From contig NZ_CP104578.1 of NCBI RefSeq assembly GCF_036826855.1, forward strand, positions 6,359,501-6,423,500: DNA of 64,000 bases. Reading direction: 5' to 3'. Position numbers and translations under genes: made by a program. Source of the stretch: Streptomyces sp. SJL17-4. GTDB taxonomy: Bacteria > Actinomycetota > Actinomycetes > Streptomycetales > Streptomycetaceae. Of this stretch, positions 1 to 64,000 are shown one piece after another (positions within the stretch are counted from its first letter, which is position 1; each line of letters opens with the position of its first letter). The notes under the pieces were generated by a model. The model saw only the letters and a list, made by a program, of their open reading frames with translations. It searched no databases and was not told the origin of the DNA.

Positions 1-837
1 GGCCGCGGCGACCCGGGCCGCCCAGTCGCCCTCGGCGCCGGGGGTGTGGTTCTCGGCCCCGCCCGTCCAGGCGTCGTTGGCGAACTCGTGGTCGTCCCAG
101 ATGGCGACGACCGGGTGGGCCGCGTGCAGCGCCTGGAGGTCGGTGTCCGTCTTGTAGTGGCCGTGCCGGGTGCGGTAGTCGGCCAGCGAGACGATCTCGT
201 GGCGCGGCTCGTGCTGCCGGACGGTGTACTTCGCTTCCGGGTAGGTGCCGCTGCCGTACTCGTACAGGTAGTCGCCGAGGTGGAGGACCGCGTCCAGGTC
301 GGCGCGGGCGGCGAGATGGCGGTACGCGGAGAAGTGGCCCGCCTCCCAGTTGGAGCAGGAGACCACACCGAACCGGACGCCGGGCGCGGCGGCGTCGACG
401 GCCGGCGTGGTGCGGGTGCGGGCGGCGGGAGAGACGGTGGAGCCCGCGGTGAAGCGGAACCAGTAGGAGGTGGCCGGACGCAGGCCGCGGACGTCCGCCT
501 TGACCGTGTGGTCGGAGCCGGCGCTCGCCGTGGTCGTGCCGGAGGCCACGACCCGCGCGAAGCCGCGGTCCTCGGCGAGCTCCCAGCCGACCTGGACGTC
601 GGGTCCGAGGCCGGAGCCGGGCACGGCTTCGGGGGTGGGGGTGACGCGCGTCCAGAGCAGGACGCCGTCGGGCAGCGGGTCGCCGGAGGCGACGCCGTGG
701 AGGAACGCGGGTGCCCCGGGGGCCGCGTGGGCCGTGGTGGCCGCGCCGAGGAGGGCGGGCGCGGTGACGGCGGTGACGGCGGCGGCCTTGACGACCGTGC
801 GCCGCGTGGGGGCGGAGGATATGAAACGACTGGTCAC
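1..837 (-). CDS. PhoD-type alkaline phosphatase, N-terminal part (runs off the left edge)
   Basis: The reverse strand reads from a GTG at 837 without a stop to base 1, giving 279 codons. The N-terminus holds an RR motif in [18 protein letters not shown] followed by an Ala-rich hydrophobic stretch, which looks like a Tat signal, so the enzyme is probably exported. A fibronectin-like PhoD N-terminal domain follows ([19 protein letters not shown]), then the metallophosphatase core with [16 protein letters not shown] and WDDHEF, which are typical metal-ligand motifs of PhoD. PhoD enzymes hydrolyse phosphate mono- and diesters outside the cell. The catalytic C-terminal half lies outside the window. 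No PHO box was identified in the 196 bp upstream. Confidence 0.88.
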
Positions 838-1033
838 GGGCAGTCAGATTACTGGCGGGTACGGTGGGTGGGGAGGGACTTGTATGAAAATTCGCCGGAT
901 CGTCGTCCGCAGGCCGCATCCGCCCCCGCGGCGGTGGCGCTCCTCCGGCTCGCTAACCTGACTCGGGATCAGAACGGCTTTCCGCGAGGTGGTTCGGGCG
1001 GGAGGCCGCTCGCAACGTCACGGGGGGAACCGG

Positions 1034-2569
1034 ATGTCGCAGTCGCACGAGCCCTGGTACAGGCACCGCCCGCCGTCCTGGCCCGTACCGGACAATCCGT
1101 ACGCCCCCGAGGGGTACGGCCCGCCACCGCCTCGTCCGCGCTGCCGCCGTTGGCCGCTGGTCGCCGCGGTCCTCGCGCTGCTCATGCTCGTCGGCACGGG
1201 CGCCTACGTTCTCGTCGAGCGCTCCGGAGCGGACCGCGACCGAACGGCGAGCGACGCCCCGACGGCCACGCCGCCGGGGACCACGGCACCGCCGAAGACG
1301 ACCGCGCGCCCCACCCCGTCACCCTCCCGCGTCCCCACCAGCGCGGAGATCGCGCGGCAGCGCCGCTCCGGAGAGGCTGCCGCCTGGATCGTCGACGACC
1401 GCACCGACCTGCCCCACCGGAACATCCCGACCGAGGACCTCTGGATCATCGGCGACACCGCCGTCCAGGCCGTCTACAAACGGGTCGTCGCCCACCGGCT
1501 CAGCGACGGCGCCCAGCTGTGGAGCGTCGACCTCCCGACCCCCGTCTGCGAGACCCCGGTCAACGCGACCCCCGACGGGAAGGTCGTCATCGTCCTCAAG
1601 AACGTCGAGGCCTGGACCGGCACCCGGTGCAACCAGCTCCAGATGATCGACCTGCGCACCGGCCGGGCGGGCTGGCACAAGCAGCTGGCCGAGACGGGCT
1701 CGGGGGACGGCACGATCATGGTGGACAGCGCCGTCAGCGGTGGCACCGTCGCGATCGTCCAGAGCCTGAAGGCCGCCGCGTACAAGGTCGCCGACGGAAG
1801 GAAGCTGTACGACATCCCCATGGAGGACCCCGGGAAGTGCTACCCCGGCAGGGTGGCCGGCGGCAGCCGGCTGCTGGTGGTCGACGACTGCGCGATCACC
1901 TCGATGGAGAAGGCGTACAGCCGGCTGAGGGAGATCGACCCGGCGACGGGCAAGGTCCGCTGGCGCTACAGGTCCGCGCCGGGGTGGCAGGTCGGCCAGG
2001 TGCTCTCCGTCGACCCGGTCGTGATCACCAGCGTGCGGAAGGAGGCGATCGCGAAGGACTGGCGGGTCGTCGCCCTCGGTCCCGGCGGGAAGGTCCGCAG
2101 GACGATCGACGCCCGGGGGAAGGGGTTCACCCACTGCGGGGACTCCGTGAACACCAGCGACGACGCCCAGGCGTGCCGCGAGGCCGTCGTCGGCGGTGGC
2201 CTCGTACTGCTCGGCGGCACCGACCGCGTCGGCGCCTACGACCTCGGCACCGGGAGACTGGTCTGGGGCGTGAAGGCCGAGGAGACCTCGTACGGCTACT
2301 ACCCCCTGCGCGTCGGACCGGGCAGGACCGGGACGGTCTACCAGCTGGGCACGCTCCGGTCCCCCGGCCGCGTGTTCCGGGTCGGTCCCGGCGGCGCGGA
2401 CACGATCAAGGAGGTGCTGCGGCTCCCCGCCTCCACCGCGGAGGCCGAGTTCGGGATGGGGGTCGTCGGGGAGAACGCCTACGTGGGCGACCGGCTCGTG
2501 ATCACGCCCGCCGGTCTGAGCGGCGACGACGCCCGGCGCGAGCCCCGCATGCTCTCCTTCGCCCCCTGA
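1034..2569 (+). CDS. membrane-anchored PQQ/WD-like beta-propeller protein
   Basis: This 511-residue protein starts at ATG 1034, chosen because GGGGGGAAC lies just upstream; a longer reading from 989 lacks such a site. The first 35 residues are Pro/Tyr-rich and cytoplasmic, one membrane helix follows (about 38-60, WPLVAAVLALLMLVGTGAYV), then a Thr/Pro-rich linker. The rest is an extracellular repeat domain with blades such as LSDGAQLWSVDLP, RTGRAGWHK and TGKVRWRYRS, the W-rich repeats seen in PQQ-like propellers. Such proteins are common in Streptomyces and mostly uncharacterised; no enzymatic residues stand out. It is convergent with the DsbA-like gene, with a shared hairpin terminator over the stop codon. 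Confidence 0.8.
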   Translation: MSQSHEPWYRHRPPSWPVPDNPYAPEGYGPPPPRPRCRRWPLVAAVLALLMLVGTGAYVLVERSGADRDRTASDAPTATPPGTTAPPKTTARPTPSPSRVPTSAEIARQRRSGEAAAWIVDDRTDLPHRNIPTEDLWIIGDTAVQAVYKRVVAHRLSDGAQLWSVDLPTPVCETPVNATPDGKVVIVLKNVEAWTGTRCNQLQMIDLRTGRAGWHKQLAETGSGDGTIMVDSAVSGGTVAIVQSLKAAAYKVADGRKLYDIPMEDPGKCYPGRVAGGSRLLVVDDCAITSMEKAYSRLREIDPATGKVRWRYRSAPGWQVGQVLSVDPVVITSVRKEAIAKDWRVVALGPGGKVRRTIDARGKGFTHCGDSVNTSDDAQACREAVVGGGLVLLGGTDRVGAYDLGTGRLVWGVKAEETSYGYYPLRVGPGRTGTVYQLGTLRSPGRVFRVGPGGADTIKEVLRLPASTAEAEFGMGVVGENAYVGDRLVITPAGLSGDDARREPRMLSFAP

Positions 2570-2603
2570 TCCGCCGGGCGGGCGCGGACCAGGGGGCGAA
2601 GGA
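2555..2603. terminator. bidirectional hairpin terminator between convergent genes
   Basis: Fourteen-base perfect arms (TCCTTCGCCCCCTG at 2555-2568 and its complement at 2590-2603), with further pairing inside, span the stop codon of the propeller gene and lie just beyond the stop of the opposite thioredoxin gene. Confidence 0.75.
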
Positions 2604-2624
2604 AGCCGTTGCGTCGGTTTCCGG

Positions 2625-3440
2625 TCAGCCCTTGAGGGCCGCGTCGATCGCCGTGTCGAACTCGGGCACGGTCATCGGCGGGTTGTCGGAGCCCGCCACG
2701 GTCACCACCTTGCCGTCCATCTTCAGCGTCGGGGTGCCCGTCACCCCGCTGTCGTCGAAGGCCTTCGACATCTTCATCGCCCAGGCGTCGAACGTGCCGT
2801 CCTCGACGTTCTTCTTGAACGCGGCGTTGCCCTTGAGGGCCGGCACCGAGTCGGCCACCTCCAGGAGGTAGGAGTCCTTGGCGAACTTGTCGTCGTTCTC
2901 CTCCGGGTGGAACTTCGCCGAGTAGAGCGCCGACTTGTACGTCAGGAAGGCCTCGGGGCTCACGTCGAGGGCCGCGCCGAGCGCCGAGAGGGCGTTCTTC
3001 GAGCCCTCGCCCGTGGCGGCGTCGTCGATGAACGTCGCACCGACGTACTTGATCTTGTACTTGCCGGCCTCGACGTCCTTCTCGACCGTGGAGCCCACGG
3101 ACTGCTCGAAGGTCGCGCAGACCGGGCAGCGCGAGTCCTCGTACAGCTCCAGGGTCTTCTTCGCGGACGGCTTGCCGATGACGACGGTCGTGCCGTTCGT
3201 GCCCGAGGTGTTCTTCGGGGCGGTCACGCTGGTCGCCTTCGCCGCCGACTCCCACGCGGAGGGCTGGTTCGACTGGACCACCGCGTAGCCGATGCCGCCG
3301 GCGGCGGCCAGCACGGCCACCGCCGAGACGCCGACGACGACCTGCCGACGGGCCCGGTCCTTCTTCGCCTGGCGCTCGCGCTCGACGCGCAGACGCTCGC
3401 GGGCGGCAGCCTTGTTGGCCTGCTTGTTGCGTGCACTCAT
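2625..3440 (-). CDS. DsbA-family thioredoxin-like protein, membrane anchored
   Basis: This 271-residue protein starts at ATG 3440; the frame stays open further upstream but has no family features there. Residues 1-30 are very basic (RERLRVERERQAKKDRARR), followed by one helix (about 31-52) and a periplasm-side thioredoxin fold of the DsbA/DSBA-like thioredoxin_4 type. The active-site pair is in DSRCPVCATFEQ (CPVC), and the cis-Pro loop is GVTGTPTLKM. It probably makes or isomerises disulfides in exported proteins. A membrane protein gene lies 61 bp upstream on the same strand. A second protein of the same design is encoded at 34281-35138. Confidence 0.88.
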   Translation of the reverse strand: MSARNKQANKAAARERLRVERERQAKKDRARRQVVVGVSAVAVLAAAGGIGYAVVQSNQPSAWESAAKATSVTAPKNTSGTNGTTVVIGKPSAKKTLELYEDSRCPVCATFEQSVGSTVEKDVEAGKYKIKYVGATFIDDAATGEGSKNALSALGAALDVSPEAFLTYKSALYSAKFHPEENDDKFAKDSYLLEVADSVPALKGNAAFKKNVEDGTFDAWAMKMSKAFDDSGVTGTPTLKMDGKVVTVAGSDNPPMTVPEFDTAIDAALKG

Positions 3441-3501
3441 GATCGTGATCTCCGTGAAGGTGAGGAAAAGAGGGGGTACGGCGTGCCTGGGTGCGCTTCG
3501 C

Positions 3502-4206
3502 TCAGACGAGAGCGACGCGCGGGCACGGCGGTCCCCGCCGTCCCACGGAGTGGGTGAGGAGCCGGGTACGGGAGAGCCGGGGCCGTCCCGCGGGCCGTCC
3601 GGCGCGCCGCGGCGCCGGACCACCGGTGCGGAAGAGGGCCGCCACCAGCAGCAGCGGCCGGAACGCGACGGCCGCCACCGCGCCGAGCAGCCGGGCGAGC
3701 GCCCGCTCCCCGCCACGCAGCCAGGCCGCCGCGAAGAGCCCGACGCCCATATGGGCCAGGAGCAGCAGCCAGGGCAGCGCCGGATCGGGGGAGTCGAGGA
3801 GCGCGGCGGCCGTGCCGCTCTCGGGGGCCGCCACGCCGGGCAGCGGGGCACCGACGGCGCCGCCGCAGAACACCTCCACGCCCACCGCGCGCAGCGATCC
3901 GGCGACCGGGCCGCCGGCGGCGCCGTAACAGACCGCCTGGCCGCTGGTGAAGAGCGTGTCGGCCGCCAGTTCCAGCGGGACGAGGAGCCCGGCGATCGGG
4001 CCGAGGCCCCGCTCGCGGCCGGCCAGGGCGTACGCCACGGCGAAGACGCCGACGGCGACCGGGACGACCGTCCCGAGCGGCAGCGGCACGCGTGAGAGCA
4101 GCACGTGGGACGCCACGGACAGCGTCACGACCAGTGCCGTGAAGAACGCCGCCCGCAGCGCCCTCAGCTGCGTCCCTGCCATGTCCATCGTCGTGGAGTG
4201 TGCCAT
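3502..4206 (-). CDS. uncharacterised polytopic membrane protein
   Basis: This 234-residue protein starts at ATG 4206. At least five hydrophobic segments are visible (around residues 16-38, 43-63, 66-85, 140-160 and 172-190), then an Arg/Pro-rich cytoplasmic tail. I see no catalytic motif. It precedes the DsbA-like gene by 61 bp on the same strand and could be its redox or membrane partner, but no VKOR- or DsbB-type cysteine pair is clear, so that role is speculative. Confidence 0.65.
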   Translation of the reverse strand: MAHSTTMDMAGTQLRALRAAFFTALVVTLSVASHVLLSRVPLPLGTVVPVAVGVFAVAYALAGRERGLGPIAGLLVPLELAADTLFTSGQAVCYGAAGGPVAGSLRAVGVEVFCGGAVGAPLPGVAAPESGTAAALLDSPDPALPWLLLLAHMGVGLFAAAWLRGGERALARLLGAVAAVAFRPLLLVAALFRTGGPAPRRAGRPAGRPRLSRTRLLTHSVGRRGPPCPRVALV

Positions 4207-4308
4207 GCCGGTCCGTAAAACGCCCCTAAAGGCAGTCTGTGAACGGCCCCGGCGGCCCCGGAAACCCCTACAGCCACCCGGGGAAACCCCTACGGCCCCG
4301 CGAAGCCT

Positions 4309-5634
4309 CTACAGCCCCGGGATCCGGCCGTTGCGGAAGAGGTCCACGAAGATCTGGTGGTCGGCACGGGCGCGCGCCCCGTACGCGTGCGCGAAGTCCA
4401 CCAGGAGCTCCGCGAAGCCCTCCTCGTCGGCGGCGATCGCCGCGTCGATGGCCCGCTCCGTCGAGAACGGCACCAGCGAGTGCCCGCTGGAGTCGTCCGC
4501 CGCCGCGTGCATGGTCGCCGTCGCCCGGCCCAGGTCGGCGACCGTGAGCGCGATGTCCTGGGGGTCGTCGATGTCCGACCAGTCGAGGTCCACCGCGTAC
4601 GGCGAGACCTCCGCGACGAGCTGCCCGGCTCCGTCGAGCTCCGTCCAGCCGAGCCAGGGGTCGGCGTGCGCCTGGAGCGCCCGCTGCGAGATCACGGTGC
4701 GGTGGCCCTCGTGCTGGAAGTACTCCCGTACCGCCGCGTCCGTCACATGGCGGGAGACCGCCGGGGTCTGCGCCTGCTTGAGGTAGATCACGACGTCGTT
4801 CTCCAGGGCGTCGCTGTTGCCCTCCAGGAGGATGTTGTACGAGGGGAGGCCCGCCGAGCCGATGCCGATCCCGCGCCGCCCGACCACGTCCTTGACCCGG
4901 TACGAGTCGGGGCGGGACAGGCTGGACTCCGGCAGGGTCTCCAGGTAGCCGTCGAAGGCCGCCAGGACCTTGTACCGGGCGGCCGCGTCCAGCTCGATCG
5001 CGCCGCCGCCAGCGGCGAAGCGACGCTCGAAGTCCCGGATCTCCGTCATCGACTCGAGGAGTCCGAAGCGGGTCATGGAACGGGCGTCGCGCAGCGCGTC
5101 GAGCAGCGCGCCCTCGGCCGTGTCCAGCGTGAACGGGGGCAGCTCGTCGTTCTTCGCGCCGGTCGCGAGGGCGTGGATCCGCTCCCGGTAGGACGCGGCG
5201 TAGATCCGGACCAGATGGCTGATCTGCTCGTCGCTCAGCGCCTTCGCGTAGCCGATGAGGGCGAGCGAGCCCGCGAGCCGCTTGAGGTCCCAGGTGAAGG
5301 GGCCGACGTACGCCTCGTCGAAGTCGTTGACGTTGAAGATCAGCCGTCCGTTGGCGTCCATGTACGTGCCGAAGTTCTCGGCGTGCAGATCGCCGTGGAT
5401 CCAGACCCGGCCGGTGCGCTCGTCCAGGTAGGGGCCGGTGTGCGCCTCGCGCTCCAGGTCCGCGTAGAACAGGCAGGCCGTGCCCCGGTAGAAGGCGAAG
5501 GCCGAGCCGGCCATCTTCCGGAACTTGACGCGGAAGGCCGCGGGGTCGGCGGCGAGGAGCTCACCGAAGGCGGTGTCGAAGACGGCGAGGATGTGCTCAC
5601 CGCGCTCCGTGGCGGTGTGCTGGGGGACCGACAT
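4309..5634 (-). CDS. DUF2252 domain-containing protein
   Basis: This 441-residue protein starts at ATG 5634 behind AGGAGG, which decides the start against a longer open frame reaching 6033. It has the kinase-like hallmark VWIHGDLHAENFG followed by VNDFDEAYVGPF, and WDLKRLAGSL, all typical of DUF2252 proteins, whose fold resembles aminoglycoside phosphotransferases. The late segment (SDIDDPQDIALTVADLGRA) is also family-typical. No substrate is known. It is divergent from dnaE with a 160-bp shared upstream region. Confidence 0.88.
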   Translation of the reverse strand: MSVPQHTATERGEHILAVFDTAFGELLAADPAAFRVKFRKMAGSAFAFYRGTACLFYADLEREAHTGPYLDERTGRVWIHGDLHAENFGTYMDANGRLIFNVNDFDEAYVGPFTWDLKRLAGSLALIGYAKALSDEQISHLVRIYAASYRERIHALATGAKNDELPPFTLDTAEGALLDALRDARSMTRFGLLESMTEIRDFERRFAAGGGAIELDAAARYKVLAAFDGYLETLPESSLSRPDSYRVKDVVGRRGIGIGSAGLPSYNILLEGNSDALENDVVIYLKQAQTPAVSRHVTDAAVREYFQHEGHRTVISQRALQAHADPWLGWTELDGAGQLVAEVSPYAVDLDWSDIDDPQDIALTVADLGRATATMHAAADDSSGHSLVPFSTERAIDAAIAADEEGFAELLVDFAHAYGARARADHQIFVDLFRNGRIPGL

Positions 5635-5794
5635 CGAGGTGCCTCCTGGTACGAAGCCATGCGTAGACAAATGGGACAGGTGTTCCTGTCTCCCAACGCG
5701 CGACGGTACCCGCGAGTGCCCGGCCGCTGTCGGTCCGGCGACGTAGACTTCGACGCTGTCCCCCCAGAAGTTCATCCCGCCGGAGGCCTCCCCC

Positions 5795-8700
5795 GTGACC
5801 AAGCCGCCCTTCACGCACCTCCACGTCCACACCCAGTACTCGCTGCTGGACGGTGCCGCGCGGCTGAAGGACATGTTCAACGCGTGCAACGAGATGGGCA
5901 TGACCCATATCGCGATGTCCGACCACGGCAACCTGCACGGGGCGTACGACTTCTTCCACTCGGCGAAGAAGGCCGGGGTGACGCCGATCATCGGCATCGA
6001 GGCGTACGTCGCCCCCGAGTCCCGGCGGAACAAGCGGAAGATCCAGTGGGGACAGCCGCACCAGAAGCGGGACGACGTCTCCGGTTCGGGTGGTTACACC
6101 CACAAGACGATCTGGGCGGCGAACGCGACAGGACTGCACAACCTCTTCAAGCTCTCCTCCGACGCGTACGCCGAGGGCTGGCTGCAGAAGTGGCCCCGGA
6201 TGGACAAGGAGACCATCTCCCAGTGGTCCGAGGGGCTGATCGCCTCCACCGGCTGCCCCTCCGGAGAGCTCCAGACCCGGCTCCGCCTCGGCCAGTTCGA
6301 CGAGGCGCTGAAGTCCGCCTCCGAGTACCAGGACATCTTCGGCAAGGACCGGTACTTCCTGGAGCTCATGGACCACGGCATCGAGATCGAGCGCCGGGTC
6401 CGCGACGGACTCCTGGAGATCGGCAAGAAGCTCGGCATCCCGCCGCTCGTCACCAACGACTCGCACTACACCTACGCGCACGAGTCGACCGCGCACGACG
6501 CCCTGCTCTGCATCCAGACCGGCAAGAACCTCTCCGACCCGGACCGCTTCCGCTTCGACGGCACCGGCTACTACCTCAAGTCCACGGACGAGATGTACGC
6601 CATCGACTCCTCGGACGCCTGGCAGGAGGGCTGCCGCAACACCCTCCTGGTCGCGGAGCAGATCAACACCGACGGCATGTTCGTCGAGAAGAACCTCATG
6701 CCGAAGTTCGAGATCCCGGAGGGCTTCACCGAGGTCAGCTGGTTCCGCGAGGAGACCATGCGCGGGATGCACCGCCGCTTCCCGGGCGGCATCCCCGACG
6801 ACCGCATGAAGCAGGTCGAGTACGAGATGGACACGATCATCTCGATGGGCTTCCCCGGCTACTTCCTCGTCGTCGCCGACTTCATCATGTGGGCGAAGAA
6901 GCAGGGCATCGCCGTGGGCCCCGGCCGAGGCTCCGCGGCCGGTTCGATCGTCGCGTACGCCATGGGCATCACCGACCTCGACCCCATCCCGCACGGACTG
7001 ATCTTCGAGCGCTTCCTCAACCCCGAGCGCATCTCCATGCCCGACGTCGACATCGACTTCGACGAGCGTCGGCGCGTCGAGGTGATCCGGTACGTGACGG
7101 AGAAGTACGGCTCCGACAAGGTCGCCATGATCGGCACCTACGGCAAGATCAAGGCGAAGAACGCCATCAAGGACTCCGCGCGCGTCCTCGGCTACCCCTA
7201 CGCCATGGGCGACCGGCTCACCAAGGCCATGCCCGCCGACGTCCTCGGCAAGGGCATCGACCTCAACGGCATCACCGACCCCTCGCACCCGCGCTACAGC
7301 GAGGCCGGCGAGATCCGTGCGATGTACGAGAACGAGCCGGACGTCAAGAAGGTCATCGACACCGCCCGGGGCGTCGAGGGCCTGGTCCGGCAGATGGGCG
7401 TGCACGCGGCCGGCGTGATCATGTCCAGCGAGCCCATCGTCGACCACGCCCCGATCTGGGTGCGGCACACGGACGGCGTGACCATCACACAGTGGGACTA
7501 CCCCCAGTGCGAGTCGCTCGGCCTGATCAAGATGGACTTCCTGGGCCTCAGGAACCTCACGATCATGGACGACGCCGTCAAGATGGTGAAGGCCAACAAG
7601 GGCGTCGACCTCGACCTGCTCGCCCTGCCGCTGGACGACCCGAAGACCTTCGAACTGCTCCAGCGCGGTGACACCCTCGGCGTCTTCCAGTTCGACGGCG
7701 GCCCCATGCGCTCGCTGCTGCGGCTGATGAAGCCCGACAACTTCGAAGACATCTCCGCCGTGTCCGCCCTGTACCGGCCGGGCCCGATGGGCATGAACTC
7801 GCACACGAACTACGCCCTGCGCAAGAACAAGCAGCAGGAGATCACCCCGATCCACCCCGAGCTGGAGAAGCCGCTCGAAGAGGTGCTCGCGGTCACCTAC
7901 GGCCTGATCGTCTACCAGGAGCAGGTGCAGAAGGCCGCCCAGATCATCGCCGGCTACTCGCTCGGCGAGGCCGACATCCTCCGCCGCGTGATGGGCAAGA
8001 AGAAGCCCGACGAGCTGGCGAAGAACTTCACGATCTTCCAGGCGGGCGCCCGCAAGAACGGCTTCAGCGACGAGGCGATCCAGGCCCTCTGGGACGTGCT
8101 GGTCCCCTTCGCCGGCTACGCCTTCAACAAGGCGCACTCCGCCGCGTACGGCCTGGTCTCCTACTGGACCGCCTACCTCAAGGCGAACTACCCCGCCGAG
8201 TACATGGCCGGTCTGCTCACCTCGGTCAAGGACGACAAGGACAAGTCCGCCGTCTACCTCAACGAGTGCCGCCGCATGGGCATCAAGGTGCTCCCGCCGA
8301 ACGTGAACGAGTCCGAGTCGAACTTCGCCGCCCAGGGCGACGACGTGATCCTCTTCGGTCTCTCCGCCGTGCGGAACGTCGGCACCAACGTCGTCGAGTC
8401 GATCATCAGGTCGCGCAAGGCCAAGGGGAAGTACTCCTCCTTCCCCGACTTCCTCGACAAGGTCGAGGCCGTCGTCTGCAACAAGCGGACCATCGAGTCG
8501 CTGATCAAGGCCGGCGCCTTCGACGAGATGGGCCACACCCGCAAGGGCATGGTCGCCCACCACGAACCGATGATCGACAACGTGGTCGCGGTCAAGCGCA
8601 AGGAGGCCGAGGGACAGTTCGACCTCTTCGGCGGCATGGGCGAGGAGACCAGCGACGAACCCGGCTTCGGTCTGGACGTCGAGTTCTCCGACGTCGAGTG

Positions 8701-9334
8701 GGAGAAGTCCTACCTGCTCGCCCAGGAGCGCGAGATGCTCGGCCTGTACGTCTCCGACCACCCGCTCTTCGGTATCGAGCACATCCTGTCCGACAAGACG
8801 GACGCAGCGATCTCCCAGCTCACCGGCGGCGAGCACTCCGACGGCGCGGTCGTCACCATCGGCGGCATCATCTCCGGCCTCCAGCGGAAGATGACCAAGC
8901 AGGGCAACGCCTGGGCCATCGCCACCGTCGAGGACCTGGCCGGCTCCATCGAGTGCATGTTCTTCCCGGCCACGTACCAGCTGGTCTCCACCCAGCTGGT
9001 CGAGGACACGGTCGTGTTCGTCAAGGGACGCCTCGACAAGCGCGAGGACGTGCCCCGGCTCGTCGCCATGGAGCTGATGGTCCCCGACGTGTCGAACGCC
9101 GGGACCAACGCGCCGGTGATCCTCACCATCCCCACCGTCAAGGTGACCCCGCCGATGGTCACCCGCCTCGGCGAGATCCTGGGCCACCACAAGGGCAACA
9201 CCGAGGTACGGATCAAGCTCCAGGGCCCCCGCACCACGACCGTGCTCCGGCTCGACCGGCACCGGGTGCAGGCCGATCCGGCCCTCTTCGGCGACCTGAA
9301 GGTGCTGCTCGGCCCGTCCTGCCTGGCCGGCTGA
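5795..9334 (+). CDS. dnaE: DNA polymerase III alpha subunit (replicative polymerase)
   Basis: This 1,179-residue protein is the usual length for an actinobacterial DnaE1. GTG 5795 follows CGGAGG at the right spacing. The N-terminal PHP domain is intact (HLHVHTQYSLLDG, SDHGNLHGAYDF), and the polymerase catalytic aspartates lie in MPDVDIDFDERRR. The palm/fingers have GPGRGSAAGS and the tau-binding/OB region has VVTIGGIISGLQRKMTKQG. It synthesises the chromosome as the catalytic subunit of the replisome. It stands alone, with two hairpins immediately downstream. Confidence 0.97.
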   Translation: MTKPPFTHLHVHTQYSLLDGAARLKDMFNACNEMGMTHIAMSDHGNLHGAYDFFHSAKKAGVTPIIGIEAYVAPESRRNKRKIQWGQPHQKRDDVSGSGGYTHKTIWAANATGLHNLFKLSSDAYAEGWLQKWPRMDKETISQWSEGLIASTGCPSGELQTRLRLGQFDEALKSASEYQDIFGKDRYFLELMDHGIEIERRVRDGLLEIGKKLGIPPLVTNDSHYTYAHESTAHDALLCIQTGKNLSDPDRFRFDGTGYYLKSTDEMYAIDSSDAWQEGCRNTLLVAEQINTDGMFVEKNLMPKFEIPEGFTEVSWFREETMRGMHRRFPGGIPDDRMKQVEYEMDTIISMGFPGYFLVVADFIMWAKKQGIAVGPGRGSAAGSIVAYAMGITDLDPIPHGLIFERFLNPERISMPDVDIDFDERRRVEVIRYVTEKYGSDKVAMIGTYGKIKAKNAIKDSARVLGYPYAMGDRLTKAMPADVLGKGIDLNGITDPSHPRYSEAGEIRAMYENEPDVKKVIDTARGVEGLVRQMGVHAAGVIMSSEPIVDHAPIWVRHTDGVTITQWDYPQCESLGLIKMDFLGLRNLTIMDDAVKMVKANKGVDLDLLALPLDDPKTFELLQRGDTLGVFQFDGGPMRSLLRLMKPDNFEDISAVSALYRPGPMGMNSHTNYALRKNKQQEITPIHPELEKPLEEVLAVTYGLIVYQEQVQKAAQIIAGYSLGEADILRRVMGKKKPDELAKNFTIFQAGARKNGFSDEAIQALWDVLVPFAGYAFNKAHSAAYGLVSYWTAYLKANYPAEYMAGLLTSVKDDKDKSAVYLNECRRMGIKVLPPNVNESESNFAAQGDDVILFGLSAVRNVGTNVVESIIRSRKAKGKYSSFPDFLDKVEAVVCNKRTIESLIKAGAFDEMGHTRKGMVAHHEPMIDNVVAVKRKEAEGQFDLFGGMGEETSDEPGFGLDVEFSDVEWEKSYLLAQEREMLGLYVSDHPLFGIEHILSDKTDAAISQLTGGEHSDGAVVTIGGIISGLQRKMTKQGNAWAIATVEDLAGSIECMFFPATYQLVSTQLVEDTVVFVKGRLDKREDVPRLVAMELMVPDVSNAGTNAPVILTIPTVKVTPPMVTRLGEILGHHKGNTEVRIKLQGPRTTTVLRLDRHRVQADPALFGDLKVLLGPSCLAG

Positions 9335-9340
9335 TCCTTC

Positions 9341-9369
9341 GTCCCGCCCGGCCGGCAGGCCGGGCGGAC
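9341..9369 (+). terminator. hairpin just after dnaE
   Basis: A near-perfect inverted repeat (GTCCCGCCCGGCC, loop GGCA, then GGCCGGGCGGAC) begins seven bases after the dnaE stop codon. It lacks a T-run, as is usual in Streptomyces. Confidence 0.6.
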
Positions 9370-9384
9370 CTCCCGAACACGCGC

Positions 9385-9418
9385 AAGGGGCGCGCCCGTC
9401 GTCACGGGCGCGCCCCTT
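9385..9418. terminator. perfect 15-bp-stem terminator between convergent genes
   Basis: AAGGGGCGCGCCCGT and its exact complement flank a four-base loop and end in TTTG. It lies between dnaE and the opposite small gene and can serve both. Confidence 0.8.
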
Positions 9419-9436
9419 TGCCGTACGCGGAGGCCG

Positions 9437-9610
9437 TCAGTTGTGGCCGAAGCGCTTCTGGCGGCCCTTGCGGGCGACGTCGCTCGGCAGCACCTGAGAC
9501 GCGCGCTGCGACGCCTCGGACTCCATCGCCGACTGCTGCGCCTGCTGGGCGCCGCGCTCGGCCGGGGACTGCTGCTTCTGACCGCGGTTCTGGTTGCGGT
9601 TCTTGGCCAT
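9437..9610 (-). CDS. small basic, Gln-rich conserved protein (57 residues)
   Basis: An ATG at 9610 sits six bases after GAGGAGG, a near-ideal ribosome site, and opens 57 codons ending in GRQKRFGHN and TGA. The composition is rich in Gln, Arg, Lys and Asn (MAKNRNQNRGQKQQ), so it is soluble and probably disordered. From memory, similar short proteins are widespread in Streptomyces (the DUF6243 type), with unknown function. It is convergent with dnaE. Confidence 0.75.
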   Translation of the reverse strand: MAKNRNQNRGQKQQSPAERGAQQAQQSAMESEASQRASQVLPSDVARKGRQKRFGHN

Positions 9611-9835
9611 GGGGATGCCTCCTCAAAGGGACCTAGGGGCCAGGGCCGCTGTCAGACTCACATACGGCATGAACCGCCGCATGTTGGATCATTACGGAGC
9701 GTTAGGCCCCCGGGAACGTGACATCCGCCACGCCGATGATCCAGTTCCGACCGTCGAGCCCCCGCCCTTCGGGCAGACTCGAAGGAAATCCGAAGCAACT
9801 TCCGATCCCGAGGTTCCCGAAAGAGGGTGGAACAC

Positions 9836-11212
9836 GTGGACCGCTGCGTCGTCCTGGTGGATGCCGGCTACCTGCTGGGAGCTGCCGCCAGTCTTCTCGC
9901 CGGGGAACCGGCCCGCTCCAGGATCACCGTCGATCACGCCGGGCTCATCCAGCAGCTGCGCCAGCGCGCCGAGGCCGAGACCGCGCTGCCCCTCCTGCGG
10001 ATCTACTGGTTCGACGGCGCGCCCGACCGGGTGCCCCAGCCGGAGCACCGCAGACTGCGGGTGATGCCCCGCGTCACGGTCCGGCTGGGCGCCTTGACGC
10101 GGAGCGACGGACGCTGGGCCCAGAAGGGCGTCGACGCGGCGATGCACACCGAGCTGACCGAGCTCGCCAGGAACCGGGCCTGCTCGGACATCGTGCTCGT
10201 CACCGGTGACGGAGACCTGCTGCCCGGACTGATGTCGGCCAAGGAACACGGCGTCGCCGTCCACCTCTGGGCCGTCCAGGCCGCCGACGGCGACTACAAC
10301 CAGTCCGAGGACCTCGTCGCCGAGGCCGACGAACGGCGGGTCCTCGACCGGGCCTGGATCACCCGGGCCGTCCGCGCCAAGGACCTCACCGGGATCTGCT
10401 CGCCACCGCCCGCCCCGCGCCCCGAGATCGCCGCCATCCTCTCCGCGCCGCTGCCCGAGGCGGCCCTCGCCGCCTCCGCCGAACGGGCCGCGGAGGCGGC
10501 GGCGTCCGCGGCCGGGGAGATCCCCACCGCCGACGGCAACGGCCACGGCGGCAACGGGCACGTCCACGGCGCCGACGGTCACGTCCACCACGGCAACGGT
10601 CACGCGGGCGCCAACGGTCACCTCCGCGAGGACGACCACGACCGCGGCCACACGACCGGTGTCCCCGCCCCGGCCCCCGGCAAGGGCGTCCCCACCCCCA
10701 AGGACCTGGCGGGACTGCGCGCCCCCGGCGCCACCCCCGCCTCCCCGGGCGCGCCCGCGCCCCAGGGCACCAGCGCGCTCCGCTGGTCCTCCGACCGGGG
10801 CTGGGTCGAGCGCCCCGCCGCCCCCCTCGGCGAACCGGCCGAGACCGCCTCCCTGCCCACCCTCGCCGCCCTCACCAGCGCGGAGCAGCGCTGGGCGGAC
10901 CGCGAGGAGGACATCACCACCGTCGGCGGAGACCCGTTCGAGGTCGGCCAGGTGTTCGCCCGGCGATGGATGGAACGGCTCCCCGAGCAGAGCCACGTCC
11001 AGAAGCTGTCCACCCTCTACCCCCGCATCCCGCACCGCATCGACGGCGAACTCCTCCGCTACGCCGCCCGATTCGGGCTGCTCGCCCACAAGGACGACCA
11101 GATCGACGAGCACGACCGTTATGCGATCCGGGCGGGATTCTGGCGCGAGATCGACGTCCGGGCCGCCGCCGAACACGCCCCCGCGCCCGGAGCGGGCCCG
11201 GCGACCCCGTAG
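9836..11212 (+). CDS. NYN-domain protein (predicted nuclease fold) with His-rich linker
   Basis: This protein has 458 residues from GTG 9836, eight bases after AGAGGG; GTG 9827 gives three more residues but overlaps that site. The N-terminal 190 residues form a NYN/LabA-type PIN-like domain with acidic motifs VVLVDAGYLLG, KGVDAAMHTEL and VLVTGDGDLLPGL, the expected metal-binding aspartates. A Pro/Ala-rich middle contains a Gly-Asn-His repeat (about residues 235-275, NGHGGNGHVHG and similar) that could bind metal. A conserved C-terminal domain (FEVGQVFARRWMERL to the end) may bind RNA. The RNA or DNA substrate is unknown. Confidence 0.8.
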   Translation: MDRCVVLVDAGYLLGAAASLLAGEPARSRITVDHAGLIQQLRQRAEAETALPLLRIYWFDGAPDRVPQPEHRRLRVMPRVTVRLGALTRSDGRWAQKGVDAAMHTELTELARNRACSDIVLVTGDGDLLPGLMSAKEHGVAVHLWAVQAADGDYNQSEDLVAEADERRVLDRAWITRAVRAKDLTGICSPPPAPRPEIAAILSAPLPEAALAASAERAAEAAASAAGEIPTADGNGHGGNGHVHGADGHVHHGNGHAGANGHLREDDHDRGHTTGVPAPAPGKGVPTPKDLAGLRAPGATPASPGAPAPQGTSALRWSSDRGWVERPAAPLGEPAETASLPTLAALTSAEQRWADREEDITTVGGDPFEVGQVFARRWMERLPEQSHVQKLSTLYPRIPHRIDGELLRYAARFGLLAHKDDQIDEHDRYAIRAGFWREIDVRAAAEHAPAPGAGPATP

Positions 11213-11223
11213 GCTCTCCCCCC

Positions 11224-12204
11224 GTGAGTACGGTGTGCGTGGTGCGGGATCTGGTCAAGACGTACCCCGCCACGCGCGGCAGGCGCGGGACGCCCGCGAC
11301 ACCCGAGGTGCGAGCCACCGACGGGATCAGCCTCGACGTGCGCGGCGGCGAGATCTTCGGGCTGCTCGGCCCCAACGGCGCGGGCAAGTCGACCCTCGTC
11401 CGCCAGCTCACCGGGCTCATGCGCCCCGACTCAGGCAGCGTCCAACTCCTCGGCCACGACCTCGTGCGCCACCCCGAGCGGGCGTCCCGGCTCCTCGCGT
11501 ACCTCGGCCAGGAGTCCACCGCCCTCGACGAGCTGACCGTCGCCCTCGCCGCCGAGACCACCGGGCGGCTGCGCGGCCTCACCGCCCGCGACGCGCGCGC
11601 CGAGCGCGACGCCGTCCTGGACGAGCTCGGCCTCGGTACGCTCGCCTCCCGGCCGCTCAGGAAGCTCTCCGGCGGCCAGCGTCGGCTCGCCTGCTTCGCC
11701 GCCGCGCTCGTCGGCGAGCGCCCCGTCCTCGTCCTCGACGAGCCCACCACGGGCATGGACCCCGTCGCCCGCCGCGCCGTCTGGGCGGCCGTCGACCGGC
11801 GGCGTGCCGAACACGGCGCCACCGTGCTGCTCGTCACCCACAACGTGATCGAGGCCGAGACCGTCCTCGACCGGGTCGCCGTCCTCGAACACGGCCGGGT
11901 CATCGCCTGTGACACGCCCGCCGGACTCAAGGAACGCGTCGCGGGCGAGGTCCGCGTCGAGCTGGTCTGGCGCGACTCCGCCCCGCTCCACCTGCCCGAG
12001 GTCGCCGAGCTGCGCGGGCTCGCCCAGGAGACGGGCCGGCGCTGGATCCTCCGCCTCGCCCCCGACGCGGCCCGCGCGGCCGTCGCCACCGTCACCGGCG
12101 GAGCCGCGTTCGCCGCGCTCGACGACTTCACCCTGGCCACGCCCAGCCTGGAGGACGTGTATCTGGCGCTGGGCGGCGCGACCGAGGGACTGGTGAAGGC
12201 ATGA
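11224..12204 (+). CDS. ABC transporter ATP-binding protein (ABC-2 type exporter)
   Basis: This 326-residue protein starts at GTG 11224. Walker A is LLGPNGAGKST, the signature is LSGGQRRLACFAA, Walker B is PVLVLDEPTTG and the switch His is in LLVTHNVIEAE. A C-terminal regulatory extension follows residue 240. It has the DrrA/NatA-like architecture of drug or lipid exporters. Its stop overlaps the start of a 23-codon mini-ORF that leads into the permease gene, so the pair is probably one transporter. The substrate is unknown. Confidence 0.9.
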   Translation: MSTVCVVRDLVKTYPATRGRRGTPATPEVRATDGISLDVRGGEIFGLLGPNGAGKSTLVRQLTGLMRPDSGSVQLLGHDLVRHPERASRLLAYLGQESTALDELTVALAAETTGRLRGLTARDARAERDAVLDELGLGTLASRPLRKLSGGQRRLACFAAALVGERPVLVLDEPTTGMDPVARRAVWAAVDRRRAEHGATVLLVTHNVIEAETVLDRVAVLEHGRVIACDTPAGLKERVAGEVRVELVWRDSAPLHLPEVAELRGLAQETGRRWILRLAPDAARAAVATVTGGAAFAALDDFTLATPSLEDVYLALGGATEGLVKA

Positions 12205-12272
12205 CCCTCCCCGTACCGCCCGTGCCCGTACCGCCCGTACCGCATATCACCCCCAGGAGCTGTACGCAGTGA
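12201..12272 (+). CDS. 23-residue Pro/Val-rich ORF coupled to both transporter genes
   Basis: ATG 12201 overlaps the ATPase stop (ATGA), and the TGA at 12270-12272 overlaps the permease GTG at 12269 (GTGA). The peptide would be MTLPVPPVPVPPVPHITPRS plus CTQ. A repeated CCCGTACCGCC-type DNA unit creates the VPP runs. If translated, it would carry ribosomes across the gap and link expression of the two subunits. It could also be chance, since the gap lacks stops in this frame only because of the repeat. No homologue is recalled. Confidence 0.35.
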   Translation: MTLPVPPVPVPPVPHITPRSCTQ

Positions 12273-13099
12273 GCACCGTGCCCACCGAGGTCCTGCGGAC
12301 CGGCGCGCCGTCCGTCCGGCCACGAGCCGACGACGGCGAGGCCGCCGCACCCCTCGCCCCGCGCGCCCGGCTGCTGCCGGCCCTGGCCGCCGTCTACCGC
12401 GCGCAGCTCTCCCGCGCCCGGGTCGCCCGCATCCCGCTGCTCTTCGTGGCCACCTTCCAGTCCATCGGGATCATGGTCCTGATGCGCGGGGTCGTCGACG
12501 GGGGCTCCGAGGCGCGCGCCGTCGTGGCCGGCTCCACCGTCCTCGTCGTCGCCTTCGTCGCGCTCAACCTGCTCGCCCAGTACTTCGGGCAGCTGCGGGC
12601 CACCGGCGGCCTCGACCACTACGCCACCCTGCCCGTGCCGCCCGCCGCCGTCGTGCTCGGCGCCGCGGGCGCGTACGCCTCCTTCACCGTGCCCGGCACC
12701 GCCGTCACCGCCGTCGCCGGCTCCGTGCTCTTCGGACTGCCGCTCGACCACCTCTGGATCCTCGCCGCCGTCGTCCCGCTCGCCGGAGCCGCGCTCGCCG
12801 GCCTCGGCGCGGCCCTCGGGCTCCTCGCGCCCCGGCAGGAACTGGCCACCCTCCTCGGCCAGCTCGGCATGTCCGCGGCGCTGCTCCTCGGCGTGCTCCC
12901 GGCGGAGCGGCTGCCGGAGCCCATCGGCTGGGCCCGGGACCTGCTCCCGTCGACGTACGGCGTGGAGGCCCTGGCCCGCACCTTCGACCGCCGTCCCGAC
13001 TGGGCGGCCGTCGCCCTCGACCTCGCCGTGTGCGGGGTGGTCGGCGTGGTCTCCCTGGCCGTCGCCACCTGGGCGTACCGGCGGGCCGCCGTCCGCTGA
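12269..13099 (+). CDS. ABC-2 type transporter permease
   Basis: This 276-residue protein starts at GTG 12269, behind CAGGAGCTG. After a polar 35-residue leader it has about six membrane helices (from IPLLFVATFQSIGIMVLM to VVGVVSLAVATWAYRR). The ABC-2 permease pattern is clear, with the long central helices GAAGAYASFTVPGTAVTAV and [18 protein letters not shown]. It forms the channel for the adjacent ATPase. The cargo cannot be told from sequence. Confidence 0.86.
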   Translation: MSTVPTEVLRTGAPSVRPRADDGEAAAPLAPRARLLPALAAVYRAQLSRARVARIPLLFVATFQSIGIMVLMRGVVDGGSEARAVVAGSTVLVVAFVALNLLAQYFGQLRATGGLDHYATLPVPPAAVVLGAAGAYASFTVPGTAVTAVAGSVLFGLPLDHLWILAAVVPLAGAALAGLGAALGLLAPRQELATLLGQLGMSAALLLGVLPAERLPEPIGWARDLLPSTYGVEALARTFDRRPDWAAVALDLAVCGVVGVVSLAVATWAYRRAAVR

Positions 13100-13133
13100 G
13101 GCGGGCCACGGACACACCTGGCACGATGGCGGG

Positions 13134-13775
13134 GTGACCGCACCCCTGACTCCGCCTCACCAGCCATCGCCGCACGACCCCGACTGGCCCCCGCCGCCCC
13201 CGCCGATGCTCGGCCCGGCCGGGGATCCGATCACGGGGGCCGAGGTCCTGCAGGGTGTCCTGGTGACGCTCGTCTCGGCGATCGCCGGGGCGGTGCTCGG
13301 AGTGCTGTGGCTGAACCTGGCCCCGCGGGTCCTGCTCATCTCGGACGGCAAGGGCGTCTACCTCCGCAACTCGGAGGGGGAGGCGGCGATCGGCTCGGAC
13401 GGAACGTTTGTCCTCCTGGCGCTGGCCTTCGGCGCGGTCGCCGCGCTCGTCGTCTTCCTCGCACGCCGCAAGGGCGGTGTCCCGCTCGTGCTCGGCCTCG
13501 CGCTCGGCGGCGTCCTGGGCTCGCTGCTCGCCTGGGGCCTCGGGTCGTACTTCGGCCCGACGAGCGACGTCGTCGCCCACGCGAAGGCGGTCGGCCCCAA
13601 CGTCGCCTTCGAGGCACCGCTCGAACTGAACCTGGCGGCCGCCGCGATGCTGGCCTGGCCGCTCGCCGCGATGATCGTGCACCTGGCACTCACGGCCCTC
13701 TTCGGCCCGCGCGACCCGGAGCCCGAGCCGTGGGACCAGCCGAAGGCGTACAGCCAGGGGCCCGGCACGAGCTGA
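13134..13775 (+). CDS. DUF2567 membrane protein
   Basis: This 213-residue protein starts at GTG 13134. A Pro-rich cytoplasmic start (PPPPPPMLGP) precedes four hydrophobic segments (about residues 37-58, 93-110, 117-138 and 166-190). The pattern of a first helix, then an extracellular loop with GVYLRNSEGEAAIGSDGTF, matches DUF2567 proteins of actinobacteria as I recall them. No catalytic residues are visible. It is convergent with ybaK across a strong hairpin. Confidence 0.72.
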   Translation: MTAPLTPPHQPSPHDPDWPPPPPPMLGPAGDPITGAEVLQGVLVTLVSAIAGAVLGVLWLNLAPRVLLISDGKGVYLRNSEGEAAIGSDGTFVLLALAFGAVAALVVFLARRKGGVPLVLGLALGGVLGSLLAWGLGSYFGPTSDVVAHAKAVGPNVAFEAPLELNLAAAAMLAWPLAAMIVHLALTALFGPRDPEPEPWDQPKAYSQGPGTS

Positions 13776-13794
13776 CGGCCCCTCCCGGTCACCA

Positions 13795-13843
13795 CGGCCG
13801 CGCCTGATGCTCGTCGGGCGCCGCCGACCGTCAGGCGCGGCCG
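13795..13843. terminator. inverted repeat between DUF2567 gene and ybaK
   Basis: Thirteen-base perfect arms (CGGCCGCGCCTGA at 13795-13807 and its complement at 13831-13843) are separated by 23 bases. The right arm contains the ybaK stop codon. It suits a bidirectional terminator for the convergent genes. Confidence 0.6.
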
Positions 13844-14328
13844 ATCGGGGCCACGACCGCCGACGTGAGGGCGGCCAGGTCGGCGGGGGAGAGCTCCACC
13901 TCAAGGCCGCGCCGGCCCGCCGAGATGCAGATGGACGCGTGGCCCGAGGCCGAGGCGTCGAGCACCGTGCGGAGCCGCTTGCGCTGGCCCAGCGGGGAGA
14001 TGCCGCCCCGCACATAGCCCGTGGTGCGCTCGGCCGCCGCAGGATCCGCCATCGCCGCGCGCTTGCCGCCGACCGCCGAGGCCAGGGCCTTCAGGTCGAG
14101 CTGGCCCGCGACCGGGACCACCGCGACCGTCAGTTCGCCGTCGACGTCCGCCACCAGGGTCTTGAAGACCCGGTCGGGGGAGACGCCGAGGGCCTCGGCC
14201 GCCTCCTCGCCGTACGAGGGGGAGGCCGGGTCGTGCTCGTAGGCATGCAGGGTGAACGGAGTGCCGGCCGCCGTCAGGGCCACCGTCGCCGGGGTGCCGC
14301 CACTGTTCTTCTTCTGCTTCTTCGCCAC
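13831..14328 (-). CDS. ybaK: Cys-tRNA(Pro)/Cys-tRNA(Cys) deacylase
   Basis: This 165-residue protein has the normal YbaK length and starts at ATG 14328. YbaK hydrolyses Cys-tRNA(Pro) formed by misacylation, acting in the cytoplasm in trans to ProRS. Visible family motifs are the conserved Lys in DRVFKTLVADVDG, VVPVAGQLDLKALA, YVRGGISPLGQRKR and ASGHASICISAGRRGLEVELSP. It lies 12 bp downstream of the Lon-domain gene on the same strand, so the two may be co-transcribed. Confidence 0.93.
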   Translation of the reverse strand: MAKKQKKNSGGTPATVALTAAGTPFTLHAYEHDPASPSYGEEAAEALGVSPDRVFKTLVADVDGELTVAVVPVAGQLDLKALASAVGGKRAAMADPAAAERTTGYVRGGISPLGQRKRLRTVLDASASGHASICISAGRRGLEVELSPADLAALTSAVVAPIGRA

Positions 14329-14340
14329 GCGCGCTCTTCC

Positions 14341-15078
14341 TCAGTTCGGATACGTCGGGGCCTGCGTCAGGTCCACCACCGGCAGCGACGGCAGATGCCG
14401 GATGACCGCCGTCTCCGCACGCAGCAGCGTCAGCTCCTCGCGCAGCCGGGTCGCCGTGTCCGGGGCCTGGAGCAGCCGCTGCTTCGACGGCGTGTCGAGC
14501 ACCGCCGCCGCCGCGACCAGGTACGACACCACCGACGGGTCGTCCGGCAGCTCGCTCGTCGTCAGCGAACGCTCGCGCGCCCCGGCCAGCCGCTTCTGGT
14601 AGCTGCGGAAGGCCCGCAGCACCCCTTCGGAGAGGCTCTCGGCCTCGTCGCCCTGCTCCTCCGGGATCTCCTCGACCTCGGCGACCAGGAACGGCCCGCT
14701 CGCGTCGACGGACAGCAGCTTCACCCGGGTCGTGCCGGTGGCCGTCACCTCGAAGCTGCCGTCGGCACGCTCCCGGATCTGCACCGCGTCGGCGATGCAG
14801 CCGACCCGGTGGAAGGACTGGATGGGGTCGGGGCCGAAGCCCGCGGCCGGGCCCTTCTCCGGCAGCGCCGTCTGGTCCGGCATGCCGGGGGCCGTCGGGG
14901 CGACCTCGCGGCCGTCGCGGATGGCGACGACGGCGAAGCGGCGCGGCTCCGAGTCGTCGATCGTGAGCAGCTCGCGCATCATGGCGCGATAACGCTCCTC
15001 GAAGACGTTCAGCGGCAGCACGAGGCCCGGGAACAGCACCGCGTTGAGCGGGAAGAGAGGCAGGCGAGCGGTGGTCAC
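14341..15078 (-). CDS. LON peptidase substrate-binding-domain protein
   Basis: This 245-residue protein starts at GTG 15078 (VTTARLPLFPLNAVLFPG); the open frame extends upstream into the next gene without family features. The LON N-terminal domain signature is clear: LPLFPLNAVLFPGLVLPLNVFEERYR, then VGCIADAVQIRERADGSFEV and GTTRVKLLSV. No AAA or protease domain is present, so it is a stand-alone substrate-binding domain whose role is unknown. A helical C-terminal part follows residue 155. Confidence 0.88.
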   Translation of the reverse strand: MTTARLPLFPLNAVLFPGLVLPLNVFEERYRAMMRELLTIDDSEPRRFAVVAIRDGREVAPTAPGMPDQTALPEKGPAAGFGPDPIQSFHRVGCIADAVQIRERADGSFEVTATGTTRVKLLSVDASGPFLVAEVEEIPEEQGDEAESLSEGVLRAFRSYQKRLAGARERSLTTSELPDDPSVVSYLVAAAAVLDTPSKQRLLQAPDTATRLREELTLLRAETAVIRHLPSLPVVDLTQAPTYPN

Positions 15079-15088
15079 AGCGGTCAGC

Positions 15089-16180
15089 CTAATGGCCGCC
15101 GGGCCCGCCCCGTCCGGCCCGTCCCCCTCCGGTGTCCCAGAGAGGCGTACGACGGGCCAGCTCGGCCCTGACCATGTCCCGCGCGGCGAGGAACCGGCGC
15201 AGGGGGTCCCCCCTGCCGGAGCGAAGCCGAGAGCTCGGGGGAGGATCCTCCCGTACGGCTTCCCGCCCGGCACTCCGCACGGCGCCCCACGGGAACGAGG
15301 TCGCGTGGACCCCGATCCGGCCGAACTCCGCCCGGGCCTCCTCCCACCGCTCCCGCTCCATCAGCACGTACGCCAGCAGGTTGCGGACCTCGGCGGGCCA
15401 CGGGTCGCCCGTAGGGAAGACCGCCGAAAGGGCCAGGGCCCGGTCCGCCGCCCGGTCGATCCGCGCCTCCGGCACCGTCGGGTCCAGGTCCGGCGGCACC
15501 CGGAGCCGGTCGTAGGCGGCGCGGACCGGCAGGGCCCGGACGAGCGAGTCCGGGGCGGCGTCGTCGGCCGCCTGCTCGGCGAAGTCGAAGGCGGCCCGGT
15601 GCGAGCCGTACCACTGCGCGGACAGGTACTTGAGCGCCGCGACATGGCAGCCGTAGTGGTGCGGGGAGCGGCGCACCGCCTGCTCCCAGAGCGACTCGAA
15701 GACGGCGGGCCCGGCGTGCGCCCCGCGCGCGTGGTCCAGGGCGAGACGCCACGGCACCGGGTCGTGCGGCGCCTCTTCCGCCAGCGCCTGGACCAGCGGC
15801 CCGAGTTCGCGCAGCCGCTCGGCCCGCGCGGGCGACTCCCACGCCCGGCGGACGGCGAGCTGCGCGGTGACGAGCAGGGCGTCGGGATCGCGGGGCGCGG
15901 CGGAGAGCCAGTGGGTCAGCCAGTCGCCCCTGCTGTACGCGAAGGTGGCGAGCCGGGTGACGTACCGGTCGCGGTCCTCCCACTCGCCGGCGTCCCGGGT
16001 GGTGGCGAGCAGCTTCGCCGCGGGCTCCGGATCGGCCAGGGCGGCGGCGACCAGGGCGGGGGCGAGCCGCTCGTCCGGGGCGTCGAGCAGCACGTCGTCG
16101 TCCGGCACGAACCCGGCGGCGAGCCGCGGGGCGTGCCGGGCCGAACGAACGGCGCCGATCAGGGCACGGAGCAAGGACAT
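15089..16180 (-). CDS. uncharacterised alpha-helical protein carrying a repeat insert
   Basis: This 363-residue protein starts at ATG 16180. It is Ala/Leu/Arg-rich with many paired helices (for example DWLTHWLSAAPRDPDALLVTAQLAVRRAWE and AEVRNLLAYVLMERERWEEARAEFGRIG), which suggests a TPR-like solenoid. The C-terminal stretch PPPSSRLRSGRGDPLRR is encoded by a copy of the dispersed palindromic repeat at 15201-15244, inserted in frame without breaking the gene. No function can be assigned. Similar genes occur in other Streptomyces as I recall. Confidence 0.7.
   Translation of the reverse strand: MSLLRALIGAVRSARHAPRLAAGFVPDDDVLLDAPDERLAPALVAAALADPEPAAKLLATTRDAGEWEDRDRYVTRLATFAYSRGDWLTHWLSAAPRDPDALLVTAQLAVRRAWESPARAERLRELGPLVQALAEEAPHDPVPWRLALDHARGAHAGPAVFESLWEQAVRRSPHHYGCHVAALKYLSAQWYGSHRAAFDFAEQAADDAAPDSLVRALPVRAAYDRLRVPPDLDPTVPEARIDRAADRALALSAVFPTGDPWPAEVRNLLAYVLMERERWEEARAEFGRIGVHATSFPWGAVRSAGREAVREDPPPSSRLRSGRGDPLRRFLAARDMVRAELARRTPLWDTGGGRAGRGGPGGH
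15201..15244. repeat. dispersed palindromic repeat copy 1, inside coding sequence
   Basis: On the reverse strand this reads CCTCCCCCGAGCTCTCGG, a CTTCGCTCCG centre and then CAGGGGGGACCCCCT. It belongs with the copies near 31731, 40384, 43161 and 48222. It encodes part of the C-terminus of the 363-residue protein. Confidence 0.7.
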
Positions 16181-16286
16181 GGTGCGACGTATTCTCTCCC
16201 GACACCCGCCTCCTCGGCAGCCGGTCTCACGGCCCGCTCACCAAACCTTCGCCGCGGCCCGCCGCGTACACCAATCCTCCGCCGCG

Positions 16287-16355
16287 CCGCCTCACCCCCT
16301 GCCGAGCAGCCGCCTCACCCCTCCCCGAGCAGCCGCCTCACCCCCTGCTCAGCAG
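16287..16355. repeat. three tandem 23-bp units across a stop codon
   Basis: Units at 16287-16309, 16310-16332 and 16333-16355 each start CCGCCTCACCCC and end GAGCAG or CAGCAG, with a few differences. The third unit encodes the C-terminal RLLSRG and the stop of the pentapeptide-like membrane gene. The other two lie just past it, and each would encode the same ending in another frame. Confidence 0.85.
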
Positions 16356-17951
16356 CCGGGTCGCTCCCGCCGCCACCGTCGTCGCCAGGATCCAGCCCAG
16401 CAGGATCAGGACCGCCGCCGTCCACTGCCAGATCCCCTCCAGGCGCCAGTAGCCGTCCTGGCCGAGATTGATCACCGGCAGCAGCAGATCGAGCGCGTAC
16501 AGCGGCCCGTTCCACGCGGGCGCCTCCTCCGCCTTCAGCGGTATCGGGCGGTAGTGGGAGAAGGCCACAGTGCCCGCCGCCCACAGGACCGCCATCCACA
16601 GTGCCGCCCGGCCCGGCCGGTAGCCGTAGGCCACGGTCCAGTCCTGGAGGTAGCCCCACAGCTTCCCCGCCACCGGCAGGGTCTCCCGTCTGCGCCGCTG
16701 CTTGGCCAGCAGTACCTCGCGGGCGTCGGCGTCCTCCCCGCTGTTGCGCAGCACCGTCGCCAGGCGTTCGTACGGCTCCGGCGCGTACTCCGGTGTCGCC
16801 GCCGCCACCCACTCCAGGCGCCGGGCCAGGGGGAAGTGCCCGTACGGCACGAGGTTCTCGTAGGCGAAGCCGCCCATCGCGAGCCCGCCGGGCCCCGGCC
16901 AGCTGGTCGACAGGTCGATCAGGGTGACGACCTTCGCGCCGTTGAGCACGACGCGGCCCTCCTCCGGCCGCTCGCCGTTGAACCGGAGCTCCGGGGTGAC
17001 GATCCGGCGGAACGAGACCTCCTCCCGGCGCGCCCCGCTCAGCAGGAACCGGGCGTGGTGCAGGTCCACCGCGTCGCCGAAGCGGCCGTCGTCGAGCCGC
17101 ACCCCGCCGTGGAACTCGACCGGCTTGCGCCGGGCGCCCTGGGCGGGCGTCACCCCGTACGGCGGGGTGGCCGTGCTCTGCCCCGCCTGTCCCGCGGTGC
17201 CCGACTCCTCGTACACCCAGGCCGCGTTCAGATAGAGCGAGCGCTCCACCGTCAGCTGCGGTGCGTTGAGCGCGCGGCGGCCCTGCGCGCCGCGCAGCAC
17301 GCTGCCCCGCAGGCTGAGGGAGACGCCGACCTTCGCCCCGCGCAGGCTCAGCTCCCCGTGCGTCTCGATCAGCTCGGCCTGGAGGTCCTGGGCGACCACC
17401 AACCCGTCCGCGGCGATGGCCCGGCCGCGCCGGTCCGGCCACACCTGGATCTGGTTGACGAGCAGGTCCGTGCCGATCTGCGCATCGGTGAGCCGGATGC
17501 CCCACCGCACCCGGCAGCGCGGCAGATGCAGGTCCCCCTCGGTGTGCAGCCGGGCCGCCTCCAGGCGCGGCAGCGCGCACTCGACCATCCGCAGCGTGCC
17601 GAACCGGGCCTCCGGCAGCACCACCTCGCCGTCGAACCGGCAGCCGTGCAGCTCCACGTACGGCCCTATCGTCCCGCCCGCCAGGTTCAGCACGCCGGTG
17701 ATCCGCACACCGCGCAGCTTCAGCGCGGCCACCCGTCCCGACCGGGCCGGCGGCCCGGCGAGCAGCAGCAGCGCCACCACATCGGCGCGGACGCGCCGCT
17801 CCTCCCCCCACTCCCATCCCCCGAAGGGGTCGTCCCGCTCCGCGATCCCCTCCGTCAGGTCACACGTCCTGCCGACGACGAACGCCCGCCACACGGCCCG
17901 CTCCGGGCCTGTGAGACCGTCCGGCATCCCGTCCTCGTGCGGCTCGGTCAC
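16338..17951 (-). CDS. pentapeptide/right-handed-helix-like protein with C-terminal membrane helices
   Basis: This 537-residue protein starts at GTG 17951 (VTEPHEDGMPDG), five bases after GAGGGG. ATG 18119 is also in frame, but it lies in the loop of a palindrome 45 bp from hisD and would leave no room for promoters. The long middle (about residues 70-400) has repeating short strands such as LKLRGVRITGVLNLAGG, VELHGCRFDGEV and LRGAKVGVSLSLRGS, resembling pentapeptide-like beta-helices. The end has at least two membrane helices (AALWMAVLWAAGTVAF, AAVLILLGWILATTVAAG). Relatives are often mislabelled oxidoreductases; no redox motif is visible. Confidence 0.72.
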   Translation of the reverse strand: MTEPHEDGMPDGLTGPERAVWRAFVVGRTCDLTEGIAERDDPFGGWEWGEERRVRADVVALLLLAGPPARSGRVAALKLRGVRITGVLNLAGGTIGPYVELHGCRFDGEVVLPEARFGTLRMVECALPRLEAARLHTEGDLHLPRCRVRWGIRLTDAQIGTDLLVNQIQVWPDRRGRAIAADGLVVAQDLQAELIETHGELSLRGAKVGVSLSLRGSVLRGAQGRRALNAPQLTVERSLYLNAAWVYEESGTAGQAGQSTATPPYGVTPAQGARRKPVEFHGGVRLDDGRFGDAVDLHHARFLLSGARREEVSFRRIVTPELRFNGERPEEGRVVLNGAKVVTLIDLSTSWPGPGGLAMGGFAYENLVPYGHFPLARRLEWVAAATPEYAPEPYERLATVLRNSGEDADAREVLLAKQRRRRETLPVAGKLWGYLQDWTVAYGYRPGRAALWMAVLWAAGTVAFSHYRPIPLKAEEAPAWNGPLYALDLLLPVINLGQDGYWRLEGIWQWTAAVLILLGWILATTVAAGATRLLSRG

Positions 17952-18073
17952 CGCCGCCCCCTCGCTTTCCACGATCCGCTCGCACGCTTCCGCGATTCCG
18001 GTTTCGATCTCTTTCCGGGGTCCCGTGGATTCGTACAGCCGTTCTTCCCGCTGAGTGACGGGCTGAACGCTAA

Positions 18074-21225
<3,152 letters not shown>

Positions 21226-21227
21226 AC

Positions 21228-21392
21228 GTGAACGGCCTCTCCACCATTCTCATCGTCGTCGGCCTCTTCCTCCTCGGAGGCATCTACTCCTTCGTCAAGC
21301 AGCAGATGCCCAAGGGTGTCATCGTGCTCGTCGCCATCGGCGCCGCGATGTCCCTCGGTGCCGGTGTGCTGCGGCTGGACGTGTGGTCATGA
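21228..21392 (+). CDS. small membrane protein inside the his operon (54 residues)
   Basis: GTG 21228 begins two bases after the hisB stop, and the TGA overlaps the hisH ATG, so it is locked into the operon. Two hydrophobic stretches (about residues 5-22, [18 protein letters not shown], and 30-48, [18 protein letters not shown]) suggest a two-helix hairpin. From memory, a similar small ORF sits between hisB and hisH in other Streptomyces. No function is known. Confidence 0.72.
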
Positions 21393-22036
21393 CCGCGAGC
21401 ACCCCCAAGAAGGTCGTCGTCTTCGACTACGGCTTCGGCAACGTGCGCTCCGCAGAGCGCGCCCTCGCCCGGGTCGGCGCCGACGTCGAGATCACCCGCG
21501 ACTACGACACCGCGATGAACGCCGACGGGCTCCTCGTCCCCGGCGTCGGCGCCTTCTCCGCCTGCATGCAGGGGCTGAAGGACGCGCGCGGCGAGTGGAT
21601 CATCGGCCGCCGGCTCTCCGGCGGCCGCCCGGTCATGGGCATCTGCGTCGGCATGCAGATCCTCTTCGCCCACGGCTTCGAGCACGGCGTGGAGAGCGAG
21701 GGCCTCGACGAGTGGCCCGGTACGGTCGAGCCGTTGAACGCCCCCGTCGTCCCCCACATGGGCTGGAACACGGTCGACGCGCCCGAGGACACCGAGATGT
21801 TCGCGGACCTCGACGCCGACGCCCGGTTCTACTTCGTGCACTCCTACGCGGTGCGCGAGTGGACCCTCGAGGTCGGCAACAAGAACATCCGCGCCCCCAA
21901 GGTCACCTGGGCCACCCACGGCGAGCCCTTCGTCGCGGCCGTCGAGAACGGCGCCCTGTGGGCCACCCAGTTCCACCCCGAGAAGTCCGGCGACGCCGGA
22001 GCCCAGCTCCTCACCAATTGGATCGAGACCCTCTGA
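21389..22036 (+). CDS. hisH: imidazole glycerol phosphate synthase, glutaminase subunit
   Basis: This 215-residue protein starts at ATG 21389, overlapping the preceding stop; a GTG two codons earlier is less likely. It is a class I glutamine amidotransferase that delivers ammonia to HisF. The nucleophile Cys is in [11 protein letters not shown] and the His/Glu pair is in TQFHPEKSG. The N-terminus [13 protein letters not shown] is typical. Its partner hisF is three genes downstream. Confidence 0.96.
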
Positions 22037-22038
22037 TC

Positions 22039-22770
22039 ATGGCTCAGAAGCTTGAACTCCTCCCCGCCGTCGACGTCCGCGACGGCCAGGCCGTCCGTCT
22101 CGTGCACGGCGAGTCCGGCACCGAGACCTCCTACGGCTCCCCGCTCGAAGCGGCCCTCGCCTGGCAGGACTCCGGCGCCGAGTGGCTGCACCTCGTCGAC
22201 CTCGACGCCGCCTTCGGCACCGGTGACAACCGGCAGCTGATCGCCGAGGTCGCCCAGGCCATGGACATCAAGGTCGAGCTCTCCGGCGGCATCCGCGACG
22301 ACGCCTCGCTCGCCGCGGCCCTCGCCACCGGCTGCACCCGCGTCAACCTCGGCACCGCCGCCCTGGAGACCCCCGAGTGGGTCGCCAAGGTCATCGCCGA
22401 GTACGGCGACAAGATCGCCGTCGGCCTCGACGTCCGCGGCACGACCCTGCGCGGCCGCGGCTGGACCCGCGACGGCGGCGACCTCTACGAGACGCTCGCC
22501 CGTCTCGACTCCGAGGGCTGCTCCCGCTACGTCGTCACCGACATCGCCAAGGACGGCACCCTCCAGGGCCCCAACCTGGAGCTCCTGAAGAACGTCTGCG
22601 CGGCCACCGACAAGCCCGTCGTCGCCTCCGGCGGCGTGTCGTCCCTGGACGACCTGCGGGCCCTGTCCGGCCTGGTGCCGCTCGGCGTCGAGGGTGCGAT
22701 CGTCGGCAAGGCGCTGTACGCCAAGGCGTTCACCCTCGAAGAGGCGCTGGAGGCGGTGGCTTCCGTATGA
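22039..22770 (+). CDS. priA: PriA: bifunctional HisA/TrpF phosphoribosyl isomerase
   Basis: This 243-residue (beta/alpha)8 barrel starts two bases after hisH. HisA isomerises ProFAR in histidine synthesis. In Streptomyces, which lack a separate trpF, the same enzyme (PriA) also isomerises phosphoribosylanthranilate. Motifs are [15 protein letters not shown] with the catalytic Asp, [16 protein letters not shown] and the second catalytic Asp in [13 protein letters not shown]. No trpF occurs in this window although trpE, trpC, trpB and trpA do, which fits the dual role. Confidence 0.93.
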
Positions 22771-23180
22771 CCGACGGCGTGAAGAAGGTCGTCACCGGCG
22801 CCCCCTGGGAGGAGCAGTTCGGCTACTCCCGCGCGGTGGAGCTGCCGAACGGCCTGGTCCTCGTCGCCGGCTGTACGTCGGTGGTCGGCGGCCAGATCGC
22901 CGGCGGAGGCCCGTACGACCAGACGGTGAACTCCTTCAACGTGGCCTTCGCCGCCCTGAAGCAGCTCGGCCTGGGCCCGGAGGACGTCGTCCGCACCCGG
23001 ATGTACATCACCCACGCCCGGGACGTGGACGAGGTCGGCCGCGCCCACAAGGAGCTGTTCGACGCCGTCCGCCCGGCGGCTTCGATGATCATCGTCTCCG
23101 GTTTCGTCGACCCCAGCCTGGTCGTCGAGGTCGAGGTCGAGGCGTTCCGCCCAGAGGGACAGAGGGGGAGTGCGGAATGA
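22767..23180 (+). CDS. RidA-family protein (YjgF/YER057c/UK114)
   Basis: This 137-residue protein overlaps priA (ATGA) and is overlapped by hisF. RidA proteins hydrolyse reactive enamine/imine intermediates such as 2-aminoacrylate. Family features include [28 protein letters not shown], the substrate Arg in that segment and [22 protein letters not shown]. The usual C-terminal IEVE(A/C)IA block reads [10 protein letters not shown]. Its place between priA and hisF suggests it protects or serves histidine synthesis; that is inference. Confidence 0.88.
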
Positions 23181-23932
23181 GTCTCGCCGTACGCGTGATC
23201 CCCTGCCTGGACGTGGACAACGGCCGGGTCGTCAAGGGCGTCAACTTCCAGAACCTGCGGGACGCCGGCGACCCCGTCGAGATGGCCAAGCTGTACGACG
23301 CCGAGGGCGCCGACGAGCTGACCTTCCTCGACATCACCGCCTCCTCGGGCAACCGCGAGACCACCTACGACGTGGTGCGCCGCACCGCCGAGCAGGTCTT
23401 CATCCCGCTCACGGTCGGCGGCGGCGTCCGCGCGGCCGAGGACGTGGACAAGCTGCTGCGGGCCGGCGCCGACAAGGTGGGCGTCAACACCGCCGCGATC
23501 GCGCGCCCCGAGCTGATCCAGGAGATCGCGGAGCGCTTCGGCCGCCAGGTGCTCGTCCTGTCGGTCGACGCCCGGCGGACGGCCTCGGGCTCCTTCGAGG
23601 TGACGACGCACGGCGGCCGCAAGGGCACCGGCATCGACGCCGTCGAGTGGGCGCACCGGGCCGCCGAGCTGGGGGCGGGCGAGATCCTGCTCAACTCGAT
23701 GGACGCGGACGGCACCAAGGACGGCTACGACACGGAGATGATCGCGGCCGTACGCAAGCACGTGACCGTGCCGGTGATCGCGAGCGGGGGAGCGGGCAAG
23801 CTCGCCGACTTCCCGCCGGCGGTGGCGGCGGGCGCGGACGCGGTGCTCGCGGCCTCCGTCTTCCACTTCGGCGACCTGCGGATCTCGCAGGTCAAGGACG
23901 CGCTGCGGGAGGCGGGCCACCCGGTCCGCTGA
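23177..23932 (+). CDS. hisF: imidazole glycerol phosphate synthase, cyclase subunit
   Basis: This 251-residue protein starts at ATG 23177, overlapping ridA by four bases. With HisH it converts PRFAR to imidazole glycerol phosphate and AICAR. The catalytic Asp residues are in [16 protein letters not shown] and [13 protein letters not shown], and the phosphate loops are LTVGGGVR and IASGGAG. The length is standard. It ends the operon; a strong hairpin follows eight bases after the stop. Confidence 0.97.
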
Positions 23933-23940
23933 GCGCACAG

Positions 23941-23973
23941 GAAGAAGGGTCCCCTCGGGGGCCCTTCTTCTTC
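23941..23973 (+). terminator. his operon terminator
   Basis: GAAGAAGGG and CCCTTCTTC form the stem around a C/G-rich inner stem, followed by TTC. It lies eight bases after the hisF stop. Confidence 0.85.
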
Positions 23974-23992
23974 CGCAGATGTGCAGGATTAT

Positions 23993-24014
23993 TTGTGCAA
24001 TTCTCATTGCGCAA
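23993..24014. promoter_or_regulatory. twin 8-bp palindromes, candidate operator
   Basis: TTGTGCAA (23993-24000) and the perfect palindrome TTGCGCAA (24007-24014) repeat with 14-bp centre spacing in an AT-rich stretch before the regulator gene. This looks like a dimer-pair site for the adjacent winged-helix regulator, so autoregulation is likely. Confidence 0.5.
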
Positions 24015-24035
24015 GTTTTCTTTTGTATCTAGGGT
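24007..24035 (+). promoter_or_regulatory. likely promoter giving a leaderless transcript
   Basis: TTGCGC (24007-24012), a 17-base spacer and TAGGGT (24030-24035) match the Streptomyces housekeeping pattern. Transcription would begin at about 24042, next to ATG 24043. The -35 box lies inside the second palindrome, so regulator binding would block the polymerase. Confidence 0.55.
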
Positions 24036-24042
24036 CGGTGTC

Positions 24043-24630
24043 ATGACCTCGCCGGAGCACCGCCGGATCACCGATCTCGGCACCTTGAAAGCCATCTCGC
24101 ACCCGCTGCGCATGCGCCTCTACCGCGCCCTCTTCGTGGCCCGCACCGCCACCGCGTCCCAGCTCGCCGAACAGGTCGACGAGGCGGTCTCGCTGGTCAG
24201 CTACCACCTGCGCAAACTCGCCGAGCACGGCCTCATCGAGGAGGCCGAGACCCAGTCGGCGGACGGCCGCGAGCGCTGGTGGCAGCCGAGCTCGTACGGC
24301 TTCAGCATCCACGACGAGGACCTCCGCGACGCCCCCGAGCTCGCCGCCGCGAGCGCCGCCTTCGGCCGTACGGTCGACGAGCAGCGCACACAGATGTACG
24401 CCCGCTTCCTCGACGAGCGGCACACCTGGCCCGAGGAATGGCGCTCCGCCTCCGTCAGCGCCGAGTGGCTGCCCCGCCTCACCGCCGACGAGCTCGCCGC
24501 GCTCGGGGCCGAGCTGGACGCCGTCCTCAGGAAGCACGACCAGCGGGCCCGCGCCGCCGAGGCCGCCGGTGACACCGAGGGCCGCGAGAACGTCGCCCTC
24601 CACCTCAACGGCTTCCCCTACCGCTCATGA
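24043..24630 (+). CDS. ArsR-like winged-helix transcriptional regulator
   Basis: This 195-residue protein starts at ATG 24043. The N-terminal HTH reads LGTLKAISHPLRMRLYRALF, then TASQLAEQVDEAVSLVSYHLRKLAEHGLIEE, the ArsR/HTH_20 pattern, followed by a wing with DGRERWWQPSS. The C-terminal half is helical and lacks the metal-binding cysteines of arsenic sensors. It overlaps the MFS gene by four bases and probably controls it. The twin palindromes upstream suggest autoregulation. Confidence 0.87.
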   Translation: MTSPEHRRITDLGTLKAISHPLRMRLYRALFVARTATASQLAEQVDEAVSLVSYHLRKLAEHGLIEEAETQSADGRERWWQPSSYGFSIHDEDLRDAPELAAASAAFGRTVDEQRTQMYARFLDERHTWPEEWRSASVSAEWLPRLTADELAALGAELDAVLRKHDQRARAAEAAGDTEGRENVALHLNGFPYRS

Positions 24631-25865
24631 CCGCCACCGAGCTCGCCGTCGCCGAGCGTCCCGCCTACCGCGAACCCAACATCCTGCGCTGGGTCGGCGC
24701 GTACACCGCGTCCACCACCGGCGACATGGTCTACCACCTGGCCCTCTCCTGGGCCGCCGTGCAGAACGGCACCCCCGCGCAGGCCGGGATCGTCCTCGCC
24801 CTCAGCGCCGTGATGCGTGCCCTGCTCATGCTCGGCGGAGGAGTGGTCGCCGACCGCTTCGGCCCCAGAAGGGTCGTCATATCCTCCGACGCCGTCCGGT
24901 GCGTCGTCGTCCTCGGCGTCGCCGCGGCACTGGCGCTCGCCTCGCCCGGTCTCTGGGTCCTCGCCGCCGTCGCGCTCGTCTTCGGAGCCGTGGACGCCCT
25001 GTTCATGCCCGCCGTCGGCGCCCTGCCGCCGCGGATCGCCGCTTCCGAGCAGCTCGCCAGGGTCCAGGGGATGCGGGGCCTCGCCTACCGGATCTCGGTC
25101 CTGGTCGGCGCCCCGCTCGGTGGGCTCGCGGTCTCCCTCGGCGGATCGGCCGCCGCGTTCGGCGCCGCCGGACTGCTCTTCGCCTTCTCCCTGCCGCTGC
25201 TCCTGGCACTCCGGCTCTCCCCGCTGCCCACGGACGACGCGGCACGGGAGAAGACCACCGCCCTGCACGACCTGACCGACGGCCTGCGCTACCTCCGCCG
25301 CCACCGAGTCCTCGGCCCGCTGATGATCGTCATCGCCCTCAGCGACCTCGGCTTCGTCGGCCCCCTCAACGTCGGCCTCGCGCTCCTCTCCGACGCACGC
25401 GGCTGGGGCGCGGCCGGCATCGGCTGGATCCTCGCCGCCTTCGGTGCGGGAGCGGGGGCCGCGTCCCTGCTCCTGACCGTACGGGGCCGCATCCCGCGCG
25501 CGGGGCTCGTCCTCTCCTGGACCATCGCCCTCGGTGCGGTGTCGATCGCCGCCCTCGCCTACGTGCCGCAGCTGCCCGTGGCCGTCGCCGTGTCCGTCTC
25601 GGTCGGCCTGCTCGCAGGCCTCAGCGGCGCCCTGTGCGGAGCACTGACCCAGACCGAGTGCGACCCCGTGTACCTGGGCCGGGTCACCTCGGTCTCCACG
25701 TTCTTCAGCCTCGGCGTCGCCCCGCTGAGCTTCCCGCTCACCGGAGCGGCCGTGGGGCTGTGGGGTCCCGCGCCGGTCTTCACCGCCAGCGCCGCCGTCT
25801 GCGCCCTCGGCGGGATCTACGGCCTCTCGGTGAAGGCACTCCGCCGTGCCGAGCTGCCCCGCTGA
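24627..25865 (+). CDS. MFS transporter (MFS_3/enterobactin-exporter-like)
   Basis: This 412-residue protein starts at ATG 24627, inside the regulator's stop. About twelve membrane helices are visible. The cytoplasmic loop 2-3 motif is GGGVVADRFGPRRVVISSD, typical of MFS drug or siderophore exporters, and helices 4-5 contain FGAVDALFMPAVGALPPRIA, typical of the MFS_3 group. It probably exports a small toxic compound sensed by the upstream regulator; the substrate is unknown. Confidence 0.88.
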   Translation: MTATELAVAERPAYREPNILRWVGAYTASTTGDMVYHLALSWAAVQNGTPAQAGIVLALSAVMRALLMLGGGVVADRFGPRRVVISSDAVRCVVVLGVAAALALASPGLWVLAAVALVFGAVDALFMPAVGALPPRIAASEQLARVQGMRGLAYRISVLVGAPLGGLAVSLGGSAAAFGAAGLLFAFSLPLLLALRLSPLPTDDAAREKTTALHDLTDGLRYLRRHRVLGPLMIVIALSDLGFVGPLNVGLALLSDARGWGAAGIGWILAAFGAGAGAASLLLTVRGRIPRAGLVLSWTIALGAVSIAALAYVPQLPVAVAVSVSVGLLAGLSGALCGALTQTECDPVYLGRVTSVSTFFSLGVAPLSFPLTGAAVGLWGPAPVFTASAAVCALGGIYGLSVKALRRAELPR

Positions 25866-25869
25866 CCGG

Positions 25870-26505
25870 TCAGAGCCCCAGCTGCTTCGTCTCCCGCAGC
25901 CGCTCGATCGCCTCCGGCTCCCCGTCCAGCTCCACCTTGGCCGAGGCCTGGCGGCCGAACAGGTACATCGTCAGCTCGCCCGGCTCCCCGGAGGCCGTCA
26001 CCACCGGAGTGCCCCGGTGCGCCACCACCGTCTGGCCGTTCGGACGGCGCAGCACCAGGCCCACCGGCACCTTCCGGCCCAGCAGGCGGGCCGTGCGCTC
26101 CAGGCGGGACCAGAGGGCGTCGGCGAAGACCGGGTCGAGCTCGCGCGACGACCACTCGGGCTGGGCACGGCGTACGTCCTCGGCGTGGACGTAGAACTCG
26201 ACGATGTTCGCCCCCTCGTCCACCTGCTTGATGGTGAACGGCGAGAACTTCGGCGGGCCCGTCCGGATGAGCTGGATCAGCTCCTCGTACGGCTTGTCGG
26301 CGAATTCCGCCTGCACCCGCTCCTGCCGGTCCTTCAGCACCGGTACGAGCGAACCGGCCGCCGCGTCCGGGCGCCGCTCCCGCACCACCACATGGGCCGC
26401 GAGATCCCGGGTCCGCCAGCCCTCGCAGAGCGTCGGGGCATCGGGGCCCGCCGCCTCCAACAGGTCGGCGAGCAGAAGCCGTTCACGTTTGGCATGGGTC
26501 GACAT
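25870..26505 (-). CDS. TIGR03085 family protein (DinB/mycothiol-transferase-like fold)
   Basis: This 211-residue protein starts at ATG 26505. It has the N-terminal pattern [43 protein letters not shown], with the His of LAAHV, typical of the maleylpyruvate-isomerase/DinB-like metal-binding superfamily. A later His lies in [14 protein letters not shown]. Such proteins often use mycothiol in actinobacteria, but this group is uncharacterised. It is divergent from hisI, sharing 83 bp. Confidence 0.85.
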
Positions 26506-26588
26506 GCTCGCCAGCGTACGGCGGGTGGTGCCGGTCCGCCCAGTGGACGTCCGCCGGACACCACCCCGGGTCGCGGCACAATGGCGCC

Positions 26589-26963
26589 ATGAGCAGCAAT
26601 CTCGACCCGGCCGTCTCCGCCCGGCTCAAGCGCAGCCCCGACGGGCTCGTCCCCGCCATCGCCCAGCAGTACGACACCGGCGAGGTGCTGATGCTGGGCT
26701 GGATGGACGACGAGGCCCTCCACCGCACCCTCACCACCGGCCGCTGCACCTACTGGTCCCGCAGCCGCCAGGAGTACTGGGTCAAGGGCGACACCTCCGG
26801 CCACGTCCAGCACGTCAAGTCCGTCGCCCTCGACTGCGACGCCGACACCGTCCTCGTCAAGGTCGACCAGGTCGGCGCCGCCTGCCACACCGGCGCCCGG
26901 ACCTGCTTCGACGCCGATGTGCTGCCCGTATCCGCGTCCGACGCGGACCCCGTATCCGAGTAG
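26589..26963 (+). CDS. hisI: phosphoribosyl-AMP cyclohydrolase
   Basis: This 124-residue monofunctional HisI (no HisE part) hydrolyses the adenine ring of PR-AMP in histidine synthesis. The zinc and Mg2+ ligands are visible in [13 protein letters not shown] and [15 protein letters not shown] 26589 lies seven bases after CACAAT, so the message may be leaderless. It is separated from the main his operon by three genes and directly precedes trpE. Confidence 0.95.
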
Positions 26964-26974
26964 GGTCTGGCGCC

Positions 26975-28465
26975 ATGGATCTCGACACCTTCCGCAAGCT
27001 GGCGGCCGACCGCCGCGTCATCCCCGTCAGCCGCCGGCTGCTCGCGGACGGCGACACCCCGGTCGGGCTCTACCGCAAGCTCGCCGCCGAACGGCCCGGC
27101 ACCTTCCTCCTCGAATCCGCGGAGAACGGCCGCAGCTGGTCCCGATACTCCTTCATCGGCGTCCGCAGCGACGCCACCCTGACGGTGAAGGACGGCGAGG
27201 CCCACTGGCTGGGCACCCCGCCCGTCGGCGTCCCCACCGACGGCGACCCGCTCCAGGCCCTGCGCGCCACCGTCGAGACCCTCCACACCCCGCGCGACCT
27301 CGCTTCCGGCATGCCGCCGTTCACCGGCGGCATGGTCGGCTACCTGGGCTACGACATCGTCCGCCGCCTGGAGAAGATCGGCGACTCCACCCGGGACGAC
27401 CTCCAGCTCCCCGAGCTGACCATGCTCCTCACCAGCGACCTCGCGGTCCTCGACCACTGGGACGGCTCGGTCCTGCTGATCGCCAACGCGATCAACCACA
27501 ACGACCTGGAGACCGGCATCGAGGAGGCGTACGCGCACGCCGTCGCCCGCCTCGACGCCATGGAGGCCGACCTGGCCCGCCCGGTCGCCACCGCCCCCAC
27601 CGCCCTCCCCGCCTCCGAACTCCCGGAGTTCTCCGCGCTCTGGGGCGGAGCCGCCTACCAGGACGCCGTCGAGGACATCAAGGAGCGCATCCGGGCCGGA
27701 GAGGCCTTCCAGGTCGTGCCCTCGCAGCGCTTCGAGACCCCCTGCACGGCCTCCGCGCTCGACGTCTACCGGGTCCTGCGGGCCACCAACCCGTCCCCGT
27801 ACATGTACCTCTTCCGCTTCGAGAACGGCTTCGACGTCGTCGGATCCAGCCCCGAGGCCCTCGTCAAGGTCGAGGACGGGCACGCGCTGCTCCACCCCAT
27901 CGCCGGCACCCGGCACCGCGGCGCCACCCCGCAGGAGGACCACGACCTCGCCGAGGAACTGCTCGCCGACCCCAAGGAGCGCGCCGAGCACCTCATGCTC
28001 GTCGACCTCGGCCGCAACGACCTCGGCCGCGTCTGCGCGCCCGGCTCCGTCGAGGTCGTCGACTTCATGTCCGTCGAGCGCTACTCGCACGTCATGCACA
28101 TCGTCTCCACCGTGACCGGCGAGGTCGCCGAGGGCAGGACCGCCTTCGACGTCCTCACCGCCTGCTTCCCGGCCGGCACGCTCTCCGGCGCGCCCAAGCC
28201 CCGGGCGATGCAGATCATCGAGGAGCTCGAACCCTCCCGGCGCGGCCTGTACGGCGGATGTGTCGGTTATCTCGATTTCGCCGGCGACGCGGACACGGCC
28301 ATCGCCATCCGTACCGCCCTGCTCCGCGACGGAACCGCGTATGTGCAGGCCGGAGCGGGTGTCGTCGCCGACTCCGATCCCGTCGCCGAGGACAACGAGT
28401 GCCGGAACAAGGCCGCGGCCGTGCTCCGCGCCGTCCACACCGCCAACCGGATGAACGGCGCCTGA
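26975..28465 (+). CDS. trpE: anthranilate synthase component I
   Basis: This 496-residue protein starts at ATG 26975. It makes anthranilate from chorismate, with TrpG supplying ammonia (trpG is not in the window). The N-terminal regulatory motif is [20 protein letters not shown] (the LLES tryptophan site). The chorismate-binding core has [41 protein letters not shown] and [29 protein letters not shown] at 26961-26966, overlapping the hisI stop, could be a -10 box giving a near-leaderless transcript. No Trp-rich leader peptide is seen. Confidence 0.96.
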
Positions 28466-28488
28466 CCGCGTAGGGGATAGTGGGGTAC

Positions 28489-29133
28489 GTGAGTGCCGTA
28501 CCCGTACCCCAGCCCCGGGCCGCCCGCGCGGCCGTCCCCACCGGCGGCGGCCGCCGCAGCCTGGCCGCGGCCCTCCTCCTCGGTGCCCTCGGTGCCACCG
28601 TCGTCCTGCTCTCCGCCGGTCAGATCTGGGCGGAGGGCACGGCGTCCGTCGGCGGCGGCAGCGTCACCGTCGAGGCCGACGGCGGCAGCGTCACCGGTGT
28701 CCCGACGGCCCTCGCGATCGTCGGCCTCGCCGCGCTCTTCGCCGTCTTCGCCGTCCGCCGCACCGGCCGCACCCTCGTCGCCGCGCTCCTCGCGCTCAGC
28801 GGCGCGGGTGCCGCGCTCGCCGCGGTCCTCGGCGCCTCCGACAGCGCCGCCCTGGACGCCGAGGCCGCCCGCATCAGCGGCGACACCGGCGCCGCCGTGG
28901 CCGGCCTGAGCCACACCGTCTGGCCGTACGTGACCGCCGCGGGCGCCGTCCTCATCCTGCTCGCCGGCCTCTTCGCACTGCGCTTCGGCAAGAGCTGGCC
29001 CGCGATGGGCGGCCGCTACGAGCGCTCCGGGGCCCCGCGGGCCGCCCGCAAGGCACCCACGACCGACCCGGACCGGCCCGAGGACCTGTGGAAGGCCCTG
29101 GACCGCGGCGAGGACCCCACGCACGGGGCGTGA
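28489..29133 (+). CDS. TIGR02234 trp-region membrane protein
   Basis: This 214-residue protein starts at GTG 28489 (28480 is an alternative GTG). Four hydrophobic segments are visible (about residues 22-43, 74-93, 97-118 and 147-167), with a Gly/Ser-rich extracellular loop after the first. Its place just after trpE matches TIGR02234, a membrane family tied to tryptophan loci in actinobacteria. A transport or structural role is possible but unproven. Confidence 0.8.
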   Translation: MSAVPVPQPRAARAAVPTGGGRRSLAAALLLGALGATVVLLSAGQIWAEGTASVGGGSVTVEADGGSVTGVPTALAIVGLAALFAVFAVRRTGRTLVAALLALSGAGAALAAVLGASDSAALDAEAARISGDTGAAVAGLSHTVWPYVTAAGAVLILLAGLFALRFGKSWPAMGGRYERSGAPRAARKAPTTDPDRPEDLWKALDRGEDPTHGA

Positions 29134-29314
29134 CGGGCCGGACCACGGGGCCCGACGGCGCCGGACCACGGTGCCCGACAGCGCCGCCAGCCGCGACGCG
29201 TGATCGTCCCGGTACCCCCGATTCACCCTCGCGCGCCCGCGTGCGGGACAATGAGCGCCGAGAGTCCGCGCACGCGAGACCTCACCATCGAGCAACTGCA
29301 ACGAGGAGCAACTC

Positions 29315-29563
29315 ATGGCGGGCAGCGCCCACGGACACACCCCGGCCGCCTGGACCGGTGTCATCATCTCCTTCATCGGCTTCTGCATCGCCGGAGTCTT
29401 CATGGTGGCCGCCAACCAGGCCGGTTTCTGGGCCGGCGTGGGTGTCATCTTCCTCGGCGGCATCGTCGGCGGCGCGATGAAGGTCGCGGGCCTCGGCATG
29501 CCGAAGGAGTCGGCGGCCGTCACCGCCGCCCGCGAGGCCGCGACGCTCCAGGCCCGTTCCTGA
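29315..29563 (+). CDS. HGxxPAAW family membrane protein
   Basis: This 82-residue protein starts at ATG 29315 behind AACGAGGAGC. The N-terminal motif is HGHTPAAW, which names the family, followed by two membrane helices (about residues 14-32 and 38-58) and a short polar tail. It is usually found between trpE and trpC in Streptomyces as I recall. Function unknown. Confidence 0.85.
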   Translation: MAGSAHGHTPAAWTGVIISFIGFCIAGVFMVAANQAGFWAGVGVIFLGGIVGGAMKVAGLGMPKESAAVTAAREAATLQARS

Positions 29564-29580
29564 CGCGCCACGACACATCC

Positions 29581-29615
29581 GAGAGCGCAGCCCGGCCGTG
29601 CCGGGCTGCGCTCTC
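29581..29615 (+). terminator. 15-bp perfect stem terminator
   Basis: GAGAGCGCAGCCCGG, a five-base loop and its exact complement start 17 bases after the HGxxPAAW gene's stop. Confidence 0.75.
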
Positions 29616-29640
29616 GCGCGTCCGGGGCGAGAATCACCGG

Positions 29641-30309
29641 GTGGACCCGCAGCCGACGGCCGGAGCCGTGACCGACGCATCCAGCACCCGACCGGGTGAA
29701 CCTGTGCCACCGGGTGAACAGACCCGACAGGAGGCTCGCGCGGCGCCGGGCGGGGCGCCTGTGGCTCCGGGGGCCGGTCCTGTGGCGCCGCCGCCGCACG
29801 CGCACGCGTGGCCGGGCGGGGGACCCGGGGCGCCGCCGAACGCCTGGGGACCCGGACCGGAACCCGGGCCCGGGTGGCCCGGTGGGCCCGTGGCGGCACC
29901 GCCGCCGGGCCGGTCGCTCGCCCGGCGACTGTTCCCGCCCGTCGCCACGCTCGCCGGGGTCGCCGCCGCCTTCGCGTACGTCGGGACCGTCGACCCCAAC
30001 GAACCCGGGCACTACCCCGTCTGCCCCCTGCTCCGCTTCACCGGCATCTACTGCCCCGGCTGCGGCGGACTCCGCAGCGCCCACGCCTTCGTCCACGGCG
30101 ACCTCCCGGCCGCCCTCGGTGCCAACGCCCTCGCCGTCATCGGCTACGGGCTCTTCGGCGTCCTCATGGTCCTCTGGCTGATTCGTGCCATCCGCGGGGT
30201 GCCCATGCGCCTCGCGGTCTCCCCGGTCCTGTGGTGGGGGATCGGGGCCGTCCTCGCCCTCTTCACCCTGGTCCGGAACCTTCCCTTCGGCTCCGCGCTG
30301 GCCCCCTGA
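29641..30309 (+). CDS. DUF2752 membrane protein
   Basis: This 222-residue protein starts at GTG 29641. The first 85 residues are a Pro/Gly-rich disordered region, then about three membrane helices. The DUF2752 hallmark is the cysteine motif [28 protein letters not shown]. The family is often near trpC in actinobacteria; no biochemical role is known to me. Confidence 0.87.
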
Positions 30310-30400
30310 GGGTCCCGCACGGCGTCGCGGAGACTCCTACGGGAGTCCCAGCAGGTGGGACGCGACTCCGGTCGATGCGAGTCCGGGGCCGTCCTGCGGA

Positions 30401-30406
30401 TAGGAT
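30401..30406 (+). promoter_or_regulatory. -10-like TAGGAT box before trpC
   Basis: TAGGAT matches the Streptomyces -10 consensus, 59 bp before trpC. No good -35 is visible 16-19 bases upstream, so it may need an activator or be fortuitous. Confidence 0.35.
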
Positions 30407-30464
30407 CGATGTGGCTGAACCTGGTTCATCAACACCATCACCGTCCCGGAAGGGGGCCCCTCGC

Positions 30465-31274
30465 GTGAGTGTGCTCGACGAGATCATCGAAGGCGTACGC
30501 GCCGACCTCGCAGAGCGGCAGGCGCGGGTCACCCTCGACGAGCTCAAGGAGCGCGCCGCCAAGGCGCCGCAGGCCAAGGACGGCGTCGCCGCACTGCGCG
30601 GCGACGGCGTCAAGGTGATCTGCGAGGTCAAGCGCTCCAGCCCGTCCAAGGGCGCGCTCGCCGCGATCGCCGACCCGGCCGGACTCGCCGCGGACTACGA
30701 GGCGGGCGGCGCGGCCGTCATCTCCGTCCTCACCGAGCAGCGCCGCTTCGGCGGCTCGCTCGCGGACCTGGAGGCCGTCCGGGCGCGGGTCGACATCCCG
30801 GTCCTGCGCAAGGACTTCATCGTCACCGCGTACCAGCTCTGGGAAGCGCGCGCGTACGGAGCGGATCTCGCGCTCCTCATCGTCGCCGCCCTGGAGCAGG
30901 AGGCGCTCGTCTCCCTCATCGAGCGTGCCGAGTCCATCGGGCTGACCCCGCTGGTCGAGGTGCACGACGAGGACGAGGTCGAGCGCGCCGTCGACGCGGG
31001 CGCCCGCATCATCGGCGTCAACGCGCGCAACCTCAAGACCCTCAAGGTCGACCGCTCCACCTTCGAGCGCGTCGCCCCCGAGATCCCCGCGCACATCGTC
31101 AAGATCGCCGAATCCGGTGTCCGCGGCCCGCACGACCTCATCGCCTACGCCAACGCCGGCGCCGACGCGGTCCTGGTCGGCGAGTCCCTGGTCACCGGCC
31201 GCGATCCGAAGGCCGCCGTCGCCGACCTGGTCGCCGCCGGCGCCCACCCGGCCCTCCGGCACGGCCGGAGCTGA
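30465..31274 (+). CDS. trpC: indole-3-glycerol phosphate synthase
   Basis: This 269-residue TIM barrel starts at GTG 30465, behind GGAAGGGGG. It closes CdRP to indole-3-glycerol phosphate. Catalytic motifs are [12 protein letters not shown] (two lysines), [38 protein letters not shown] and AESGVRGP. It opens the trpC-trpM-trpB-trpA group. The final GGAG overlaps its C-terminus and likely serves as the ribosome site of trpM. Confidence 0.96.
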
Positions 31275-31278
31275 CACC

Positions 31279-31560
31279 TTGACGACCGCGCGCCGCGCCA
31301 CGCCGACCGCCCTGGGCTCCGCCCCGGGCGGCCCGGTCGTGCCCGCGGACGTCGCGGTGGGGCGCCGCAGCCGGCTCCGTACCGCTGCTGCCCCCGTCTC
31401 CAAGCACGCCCCACTGGCCCGGGGCTGCCGACCGCGCGGCTGCCGCGCACCCGCCCGCCGTGTCCACGGCCGCCGGGTGCGGTACGTCATCGGGTCCGAG
31501 CCGGGCCAGGTCAACGGCATGCGATGGCGTCCGCGCCTCGCGCGCACTCTCACGAACTGA
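31279..31560 (+). CDS. trpM: small basic protein between trpC and trpB (TrpM/TrpX position)
   Basis: This 93-residue ORF starts at TTG 31279, eight bases after a GGAG inside the trpC end; GTG 31357 would give 67 residues, closer to the 60-odd I recall for S. coelicolor TrpM. The conserved-looking core is CRPRGCRAPARRVHGRRVRY then VIGSEPGQVNGMRW, very Arg-rich. In S. coelicolor the ORF at this place (trpX, renamed trpM) modulates tryptophan synthesis and development. Identification rests on position and remembered sequence; the start codon is uncertain. Confidence 0.68.
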   Translation: MTTARRATPTALGSAPGGPVVPADVAVGRRSRLRTAAAPVSKHAPLARGCRPRGCRAPARRVHGRRVRYVIGSEPGQVNGMRWRPRLARTLTN

Positions 31561-31730
31561 CGCAGCCGCTCAGCCACCGAGACCTGCGCCTCAGACGCCT
31601 TCGCGCCTGAGGCCCGTGCCTCCGCCGTCCCTCGCGGGCGCCGAACCGTGGCCCTGCCGTTGCCCGGCACTGCACCCCACCGCCGCGTGGGCGTCGCCCC
31701 GCCGCCACCCCCCCCGTGTGGGCATTCGTC

Positions 31731-31763
31731 CCTCCCCCCAGACTTCGTCCGGGGGGACCCCCA
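31731..31763. repeat. dispersed palindromic repeat copy 2
   Basis: CCTCCCCCCAGACTTCGTCC then GGGGGGACCCCCA, the classical form of the Streptomyces intergenic palindrome. The sequences on both sides (GTGTGGGCATTCGTCC before, GGGTGGGCAC after) recur in inverted form around copy 4. Confidence 0.85.
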
Positions 31764-31771
31764 GGGCGGGA

Positions 31772-31915
31772 CGGGTGGGCACACGGGACGGCGCCCTCTG
31801 GCGGCGCCCCCGCCCCTTGTGCCTGGACCCGCACCCTCAGTGCGCCGTGCACCGGGTGCGGGTCAGGGCGCGGGAGCCTAGGCCCGGCAGGGGCGCCGTC
31901 CGTTGTGCCCACCCG
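31772..31915. repeat. long imperfect inverted repeat
   Basis: The left arm begins CGGGTGGGCACACGGGACGG and ends with CCTGGACCCGCACC. The right arm reads GGTGCGGGTCAGGG onward to CGTCCGTTGTGCCCACCCG. The arms are about 60 bases with scattered mismatches. RNA from this region should fold strongly. Confidence 0.7.
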
Positions 31916-31927
31916 TTCCGCGCCAGC

Positions 31928-31971
31928 GGGACGCAGGCCCACAACGGGCGGGACGCAGGCCCACAACGGGC
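31928..31971. repeat. two tandem 22-bp units
   Basis: GGGACGCAGGCCCACAAC plus GGGC occurs twice without change at 31928-31949 and 31950-31971, followed by the start of a third (GGGAC). Confidence 0.9.
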
Positions 31972-32106
31972 GGGACCGCTCGCTGTGGGGCGGCTCGGGC
32001 GGAGCCCGGGTGGGTGACGGCGTTGCCGTTCGTGAGGAGGTCGCGCGCATAACGTGACCATCGTCAGCACAACACACGGGGCACCCGCCCCGCGAGGAGC
32101 ATCCGC

Positions 32107-33390
32107 ATGTCCAGCGAGTTCTTCATTCCCGACCCGGAGGGTCAGGTCCCCACCCCCGAGGGCTACTTCGGTGCCTACGGCGGCAAGTTCATCCCGGAGG
32201 CCCTCGTCGCCGCCGTCGACGAGGTCGCCGTCGAGTACGACAAGGCCAAGGTCGACCCGGAGTTCGCCCGCGAGCTCAACGACCTGATGGTCAACTACAC
32301 GGGCCGCCCGAGCGCCCTCACCGAGGTGCCCCGGTTCGCCGAGCACGCCGGCGGCGCCCGGATCTTCCTCAAGCGCGAGGACCTGAACCACACCGGCTCG
32401 CACAAGATCAACAACGTGCTCGGTCAGGCCCTGCTCACCAAGCGCATGGGCAAGACCCGCGTCATCGCCGAGACCGGCGCCGGTCAGCACGGCGTGGCCA
32501 CCGCCACCGCCTGCGCCCTCTTCGGCCTCGACTGCACCATCTACATGGGTGAGGTCGACACCCAGCGCCAGGCCCTCAACGTGGCCCGGATGCGGATGCT
32601 CGGCGCCGAGGTCGTGGCCGTGAAGTCCGGCAGCCGTACCCTCAAGGACGCCATCAACGAGGCGTTCCGCGACTGGGTCGCCAACGTGGACCGGACGCAC
32701 TACCTGTTCGGCACCGTGGCGGGCCCGCACCCCTTCCCCGCCATGGTCCGCGACTTCCACCGGGTCATCGGCGTCGAGGCCCGCCGTCAGATCCTGGAGC
32801 GCGCCGGCCGCCTCCCCGACGCGGCGATCGCCTGCGTCGGCGGCGGCTCCAACGCCATCGGTCTCTTCCACGCCTTCGTCCCCGACGCGGGCGTCCGGCT
32901 GATCGGCTGCGAGCCGGCCGGCCACGGCGTGGAGACCGGTGAGCACGCGGCCACCCTCACCGCCGGCGAGCCCGGCATCCTGCACGGTTCGCGGTCGTAC
33001 GTCCTCCAGGACGAGGAGGGCCAGATCACCGAGCCGTACTCGATCTCGGCGGGCCTCGACTACCCGGGCATCGGCCCGGAGCACGCGTACCTGAAGGACA
33101 TCGGACGCGGCGAGTACCGCGCCGTCACCGACGACGCCGCCATGCAGGCGCTGCGGCTGCTCTCCCGTACCGAGGGCATCATCCCGGCGATCGAGTCGGC
33201 CCACGCCCTCGCGGGGGCCCTGGAGGTCGGCAAGGAGCTCGGCAAGGACGCCCTGCTCCTCGTGAACCTCTCCGGGCGCGGCGACAAGGACATGGACACG
33301 GCCGCCCGCTACTTCGGCCTGTACGACACCGACGCCGAGGTCGCGGCGGACGCCGGCGCCACCGCGGAGATCGAAGGGGACGCCAAGTGA
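32107..33390 (+). CDS. trpB: tryptophan synthase beta chain
   Basis: This 427-residue protein starts at ATG 32107 behind GAGGAGC. It condenses indole and serine to tryptophan using PLP. The PLP lysine is in [15 protein letters not shown], the Glu in [12 protein letters not shown] and the phosphate loop is [19 protein letters not shown] is near the C-terminus. The length is slightly longer than E. coli TrpB because of a polar tail. It overlaps trpA by four bases, matching the alpha2beta2 complex. Confidence 0.97.
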
Positions 33391-34217
33391 CCGGCAACAT
33401 CCAGCTCCTCAGCGACACCCTCGCCAAGGCGAAGGCGGAGAACCGGGCCGCGCTCATCGCGTACCTCCCGGCCGGCTTCCCGACCGTCGACGGCGGCATC
33501 GCGGCGATCAAGGCCGTCTTCGACGGCGGCGCCGACGTGGTCGAGGTCGGCCTCCCGCACAGTGACCCGGTGCTCGACGGGCCGGTCATCCAGACCGCCG
33601 ACGACATCGCCCTGCGCGGCGGCGTCAAGATCGCCGACGTCATGCGGACGGTCCGCGAGGCCCACGAGGCCACCGGCAAGCCGGTCCTCGTCATGACGTA
33701 CTGGAACCCGATCGACCGGTACGGCGTCGAGCGCTTCACCGAGGAGCTCGCCGCGGCCGGCGGCGCGGGCTGCATCCTGCCCGACCTGCCCGTCCAGGAG
33801 TCCGCACTCTGGCGCGAGAACGCCGACAAGCACGGTCTCGCGACCGTCTTCGTCGTCGCTCCCAGCAGCAAGGACGAGCGCCTCGCCACCATCACGGCGG
33901 CCGGCTCCGGCTTCGTCTACGCGGCCTCCCTCATGGGCGTCACCGGCACCCGAGAGTCGGTCGGCGAGCAGGCGGCCGACCTCGTCCGCCGTACCCGCGC
34001 CACCGCCGAACCCGGCCGGGACCTCCCCGTCTGCGTCGGGCTCGGCGTCTCCAACGCCACCCAGGCCAAGGAGGTCGCCGCCTTCGCCGACGGCGTCATC
34101 GTCGGCTCCGCGTTCGTCAAGCGGATCCTCGACGCCGACGGCGACGAGACCGCGGGACTCGCCGCGGTAAGGGAACTGGCGGCCGAACTCGCCGAGGGCG
34201 TCAGGCGCGTTTCGTAA
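33387..34217 (+). CDS. trpA: tryptophan synthase alpha chain
   Basis: This 276-residue TIM barrel starts at GTG 33387, overlapping trpB. It cleaves indole-3-glycerol phosphate and channels indole to TrpB. Motifs are [34 protein letters not shown] (the catalytic Glu is near its start), [11 protein letters not shown] and [28 protein letters not shown] perfect hairpin terminator follows. Confidence 0.96.
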
Positions 34218-34237
34218 CCCATTTGGGTGGATCTGCG

Positions 34238-34267
34238 ACCGGGGAGGCATGCACGTGCCTCCCCGGT
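34238..34267 (+). terminator. trp operon terminator
   Basis: ACCGGGGAGGCA and its exact complement with a six-base loop, 20 bases after the trpA stop and ending just before the next GTG. Confidence 0.85.
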
Positions 34268-34280
34268 TCGTTTCCGAGGC

Positions 34281-35138
34281 GTGAGCCAGAAGAACAGTGG
34301 TGACGGTAATCGGAGTGCGCGGGAGCGTCTCCAGCAGCAGCGCGAGCGCGAGAAGGCCCGCGAGAAGCAGCGGCGGATCCTGATCGTGTCGGCGGCGGTG
34401 GTCGGCGTCCTCGGACTGGCCGCGGTCGTCGGTGTGATCGCCGCGGGCGGCGACAAGGACAGTGGATCCGACAAGGCGGGCCCGGTCGTCGCGCCGACGG
34501 GAGCGACCGAGGAGGACGGCAAGCCCGCCATTCCCACCGGGAAGTCGGACGCCCCCTCGACGCTGGCGATCTGGGAGGACTTCCGCTGCCCGGCGTGCGC
34601 CCAGTTCGAGAACGCGTTCCGGGACACGATCCACGAGCTGGAGGCCGCGGGCGCGATCAGGACCGAGTACCACCTCGCCACCCTCATCGACGGGAACATG
34701 GGCGGCAGCGGCTCCCTGCGCGCGGCGAACGCCGCCGCGTGCGCCCAGGACGCGGGGAAGTTCACCGCGTACCACGACACGCTCTACATCAACCAGCCGC
34801 CGGAGACGGACGACGCCTTCGGGAACAACGCCAAGCTGATCGAGCTTGCGGCGAAGGTGCCGGGGCTCGACACGCCCGCCTTCCGCAGCTGTGTGAACGA
34901 CGGCACGCACGACACCTGGGTGGCCAAGTCGAACGAGGCCTTCCAGAACGGCGGCTTCCGCGGCACGCCGTCCGTCCTGCTCAACGGAGAATCGATCTTC
35001 CCGCAGAAGGGGAACGAGCAGATCTCCCCGGACAACCTGAAGAAGTGGGTCGCCGAGGCCAACAAGGGCAAGAAGCCCGGCACGGCGGCCCCGACGACCG
35101 CCCCGGCGGCCTCCCCCGGCTCTCCCTCGGCGGGCTGA
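34281..35138 (+). CDS. DsbA-family thioredoxin-like protein, second copy
   Basis: This 285-residue protein starts at GTG 34281 (VSQKNSGDGN); upstream codons belong to the terminator. A basic leader (RERLQQQREREKAREKQRR), one helix (about 33-55), then a DsbA-like thioredoxin domain with FRCPACAQFE (CPAC) and a GFRGTPSVLLNG cis-Pro loop. The C-terminal tail is Ala/Pro/Thr-rich. It resembles the 2625-3440 protein and probably acts outside the membrane on disulfides. It directly precedes lgt. Confidence 0.88.
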   Translation: MSQKNSGDGNRSARERLQQQREREKAREKQRRILIVSAAVVGVLGLAAVVGVIAAGGDKDSGSDKAGPVVAPTGATEEDGKPAIPTGKSDAPSTLAIWEDFRCPACAQFENAFRDTIHELEAAGAIRTEYHLATLIDGNMGGSGSLRAANAAACAQDAGKFTAYHDTLYINQPPETDDAFGNNAKLIELAAKVPGLDTPAFRSCVNDGTHDTWVAKSNEAFQNGGFRGTPSVLLNGESIFPQKGNEQISPDNLKKWVAEANKGKKPGTAAPTTAPAASPGSPSAG

Positions 35139-35226
35139 ACCGCCGCCTCCGGCCCGGGTTAGTTACCCATACGTTGCCGGGTGGGCTGCCGTCCCGCCCG
35201 CCCGGCAGGGTAGCGTCGGTCCTGCC

Positions 35227-36213
35227 ATGGACCTTGCCTACATTCCCAGCCCGTCGACCGGCGTGATCAACCTCGGACCGATCCCGCTGCGCGGCTATGC
35301 CTTCTGCATCATCATCGGTGTCTTCGTCGCCGTCTGGTACGGCAACAAGCGGTGGGTCGCCCGGGGCGGCACCGCCGGCACCGTGGCCGACATCGCCGTC
35401 TGGGCGGTGCCCTTCGGCCTCGTCGGCGGACGCCTCTACCACGTGATCACCGACTATCAGCTGTACTTCAGCGAGGGTGAGAACTGGGTCGACGCCTTCA
35501 AGATCTGGGAGGGCGGCCTCGGTATCTGGGGCGCCATCGCGCTCGGCGCGGTGGGTGCCTGGATCGGCTGCCGCCGACGGGGCATCCCGCTCCCGGCGTA
35601 CGCCGACGCCATCGCCCCCGGAATCGCCTTCGCCCAGGCCATCGGCCGCTGGGGCAACTGGTTCAACCAGGAGCTCTACGGCAAGCAGACCGAACTGCCC
35701 TGGGCCGTCAAGATCACCGAGGGCGCGAACCGTGAGGCCGGGCTCTATCACCCGACCTTCCTGTACGAGTCGCTCTGGTGCATCGGCGTCGCCGTGCTGG
35801 TGATCTGGGCCGACCGCCGCTTCAAGCTCGGCCACGGCCGCGCCTTCGCGCTGTACGTCGCCGCGTACTGCGCGGGCCGGGCCTGGATCGAGTACATGCG
35901 CGTCGACGAGGCGCACCACATCCTCGGTCTGCGTCTGAACGTGTGGACGGCGATCATCGTCTTCGTGCTCGCCGTGGTCTACATGGTGATCTCGGCGCGG
36001 ATCCGCCCGGGCCGCGAGGAGATCGTGGAGCCGAAGGCCGCGAAGGACGCCGTCGGGGAGAAGGCGGAGAAGACCGAGGACGCCGAGGACGCCGGGGACG
36101 AGAAGGACGCGGCGGCCGAGGACGCCGCTCCGGCCGACGATGCCTCCGACGTGTCCGACGGGGACGTCCAGCACGGGGCCGACAACGGCGCCGGGTCCGC
36201 CGCCAAGAGCTGA
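35227..36213 (+). CDS. lgt: prolipoprotein diacylglyceryl transferase
   Basis: This 328-residue protein starts at ATG 35227. It attaches diacylglycerol to the lipobox cysteine of prolipoproteins in the membrane. The family signature is GRWGNWFNQELYG, with an early Arg in LGPIPLRGYAF and GGRLYHVITD. About seven membrane helices are visible. Residues 262-328 form a long acidic Asp/Glu/Ala tail, common in Streptomyces Lgt and absent from E. coli. A terminator follows. Confidence 0.95.
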   Translation: MDLAYIPSPSTGVINLGPIPLRGYAFCIIIGVFVAVWYGNKRWVARGGTAGTVADIAVWAVPFGLVGGRLYHVITDYQLYFSEGENWVDAFKIWEGGLGIWGAIALGAVGAWIGCRRRGIPLPAYADAIAPGIAFAQAIGRWGNWFNQELYGKQTELPWAVKITEGANREAGLYHPTFLYESLWCIGVAVLVIWADRRFKLGHGRAFALYVAAYCAGRAWIEYMRVDEAHHILGLRLNVWTAIIVFVLAVVYMVISARIRPGREEIVEPKAAKDAVGEKAEKTEDAEDAGDEKDAAAEDAAPADDASDVSDGDVQHGADNGAGSAAKS

Positions 36214-36231
36214 GCCCCCTCCAGCCGGTCG

Positions 36232-36269
36232 AAGGGCCGTCGGGACCGAGAGGTCCCGGCGGCCCTTTT
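36232..36269 (+). terminator. lgt intrinsic terminator with T-run
   Basis: AAGGGCCG-t-CGGGACC pairs with GGTCCCG-g-CGGCCCTT around GAGA and ends in TTTT, an unusually canonical terminator for this genome. Confidence 0.88.
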
Positions 36270-36292
36270 CGCATGCCCGGGGGCAGGGGGAG

Positions 36293-37147
36293 TCAGGCCG
36301 TGCGGGCCGCGAGGGCGAGGACCCGGTGGGCGCCCGCCACCACCGCCGCGTCCACGAACCGCCCGTCCGGGAGGGCGAGGGCGCCCCGCTCGGGGCCGGC
36401 CGCCGCGACCACCTCCCGGGCCGCGTCGACCTCCTCCGGGGTGGGGAGATAGGCGCGCTCGATGACCGGGAGCTGGCGGGGGTGGATGGCCGCCCGGCCG
36501 AAGAAGCCCATGGCCCGGCCCCGGGCGCACCCGGCGGCCAGCGCGTCCAGGTCGCCGATGTCGGGGTGGACCGACTGGGCCGGGGGCGGGAGGGCGGCCG
36601 CGCGGGCCGCGACCACCACCCGGCCGCGCGACCAGTCCAGGGCGCGGTCCTCCCGTACCCCCAGGTCCGCGCGGAGATCGGCCTCGCCGAGCGCGATGCC
36701 GCGGACGGCGGGGTGGGCGGTGGCGATGGCGTACGCGTGCTCCACGGCGACGGCGTTCTCCAGGAGCGGGTAGAGCGGGAGGCCCGGGGCGAGCTCGGCG
36801 AGCCGGTGGATGTCAGTGGCGTGTGTCACCTTGGGAACACGAAGACCGTGAAGGCCGGGGAGGAGGGCCAGGGTGGGGATGTCGCGCGGGGTGTGGACGC
36901 GGACGTGGACCGGGACGGGGTGCGGGTCCGCGAGCAGATCGGCCGTGGCCTCGAGGGCGTACGCCTTGCGGTGCGCGGCGACCGCGTCCTCCAGATCGAC
37001 GATGACCACGTCGGCGCCCGAGGTCAGCGCCTTGCGGACCACCTCGGGGCGGTCGCCGGGGGCGTACAGCCAGGTGAGAGCCGGGGCGGCGGGCGAGCGG
37101 CGCGCCGTGTCGTTCGCGCGGGCCGGGGTCTCGCTCATGTTGCTCAT
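36293..37147 (-). CDS. CitE-like CoA-ester lyase (HpcH/HpaI aldolase family)
   Basis: This 284-residue protein starts at ATG 37147, overlapping the CaiB gene's stop (MSNMSE); ATG 37138 is also possible. It has the citrate-lyase-beta pattern: WLYAPGDRPEVVRKAL, DVVIVDLEDAV, VRVHTPR, LPLYPLLENAVAVEHAYAI and GIALGEADLRADLG with a metal-binding Glu. Such enzymes cleave malyl-, citramalyl- or related CoA esters. It ends the seven-gene operon and could act on the CoA ester made by the neighbouring transferase; the true substrate is unknown. Confidence 0.87.
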   Translation of the reverse strand: MSNMSETPARANDTARRSPAAPALTWLYAPGDRPEVVRKALTSGADVVIVDLEDAVAAHRKAYALEATADLLADPHPVPVHVRVHTPRDIPTLALLPGLHGLRVPKVTHATDIHRLAELAPGLPLYPLLENAVAVEHAYAIATAHPAVRGIALGEADLRADLGVREDRALDWSRGRVVVAARAAALPPPAQSVHPDIGDLDALAAGCARGRAMGFFGRAAIHPRQLPVIERAYLPTPEEVDAAREVVAAAGPERGALALPDGRFVDAAVVAGAHRVLALAARTA

Positions 37148-38388
37148 ACCGCTCCCTGGTCGCGAAGGCGGTCGATCTCGGCGGGGGTGAGGCCGAGCTC
37201 GGAGAGGACGGCGGTGGTGTCGGCGCCGTGGGGGCGGCCGGACCAGCGGATGCCTCCGGGCGTCTCGGAGAGGCGGAAGAGGACGTTCTGCATCTTGATC
37301 GGGCCGAGTTCGGGGTCCTGCACCTCGGTGACGGTGCCGAGCGCCTGGTACTGGGGATCGGTGACGACGTCCCGGATGTCGTAGACCGGGGCGATCGCCG
37401 CCTCCGCCTTCTCGAACGCGGCCATCGCCTCGTCCCGGGTGTGGCGGGCGATCCACGAGCCGACCGCCTCGTCCAGGACGTCCGCGTTCTCGGCCCGTCC
37501 CGTGCCGTCGGCGAACCACGGCTCGTCGATCAGTTCGGGTCGGCCGACCAGGACCATGACGCGTTCGGCGATCGACTGGGCGGAGGTGGAGACGGCGACC
37601 CAGGAACCGTCGGAGGTCCGATAGGTGTTGCGGGGGGCGTTGTTGCGGGAGCGGTTGCCCGTGCGGGGCTGCACGTAGCCGAGTTGGTCGTACCAGAGGG
37701 GGTGGGGCCCGATGACGGAGAGCATCGGTTCGATGATCGCCATGTCGACGACCTGGCCGCGCCCGGTCGTGGTCCTGGCGGTGAGCGCGGTCATCACCGC
37801 GTACGCCGTGGCGAGGGCGGCGATCGAGTCGGCCAGGCCGAAGGGGGGCAGGGTGGGCGGGCCGTCGGGCTCGCCGGTGATGGCGGCGAAGCCGCTCATC
37901 GCCTCGGCGAGAGTGCCGAAGCCGGGACGGTGGGCGTACGGGCCGAACTGGCCGAAGCCGGTGACCCGGGCGAGGACCAGACGCGGGTTGACGGTGGAGA
38001 GCTCCTCCCAGCCCAGACCCCAGCGTTCCAGGGTGCCGGGGCGGAAGTTCTCCACGATCACGTCGGCGTCGGCGGCGAGCGCGAGCAGGGTGTCACGGCC
38101 GCCGGGGGACGACAGATCGAGGGTGATCGCCCGCTTGTTGCGGCCGAGGACCTTCCACCAGAGACCGATCCCGTCCTTGGCGGGGCCGTGGCCGCGGGAC
38201 GGGTCGGGCTTGCGGGGGTGCTCGACCTTGACGACGTCGGCGCCGAAGTCGCCGAGCATCGTCGCGGCGAGCGGGCCGGCGAAGAGGGTCGCGAGATCCA
38301 GGACGCGCAGGCCGTGGAGGGGCGCTTGAGGCGCTCGGGGTCCGGGGGCGGCGGTGGGTGCGGTGGGAGTGCGCGGCGTGGGGGTCAT
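37144..38388 (-). CDS. CaiB/BaiF family CoA-transferase
   Basis: This 414-residue class III CoA-transferase starts at ATG 38388, overlapping the ribokinase stop by four bases. Motifs are LRVLDLATLFAGPLAATMLGDFGADVVKVEHP, WWKVLGRNKRAITLDL, DVIVENFRPGTLERWGLG and GFGQFGPYAHRPGFGTLAEAMSGF. It moves CoA between carboxylic acids. A Pro/Thr-rich 25-residue leader precedes the domain. Paired with a CitE-like lyase it suggests activation and cleavage of an organic acid. Confidence 0.9.
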   Translation of the reverse strand: MTPTPRTPTAPTAAPGPRAPQAPLHGLRVLDLATLFAGPLAATMLGDFGADVVKVEHPRKPDPSRGHGPAKDGIGLWWKVLGRNKRAITLDLSSPGGRDTLLALAADADVIVENFRPGTLERWGLGWEELSTVNPRLVLARVTGFGQFGPYAHRPGFGTLAEAMSGFAAITGEPDGPPTLPPFGLADSIAALATAYAVMTALTARTTTGRGQVVDMAIIEPMLSVIGPHPLWYDQLGYVQPRTGNRSRNNAPRNTYRTSDGSWVAVSTSAQSIAERVMVLVGRPELIDEPWFADGTGRAENADVLDEAVGSWIARHTRDEAMAAFEKAEAAIAPVYDIRDVVTDPQYQALGTVTEVQDPELGPIKMQNVLFRLSETPGGIRWSGRPHGADTTAVLSELGLTPAEIDRLRDQGAV

Positions 38389-39323
38389 ACGGGGTCGGTC
38401 TCCTTCTCGTCCGTGTCCTCGGCCTCGCCCGGGGAGCCGAAGGCGGCCTCGATCTCGGCGCGGTACGGCATCGACGTCGACGCGCCCTCGCGCTGGACGG
38501 AGAGCGCGGCGGCGGTCCCCGCCCAGGCGAGCGCCTCGGGGGCGGGGCGGCCCTCGCCGAGGGCGACGACCAGTGCGCCGACGAAGGTGTCACCGGCGGC
38601 GGTGGTGTCCACGGCCCGGACGCGGGGCGCGGGCACCGTCACCGGATCGGCGCCCCGGACCGCGTACAGACTCCCGGCCGCTCCCAGGGTGACGACGACC
38701 TCGGGGACGTCCTTGAGCAGGGCGAGGGCGGCCTCGCGGGGGTCGGTCAGGCCGGTGAGCGCGGCGGCCTCGTGCTCGTTGGGCACCAACAGGTCGATGC
38801 TGGCGAGCAGTTCGGGAGGGAGCGGCTGGGCGGGAGCGGGCGTGAGGACGGTACGGACGCCGAGACGGCGGGCGGTCGCGGCGCCCTCCACGACGACGGA
38901 GAGGGGGAGTTCGAGCTGGAGGAGCAAGGCGTCGGCGGTACCGATGAGGGCCTCGTCGCCATGGTCGAGGGAGGTGACGGTGCCGTTCGCGCCGGGGACG
39001 ACGACGATCGCGTTGCCGCCCTCGTCGTCGACGACGATGTGCGCGGTGCCGGAGGCGCCCTCGGCGGTGCGCAGGAGATCGGTGTCCACCGAGCAGTGTT
39101 CGAGGGTGGCCCGGAGCCGGGTGCCGAAGTCGTCGGCGCCGACCGCGCCGATCATCGACACCTCGCCGCCGGCGCGGGCGGCGGCGACGGCCTGGTTGGC
39201 GCCCTTGCCGCCGGGGATCGTACGGAAGGAGCGGCCGGTGACGGTTTCGCCGAGGGCCGGGGCCCTCGGGACGTAGGCGACGAGGTCCATGTTGGTGCTG
39301 CCGAGTACGACGATGCTGGTCAT
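38385..39323 (-). CDS. rbsK: ribokinase (PfkB family)
   Basis: This 312-residue protein starts at ATG 39323, overlapping the ARH-1 stop. PfkB signature 1 is GGKGANQAVAAARAGGEVSMIGAVG. Signature 2, with the catalytic Asp, is RAVDTTAAGDTFVGALVVAL. The sugar-binding start LGSTNMDLVAYV is ribokinase-like. It would phosphorylate ribose, or a related pentoside, to ribose-5-phosphate. Its place after four ADP-ribosylglycohydrolase genes suggests it uses the ribose they free. Confidence 0.88.
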   Translation of the reverse strand: MTSIVVLGSTNMDLVAYVPRAPALGETVTGRSFRTIPGGKGANQAVAAARAGGEVSMIGAVGADDFGTRLRATLEHCSVDTDLLRTAEGASGTAHIVVDDEGGNAIVVVPGANGTVTSLDHGDEALIGTADALLLQLELPLSVVVEGAATARRLGVRTVLTPAPAQPLPPELLASIDLLVPNEHEAAALTGLTDPREAALALLKDVPEVVVTLGAAGSLYAVRGADPVTVPAPRVRAVDTTAAGDTFVGALVVALGEGRPAPEALAWAGTAAALSVQREGASTSMPYRAEIEAAFGSPGEAEDTDEKETDPV

Positions 39324-40696
39324 GGGCGTACTGCCTCCAGGTGGGTCAGTTCGGCCAGGGTGTCGAAGCCGATGCCGTCGAAGGACGGGACGGAGGTCGC
39401 GAGACGGTTCTTGAGGGGGGAGGTCCAGCGGTCCGGCAGCCGGTCGGGGTGCCCGGCGAGCAGTCCGGCGACCGAACCGGCGGTGGCGCCGTTGGAGTCG
39501 GTGTCCCAGCCGCCGGAGACCGCCGCGCAGATGGAACGGGTGAAGTCGCCGTCGGCGTGGGTGAGGGCGGCGGCGAGCAGGGCGGCATTGGGCACGGCAT
39601 GCACCCAGTGGTACCCGCCGAGTTCGGTGTGCAGGCGGTCGACGACGGTGTCGAAGTCGGGGGTGTCACGAGCGAGTCCGACACCCCGGCGGACCGCCTG
39701 CGCGAGGCGGGAACGCGGAGGGATCACGGCGAGGCCCTCGGCGAGCGACCGGTGGACGTCGGCGGTGCCGGTCGCGGCGGCGGCGAGGGTGGCGGCGACG
39801 AACATGGCGCCGTAGACGCCGTTCGCGGTGTGGGTGAGGGTGGCGTCCCGGTACGCCTGTTCGGCGGCGGCGGCCGGGTCGCCCGGATGGGTCCAGCCGT
39901 GGACGTCGGCCCGGATCTGGGCGCCGATCCACTCGCGGAACGGGTTGCGGTGGACGGCGGTCAGCGGGGGTTCGATGCCGTCGAGGAGATTGCGGTAGGC
40001 GACGCGCTCGGCCGTGAAGGTGCGGCCGGCGGGCAGTTCGTCGAGCCAGAGACGGGCGACGTCGGCGGTGGTGAAGCCGCGGCCGTGGCGCTGGAGGAGC
40101 AGCAGGTTGAGGAGGGGGTAGTTGAGGTCGTCGTCCTCGGGCATCCCGTCGATGTTCTCGGCGAGGGAGGTGGGAGCGGAGCGCCGGTTCCAGGGGTGGG
40201 CGGCGAGCAGTTCGGGCGGGACGCCGCGGGCGGTGAACCAGGAGGAGAGGGGCCAGTTGCCGGTGGCGCGGGCGAGGTCGCGGAGGGCGGCCAGGGGGAG
40301 CTTCTCGACGGGCTTGCCGAGGAGGCAGCCGGCGGCGCGGCCGAGCCAGGCGGCGTGGAGGCGGTCGCGGAGGGCGTCGCATGCCCCTGCTCCTCCAGGG
40401 TCTGGGGGAGGGACGGTGCGGGGCGTCGTCAGGGCTCGGATGTCGGCGAGGCCGGTCGGCTCCCGCGCGGACAGGGGGGTCGGGAGGGTCGTCAGGGTGT
40501 CCAGGAGTTCCGTCGCCAGGGGGCGGAGGTCCGGGCGGGGTACCTCGGAAGCGCCGGCCGTCTCCGGGGCGGGCGGGCCGCCCGCCGCCGCCCAGCGGGC
40601 CGCGACGGCGCGCGCGTCGCGGCCATCCTCCGCCGCCTGGCGGAGTTCGTGGCCCAGGAGGTCCTCCGGTTGGATCCAGGTCAGGCGGAGGTTCAT
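39320..40696 (-). CDS. ADP-ribosylglycohydrolase family protein, ARH-1
   Basis: This 458-residue protein starts at ATG 40696, overlapping ARH-2. A unique leader of about 115 residues begins LTWIQPEDLLGHELRQAAEDGRDA. The ARH domain then has DRLHAAWLGRAAGCLLGKPVE, where the usual Gly-Asp of GDALG is Ala-Gly-Cys. MPEDDDLNYPLLNLLLLQRHG and the C-terminal metal motif SGGWDTDSNGATAGSVAGLLAG are intact. One metal ligand therefore appears changed, while the others remain. A copy of the dispersed palindrome encodes PPPDPGGAGA at the linker. Substrate unknown. Confidence 0.85.
   Translation of the reverse strand: MNLRLTWIQPEDLLGHELRQAAEDGRDARAVAARWAAAGGPPAPETAGASEVPRPDLRPLATELLDTLTTLPTPLSAREPTGLADIRALTTPRTVPPPDPGGAGACDALRDRLHAAWLGRAAGCLLGKPVEKLPLAALRDLARATGNWPLSSWFTARGVPPELLAAHPWNRRSAPTSLAENIDGMPEDDDLNYPLLNLLLLQRHGRGFTTADVARLWLDELPAGRTFTAERVAYRNLLDGIEPPLTAVHRNPFREWIGAQIRADVHGWTHPGDPAAAAEQAYRDATLTHTANGVYGAMFVAATLAAAATGTADVHRSLAEGLAVIPPRSRLAQAVRRGVGLARDTPDFDTVVDRLHTELGGYHWVHAVPNAALLAAALTHADGDFTRSICAAVSGGWDTDSNGATAGSVAGLLAGHPDRLPDRWTSPLKNRLATSVPSFDGIGFDTLAELTHLEAVRP
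40384..40412. repeat. dispersed palindromic repeat copy 3, inside ARH-1
   Basis: On the reverse strand it begins CCCTCCCCCAGACCCTGG and ends AGCAGGGG. It is a diverged or partial copy, in frame in the leader/ARH-domain junction. Confidence 0.55.
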
Positions 40697-41871
40697 CGGG
40701 CGGCCGCGCCCGTCAGGGTCGCGAACGCCTGCTCATGGGCCCGGCGGCGGTCCCTGTCCTGGGTGAAGATCGCGTGGGTCACCTCCGTGAGGGCCCTCGC
40801 CGGGGCGTGGAGGTCCAGGCGGCTCGCCTCCGCCACCTGCTTCGCCCACTCCGCCGGCACCGCCCGCTCCCCGTGCAGCGCGCCCACGATCGCGCCCGCC
40901 ATCGTGGCGATCGAGTCGCAGTCACGGCCGTAGTTGACGGAGCCCAGGACCGTACGGCGGTAGTCGCCCTCCCCGACGAGGAGCATGCCGAGGGCGATCG
41001 GGAGTTCCTCGATCGCGTGGAGGCGGGAGGGGCGCCGGGCGCCGAGGGAGGGGGAGCGGTAGTCGGGGCCCACCGAGTCGAAGGGGGCCACCGCCTTGCG
41101 GAGCGGGGTCAGCGCCGACTCGAAGTCCCGGTGCCGTGCGGCCACTTCCGCCACCGACTCGATCGCCGCCCGCGTCCCGTCCTTCGCCAGCGCCAGGGCC
41201 GTGTCGACCACCGATGCCGGTGTGGCGCCCGGCACGCACGCCGCCGCCACCGCAGCCGCGAACACGCCCGCCGCCTCGCGGCCGTACGAGGACTGGTGCG
41301 CGCCCGCGATGTCGAGGGCCTCGGCGTACGCGGCCTCCGGATGGGCCGCGTTGACGAGTCCGACCGGCGCCATGTACATCGCGGCGCCGCAGTTGACGAT
41401 GTTGCCGTTGCCGGCCTCGCGCGGGTCCACATGCCCGTAGTGGAGACGCGTCACCAGCCACTTCTCCGCCAGGAAGATCCGCTGGAGCGGAAGTGCCTCC
41501 GCCTCCAGCTCCGGGATCCAGACGGGGGAGCCCATCAGCTCGGGGACGAGACGGTCCGCGACCGCGTACGCGTCGAGGTGGCCGCGGACCTGCTCGTACA
41601 CCCGGATCAGCGCATGGGTCATCAAGGTGTCGTCGGTGACGTGCCCGTCGCCCTTGTGGTACGGGGCGATGGGGCGGGCGGTGCGCCACGCGTCGCCGTT
41701 CCACGGGCCGACGATCCCGGTGACGCGGCCGCCGTGGCGCTCCACGATCTGCTCGGGGGTGTAGCCCTCGACGGGGCCGCCGAGCGCGTCGCCGACGGCG
41801 GCCCCGAGGAGACTGCCGGTGATCCGGTCATCCAGTGGGGGTGTCACGACCGGGGGTGTTGTGGGTGTCAT
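40693..41871 (-). CDS. ADP-ribosylglycohydrolase family protein, ARH-2
   Basis: This 392-residue protein starts at ATG 41871 (MTPTTPPVV); 41886 adds five residues. All classical motifs are intact: GSLLGAAVGDALGGPVEG, HVTDDTLMTHALIRVYE and VNYGRDCDSIATMAGAIVGALHG, giving a binuclear-metal site as in DraG/ARH enzymes. These hydrolyse the N- or O-glycosidic bond between ADP-ribose, or other ribosides, and an acceptor. It overlaps both neighbours, within the operon. Confidence 0.9.
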   Translation of the reverse strand: MTPTTPPVVTPPLDDRITGSLLGAAVGDALGGPVEGYTPEQIVERHGGRVTGIVGPWNGDAWRTARPIAPYHKGDGHVTDDTLMTHALIRVYEQVRGHLDAYAVADRLVPELMGSPVWIPELEAEALPLQRIFLAEKWLVTRLHYGHVDPREAGNGNIVNCGAAMYMAPVGLVNAAHPEAAYAEALDIAGAHQSSYGREAAGVFAAAVAAACVPGATPASVVDTALALAKDGTRAAIESVAEVAARHRDFESALTPLRKAVAPFDSVGPDYRSPSLGARRPSRLHAIEELPIALGMLLVGEGDYRRTVLGSVNYGRDCDSIATMAGAIVGALHGERAVPAEWAKQVAEASRLDLHAPARALTEVTHAIFTQDRDRRRAHEQAFATLTGAAAR

Positions 41872-43291
41872 GTCTGGATTGTCCACCCGGGGCGGGCGGT
41901 TCCGTGGCTGCGAGCAGCCCGGCGAGTTCGACCAGATCCGTTCCCGCGAGCCGGGGCAGCGCGCAGCCCGCCAGTGTCCGGCACGCCTCGCGCCAGGTCG
42001 CCGGCACCGAACGGCCCCCGCCCAGCGCCCCGGTGAGCGCGCCGGCCAGCGCGGGCGCGGAGTCGGCGACCCGGGAGAGGCAGACGGCGGCCGGGACCGA
42101 GGCCGCCGTCTCGCCCCGTGCGGCGGTGGCGAGGGCGAGCGCCACCGGGACGGTCTCGGCGGCGGCGATGCCGTAGCTGTAGACGTGGTCCACGATCTGG
42201 TGCTCCAGGAGCGGGACCAGCTCGAAGGCCGAACCGGCGGTCTGGGCCAGCTTCACCGCGTACCGGGCGTTGCGTCCGATCTCGGTGACGGGCGGCAGTT
42301 CGGCGAGCGCCGCCTCGACGGCCTCGTCGACCGTCGCCCCGCCGAGGGCCGCCGCGACGGCCGCCGCCATCGCACGGGCGCCGTGGACGCCGTCGCCGTC
42401 CTGGGTGTACCGGGCGTCGAACTCGGCGAGTTCGGCGGCCGCGCGGGGGTCGCCGGGGTGGACGACAGCCAGCACGACGGCGCGGACGCAGGCCGCGTCG
42501 TCGAAGAAGTGCGGGTTGTCGTGGCCGGTGGCCGGCGGGCGGAGGCCGGTCGCGAGGTTGCCGAGGCCCGCGCGGACGGAGATCCGGGCACGGAGCGGGA
42601 GTACGGCGGACTCGACCTCGGGAGCGCGTTCGGCTGCCGCGGCGACCTGTCCGGCGAGGGCGTTCCAGGCGAGGTCGACGGCGGCGCGGAGCCGACGCTC
42701 CTGGGAGAGGCCGGTGAAGAGCGGGCCCGAGGCGGTGAGGATCGCCTCCGCGGTGAAGACCGCCCATTCGGCGTCGTCGGACGGGCCGAGGCGGAGGGGC
42801 TCGGGGGGTTGGTTGAGGGCGATGGGGACGGGGAGGGTGGTCGTGGCGTTCTGCTCGGCGAAGGTGTCGAGCTCGCGGGTGAGACGGCGGGTCCACTCGG
42901 GCATGCGGGCGGCGCGGTGCCGGGCGGCGGGCCATCCGGCGGCGTCGCCTGCGGCGAGGCCGAGGAGGAGGCCTTCGACTGCGTCGCGGTCGGGCCTGCG
43001 GGGGGCCTCGGGGTGTTGGGCCTGGTGGGCGCCGCCCCATGAGCCTGTGGCGTGCGGTGGGGCGGGGGCGAGTGTGGCGGTGCCCGGCAGTGGGGGCAGC
43101 GCCAGGTCCAGGTGGGTACCGAGCAGGGCGCCGGTGTCCGGCAACGGGTGCTGTGCCCACCCTCCCCCAGACTCCGTCTGGGGGTGCCCCCACCGCCCTG
43201 CGGAACGATTGCCCACAGCGGCGGTGGGGGCGTCGCCCACAGCGGCGGGGCGGTCGGACGCAGTTGTCGTGGCTGTCAGGTCTGCGCTCAT
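41828..43291 (-). CDS. ADP-ribosylglycohydrolase family protein, ARH-3 (diverged active site)
   Basis: This 487-residue protein starts at ATG 43291, overlapping the ARH-4 stop. Residues 1-95 are low-complexity and partly encoded by a dispersed repeat (43161-43192). The ARH domain begins VEGLLLGLAAGDAAGWPAAR. The acidic triplet is SDDAEWAVFTAEAIL, and the C-terminal metal motif reads SRVADSAPALAGALTGALGG, with Val replacing the first Asp. It may be a poor or inactive enzyme, or have changed specificity. Its stop overlaps the ARH-2 start region by 44 bases. Confidence 0.83.
   Translation of the reverse strand: MSADLTATTTASDRPAAVGDAPTAAVGNRSAGRWGHPQTESGGGWAQHPLPDTGALLGTHLDLALPPLPGTATLAPAPPHATGSWGGAHQAQHPEAPRRPDRDAVEGLLLGLAAGDAAGWPAARHRAARMPEWTRRLTRELDTFAEQNATTTLPVPIALNQPPEPLRLGPSDDAEWAVFTAEAILTASGPLFTGLSQERRLRAAVDLAWNALAGQVAAAAERAPEVESAVLPLRARISVRAGLGNLATGLRPPATGHDNPHFFDDAACVRAVVLAVVHPGDPRAAAELAEFDARYTQDGDGVHGARAMAAAVAAALGGATVDEAVEAALAELPPVTEIGRNARYAVKLAQTAGSAFELVPLLEHQIVDHVYSYGIAAAETVPVALALATAARGETAASVPAAVCLSRVADSAPALAGALTGALGGGRSVPATWREACRTLAGCALPRLAGTDLVELAGLLAATEPPAPGGQSRHDTHNTPGRDTPTG
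43161..43192. repeat. dispersed palindromic repeat copy 4, inside ARH-3
   Basis: CCTCCCCCAGACTCCGTCTG then GGGGTGCCCCCA. Flanks GTGCCCACC and ATTGCCCACAGCGG match, in inverted form, those of copy 2 near 31710-31790, so a longer element of about 80 bp was inserted. Confidence 0.85.
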
Positions 43292-44286
43292 CAGGAGTCC
43301 TCCTCCGGGGTCAGGAGGTCCGCTACGTCCAGGACGTGGTAGCCGCGCATCGAGGGGAGGCAGCTGCCCGTGACCGGGGTGATGGCCGAGGCCCACTCCT
43401 CGGGGATCGACCGCAGTCCGCCGGCCGCGCCCGCCAGCGCGCCCGCGACCGCCGCCGTGGTGTCGGCGTCGCGGCCCATGTTGACGGCCGTGAGGACCGC
43501 CGTACGGAAGTCCCCCCGGGCCGCCGCGAACGCGCCGAACGCCAGGCCCACCGCCTCCGGCGCCAGGTCCGTCCATGGGTAGCCGCCGATGACGACGGCC
43601 GAGCGGACCTGGCGCTCGCGGGTCAGCGGGTCCGGCTGGACGCGCTGGGCGGCGACCACCGCGCGGCGCAGCGACCGCGCCGTCCACGAGTCCATCGGGA
43701 CGGCCGAGAGGGCCGCCGCGATCACCGAGGTGACCCCCGCTCCCGTCATCGCCGCCGCGACCCCCGCCGCGACCGCCTGGCCTCCGTAGATGCCCTCGCC
43801 GTCGTGGCTGACGCTGCCGTCGATCGCGACCAGCCGGGCCGCCTCCGCCGGGCGGCCCGCCGCGAACACCCCGAACGGCGCCGCCCGCATGGCGAGACCG
43901 TCGCTCCAGGCGTGCCGGTGCTGCGCGGAGATCGGGGCGGCGAGGCCCCGGCGGAGGTTCTCCAGGGTGCCGCGCTCCGAGAAGCCCGCGCCGCGGAACG
44001 GGCCTTCGTCGAGGTCGGCGATCCAGTGGTGCCAGGCCCGTTCGACGTGGTGGACGGTGAGGGCCGAGCCGTGCCGGGCGAGGAGCAGCGCCGAGAAGAT
44101 GGCGTACTCGGTGTCGTCCGTGCCCGCCGGGCTGTCCGTCACGAAGCCCTCGATCCGTCCCCAGCGGCGGCGGATCTCGGAGGGGCGCATGTTCTCGGCG
44201 GGCGCGCCGAGCGCGTCGCCGACGGCGAGGCCGAGAAGCGCCCCTCTCGCCCGTTCGCGCGTATCGCATGCCGTGGTGGTCACCAT
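43291..44286 (-). CDS. ADP-ribosylglycohydrolase family protein, ARH-4 (first operon gene)
   Basis: This 331-residue protein starts at ATG 44286, eight bases after GGAAGGGG; the frame upstream to 44430 has no such site. The active-site set is complete: ALLGLAVGDALGAPAEN, AGTDDTEYAIFSALLLARHG and VNMGRDADTTAAVAGALAGAAGG. It is close to plain DraG-like hydrolases in size. It heads the minus-strand operon ARH-4, ARH-3, ARH-2, ARH-1, rbsK, CaiB, CitE-like, in which every junction overlaps. Confidence 0.9.
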   Translation of the reverse strand: MVTTTACDTRERARGALLGLAVGDALGAPAENMRPSEIRRRWGRIEGFVTDSPAGTDDTEYAIFSALLLARHGSALTVHHVERAWHHWIADLDEGPFRGAGFSERGTLENLRRGLAAPISAQHRHAWSDGLAMRAAPFGVFAAGRPAEAARLVAIDGSVSHDGEGIYGGQAVAAGVAAAMTGAGVTSVIAAALSAVPMDSWTARSLRRAVVAAQRVQPDPLTRERQVRSAVVIGGYPWTDLAPEAVGLAFGAFAAARGDFRTAVLTAVNMGRDADTTAAVAGALAGAAGGLRSIPEEWASAITPVTGSCLPSMRGYHVLDVADLLTPEEDS

Positions 44287-44421
44287 GTCCGTGGCCCCTT
44301 CCTCGGTGGGGGCGCATCGACGGCGCCCCGATGCCTGGATCTGTGCCACGAAGGGCCGCGAACTCGCCGCAGAAACGTCTCTGTCACCCGCCTGACACCT
44401 CGCCAGAACCCGGTTCACGCA

Positions 44422-44456
44422 GCAAGGCACGCCTTAGTAAGTACGGCCTGCCTTGC
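44422..44456. promoter_or_regulatory. 12-bp-arm palindrome in ARH/VIT divergent region
   Basis: GCAAGGCACGCC and GGCCTGCCTTGC (one mismatch) flank 11 bases. Inside the left part, AAGGCACGCCTT is itself a near palindrome, resembling in layout the sites of DtxR-like metal regulators, though not their consensus. This is a candidate operator for the metal transporter, the ARH operon, or both. Confidence 0.45.
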
Positions 44457-44539
44457 TGGCGCGCCCCTTACATCGCGCGTATTTTCGAGGGTGTGGGGGC
44501 GGCGGGAGCAACCCGGCCCGCCGGAACGAGGGGAGAGCC

Positions 44540-45268
44540 ATGTCCATCATCGAAGCTCAGGCACCACTGCACGAGGCCCACCGCGACAACCACACGCACC
44601 GTGACGTGAACGGCGGTTGGCTGCGTCCGGCGGTGTTCGGCGCGATGGACGGACTCGTCTCCAACCTCGCCCTGATGACCGGTGTCGCCGGCGGCGCGGT
44701 CTCCACCCAGACCGTCGTCATCACCGGTCTCGCCGGACTCGCGGCCGGTGCCTTCTCCATGGCGGCCGGCGAATACACCTCCGTCGCCTCGCAGCGCGAA
44801 CTCGTCCAGGCGGAACTGGACGTCGAGCGCCGCCAGTTGCGCAAGCACCCCATCGACGAGATGGAGGAGCTCGCCGCCCTCTACGTCTCGCGGGGCGTCG
44901 AGCCCCCGCTGGCCCGTGAGGTCGCGATGCAGCTGTCGAAGGACCCCGAGCAGGCCCTGGAGATCCATGCCCGCGAGGAGCTCGGCATCGACCCGGACGA
45001 CCTGCCGTCGCCGACGGTCGCCGCGGTCTCGTCCTTCGGCTCCTTCGCGCTCGGCGCGCTCCTCCCCGTACTGCCGTACCTGCTCGGAGCGACCGCGCTC
45101 TGGCCGGCCGTGCTGCTCGCGCTCGTCGGGCTCTTCGCCTGCGGCGCGCTCGTGGCCCGGGTGACCGCCCGTGGCTGGCTCTTCAGCGGGATGCGCCAGC
45201 TCGTCCTCGGCGGTGCCGCCGCGGCCGTCACGTACGGGCTCGGCATGCTCCTCGGGGCCGCGCTGTAG
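44540..45268 (+). CDS. VIT1/CCC1-type Fe2+/Mn2+ transporter
   Basis: This 242-residue protein starts at ATG 44540, five bases after GGGGAGAG. The family pattern is clear: LRPAVFGAMDGLVSNLALMTGVAGG, TGLAGLAAGAFSMAAGEYTSVASQRE, the acidic cytoplasmic segment (ELDVERRQLRKHPIDEMEEL and ARELGI-type metal site EIHAREELGIDPDD), then three C-terminal helices. It probably moves Fe2+ or Mn2+ out of the cytoplasm. A palindrome at 44422-44456 may provide metal control. Confidence 0.92.
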   Translation: MSIIEAQAPLHEAHRDNHTHRDVNGGWLRPAVFGAMDGLVSNLALMTGVAGGAVSTQTVVITGLAGLAAGAFSMAAGEYTSVASQRELVQAELDVERRQLRKHPIDEMEELAALYVSRGVEPPLAREVAMQLSKDPEQALEIHAREELGIDPDDLPSPTVAAVSSFGSFALGALLPVLPYLLGATALWPAVLLALVGLFACGALVARVTARGWLFSGMRQLVLGGAAAAVTYGLGMLLGAAL

Positions 45269-45291
45269 CCCCGTACCCACCGGAAGCGCAT

Positions 45292-45319
45292 CAGGAGGCC
45301 CCCGCGACGGGGCCTCCTG
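45292..45319. terminator. hairpin between convergent VIT and membrane-protein genes
   Basis: CAGGAGGCCCC and GGGGCCTCCTG (11 bp perfect) around CGCGAC-type loop; weaker pairing (CCGGAAGCGC with GCGTTTCCGG) extends the stem. Confidence 0.75.
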
Positions 45320-45349
45320 GCGTTTCCGGGGCCTTTTGGGAGGTGGTGG

Positions 45350-46069
45350 CTACGCCGTTTGCCCTTGGGCGGGCCCTCGGGCCGGGGCGCCTGGCTTCTG
45401 CCGGATCAGGGTGATGCCGTACGCGACGATCCAGACCACCCACACCAGCCAGCCGGCGAGCCCGATGAGGCCGAGGGCTCCGCCGTGGTCGATGACCCAG
45501 TGCGCGAGGGTGGCCGAAGCGAACTGCAAGGCGGCTGCGAGCAGCCCCAAAGTGCCGTGCCACGGCCGGATCAGTCCGGTGCGCAGGCCACCGACGGACA
45601 GGCCGACGAGGGCCAGGGCCAGAAAGGTTCCGTTCAGGGTGAACACCGCGTCGTGCAACGCCCAGAGTCCCGCTGTCGCGGAGGAGTCGTGCGGGGCTGT
45701 GGAGGTGAGAGCGAGGCGGGTCGCGACGACCCCGGCGAAGGTGACGTTCTGCAGGGCGAGGCCGACGAGTCCGAGCAGTGACCACGCCTCGCCGAGGTCA
45801 CGCTCGGCGCGCCGCGACGCGACGAGCGCACCGGCGCCGAACAGGGTGGCGAGGATCCATGCGGCGGGAGTGAGCGCGGATCCGATGCCCACGGCGACGC
45901 CTTGCGTGCTGAAGAACTCGGTGACCTCGCCGATCTCCGCGCCGGTGGTGGGCAGGCCCGCGGGCACCATGATCACGTTGCTCAGGGTGATCGCGACGGC
46001 GAAGCCCACGGCGGCGATACCGCCGATCCGGGTGAAGTGGGTGCTGGCCAACGTGAGTTGACGTGTCAT
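45350..46069 (-). CDS. uncharacterised membrane protein, seven or so helices
   Basis: This 239-residue protein starts at ATG 46069. Hydrophobic segments occur at about residues 15-36, 60-82, 95-116, 133-157, 168-192 and 198-222. No known motif is recognised; the layout resembles DUF4386-like proteins, though this is tentative. It is divergent from a TetR gene, and its start codon touches the AT-rich palindrome 46069-46081, so its message is probably leaderless and repressed by that regulator. Confidence 0.68.
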   Translation of the reverse strand: MTRQLTLASTHFTRIGGIAAVGFAVAITLSNVIMVPAGLPTTGAEIGEVTEFFSTQGVAVGIGSALTPAAWILATLFGAGALVASRRAERDLGEAWSLLGLVGLALQNVTFAGVVATRLALTSTAPHDSSATAGLWALHDAVFTLNGTFLALALVGLSVGGLRTGLIRPWHGTLGLLAAALQFASATLAHWVIDHGGALGLIGLAGWLVWVVWIVAYGITLIRQKPGAPARGPAQGQTA

Positions 46070-46081
46070 ATATTCAATATA
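46069..46081. promoter_or_regulatory. TetR-type operator candidate
   Basis: TATATTCAATATA is a perfect palindrome around a central C in the 40-bp gap between the divergent membrane-protein and TetR genes. It is strikingly AT-rich in this genome and also supplies -10-like sequence for the minus gene. Confidence 0.6.
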
Positions 46082-46109
46082 GGCACCGTAAACCTGGAGA
46101 GGGCAAGGG

Positions 46110-46748
46110 ATGAGCGCAGAACAGGGCCGACGCCGGTACGACTCGCTGCGTCGGGCGACTCAGGCGCTGGAGACCCGGGCCGAGATCGCCCGCGCCGCCC
46201 GTCGGCTCTTCGACTCCCGGGGCTGGGCGGACACGACCGTGCGCGAGGTGGCGCGCGAGGCGGGAGTCTCCGTGCCCACGGTCTACGCGGCGTACGGGAA
46301 CAAGACCGGGCTGACCCGGGCCGTGGCCGATTCGGCCGACCTGTCGGCCGACGCGCCACGGATGCTCGCGGAGCTGGAGGCCGCGGCGGCGGACCCCGAG
46401 CGCCAGCTCATGGCCATGGCCGCCTACGACCGGCGGTTGTTCGAGCGTGCGGGCGACGTCATCCTGCTGATCCGCGAGGCGGGCCGCAGCGAACCCGAGC
46501 TCGCGGCGGCCTACCGAGACGGCCGGGAACGGGGCGACGAGACCCGGGTGCAGGTCTTCTCGTCCTGGCCGGCCGGCGCTCTCCGGAGCGGCCTGGATCT
46601 GCGGTCCGCCGTCGACATCTACGCGGCCATCTGCAACATCGACGTCTACACCACGCTCACCACCGAACGCGGCTGGCCGCCCGCCCGCATCGAGGAGTGG
46701 TGGGGGCAGGCGCTGGTCCGCGAGCTACTGAGCCGGACCGCGTCATGA
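46110..46748 (+). CDS. TetR/AcrR family regulator
   Basis: This 212-residue protein starts at ATG 46110 behind GGAGAGGGCAAGGG. The N-terminal HTH is typical: RAEIARAARRLFDSRGWADTTVREVAREAGVSVPTVYAAYGNKTGL. The ligand domain is unremarkable and gives no substrate clue. Its stop overlaps the monooxygenase ATG, so the two are coupled. It likely binds 46069-46081 and controls itself, the monooxygenase and the divergent membrane protein. Confidence 0.92.
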   Translation: MSAEQGRRRYDSLRRATQALETRAEIARAARRLFDSRGWADTTVREVAREAGVSVPTVYAAYGNKTGLTRAVADSADLSADAPRMLAELEAAAADPERQLMAMAAYDRRLFERAGDVILLIREAGRSEPELAAAYRDGRERGDETRVQVFSSWPAGALRSGLDLRSAVDIYAAICNIDVYTTLTTERGWPPARIEEWWGQALVRELLSRTAS

Positions 46749-47824
46749 GCGCGCCGTTCGCGACCAGGACGGCGGTCGTCGTGGGGGCGGGGGTGGCCGG
46801 GCTGGCCACGGCGATCGGACTGCGCCGTGCCGGTTGGGCGGTCTCGGTCCTGGAGCGCAGGACCGAGCTGGAGCGGTACGGCACGGCCTTCGGCATCCAC
46901 CCCACCGCACAGGGCGCCCTCGAACGACTCGGAGTGGGCGAGGCCTTCCACGCTCGGGCCGTGCCCTACCGGAACGCCCGGATCCGCACCCCGCGGGGAA
47001 AGGTCCTGGCGAGCCTTCCACTGGAACGCATCGAGCGGAAGGCCGGTCGGCCCGAACTGCTGATCTCCCGGCCCTTTCTGATCGACACCCTGCTCGCCGA
47101 GCTGGCCGCCCTCGGCGTACCGCTCACGTTCGGGGAACGCGTCTCCGACGTGAGCGCCCTCACGGGCGGCTGCGACCTGGTGGTCGGCGCGGACGGAATC
47201 CACAGCGCCGTCCGTACCGCGTGCTTCGGCGACCGCAGCGGCCCGCGCCGCGCCGGGACGGTGGCCTGGATCGGCATCGCCGACTTCGAGAGCGGTCTCT
47301 ACGGCGAGACCTGGGGCAGGGGCCGGTTCTTCGGTATGACCCCGGTCGAAGCGGGCCGCACCAACTGGTACGCCACGGTGCCCGAGGCCACCACCGCCGA
47401 CGAGCTGCGCGCGCATTTCGAAGGCTGGCACGATCCCGTCCCGCGGATCCTCGACCGGACCGACCCGGCCACCTGGATCCGCTACGAGATGCGGCATCTG
47501 TTCCCCGCGCTCCCCGCCTTCGTCCACGGCGGGAACGTCGCGCTCGTCGGTGACGCCGCGCACGCGATGACGCCCAATCTGGGCCAGGGTGCCTGCACGG
47601 CGATCCTCGACGCGGAGGCCCTGACCCGGGCCGTGGCCGAGCACGCCGCGGCCGGTCTGCCCTCCGCCACCGGTCTGCCCTCCGCGCTGCGCGTCTACGA
47701 CGCGGAACGCCGCCGCGCCGCGCAGCGGGTCGCCCTCGGGTCCCGGTCCCTGCACCTGTTCATGACCACCGAACACACCCGCCTGCGCGATGCCCTGGTC
47801 CGGGTACTGCCGTCATCTGTGTGA
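46745..47824 (+). CDS. FAD-dependent aromatic monooxygenase
   Basis: This 359-residue protein starts at ATG 46745. It is a group A flavin hydroxylase: N-terminal VVVGAGVAGLATAIGLRRAGW (FAD), DLVVGADGIHSAVRTACFG and GNVALVGDAAHAMTPNLGQGACTAILDAEAL. It would hydroxylate an aromatic or related compound with NAD(P)H and O2, or inactivate an antibiotic as TetX-like enzymes do. It is coupled to a TetR regulator, so it is probably inducible by its substrate. Confidence 0.9.
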   Translation: MSAPFATRTAVVVGAGVAGLATAIGLRRAGWAVSVLERRTELERYGTAFGIHPTAQGALERLGVGEAFHARAVPYRNARIRTPRGKVLASLPLERIERKAGRPELLISRPFLIDTLLAELAALGVPLTFGERVSDVSALTGGCDLVVGADGIHSAVRTACFGDRSGPRRAGTVAWIGIADFESGLYGETWGRGRFFGMTPVEAGRTNWYATVPEATTADELRAHFEGWHDPVPRILDRTDPATWIRYEMRHLFPALPAFVHGGNVALVGDAAHAMTPNLGQGACTAILDAEALTRAVAEHAAAGLPSATGLPSALRVYDAERRRAAQRVALGSRSLHLFMTTEHTRLRDALVRVLPSSV

Positions 47825-48099
47825 GGGCAGGGTGGCATTTCGGGATGTAAGCCCCGTATCGGCTGTGACGTATATCCCTGGCCCGATCCGCCACAGCGAT
47901 GAGACACTATGCAGGACGCCACATATGTAGCCGGTTACTCGGCGGTTTCGAACCCGTGACCAACGGGAATGAGGCCTGAGCGTCGCTGGGCAATGAAGCC
48001 CACACAGTGACGGGTCGCCGACGACCCGGAGATCCTCCGGATCACCTCGATCCGTCCCCGCGAGGCAGGCCTCTGACCTCGCAAACCACAGGTGAACCC

Positions 48100-48125
48100 A
48101 CACCACCGCTCCGTATCGGTGGTGT
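48100..48125. promoter_or_regulatory. 9-bp perfect inverted repeat upstream of gltB
   Basis: ACACCACCG and CGGTGGTGT flank eight bases. It may be an operator or a leader hairpin; its role is unknown. Confidence 0.35.
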
Positions 48126-48172
48126 CCGCATGCTGGAATGCGCTATCCACTTCGCGAGAAGCCAGCCATCAT

Positions 48173-48188
48173 GTAACCTGCACGAAAT
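48173..48188 (+). promoter_or_regulatory. GlnR-box-like site
   Basis: GTAAC, six bases (CTGCAC), then GAAAT fits the known actinobacterial GlnR pattern gTnAC-n6-GaAAc with one mismatch. It is 91 bp before the gltB start, a sensible place for nitrogen control of glutamate synthase. Confidence 0.5.
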
Positions 48189-48221
48189 TTCGCGGAGGGC
48201 CAACGTCGTCCCTCGGCAGCA

Positions 48222-48254
48222 GCTCCCCCAGACGTGGTCTGGGAGGTGCCCCCA
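48222..48254. repeat. dispersed palindromic repeat copy 5
   Basis: GCTCCCCCAGACGTGGTCTG then GGAGGTGCCCCCA lies 25 bp before gltB and will form a hairpin in the 5' leader. Confidence 0.85.
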
Positions 48255-48278
48255 GCCACGACGACGACGGGAGAGCCG

Positions 48279-51200
48279 ATGCGTTCCGACGCCTGGTCGC
48301 CCATGGACGGTCGCCCTGCTCCGCAGGGGATGTACGACCCCCGTAACGAACACGACGCCTGTGGTGTCGGGTTCGTGGCCACCCTCACCGGTGTAGCCAG
48401 CCACGCGCTGGTCGAGCAGGCGCTGACCGTACTGCGCAACCTCGAACACCGAGGCGCCACCGGCTCCGAGCCCGACTCCGGTGACGGCGCCGGCATCCTG
48501 CTCCAGGTCCCGGACGCCTTCCTCCGCGAGGTCGCCGGATTCGAGCTCCCCGAGACCGGCGCGTACGCCGTCGGCATCGCCTTCCTCCCCGAGGACGGCA
48601 CCGACGAGACCGCCGCGAAGATCGAGGCGATCGCCGCCGACGAGGGCCTGAACGTCCTCGGCTGGCGTGAGGTCCCCGTCGCCCCCGAACTGCTCGGCGC
48701 CTCCGCCCGCTCCACCATGCCGGTCTTCCGCCAGCTCTTCGTCGCGGACGTGGCCGGCGACGCCACCGGCATCGCACTCGACCGCAAGGCCTTCGTCCTG
48801 CGCAAGCGCGCCGAGCGCGAGGCGGCGACGTACTTCCCGTCGCTCTCCGCCCGCACCATCGTCTACAAGGGCATGCTGACCACCGGCCAGCTCGAGCCCT
48901 TCTTCCCGGACCTGTCGGACCGCCGCTGCGCCACCGCCGTGGCCCTGGTCCACTCCCGGTTCTCCACCAACACCTTCCCGAGCTGGCCGCTGGCCCACCC
49001 GTACCGCTTCGTCGCCCACAACGGTGAGATCAACACCGTCAAGGGCAACCGGAACTGGATGACCGCCCGCGAGGCCCAGCTCGACTCCACCGTCTTCGGC
49101 GAGGGCTCGCTGGACCGGATCTTCCCGATCTGCACCCCGGACGCCTCCGACTCGGCCTCCTTCGACGAGGTCCTGGAGCTGCTCCACCTCGGCGGCCGCT
49201 CGCTCCCGCACGCCGTCCTGATGATGGTCCCGGAGGCGTGGGAGAACCACGAGACCATGGACCCGGCCCGCCGCGCCTTCTACCAGTACCACTCCACGAT
49301 GATGGAGCCCTGGGACGGCCCGGCCTGCGTCACCTTCACCGACGGCGTCCAGGTCGGCGCGGTCCTCGACCGCAACGGACTGCGCCCCGGCCGCTACTGG
49401 GTCACCGACGAGGGCCTCGTCGTCCTCTCCTCCGAGGTCGGCGTCCTCGACATCGACCCCGCCAAGGTCGTCCGCAAGGGCCGCCTCCAGCCCGGCAAGA
49501 TGTTCCTCGTCGACACCGCCGAGCACCGCATCGTCGAGGACGACGAGATCAAGGCCGCCCTCGCCGCCGAGAAGCCGTACGCGGAGTGGCTGGAGACCGG
49601 CGAGATCGAGCTCTCCGACCTCCCCGAGCGCGAGCACATCGTGCACACCCACGCCTCGGTCACCCGCCGCCAGCAGACCTTCGGCTACACCGAGGAAGAG
49701 CTCCGCGTCATCCTCGCCCCGATGGCCCGCACCGCCGGCGAGCCCCTCGGCTCCATGGGCACCGACTCGCCGATCGCGGCCCTGTCCGCCCGCCCGCGGC
49801 TGCTCTTCGACTACTTCACCCAGCTGTTCGCGCAGGTCACCAACCCGCCGCTGGACGCCATCCGCGAAGAGCTCGTGACCTCGCTGCGCTCCTCGCTCGG
49901 CCCCGGCAGCAACCTGCTGGAGCCCACCTCCTCGTCGTGCCGCAGCGTCACTCTGCCCTTCCCGGTGATCGACAACGATGAGCTGGCCAAGCTCATCCAC
50001 ATCAACGCCGACGGCGACATGCCCGGCATGAAGGCCGCGACCCTCTCCGGCCTCTACCGGGTCTCCGGCGGCGGCGAGGCCCTCGCCGCGCGCCTCGACG
50101 CCATCTGTGCCGAGGCCGACACCGCCATCGAGGGCGGCGCCCGCCTCATCGTGCTCTCCGACCGGCACTCCGACGCCGAGCACGCGCCGATCCCCTCGCT
50201 GCTGCTCACCGCGGCCGTCCACCACCACCTCATCCGCACCAAGCAGCGCACCAAGGTGGGTCTGCTCGTCGAGGCCGGTGACGTCCGCGAGGTCCACCAC
50301 GTCGCCCTGCTCATCGGCTACGGCGCCGCGGCGGTCAACCCGTACCTCGCCATGGAGTCCGTCGAGGACCTGGTCCGCGCCGGCACCTTCATCGAGGGCC
50401 TGGAGCCCGAGCAGGCCATCCGGAACCTGATCTACGCCCTCGGCAAGGGCGTCCTCAAGGTCATGTCCAAGATGGGCATCTCCACCGTCGCCTCCTACCG
50501 CGGCGCCCAGGTCTTCGAGGCCGTCGGCCTCGACGAGACCTTCGTCGCCACGTACTTCAACGGCACGGCCACCAAGATCGGCGGCGCCGGTCTCGACGTC
50601 GTCGCCAAGGAGGTCGCCGCCCGCCACGCCAAGGCGTACCCCGTCTCCGGCGTCCCCTCGGCGCACCGCCTCCTGGACATCGGCGGCGAGTACCAGTGGC
50701 GCCGCGAGGGCGAGCCGCACCTGTTCGACCCGGAGACCGTCTTCCGCCTGCAGCACGCCACGCGCAACAAGCGGTACGACATCTTCAAGCAGTACACGGA
50801 CCGGGTGAACGAGCAGTCCGAGCGCCTCATGACGCTCCGCGGCCTCTTCGGCTTCTCCTCGGGCCGGGAAGCGATCCCGATCGACGAGGTCGAGCCGGTC
50901 TCCGAGATCGTCAAGCGCTTCTCCACCGGCGCCATGTCGTACGGCTCCATCTCCCGCGAGGCGCACGAGACCCTCGCCATCGCCATGAACCAGCTGGGCG
51001 CCAAGTCCAACACCGGTGAGGGCGGCGAGGACCCGGACCGCCTCTACGACCCGGCGCGCCGCTCCGCGATCAAGCAGGTCGCCTCCGGCCGCTTCGGCGT
51101 CACCAGCGAGTACCTGGTCAACGCCGACGACATCCAGATCAAGATGGCCCAGGGCGCCAAGCCCGGCGAGGGCGGCCAGCTGCCCGGCCACAAGGTCTAC

Positions 51201-52844
51201 CCGTGGGTCGCCAAGACGCGTCACTCGACGCCCGGCGTCGGCCTCATCTCGCCGCCGCCGCACCACGACATCTACTCCATCGAGGACCTGGCTCAGCTGA
51301 TCCACGACCTCAAGAACGCCAACCCGGTCGCCCGCATCCACGTGAAGCTGGTCTCCGAGGTCGGCGTCGGCACGGTCGCCGCCGGTGTCTCCAAGGCCCA
51401 CGCGGACGTCGTCCTCATCTCCGGCCACGACGGCGGAACGGGCGCCTCCCCGCTCACCTCGCTGAAGCACGCGGGCGGCCCCTGGGAGCTCGGCCTCGCC
51501 GAGACCCAGCAGACCCTCCTCCTCAACGGCCTGCGCGACCGCATCGTCGTCCAGACCGACGGCCAGCTCAAGACCGGCCGCGACGTCGTCATCGCCGCCC
51601 TGCTCGGCGCCGAGGAGTTCGGTTTCGCGACCGCGCCGCTCGTCGTCTCCGGCTGCGTCATGATGCGCGTCTGCCACCTGGACACCTGCCCGGTCGGCAT
51701 CGCCACCCAGAACCCGGCCCTCCGCGACCGGTTCTCCGGCAAGGCCGAGTACGTCGTCAACTTCTTCGAGTTCATCGCCGAGGAGGTCCGCGAGCTCCTC
51801 GCCGAGCTGGGCTTCCGCAGCATCGAAGAGGCCGTCGGCCACGCCGAGCTGCTCGACACCAGCCGCGCCGTCACCCACTGGAAGGCGCAGGGTCTCGACC
51901 TGGAGCCGCTCTTCTACGTGCCGGAGCTGCCCGAGGGCGCGGTCCGCCACGCCCTGATCGAGCAGGACCACGGTCTGGAGAAGGCCCTCGACAACGAGCT
52001 GATCCAGCTCGCCGCCGAGGCCCTGAACGCCGCCTCCGCCGAGGAGGCCCAGCCGGTCCGCGCCCAGGTCGCCATCCGCAACATCAACCGCACGGTCGGC
52101 ACCATGCTCGGCCACCAGGTGACGAAGCGGTTCGGTGGCGCCGGCCTCCCGGCCGACACCATCGACATCACCTTCACCGGCTCCGCCGGCCAGTCGTTCG
52201 GCGCCTTCCTGCCGAGCGGTGTCACCCTCCGCCTGGAGGGCGACGCCAACGACTACGTCGGCAAGGGCCTCTCCGGCGGCCGCGTGATCGTCCGCCCCGA
52301 CCGGGGCGCCGACCACCTCGCCGAGTACTCCACGATCGCGGGCAACACGATCGGGTACGGCGCGACCGGCGGCGAACTGTTCCTCCGCGGCTGCACCGGC
52401 GAGCGCTTCTGCGTCCGCAACTCCGGCGCCCTGGTCGTCTCGGAGGGCGTGGGCGACCACGGCTGCGAGTACATGACCGGCGGTACGGCGGTCGTCCTCG
52501 GCGAGACCGGACGCAACTTCGCGGCCGGCATGTCGGGCGGTGTCGCCTACGTCGTCGACCTCGACCGGGACAACGTCAACTCCGGCAACCTGGGCGCGAT
52601 CGAGGCCCTGTCGGACACCGACAAGGCATGGCTGCACGACGTCGTGCGCCGCCACCACGAGGAGACCGGCTCCACGGTCGCCGAGAAGCTCCTTGCCGAC
52701 TGGGCCGTGAACGCGGACCGGTTCAGCAAGATCATCCCCACCACGTACAAGGCAGTGCTCGCCGCCAAGGACGCCGCTGAGCTCGCCGGTCTCTCCGAGG
52801 CCGAGACCACCGAGAAGATGATGGAGGCGGCGACCCATGGCTGA
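48279..52844 (+). CDS. gltB: glutamate synthase (NADPH) large subunit
   Basis: This 1,521-residue protein starts at ATG 48279 (GGGAGAG upstream), the usual size for GltB. It transfers glutamine amide to 2-oxoglutarate. The class II amidotransferase nucleophile is Cys28 ([10 protein letters not shown]), exposed after loss of a short propeptide. The FMN barrel has [22 protein letters not shown], and the 3Fe-4S ligands are in [18 protein letters not shown]. The C-terminal beta-helix region has [21 protein letters not shown]. It overlaps gltD by eight bases. A GlnR-like box upstream suggests nitrogen regulation. Confidence 0.97.
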
Positions 52845-54297
52845 CCCCAAGGGCTTCCTGACCACCGGTCGCGAGGTCGCCAAGACCCGCCCCGTGGGCG
52901 AGCGCGTCAGGGACTGGAACGAGGTCTACGTCCCCGGCTCCCTGCTGCCGATCATCAGCAAGCAGGCCGGCCGCTGCATGGACTGCGGCATCCCGTTCTG
53001 CCACAACGGCTGTCCCCTCGGGAACCTGATCCCCGAGTGGAACGACTACGCCTACCGCGAGGACTGGTCGGCGGCGCAGGAGCGCCTGCACGCCACCAAC
53101 AACTTCCCGGAGTTCACCGGCCGCCTGTGCCCGGCTCCGTGCGAGTCGGCGTGCGTGCTCGGCATCAACCAGCCGGCCGTCACCATCAAGAACGTCGAAG
53201 TCTCCATCATCGACAAGGCGTGGGACGCCAACGACGTCAAGCCGCAGGCGCCCGACCGCCTCTCCGGCAAGACCGTCGCCGTCATCGGCTCGGGCCCGGC
53301 GGGTCTCGCCGCCGCCCAGCAGCTGACCCGGGCCGGCCACACCGTCGCCGTCTACGAGCGCGCGGACCGCATCGGTGGACTCCTCCGGTACGGCATCCCC
53401 GAGTTCAAGATGGAGAAGCGCCACATCAACCGCCGCATCGAGCAGATGCGCGCGGAAGGCACCAAGTTCCGCACGGGCGTCGAGATCGGCCGCGACATGC
53501 CGGCGACGGCGCTCCGCAACCGGTACGACGCGGTCGTCATCGCCGCCGGCGCCACCACCGCCCGTGACCTGCCCGTCCCGGGCCGCGAGCTGGCAGGCAT
53601 CCACCAGGCGATGGAGTACCTGCCGCTGGCGAACAAGGTCGTCGAGGGTGACTTCGTCGCCCCGCCGATCACCGCCGAGGGCAAGCACGTCGTCGTCATC
53701 GGCGGCGGCGACACCGGCGCCGACTGCGTCGGTACGGCCCACCGCCAGGGCGCGGCCTCGGTCACGCAGCTGGAGATCATGCCCCGACCGGGCGAGGAGC
53801 GGAACCCGGGTCAGCCCTGGCCGACCTTCCCCATGCTGTACAAGGTCACCTCCGCGCACGAGGAGGGCGGCGAGCGGGTCTACTCCGTCTCCACCACCCA
53901 CTTCGAGGGCGACGAGGACGGCAACGTCCAGTTCCTCCACCTCGTCGAGGTCGAGTTCGTCGAGGGCAAGCTGACCCAGAAGCCGGGCACGGAGCGCAGG
54001 ATCCCCGCCCAGCTGGTCACGCTCGCGATGGGCTTCACCGGCACGGACGTGGAGAACGGTCTGGTCGCCCAGTTTGGTCTGGACCTCGACGAGCGGGGTA
54101 ACATCGCCCGAGACGCGGACTTCGCCACCAATGTCGATGGCGTGTACGTCGCCGGCGACGCGGGTCGCGGCCAGTCCCTCATCGTGTGGGCCATCGCCGA
54201 GGGCCGCTCGGCCGCCCGTGGCGTGGACCGCTACCTGACCGGCGCCAGCTCCCTGCCAGCCCCGATCCGCCCGACGGACCGTTCGCTGATGGTCTGA
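52837..54297 (+). CDS. gltD: glutamate synthase small subunit
   Basis: This 486-residue protein starts at ATG 52837, overlapping gltB. It passes electrons from NADPH through FAD and two 4Fe-4S clusters to GltB. Cluster cysteines are in [19 protein letters not shown] and [13 protein letters not shown]. The FAD site is [17 protein letters not shown], the NADPH site [17 protein letters not shown], and the late FAD motif is [18 protein letters not shown]. Complete and of normal length. Confidence 0.97.
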
Positions 54298-54444
54298 TCC
54301 GACCGGATCACCCCACAAACGTCCCGTACAACGACGTACGGAACTGAGCGCGGCGCCCCCCGAATGTCCCCGACCGGACGACTGGGAGGGCGCCGATGCG
54401 CGTCCGGATGTGGGCGGGGCTGGTCAGCTCGGCTCCCCCGGTCC

Positions 54445-54900
54445 TCAGCCGACCGGGCCCGGGAAGATCCAGGTGATCAGGGAGGCGGCCGAGACGGCGA
54501 GGACGCCGACGAGGCCCATCCAGCGGGCGATGCCGGTCGTGCGGACGACGGACTTGGCCCGTTTCTTCTCGTACGTCAGCAGGTACTTCGCGTCGGTGAG
54601 CACTTTCTGGCCCGGCCGCTCGTGCACGGCCGTGACCAGCATCCAGGAGGCCGCGAGGAGGAGCAGGAACCCTCCGGCGAGCAGGCCGATCACCCACCAC
54701 CTCGGGCCGGTGGTCATCTTGCTCAGGTTCTCCTGCCCCTTGAGCACGAAGATCACGGTGAGCAGCCCGGTGAGTGTGGTGAGGAAGTTCCGGTAGCCCT
54801 CGGCCTGCTGGAGCGCCGCCCGCAGTTGCTCGGGTGGGGCCGCCATCGCCCGTACCCGCAGGCCTGCCTTCCACAGCTCGTCCTCGGTGAAGTCACTCAC
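54445..54900 (-). CDS. small three-helix membrane protein of the caspase/HSP90 operon
   Basis: This 151-residue protein starts at GTG 54900, overlapping the preceding stop (GTGA). A soluble N-terminal 36 residues (TEDELWKAGLRVRAM, then a helix) precede three membrane segments (about 38-55, 68-91 and 127-146). A basic stretch, KKRAKSVVR, lies between helices two and three. No homologue is recognised. As the last gene of a module with a caspase/HSP90 protein, it could be a membrane-damaging effector or a membrane anchor; this is inference. Confidence 0.7.
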   Translation of the reverse strand: MSDFTEDELWKAGLRVRAMAAPPEQLRAALQQAEGYRNFLTTLTGLLTVIFVLKGQENLSKMTTGPRWWVIGLLAGGFLLLLAASWMLVTAVHERPGQKVLTDAKYLLTYEKKRAKSVVRTTGIARWMGLVGVLAVSAASLITWIFPGPVG

Positions 54901-55226
54901 AGGGAGAGTCCCCCTGGGGGAAGGGCGATGTAGAACGAGGCTCCGCAGCCGTCCGGGACCCCGTCGGGCCGGTCCAGGTGCCAGGTCGTGCACTCGCACA
55001 TGGCGTACCTCGGCTCACCGGAGGCCACGAGGTTCCTCAGGGGCTTGGAGGGGCCCTTGGCGACGAACTGGACCCCCGTGATGACCCTCGTGGTCACGCA
55101 CTGGCACTGGGGGCACTCGCCGACGGCCTGAACGCCGTCGCCGTCGCTCCGGACCTCCCAGAGGAAGGTGGTGAGGGGCTGGGTGAGCGGGAAGGGCCGG
55201 CGGTTCCAGGTGGTGGTGGAGCTCAT
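54897..55226 (-). CDS. Cys-rich small protein (109 residues), possible zinc binder
   Basis: ATG 55226 overlaps the stop of the caspase/HSP90 gene, and its own stop overlaps the membrane-protein GTG. Cysteines at about 38, 41, 43, 77, 79 and 94 (ECPQCQCV, MCECTTW, DGCGASF) suggest a zinc-ribbon-like fold. No family is recognised. Its fixed place between the large protein and the membrane protein suggests it links them or is a sensor piece; function unknown. Confidence 0.68.
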   Translation of the reverse strand: MSSTTTWNRRPFPLTQPLTTFLWEVRSDGDGVQAVGECPQCQCVTTRVITGVQFVAKGPSKPLRNLVASGEPRYAMCECTTWHLDRPDGVPDGCGASFYIALPPGGLSL

Positions 55227-58200
55227 GACTGCGGTCCTCCGGGGGCGGGAACGACGAGCGAGAACAGTCGGGCGTAGCGGCGGAGGATGTCACGGACGTC
55301 GTCCTCGGACTGCTCCGTCTCCTCGGCACAGAGAACGACGTGCTCGTCGGTGACGGTTCCCGTCACGGCGGGTGCACGGCCGGTCAACTGCTCGGTGAGG
55401 ACGATGACATCACGCCAGCCGGGCACGATCTCCCGTTCTTCGTCCTGCGGTTCGGGCGTGATGACCTTGAGGCCGAGGCTCGTGAAGGGTGCGTACCGGT
55501 CGTACGTCTTCCCGAGCGTCCAGCCGAACCGGCCTGCCACGAGGACGAGTTCGAGTGCGCCGAGAACTCCGGGGCCGAGCAGGCTGGCATCGAACGCGGC
55601 GAGGTCGAAGTCGTTCGGCTCCAAGCCCGCGAGGGCGTCGGTGATCGTGCCGGGGACCGGGGGACCGCCGAGGCAGCGGTAGGTGCCGAGGATGTCGGCG
55701 GCGTGGCGCAGGGTGCCGCCGCGGCGGGTCATGGCGAGTGAGAGGAGGTCCTGGACCTCCAGGCACTCCCGGAAGGACTGCACGTGCTCGGTGGTGTGGA
55801 GCAGGTGGACCACCTCGGCGTACACGGGTGTCAGGGAGCGGGCCTCCTCCGGGACGTCCGGGAGCCGGAGCGGAAGCAGGGGTCCGTCCAGCCTGGCCAG
55901 CGCTACTTCGGCAACCGCGTCACCCAGGGTGGTGCGGTCGGCGGCCGCGAACTTCAGGAAGAGGGGGACGCCGAGGTCGCAGGCGTCGAACCCTCGTTGG
56001 TCCACGTCCTGCGACCATCTGCTGAGCCCGAATTCCAGCAGGCTGACGAGGGCGGGCGGCAGCTGCTTGAACTGGTCCACCAGTGTGTCGACGGGATCTG
56101 CCAGGCACCCGCACGCGTCCAGGAGGACGAGCTCCCGGCGCAGTTCCTCCAGGGAGGGGCGGCGGGGGGATTGGTATGCCTGGAGGAGCAGGCGCCAACT
56201 GGGGTGCGTGGCCCGGGTTCCGGGCTCCGTGCGAGGCGAGTTGTCGGCTGCCTGCACTGTCCACCCTGCCGGGATCCATTCCTGGCACTCCTCGGGCACC
56301 TCCGGAGCGGACACACCGGTGGCCGACGCGATGTGGGCGACCTTCCGGGCCACCTCGCCGAGCGGCTGACTCAGGCTGAGACTGCGCTCCATGAGCTGCG
56401 CCATGGTCAGACGTCCGGCAGGGAGCCATGGGTACCTGCCGTCGATGTCGCGCGACATCAGCCTCTGCTCGAAGGCGGTGAGTGCGGGATGGTTGAGAGT
56501 CTCCTCGCGCACGGCTTCGGTGTGGCGGAGGCCCAGCGGCCTCAGGGCGGTGATCCGCTCGGCGAGCCGTCGCCGCTGTTCGGGCAGCTGCGCGTACATC
56601 AGCAGATCGATGGGATGTACGTCGCGCCGTCGGCCCTCGTTCCAGGAACCGGGGGACGCGCGGAGGAACTCGGCCTCGGCCTCCACGAATTTGACCGTCA
56701 GATCGACGGAGGCCAGGGCATCCGGATCCGGGATCTCGAAGCCGAGGCGCAGGAGCTCGTTCAGATCGTCCAGGAGGCGGGACGGAGCCACGCCATGGTG
56801 GGCGGCCACGGCCAGGAGAGGGACGTGAGCGGCTGGGCGTTCGTTGGGTGCAGCCACCCGCGCCGCGGCTTCGTAGGCCTCACAGAGATCCGCCATCTCT
56901 TCGGTGGGCGTGCCCGCCGCACGCAGATCCGCGATGCTCCGCGCGGCCGGGACCCGGGCGCCCGCGATCGCGTACCGCCGCAAGGCCTGGACGCTCCTGG
57001 CCAGTGGGATGTCCGCGCGCAGAGCGACCTTCACGGGCAGCGACCACCCGCCGTCGAAGAGGCGGGAGGACGTCAGGAGCGCGTCCAGGCCGATCGGCAC
57101 GGGATAGCGGTCGGGTGCGAACGGAGGCTCACCGGGGGCCGACGCCCCCAACGCTGTCATACGCCACCTTCTGAGGACCTTGGCCTCGGCCCGCTCGTCG
57201 TGTGGCACCACCTCGTGGCCCGTCCACTGCCGCAGCTGGCTGAAGTCCATCCCCAGAACGCCCGTGCGGCGCAGCGGCAGGCGGGTGGTGGGAAACTGGA
57301 AATCGACGACTTCCGAGTCCACGAGGCCGGTCACCAGGGGCGACAGATGGTCGAAGAGCTCGACGACGAGCTGCGGTTCGTCGTCCGCGAGCTCCCACAG
57401 CCATGGCAGCAGGACCTCGTCGAGTTCCCTCGCCGCGACCGGGACCGCGCCGAGCAGCTCCTCCATCACCTTCTTCGTGTCGTAGAAGACCAGTGAGTTC
57501 CGGTTGACGCTCGGCTCCGGCCGGTGTCTCTCCCGGAGGTTGAACACGTACCCGTGGACCTTGGGAGCGTCCTCCACGACGATGCCGTCGAGCAGCAGCT
57601 GTCCGGGGCCCTGGACGATCCAGCTGTCCTCGCTCGCCGCCGTGGCGGCCTTCCCGTGCCAGTTCGCGGTGCGGTCCGAGGGGGCGTGCAGTACGCCCGG
57701 CTCCCAGAACTCCTGGTCGATCAGATTGCCGTCCCGACCTCGCTCCAGCGCCGTCACCCGGAATTCGCTCACCCACAGCAGGCGCCGCAGGGTGGCCACC
57801 ACCGACGGCGGGCCCTCCTCGCCCTCTTCCTGGTTCAGGTACAGCCGCACCACCGTGCCCCCTTGCCCCGGTGGGCCGTCCGTCGGGCCGATCTGGAGCA
57901 GACCGGAGCCCGACTGGACGGTGGCCCGGAGCGGCGAGGCCGGGCGGGACGGGTAGCCGTACTCGTCGGTCGCCTCGGTGTGGACGGTGACCTCGTCGGC
58001 GAGCATGAAGTAGCTGAACACGCCGATGCCGAAACGGCTGTTGAGAGGGATCGGCGGCATACCGACCCGCCGCCAGTTGCGCCGCTCCTGCACGTAGTCG
58101 GGGTCCTGCGCGTACCGCTTGCCCGCGCGGGCGAACATGGAGGTGAGTTTCTCCCGGCTCATGCCGGAGCCCTCGTCGCGGCACTCGATGTACGGACGGT

Positions 58201-60373
58201 CCCCGTCGTACGCCTGGAGGAAGTGGATCTCGGGCTGCCGGTCGGGTCCGTTGAACCCCTTCCGCTTGGTGCCGTACGTGACACGCTGCTGCCGGTGCCG
58301 GCACGCGTCCAGGGCGTTCTGGTACAGCTCCCGCACGGCGAGCGTCCGGTCGCCGTACAGCTGGGTGCCCATGAGCAGGGGGCGGATCTCGTCCTCGGCG
58401 AGGCGAAAGCGCTCCAGGGGCGTGGTGTAACTCTGATCGGCCGGGTTCAGCGACGCGGTGGTCACCTTGTGGGGAACGCCCCGGAGCAGGTCCGGCGCGG
58501 TGTGCCCGGTGGATTGCCAACCTTGGTGACGAGCCCGCACGGAGGCGTCGGCGGTCGCCGCCAGTTCCTCCAGCGCGGCGTGCAGTGCGGGATGCGGGCA
58601 GTTCAGGCGGAGCGCGTAGCTCGTTGCCCCGTTCTTCGTGCCCGCCTCCCAGTCGCAATCCGCGAGCGCGGACACCACGGCGGCCGGGGTGAGGGGCTTG
58701 TGGGCGCCCAGGTGGTCCACGAGCACGCTGGACATGCGGCGCGGATCAACGGCGAGCAGCGCCGCCAGCCACAGAAGGTAGGCGAGCTCGCCGTCACGCC
58801 ACATGTTGCCGGGGACGGGGCGTTCCCGGCGGCTCCACTTGGGGTTGGCTGAGGCGTTGATGCGCGGGCTGGAGCCCGGAGGGACCGTCATGTGGGGCAG
58901 AACCCGGCGCACGTGTTTGTCCACCTCGGAGCGCTGCGCGTCGGACATGACGTCGGCGCCCGCCGCGACGGCCCGCACCACCCTGTCGAGGAGGCCGTTC
59001 ACCGACGGGTAGGCGTCGGAGCGGTCCCACAGCAGGTCCCAGTCGGCGATGAAGCGGTGGCGAAGCCAGTGGTCGGCGGCGGTGGCGGCGTCGATCATCT
59101 CCCGCTGCCGCAGTGACTCGGCCGCGCGGTGCACTCCTGAGTGGGCCTGGCAGAGGTCGGCCGCCTCGTCGCACACGTGCTGTTCGTGCCCTTCGACGGG
59201 CTTCCTGCCCCGGCCGTCCTTCTCCAGCTTGTCCAGCCGGTCCGGCCGCAGTTCCGCCAGCTGGCTCAGCGCGATGGCGACGACGCCCTCGTGCATCAGG
59301 GGAGCGGCGAGCAGCGCCGCGGTCTCGGCGGGGGAGAGGAGGTCGTCCTCGCCGAGTTGGGCGTCGTCGATGAGCCGGCCGAGGCGGTTCACGACGCGGA
59401 TCGGGTAGTCCGGATCGCTCCAGGGGGTGGCGTCCGTGCCGAGGCGGCTCTTCGCGACCTCGCGCGCCAGGTCCGCGAGCTCGTCCTGGACCCGCTTGTG
59501 TGTCTCGGCCCCGTGCGAGGTGTGGTTCCAGAGGACGGATCTGGTGATCGCTTCGGCCCAGCGCTCGGTCTGCCGGCTGCCGTCGCAGAGGACCAGCCGG
59601 TCTGCGAGGCCTTTCGCGCACTCGACCTCGACAGTCGGTGAGGGGTCCGCCTGGCGGGATGCGAGTCGCTCCACCTGTCCCTCGATATAGGAGTGGACCT
59701 CCTTGAGGGTTTTCGGGGGGCTGGTGCGCGACAGTGCCTGGGCGAGGGCGATTCCGAAGTAACTGCCCTTCTGGGGGTCGGCATAGGCCGGCTGTCCGCG
59801 TCCGCTCGCGTGCAGCCAGGCGACGTCGCGGTAGACGGAACTCGCCAACGGCGTCTCGTGGAAGTCGGAGGGCGAGCGCGAGTCGTCGGTACGGCAGGTG
59901 TCGAGGCAGACCACGACCGTGACGCCTTCGGGCACGGACCCGAGGAGGGCCTCGGGACTGACTTCCAGGATCGTGTTCGAGATCAGGGACCCGTTGGCGC
60001 GGGCGCGGGCCTCGGAGGAGAGCAGGTACTCGCGCTCGCCGACGGTCACGCCGTGGCAGGAGAAGTAGAGGAAGGCCGTGTCCCCCGCCTTGCAGGAGTC
60101 GAGGAAGGCCTCCACGGCCACCAGGATCGCGCCGGGGTTCGGATCCCGCCGTTCCAGGTCGGCGTGACCGGGGTGCAGGGCTTCGACCTCGTAGTCGGAC
60201 TCGATGAGGGCGGTGCGGACCATCTCGATGTCGCGGTCGACGAAGTCGAGCGGCTTGAAGCGCCGGGAGAGGACCTCGTCCCGTTCCAGGTGCGGGGTCC
60301 TCCCCACGCCGATGAGCAGCGCCCGCCGCCCGCCGGTGCCCGCCTCTTCGGCCGCGTCCGTCGTCGAGCTCAC
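55223..60373 (-). CDS. caspase-like peptidase fused to HSP90-type ATPase (about 1,716 residues)
   Basis: GTG 60373 follows GGGGG at five bases; ATG 60415 would add 14 residues. Residues 1-250 form a caspase-fold peptidase with His in LYFSCHGVTVGE (about 107) and Cys in VVVCLDTCRTDD (about 160). A helical region follows. At about 660-880 is a GHKL/HSP90 ATPase: LAVRELYQNALDACRHR (N box), ECRDEGSGMSREKL (G1), NSRFGIGVFSYFMLAD (G2) and GGTVVRLYL. The last 800 residues are helical and unassigned. By analogy with known actinobacterial caspase/HSP90 conflict proteins, it may sense damage or infection, switch with ATP and activate proteolysis. It heads a three-gene overlapping operon. Confidence 0.85.
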   Translation of the reverse strand: MSSTTDAAEEAGTGGRRALLIGVGRTPHLERDEVLSRRFKPLDFVDRDIEMVRTALIESDYEVEALHPGHADLERRDPNPGAILVAVEAFLDSCKAGDTAFLYFSCHGVTVGEREYLLSSEARARANGSLISNTILEVSPEALLGSVPEGVTVVVCLDTCRTDDSRSPSDFHETPLASSVYRDVAWLHASGRGQPAYADPQKGSYFGIALAQALSRTSPPKTLKEVHSYIEGQVERLASRQADPSPTVEVECAKGLADRLVLCDGSRQTERWAEAITRSVLWNHTSHGAETHKRVQDELADLAREVAKSRLGTDATPWSDPDYPIRVVNRLGRLIDDAQLGEDDLLSPAETAALLAAPLMHEGVVAIALSQLAELRPDRLDKLEKDGRGRKPVEGHEQHVCDEAADLCQAHSGVHRAAESLRQREMIDAATAADHWLRHRFIADWDLLWDRSDAYPSVNGLLDRVVRAVAAGADVMSDAQRSEVDKHVRRVLPHMTVPPGSSPRINASANPKWSRRERPVPGNMWRDGELAYLLWLAALLAVDPRRMSSVLVDHLGAHKPLTPAAVVSALADCDWEAGTKNGATSYALRLNCPHPALHAALEELAATADASVRARHQGWQSTGHTAPDLLRGVPHKVTTASLNPADQSYTTPLERFRLAEDEIRPLLMGTQLYGDRTLAVRELYQNALDACRHRQQRVTYGTKRKGFNGPDRQPEIHFLQAYDGDRPYIECRDEGSGMSREKLTSMFARAGKRYAQDPDYVQERRNWRRVGMPPIPLNSRFGIGVFSYFMLADEVTVHTEATDEYGYPSRPASPLRATVQSGSGLLQIGPTDGPPGQGGTVVRLYLNQEEGEEGPPSVVATLRRLLWVSEFRVTALERGRDGNLIDQEFWEPGVLHAPSDRTANWHGKAATAASEDSWIVQGPGQLLLDGIVVEDAPKVHGYVFNLRERHRPEPSVNRNSLVFYDTKKVMEELLGAVPVAARELDEVLLPWLWELADDEPQLVVELFDHLSPLVTGLVDSEVVDFQFPTTRLPLRRTGVLGMDFSQLRQWTGHEVVPHDERAEAKVLRRWRMTALGASAPGEPPFAPDRYPVPIGLDALLTSSRLFDGGWSLPVKVALRADIPLARSVQALRRYAIAGARVPAARSIADLRAAGTPTEEMADLCEAYEAAARVAAPNERPAAHVPLLAVAAHHGVAPSRLLDDLNELLRLGFEIPDPDALASVDLTVKFVEAEAEFLRASPGSWNEGRRRDVHPIDLLMYAQLPEQRRRLAERITALRPLGLRHTEAVREETLNHPALTAFEQRLMSRDIDGRYPWLPAGRLTMAQLMERSLSLSQPLGEVARKVAHIASATGVSAPEVPEECQEWIPAGWTVQAADNSPRTEPGTRATHPSWRLLLQAYQSPRRPSLEELRRELVLLDACGCLADPVDTLVDQFKQLPPALVSLLEFGLSRWSQDVDQRGFDACDLGVPLFLKFAAADRTTLGDAVAEVALARLDGPLLPLRLPDVPEEARSLTPVYAEVVHLLHTTEHVQSFRECLEVQDLLSLAMTRRGGTLRHAADILGTYRCLGGPPVPGTITDALAGLEPNDFDLAAFDASLLGPGVLGALELVLVAGRFGWTLGKTYDRYAPFTSLGLKVITPEPQDEEREIVPGWRDVIVLTEQLTGRAPAVTGTVTDEHVVLCAEETEQSEDDVRDILRRYARLFSLVVPAPGGPQS

Positions 60374-60461
60374 CCGTACCCCCAACTCCCTTGTGCGGGA
60401 CCCCTGTACGCCCATGATTCCAGAACGTCACCGGCTGGGGACCCGCACCGCGGGACGGTCC

Positions 60462-61367
60462 TCACCGGGGTACGGTTCTCAGCCAGGCCGCCGCCCCGTC
60501 GAGCGCCGCGTCCGCCTCCGGCAGGAGGCCCGTGCCGCCGAGGAAGCCGTGGAACACGCCCGTGTGCAGGTGGACCTCTGCCCGGACGCCGGCGGCGGAG
60601 AGGCGGCGGGCGTAGGCGAGGCCCTCGTCGCGCAGGGGGTCGCAGTCGGCGAGGACGAGGAGGGCCGGGGGCAGACCGGTGAGGTCGGGGGCCAGGGCGG
60701 GGGAGGCCGCGGCCGGGTCGCCGTCCGGGCCCACGTACTGCCGCCAGTACCAGCGCATGTGGGCCGTCGTGTGGAAGTAGCCCTCCGCGAAGTCGTGGGC
60801 CGACCGTCCCTCCAGTCTGTGGTCCAGCGCCGGGTAGACCAGGAGCTGGCCGGTCAGTGGCGGCCCACCGCCATCACGGGCGCGCAGGGCCGCCGCCGCG
60901 GCCAGGTTCCCGCCGCTGCTGTCGCCCGCCAGGACCAGCGGGCGCCCCGGATATCGGTCGGCCGCCCACCCCAGGGCCGTACACACGTCGTCCTCGGCCG
61001 CCGGGAAGCGGTGCTCGGGTGCGCGCCGGTAGTCGACGGAGACGACGGTCGCGCCGGTACGGGAGGCCAGCGCGCGGCACGTACGGTCATGGGTGTCCAG
61101 ATCGCACAGGACCCAGCCGCCGCCATGGGCGAAGACGACGACCAGGTCCTCGCGACCTTCGTAGAGGCGGACGGGAACGCCGTTCGCCGAGGTCTCCCGT
61201 GCCGGTGGGAGCTCGCCCAGGTGCGCCCTGGCCGCCGCCCGCAGGGCCTCCGCGCCCGCCTCCGGGCGCGGGAAGCCCGCCGACATCGCGTCGCAGAGGG
61301 CGCGGGCCGCCGGGGTGAGCGGGTCGGGGGGCAGCGCGTCGGGGCGCGGCGCGTCGGTCGTCGTCAT
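60462..61367 (-). CDS. alpha/beta hydrolase, hormone-sensitive-lipase family
   Basis: This 301-residue protein starts at ATG 61367, whose ATGA overlaps the ancestral stop of the SDR gene. The oxyanion motif HGGGWVLCDL and the nucleophile elbow LAGDSSGGNLAA identify the HSL/acetyl-hydrolase type. The acid is probably in LLVLADCDPLRDEG and the His in LHTGVFHGFLG. It likely hydrolyses a small ester made or used by the LLM/SDR operon. Confidence 0.92.
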   Translation of the reverse strand: MTTTDAPRPDALPPDPLTPAARALCDAMSAGFPRPEAGAEALRAAARAHLGELPPARETSANGVPVRLYEGREDLVVVFAHGGGWVLCDLDTHDRTCRALASRTGATVVSVDYRRAPEHRFPAAEDDVCTALGWAADRYPGRPLVLAGDSSGGNLAAAAALRARDGGGPPLTGQLLVYPALDHRLEGRSAHDFAEGYFHTTAHMRWYWRQYVGPDGDPAAASPALAPDLTGLPPALLVLADCDPLRDEGLAYARRLSAAGVRAEVHLHTGVFHGFLGGTGLLPEADAALDGAAAWLRTVPR

Positions 61368-62088
61368 GCCGTCAGGCCTCCGTCCACCGTGAACTCCGCG
61401 CCCGTCACGTACGACGACGCCTCCGACAGCAGGAAGAGGACCAGCTCTCCGGCCTCCTCCGGGCGGCCCATCTTTGGCCGAGCGGTACGTGGGTCCAGTC
61501 CCGGTCCGCGACCGCCGCCGTCATGGGGGTGTCGACGGCGCCCGGATGCACCGAGTTGACCCGGACGCCGTACGGGGCGAGGTCGCGCGCCGCCGAACGG
61601 CTGAGGCCGCGCAGGCCGAACTTGCCCGCCCCGTACGCCGCGTGGCCGGGGACGCCGACGCGGCCGGCCGTGGACGACACGTTCACGATCGAGCCGCCGC
61701 CCGCCGCGCGGAGCGCGGGCAGCACGGCCTGGATGCCGAGGAACGGCGCCAACAGATTGACCCGGAGCAGGAGTTCGAAGTTCTCGTACGTCTCCGATTC
61801 CACCGGCGCCGTCCGCCAGAGGGCCGCGTTGTTGACGAGTCCGTCGATCCCGCCGTACGTGGCGACCGCCGTGTCCGTCACGGTCCGCCAGTCGTCCGCC
61901 GACGTCACGTCGTGACGGACGAAGACCGCCGCCCCGCCGAGGTCCGCCGCCACCGACCGGCCCTCCTCCTCCCGGACGTCGGTGAGGACCACCCGCGCCC
62001 CGGCCGCCACCAGGAGCCGGGCCTCGGCGGCGCCCTGGCCGCGCGCCGCGCCCGTCACGATCACGGTCTTGCCGGAGAGGGCGCTCAC
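61364..62088 (-). pseudogene. SDR-family oxidoreductase with C-terminal frameshift
   Basis: GTG 62088 overlaps the LLM gene stop. The Rossmann and catalytic parts are intact: KTVIVTGAARGQGAAEARLL, VNNAALWRTA, SSTAGRVGVPGHAAYGAGKFG (Tyr/Lys) and VNSVHPGAVDTPM. After PLG (near 61471-61480) the frame shifts, and the protein ends in an odd Arg/Ser tail at 61405. In the neighbouring frame the normal family ending MGRPEEAGELVLFLLSEASS, then YVTGAEFTVDGGLTA, continues to a stop at 61364-61366 overlapping the hydrolase ATG. So one base was lost, or misread, recently. Confidence 0.85.
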
Positions 62089-63212
62089 GCGGCGGCGTCC
62101 GGTGCGCGGAAGTGCGGGATGACCTTCGTGCCCCACTGGCGGATGGTCTCCAGGCAGACCTCCTGCGGCACGGTTCCCATCTGGATCAGGCACATCACCT
62201 CGTCGACGCCGATCTCCCGGAGCCGTTCGACGTACGCGATCGCCGTGGCGGCGTCCCCGTACGCGTGGTCGGTGTTGTAGGTGCCGGTGTCCACCGGCCG
62301 GGCGGGGACGTTCGCCTCGTGCAGCCGGGCGATCAGCTCGTCCCGTTCGCGGGCGAGGGCGCCGGCGTGGTCCTCGTCCTCCGCGTAGCCGGTCGGCGCG
62401 GGCGCGCCCCCGTACCAGTGGGCGATCGACTCGGCGAAGAAGCGCTGGCCGCGGGTGCCGAGCCGGAGCGCGCGGTCGGCGTCGTCCAGGACGACGGTCG
62501 GGCAGAGGGCGGAGAAGTGGTCGTTGACCTCGGTGGAGACGAACCGCGACCCGTCCCGCGTGGCGAGGGCCTCGTCGTACACCGTGCGCATCGCGCGGAC
62601 GTCGTCGGCGCCCGCGAACCCCATCACCAGGGCGCCGATGCCGAGTTCGGCCGCCTGCCGGAGCGACGCGTGCTGCGAACAGGCCATGAAGAGCGGCGGG
62701 TGCGGGTGCTGGACCGGGTGGGGCAGGACCGCTCCGGGCCCGATGTCGAGCGAGCCGTGCCACTCGAACTCCGGCTCGCGCCACGCGGCGGCGAAGATCC
62801 GCAGGGCCTCCTCGGTCTGCGGCCGGGTGTCCTCGGGGCGCACCCCGAACATCCGCATCTCCTGGCGGGTGGCGCCCCGCCCGGCGCCGATGTCGACCCG
62901 GCCTCCGGAGAGCACGTCGAGCATGGCGGCGCGTTCGGCGACCCGGACGGGGTGCTGGTAGCCGAAGGGCATGGTGACCACGCCGTGGCCGACGCGGATG
63001 GTGTGGGTGCGGGCGGCGACCCAGGCCAGGAAGATCTCTGACGCGCTCATGTGGGCGTACTGGGTGAGGGAATGGTGTTCGACCGCCCAGATCCGGTCGA
63101 AGCCCATCTCCTCGGCGAGGACGGCCTGTTCGACGCAGTCGTGGATGACGCGGTGCTCGCGTGCGGGGGTTGGGTCGACGAGCTGTGCTTCGAAGATCAT
63201 GGAGAACTTCAC
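62085..63212 (-). CDS. LLM-class flavin-dependent oxidoreductase
   Basis: This 375-residue bacterial-luciferase-like protein starts at GTG 63212, seven bases after GGGAGGAG. Motifs include EEMGFDRIWAVEHHSLTQYAHMSASEIFLAWVAART, the MPFGYQHPVRVAERAAMLDVLSGGRVDIGAGRG block and CLIQMGTVPQ near the end. It uses reduced FMN or F420 to oxidise an unknown substrate. It is first in an operon with the SDR and the hydrolase, divergent from the PadR gene. Confidence 0.93.
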   Translation of the reverse strand: MKFSMIFEAQLVDPTPAREHRVIHDCVEQAVLAEEMGFDRIWAVEHHSLTQYAHMSASEIFLAWVAARTHTIRVGHGVVTMPFGYQHPVRVAERAAMLDVLSGGRVDIGAGRGATRQEMRMFGVRPEDTRPQTEEALRIFAAAWREPEFEWHGSLDIGPGAVLPHPVQHPHPPLFMACSQHASLRQAAELGIGALVMGFAGADDVRAMRTVYDEALATRDGSRFVSTEVNDHFSALCPTVVLDDADRALRLGTRGQRFFAESIAHWYGGAPAPTGYAEDEDHAGALARERDELIARLHEANVPARPVDTGTYNTDHAYGDAATAIAYVERLREIGVDEVMCLIQMGTVPQEVCLETIRQWGTKVIPHFRAPDAAA

Positions 63213-63248
63213 GAGGGAGCTCCTCCCGTTGGCAGTTGTTCGTGACGG

Positions 63249-63263
63249 GGCATCAGGTATGCC
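63249..63263. promoter_or_regulatory. weak palindrome in PadR/LLM divergent region
   Basis: GGCAT and ATGCC, five-base arms around five bases, lie between the divergent genes. Short and of low specificity; offered only as a candidate PadR site. Confidence 0.25.
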
Positions 63264-63322
63264 TAATCGAAATACTTCTAGCAGGCACAGGTGGAGGAGG
63301 GAAGGGCCGTAGACTTCCCGCC

Positions 63323-63919
63323 GTGGACGAGAAGACGGAGGGGGCTCCGGAGCTGCCCGGGCTTCCGGCGACCAGCTGGGCGGTGCTCGGACTGCTCTCC
63401 CACGAGCGGGAGTTGTCCGGCTACGACATCAAGAAGTGGTCCGACCGGTCGCTGGGGCTCTTCTACTGGAGCCCGTCGTTCAGCCAGATCTACAGCGAGC
63501 TCAAGCGTCTGGAGAAGGCCGGGTTCGCCGACTCGCGCCTGGTCGCCCCGGAGGCCGGCTCGCGCGACAAACGCGTCTACCTGATCACCGGCGAGGGCCT
63601 CGCCGCCGTACGGCTCTGGGCCCGCACCGCCCCGCTCGACCCGCCGGTCCTCAAGCACGGGCCGATGCTCCGGCTCTGGCTCGGCCACCTCCTCGAACCC
63701 GAGCGGATGCGGGAGATCCTGGCCGCGCACCGCGCGTACGCCGAGGGCATGCGGCGGCGCGCCGAGGCCGACGCGGCGGACGCGTCGGCGGACGAGGCAT
63801 GGACGTACCCCCGGCTCACCCTCAGATGGGCCGAGCGGTACTACACCGCCGAGCGCGACCTGGCCGACGCCATGCTCGCGGACATCGAAGAGCTGGAGGG
63901 GGAACACCCATGGCACTGA
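63323..63919 (+). CDS. PadR family transcriptional regulator
   Basis: This 198-residue protein starts at GTG 63323; TAGACT at 63310-63315 suggests a leaderless transcript. The PadR winged helix is clear: TSWAVLGLLSHERELSGYDIKKWSDRSLGLFYWSPSFSQIYSELKRLEKAGF, then DKRVYLITGEGLAAVR. The C-terminal Vir-like helices are present. It probably represses the divergent LLM operon, with a possible site GGCAT-N5-ATGCC at 63249-63263. Confidence 0.92.
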   Translation: MDEKTEGAPELPGLPATSWAVLGLLSHERELSGYDIKKWSDRSLGLFYWSPSFSQIYSELKRLEKAGFADSRLVAPEAGSRDKRVYLITGEGLAAVRLWARTAPLDPPVLKHGPMLRLWLGHLLEPERMREILAAHRAYAEGMRRRAEADAADASADEAWTYPRLTLRWAERYYTAERDLADAMLADIEELEGEHPWH

Positions 63920-64000
63920 GCCTGCGGAAGGTCGAGGAGACCGCGCCCGCGCTGGTGAGTCTCTACAAGCAGGCGGGGGAGTCGCTGCGACGGCACGGGA
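63910..64000 (+). CDS. start of a probable VWA-domain protein (runs off the right edge)
   Basis: ATG 63910 lies inside the last codons of the PadR gene and reads MALSLRKVEETAPALVSLYK, then QAGESLRRHG, to the edge without a stop. From memory this N-terminus is that of Streptomyces VWA-domain proteins in tellurite-resistance-like clusters. Only 30 residues are visible, so the call is tentative. The overlap suggests co-expression with the PadR gene. Confidence 0.6.
   Translation, partial: MALSLRKVEETAPALVSLYKQAGESLRRHG

Follow-up and report, generated by a model that had tools for sequence, protein, structure and literature searches.

Related systems and the layout of the operon

Caspases and CHAT proteases abound in bacteria, but to our knowledge targets are known for very few of them, for example gasdermins and Csx30. 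Bacterial gasdermins are membrane executors encoded beside caspase-like proteases, and their pore domain is rich in beta structure. In Craspase, a caspase-like protease, the TPR-CHAT protein Csx29, reportedly has a dedicated partner, its substrate Csx30. The Pfam families iHD-CE (PF24401), HD-CE (PF24391) and wHTH-HSP90_Na-assoc (PF24410), which we take to be products of work on conflict systems, cover single-chain proteins with an HSP90-type ATPase. Another described system is the two-gene EACC1–caspase system, in which EACC1 is the 5' gene and has one transmembrane helix (PMC7159879).

The locus described here lies in a window of 64,000 nucleotides from Streptomyces sp. SJL17-4 (NZ_CP104578.1), the whole stretch of DNA that was analysed. 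It consists of three genes, P0001 to P0003, with the following features.

55223..60373, minus strand: P0001, 1,716 aa, GTG start; caspase, iHD-CE, HSP90-type ATPase, long middle region, winged HTH
59648..60322, minus strand: caspase (Peptidase_C14), residues 18-242; E 1.8e-12, 47.9 bits against a cut-off of 21.4
60053..60055 and 59894..59896, minus strand: codons of H107 and C160, residues of the caspase catalytic type
58439..59560, minus strand: iHD-CE (PF24401), residues 272-645; E 2.3e-67, 228 bits against a cut-off of 27
57827..58372, minus strand: HSP90-type ATPase region, residues 668-849, from HtpG models and motifs
55274..55426, minus strand: C-terminal winged HTH (PF24410), residues 1650-1700; E 6.8e-13, 49.2 bits against a cut-off of 23
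55223..55226, minus strand: ATGA, 4-base overlap of P0001 stop and P0002 start
54897..55226, minus strand: P0002, 109-aa Cys-rich zinc-ribbon-like protein (CPxC ... CxCxxxH ... GCG)
54897..54900, minus strand: GTGA, 4-base overlap of P0002 stop and P0003 start
54445..54900, minus strand: P0003, 151-aa small membrane protein (QAEGYRNFL ... LKGQ), likely start codon GTG at 54900

An in-frame ATG upstream, at 60415, is an alternative start for P0001 and would give 1,730 aa. The 4-base overlaps at both junctions agree with the translational coupling of the Cys-rich 109-residue and the 151-residue protein to the large gene that the initial annotation had proposed. Among 29 loci with all three genes, the same overlap recurs in 19 at the P0001/P0002 junction and in 27 at the P0002/P0003 junction, and the conservation of partners across genomes is strong.

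In comparison with the EACC1–caspase system as described in PMC7159879, the operon is alike in its N-terminal caspase, its membrane partner, its actinobacterial host and its conflict setting; it differs in that the membrane gene is the 3' gene and encodes at least two hydrophobic segments. No match to EACC1 was found in the trio, and the NCBIfam model caspase_w_EACC1 reaches 37.1 bits on P0001 against a cut-off of 140. An assignment to that system was rejected, as the 5' neighbour of P0001 matches Abhydrolase_3 (an alpha/beta-hydrolase) and not EACC1. A VMAP ternary system with caspase would be recognized by neighbouring MoxR AAA+, vWA and VMAP genes and an alpha/beta-hydrolase; the hydrolase upstream of P0001 belongs to a family with only 4 members among the surveyed loci. 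Craspase likewise combines a caspase-like protease with a partner of its own, and CHAT proteases adjoin the small pair at other loci; the partners differ, one being zinc-ribbon-like and the other a membrane protein in this operon. Caspase–iHD–HSP90 loci linked to Pepco in Streptomyces have the same order of caspase, iHD-CE and HSP90-type ATPase. They lack P0002 and P0003 and carry a small upstream family (8 members, with Pepco in both of those scanned).

The large protein

Profile matches and motifs confirm that P0001 combines a caspase with both catalytic residues and an HSP90-type ATPase. The motifs SCHG (residues 105-108) and DTC (158-160) place H107 and C160, which we take to be the catalytic His and Cys, exactly where they had been predicted, and both are kept in 43/43 caspase-bearing relatives. 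HtpG models match the ATPase region at E 1.3e-10 and 3.1e-11, under their full-length cut-offs, and solved HSP90 structures at best at E 8e-6; the Pfam HATPase models stay under threshold (15.9 bits against 25). The ATPase motifs ELYQNALDA (682-690), DEGSG (733-737) and FGIG (781-784), to which we assign the names of HSP90 motifs by assumption, have their E, N and D conserved in 58/58 relatives. An Arg in SV[DN]R is invariant as well (55/55); we presume it to be the HSP90 middle-domain residue, and a forced global alignment did not pair it with the HtpG residue.

By its sequence, P0001 is a protein with iHD-CE, HSP90-type ATPase and wHTH in a single chain. Since Pfam holds families for iHD-CE and its wHTH, it is an already known kind of protein. 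Among 467 relatives of residues 1-870, the 120 listed have both iHD-CE and a caspase; the protein database searches with P0001 and with P0003 scored only about 8,000 candidates each. P0001 is a candidate single-chain HSP90 ATPase–caspase with putative protease and ATPase functions. Compared with the iHD-CE proteins in Pfam, what this operon adds is P0002 and P0003, which match no family over cut-off.

The small pair

In the profile databases searched, Pfam and PADLOC among them, neither small protein has a convincing family or a match over cut-off. Judged from their sequences, the zinc-ribbon-like P0002 and the small membrane protein P0003 form a conserved pair. In P0002, a stretch at about residues 51-70 is predicted with low confidence. 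Their divergence is correlated (0.85 and 0.89), and at one locus, beside genes for EAD1–trypsin and EAD1–ThsA-macro, they are fused in a single ORF. EAD1 is a conflict-system domain according to PMC7159879.

P0003 had been taken for a three-helix membrane protein, which has to be revised. It has only two strongly hydrophobic segments, within 65-94 and 123-151, while the conserved stretch around 38-56 lacks such strong hydrophobicity, and the AlphaFold model contains four helices and no strands (mean pLDDT 82.5; five models 64.8 to 82.5). A gasdermin was considered and rejected, as this small, all-helical predicted model contrasts with the beta-rich pore domain of gasdermins. Structure comparison gave no support for a pore, which counts against a membrane-damaging executor. 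Long members of the family have a C-terminal extension with a conserved Cys that is missing from P0003 of this operon. The ends of membrane proteins can be placed by the positive-inside rule, and from the distribution of charges this extension would lie outside the cell. In the Pfam matches listed for 77 P0003 members (25 families), SLATT is absent; one member has a weak match to a holin (E 0.0014) among the 25 matches listed.

Association with different proteases

In 392 Streptomyces genomes, 80 matches to the P0003 family were found with a profile built from 26 members beside caspase, CHAT or neither, and every neighbourhood was sorted into four classes. The pair stands next to a caspase–iHD–HSP90 gene at 34/80, and all 34 encode caspase, iHD-CE and HSP90 in a single ORF. 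A CHAT protease lies within 6 kb at 28/80, with P0002 recognized by profile or pattern in 27 of these and the CHAT gene at most 1.41 kb from P0003 in 26; the two poor links are L129, where the CHAT gene is 4.6 kb away, and L149, where P0003 matches weakly and a CHAT fragment of 193 aa lies 3.1 kb downstream. The His and Cys of CHAT are invariant (28/28), and some of these proteases have TPR repeats. At 12/80 the pair occurs without a detected caspase or CHAT, which counts against a role as executor. The gene caller, a simple GC-position type tuned to high GC, may miss low-GC neighbours (e.g. at L154). One of the 12 is the fusion beside EAD1–trypsin and three lie near an EF-G-like gene. The remaining 6/80 have neither P0002 nor protease.

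A second set of 48 loci, which partly overlaps with the genomes of the first survey, has caspase or CHAT by profile in 45, or in 46 with the in-frame caspase of L233; none was found at L216 and L220. Virgisporangium has the pair next to a gene for a caspase–NTPase–WD40 protein. When iHD-CE loci are compared, the pair is present at 14 of 23 with a caspase and at 0 of 15 without a recognized one (0/13 after removal of two loci cut by contig ends; Fisher 2.5e-4). CHAT genes occur in 77/101 Streptomyces genomes, yet in 0/31 fetched neighbourhoods without P0003. In the P0003 tree, the 32 caspase-linked rows form one clade (100/97) and the 26 CHAT-linked rows two. Since the sequences share kinship, these counts do not represent independent events, and the iterative construction of the caspase, CHAT, P0002 and P0003 profiles drew on the same loci.

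As far as sequence comparison can tell, the pair is an independent module, found in combination with several kinds of protease. The association says that pair and protease work together, and is silent on the direction of action. The presence of the pair beside varied caspase-like proteases in actinobacteria may point to an executor of self-destruction or immunity that these bacterial systems have in common.

Distribution

The operon is accessory, as the initial annotation had expected of an insert outside the Streptomyces core. The P0002 family occurs in 18/392 Streptomyces genomes, in three with an E value of 1e-6 or weaker, the P0003 family in 68/392 and iHD-CE in 28/150. In a close relative with the same flanks the site is empty, with only 137 bp from gltD to the hydrolase gene. 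At L093 and L097 the pair is kept and the large gene is gone; the pair alone thus seems to be tolerated. The distribution is mostly within Streptomyces and relatives, and 15 loci of this operon's own kind remain at the gltBD site. The suggestion of a conflict module is upheld in part: accessory status, conserved partners and EAD1 beside the fused pair speak for it, and abortive infection, which the annotation had suggested, would be a possible function. Where the annotation had treated the trio as the unit, the pair is a separate module.

Possible function

The explanation that we prefer, with a probability of about 0.5, is that this accessory operon serves proteolytic immunity or self-destruction: a sensor-controlled protease would act on a shared executor made up of the membrane and zinc proteins, or through it. 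P0001 would be a single-chain sensor-protease, its HSP90-type ATPase, iHD-CE and wHTH keeping the N-terminal caspase off until a stress or invader signal alters the ATPase cycle and releases it. P0002 and P0003 would be the constant downstream partners, P0002 sitting on P0003 or bridging it to the protease. Cleavage of either protein could then switch P0003, leading to membrane damage or arrest of the hypha, possibly as a defence against phage. In other strains, CHAT proteases or caspase–NTPase–WD40 proteins may drive the same pair, so that a common executor would be served by interchangeable sensors. The PADLOC 2.0 result counts against this explanation: on the trio, only a caspase profile matches P0001, at E 0.016, and none matches P0002 or P0003.

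It is also possible, albeit unlikely, that the pair is the sensor, with the membrane and zinc proteins reporting envelope damage or phage entry and activating a cytoplasmic protease that cuts other proteins. Kaur et al. 2020 (PMC7159879) propose a comparable role for EACC1, the membrane component encoded next to caspases. The pair is moreover the constant part across protease kinds, and the extension of the long P0003 members, with its conserved Cys, would be well placed outside the cell; P0003 of this operon, however, is without it. The large proteins already carry varied putative sensor parts (HSP90/iHD/wHTH, TPR, WD40), and because these differ, it is the variable protease side that looks like the sensor.

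A protease-gated toxin–antitoxin system, with P0003 as membrane toxin and P0002 as an antitoxin destroyed by caspase or CHAT, would account for the prevalent overlap of the two genes (27/29), their correlated divergence and the pairs without protease. It appears rather improbable, as the natural fusion would tie toxin to antitoxin and no toxin or antitoxin family is prominent among the Pfam matches listed for pair members; it also overlaps with the preferred explanation. We give little credence to a lineage-specific function, unrelated to phage, in developmental cell death or protein quality control of the growing mycelium. The HSP90-type ATPase, the restriction mostly to Streptomyces and relatives and the 15 loci that stay at gltBD would fit such a function, but the patchy occurrence of all three families, the empty site and partial loss in close relatives, and the EAD1/ThsA neighbours at one locus do not.

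Significance

The pair follows proteases across sensor types, which makes it a tangible candidate for the target of many orphan proteases; with it, the question of the target of pair-linked proteases becomes testable. We tentatively suggest, at somewhat under even odds, that P0002–P0003 may be an undescribed two-protein membrane death executor of several caspase-like protease kinds, perhaps including trypsins. It would be a prokaryotic counterpart, not of the gasdermin type, of the step from caspase to membrane rupture in animals, with interchangeable sensors upstream. The single-chain HSP90 ATPase–caspase, for its part, would constitute a chaperone-gated protease switch.

Layout of the operon and features of its products

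The three genes overlap, by 4 bases at both junctions, and lie on the minus strand between gltD, which ends at 54297, and an alpha/beta-hydrolase gene (60462-61367).

P0001, 55223-60373, minus strand: large protein of 1,716 aa
P0001, residues 18-242: caspase domain
P0001, residues 272-645: iHD-CE domain (PF24401)
P0001, residues 668-849: HSP90-type ATPase
P0001, residues 1650-1700: wHTH (PF24410)
P0002, second gene, minus strand: Cys-rich protein of 109 aa
P0003, third gene, minus strand: membrane protein of 151 aa

By sequence, the relatives of P0001 with a solved structure are HSP90s (TRAP1, HtpG, Hsp82 and endoplasmin; best E 8e-6). The HATPase models of Pfam stay below cut-off on this protein, and a Pfam search of its long middle region gave no match. 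The caspase His and Cys are kept in all 43 caspase-bearing iHD and HSP90 proteins, the E, N and D of the ATPase in 58 of 58 relatives, and the Arg of an SV[DN]R motif downstream of the ATPase domain in 55 of 55; we take this residue to be the Arg of the HSP90 middle domain. A second caspase gene, with an open frame of 325 aa, occurs away from the trio in the same genome (C1:1315302-1316063).

Among 66 P0002 relatives, with identities down to 17%, CPxC, CxC, a His and GCG are each kept in at least 90%, a putative zinc-site pattern, and the predicted model is small and mainly beta (pLDDT 85). In P0003, A33, R37, G55, A91 and W144 are invariant in 77 of 77 aligned relatives. Residues 91-120 hold 8 K/R versus 3 D/E; if this loop is intracellular, as the positive-inside rule would have it, the C-terminus would be extracellular. 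Long members carry additional Cys in their C-terminal region. Neither small protein of the window matches a family above cut-off or convincingly in Pfam, PADLOC, NCBIfam or PHROGs; their relatives give scattered weak Pfam matches only, among the matches listed, and a sequence search for solved relatives found none below E 0.08.

A module of two small proteins beside different proteases

P0002 and P0003 form a module. Neighbourhoods were taken for all 80 P0003 profile matches, window included, which come from 68 of 392 Streptomyces genomes. At 34 the pair adjoins a caspase gene, with P0002 in all 34 and with caspase, iHD-CE and HSP90 always in one ORF. At 28 others a CHAT gene lies within 6 kb, with P0002 recognized by profile or pattern in 27, and with a CPRC frame at the expected P0002 position in the remaining one. 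The CHAT gene is on the strand opposite to the pair in 18 and on the same strand in 10, at no more than 1.41 kb from P0003 in 26; the exceptions are L129, at 4.6 kb, and L149, where a weak P0003 has a 193-aa CHAT piece 3.1 kb downstream. Twelve matches have the pair and neither protease, and six have neither P0002 nor protease; all six match the P0003 profile less strongly (E between 2.5e-11 and 2.8e-7), and most of these matches are partial. One locus (L116, 4,895-15,917) carries two large caspase–iHD–HSP90 genes flanking a single pair.

CHAT genes are found in 77 of 101 Streptomyces genomes; proximity by chance is about 0.5% per locus, assuming three CHAT genes per genome and treating loci as unrelated, and none of 31 fetched neighbourhoods without P0003 contained one. 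The iHD-CE family (39 matches in 28 of 150 Streptomyces genomes, one not scorable) has the pair in 14 of 23 loci with caspase versus 0 of 15 without a recognized caspase, or 0 of 13 when two loci cut by contig ends (L069, L070) are excluded. The pair therefore follows the protease rather than the HSP90 part. L069 may belong to the trio class; its genome has the pair on another contig (L109). Eight loci represent another class of caspase–iHD–HSP90 genes, with a small upstream family of which the members scanned (L055, L067) are Pepco. At thirteen, iHD-CE–HSP90 proteins occur without a recognized caspase domain; different genes lie beside them, such as one for a GH127 protein in L072 and one for a subtilase in L078, and in L077 an HtpG-like gene (638 aa; 7479-9395) lies directly upstream.

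Distances within 29 caspase trios correlate at 0.87 (large–P0002), 0.95 (large–P0003) and 0.85 (P0002–P0003), and within 26 CHAT loci at 0.64, 0.59 and 0.89, respectively; 0 of 2000 shuffles reached the observed value in each, and common descent accounts for part of the correlation. The P0003 tree (midpoint root, several forks poorly supported) was built from 74 rows and 127 columns. Of these rows, 32 linked to caspase fall in one clade of 37, the remaining five being protease-less loci, and 26 linked to CHAT are divided between two clades. The protease type beside the pair therefore changed at least once.

Among the twelve protease-less loci, L091 and L109 adjoin remnants of the large protein; L093, L097 and L104 lie inside the caspase clade and L148 inside a CHAT clade. 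L105, L125 and L126 form one branch with an adjacent EF-G-like GTPase gene (about 670 aa, around 9,500-13,000), called by Pfam scan for L105 and by like N-termini for the others, and L132 has another neighbour in common with them. The region of L154 is poorly read by the gene caller used. The last, L153, is a P0002–P0003 fusion locus, which also encodes an adjacent ricin-lectin protein of 1,484 aa that matches Tox-REase-5 weakly.

A second collection of 48 loci, which partly repeats genomes of the first set, has caspase in 35 and CHAT in 10 by profile; a caspase later found in frame in Hamadaea (L233) brings those with a protease to 46, and neither was found in L216 and L220. P0002 is seen in 47, the exception being L246. 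Outside Streptomyces, the pair occurs with CHAT in Kibdelosporangium, Paractinoplanes and a record labelled Rhodococcus rhodnii, with caspase in Streptacidiphilus, Hamadaea and Virgisporangium, and with neither in Actinacidiphila (L216). The Virgisporangium pair (L248, 6938-11469) adjoins a gene of different, apoptosome-like build, caspase–NTPase–WD40. Its caspase scores 18.9 bits (cut-off 21.4), or E 1.8e-11 with a profile built in this analysis, and its large protein has weak NTPase matches and a WD40-type propeller, with no HSP90 match.

Distribution and accessory status

The trio or its remains adjoin gltD at 15 loci, window included, and more distant trios occupy other sites at nine. Ten relatives without it were surveyed at gltD. 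In one (L199; gltD 97% identical) the same hydrolase, SDR and LLM genes flank 137 bp in place of the trio; the other nine have different genes there. Together with patchy presence (P0002 in 18 of 392 Streptomyces genomes), this bears out the earlier view of an accessory insert. The large gene is broken into pieces in L061 and present as pieces in several frames in L091 (assembly 55%-complete), and L093 has the pair at gltD without it, 219 bp from the hydrolase gene. Across the phylum, the P0003 profile matches 10 of 396 genomes, the window's own included, four at E 4e-5 or weaker. A protein search that scored about 8,000 candidates identified 296 P0003 relatives; in the 120 of these that were listed, the named ones are nearly all hypothetical or uncharacterized.

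Possible roles of the pair

In the different builds the variable part (HSP90/iHD/wHTH, TPR or NTPase–WD40) resembles a sensor, with the protease as the switch that they share and the pair as their constant partner. Because the sensor-like parts vary while protease and pair persist, the pair may be the executor, acted on or through by the protease, a reading to which we give a probability of about one half. The reverse, in which the pair is a membrane sensor of the kind proposed for EACC1 (PMC7159879), seems less likely. In L093 and L097 the pair is retained and the large gene is missing; the pair alone is thus tolerated by the cell, as expected of an executor that has yet to be activated, and these loci are neutral between executor and membrane sensor.

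A single case speaks to the setting of the pair. In L153 one ORF (311-319 aa, depending on the start) joins a P0002-like part, recognized by its Cys pattern, to a P0003-like part, recognized by profile. Its neighbours (982-5179) encode EAD1–trypsin (363 aa) and EAD1–ThsA-macro (589 aa) proteins, and PADLOC found ThsA in the latter. The fusion and these EAD1 neighbours argue that P0002 and P0003 act together, and in a conflict setting. The component domains of P0001 are already represented in Pfam, and the pair is possibly a new module inside an otherwise known kind of system.
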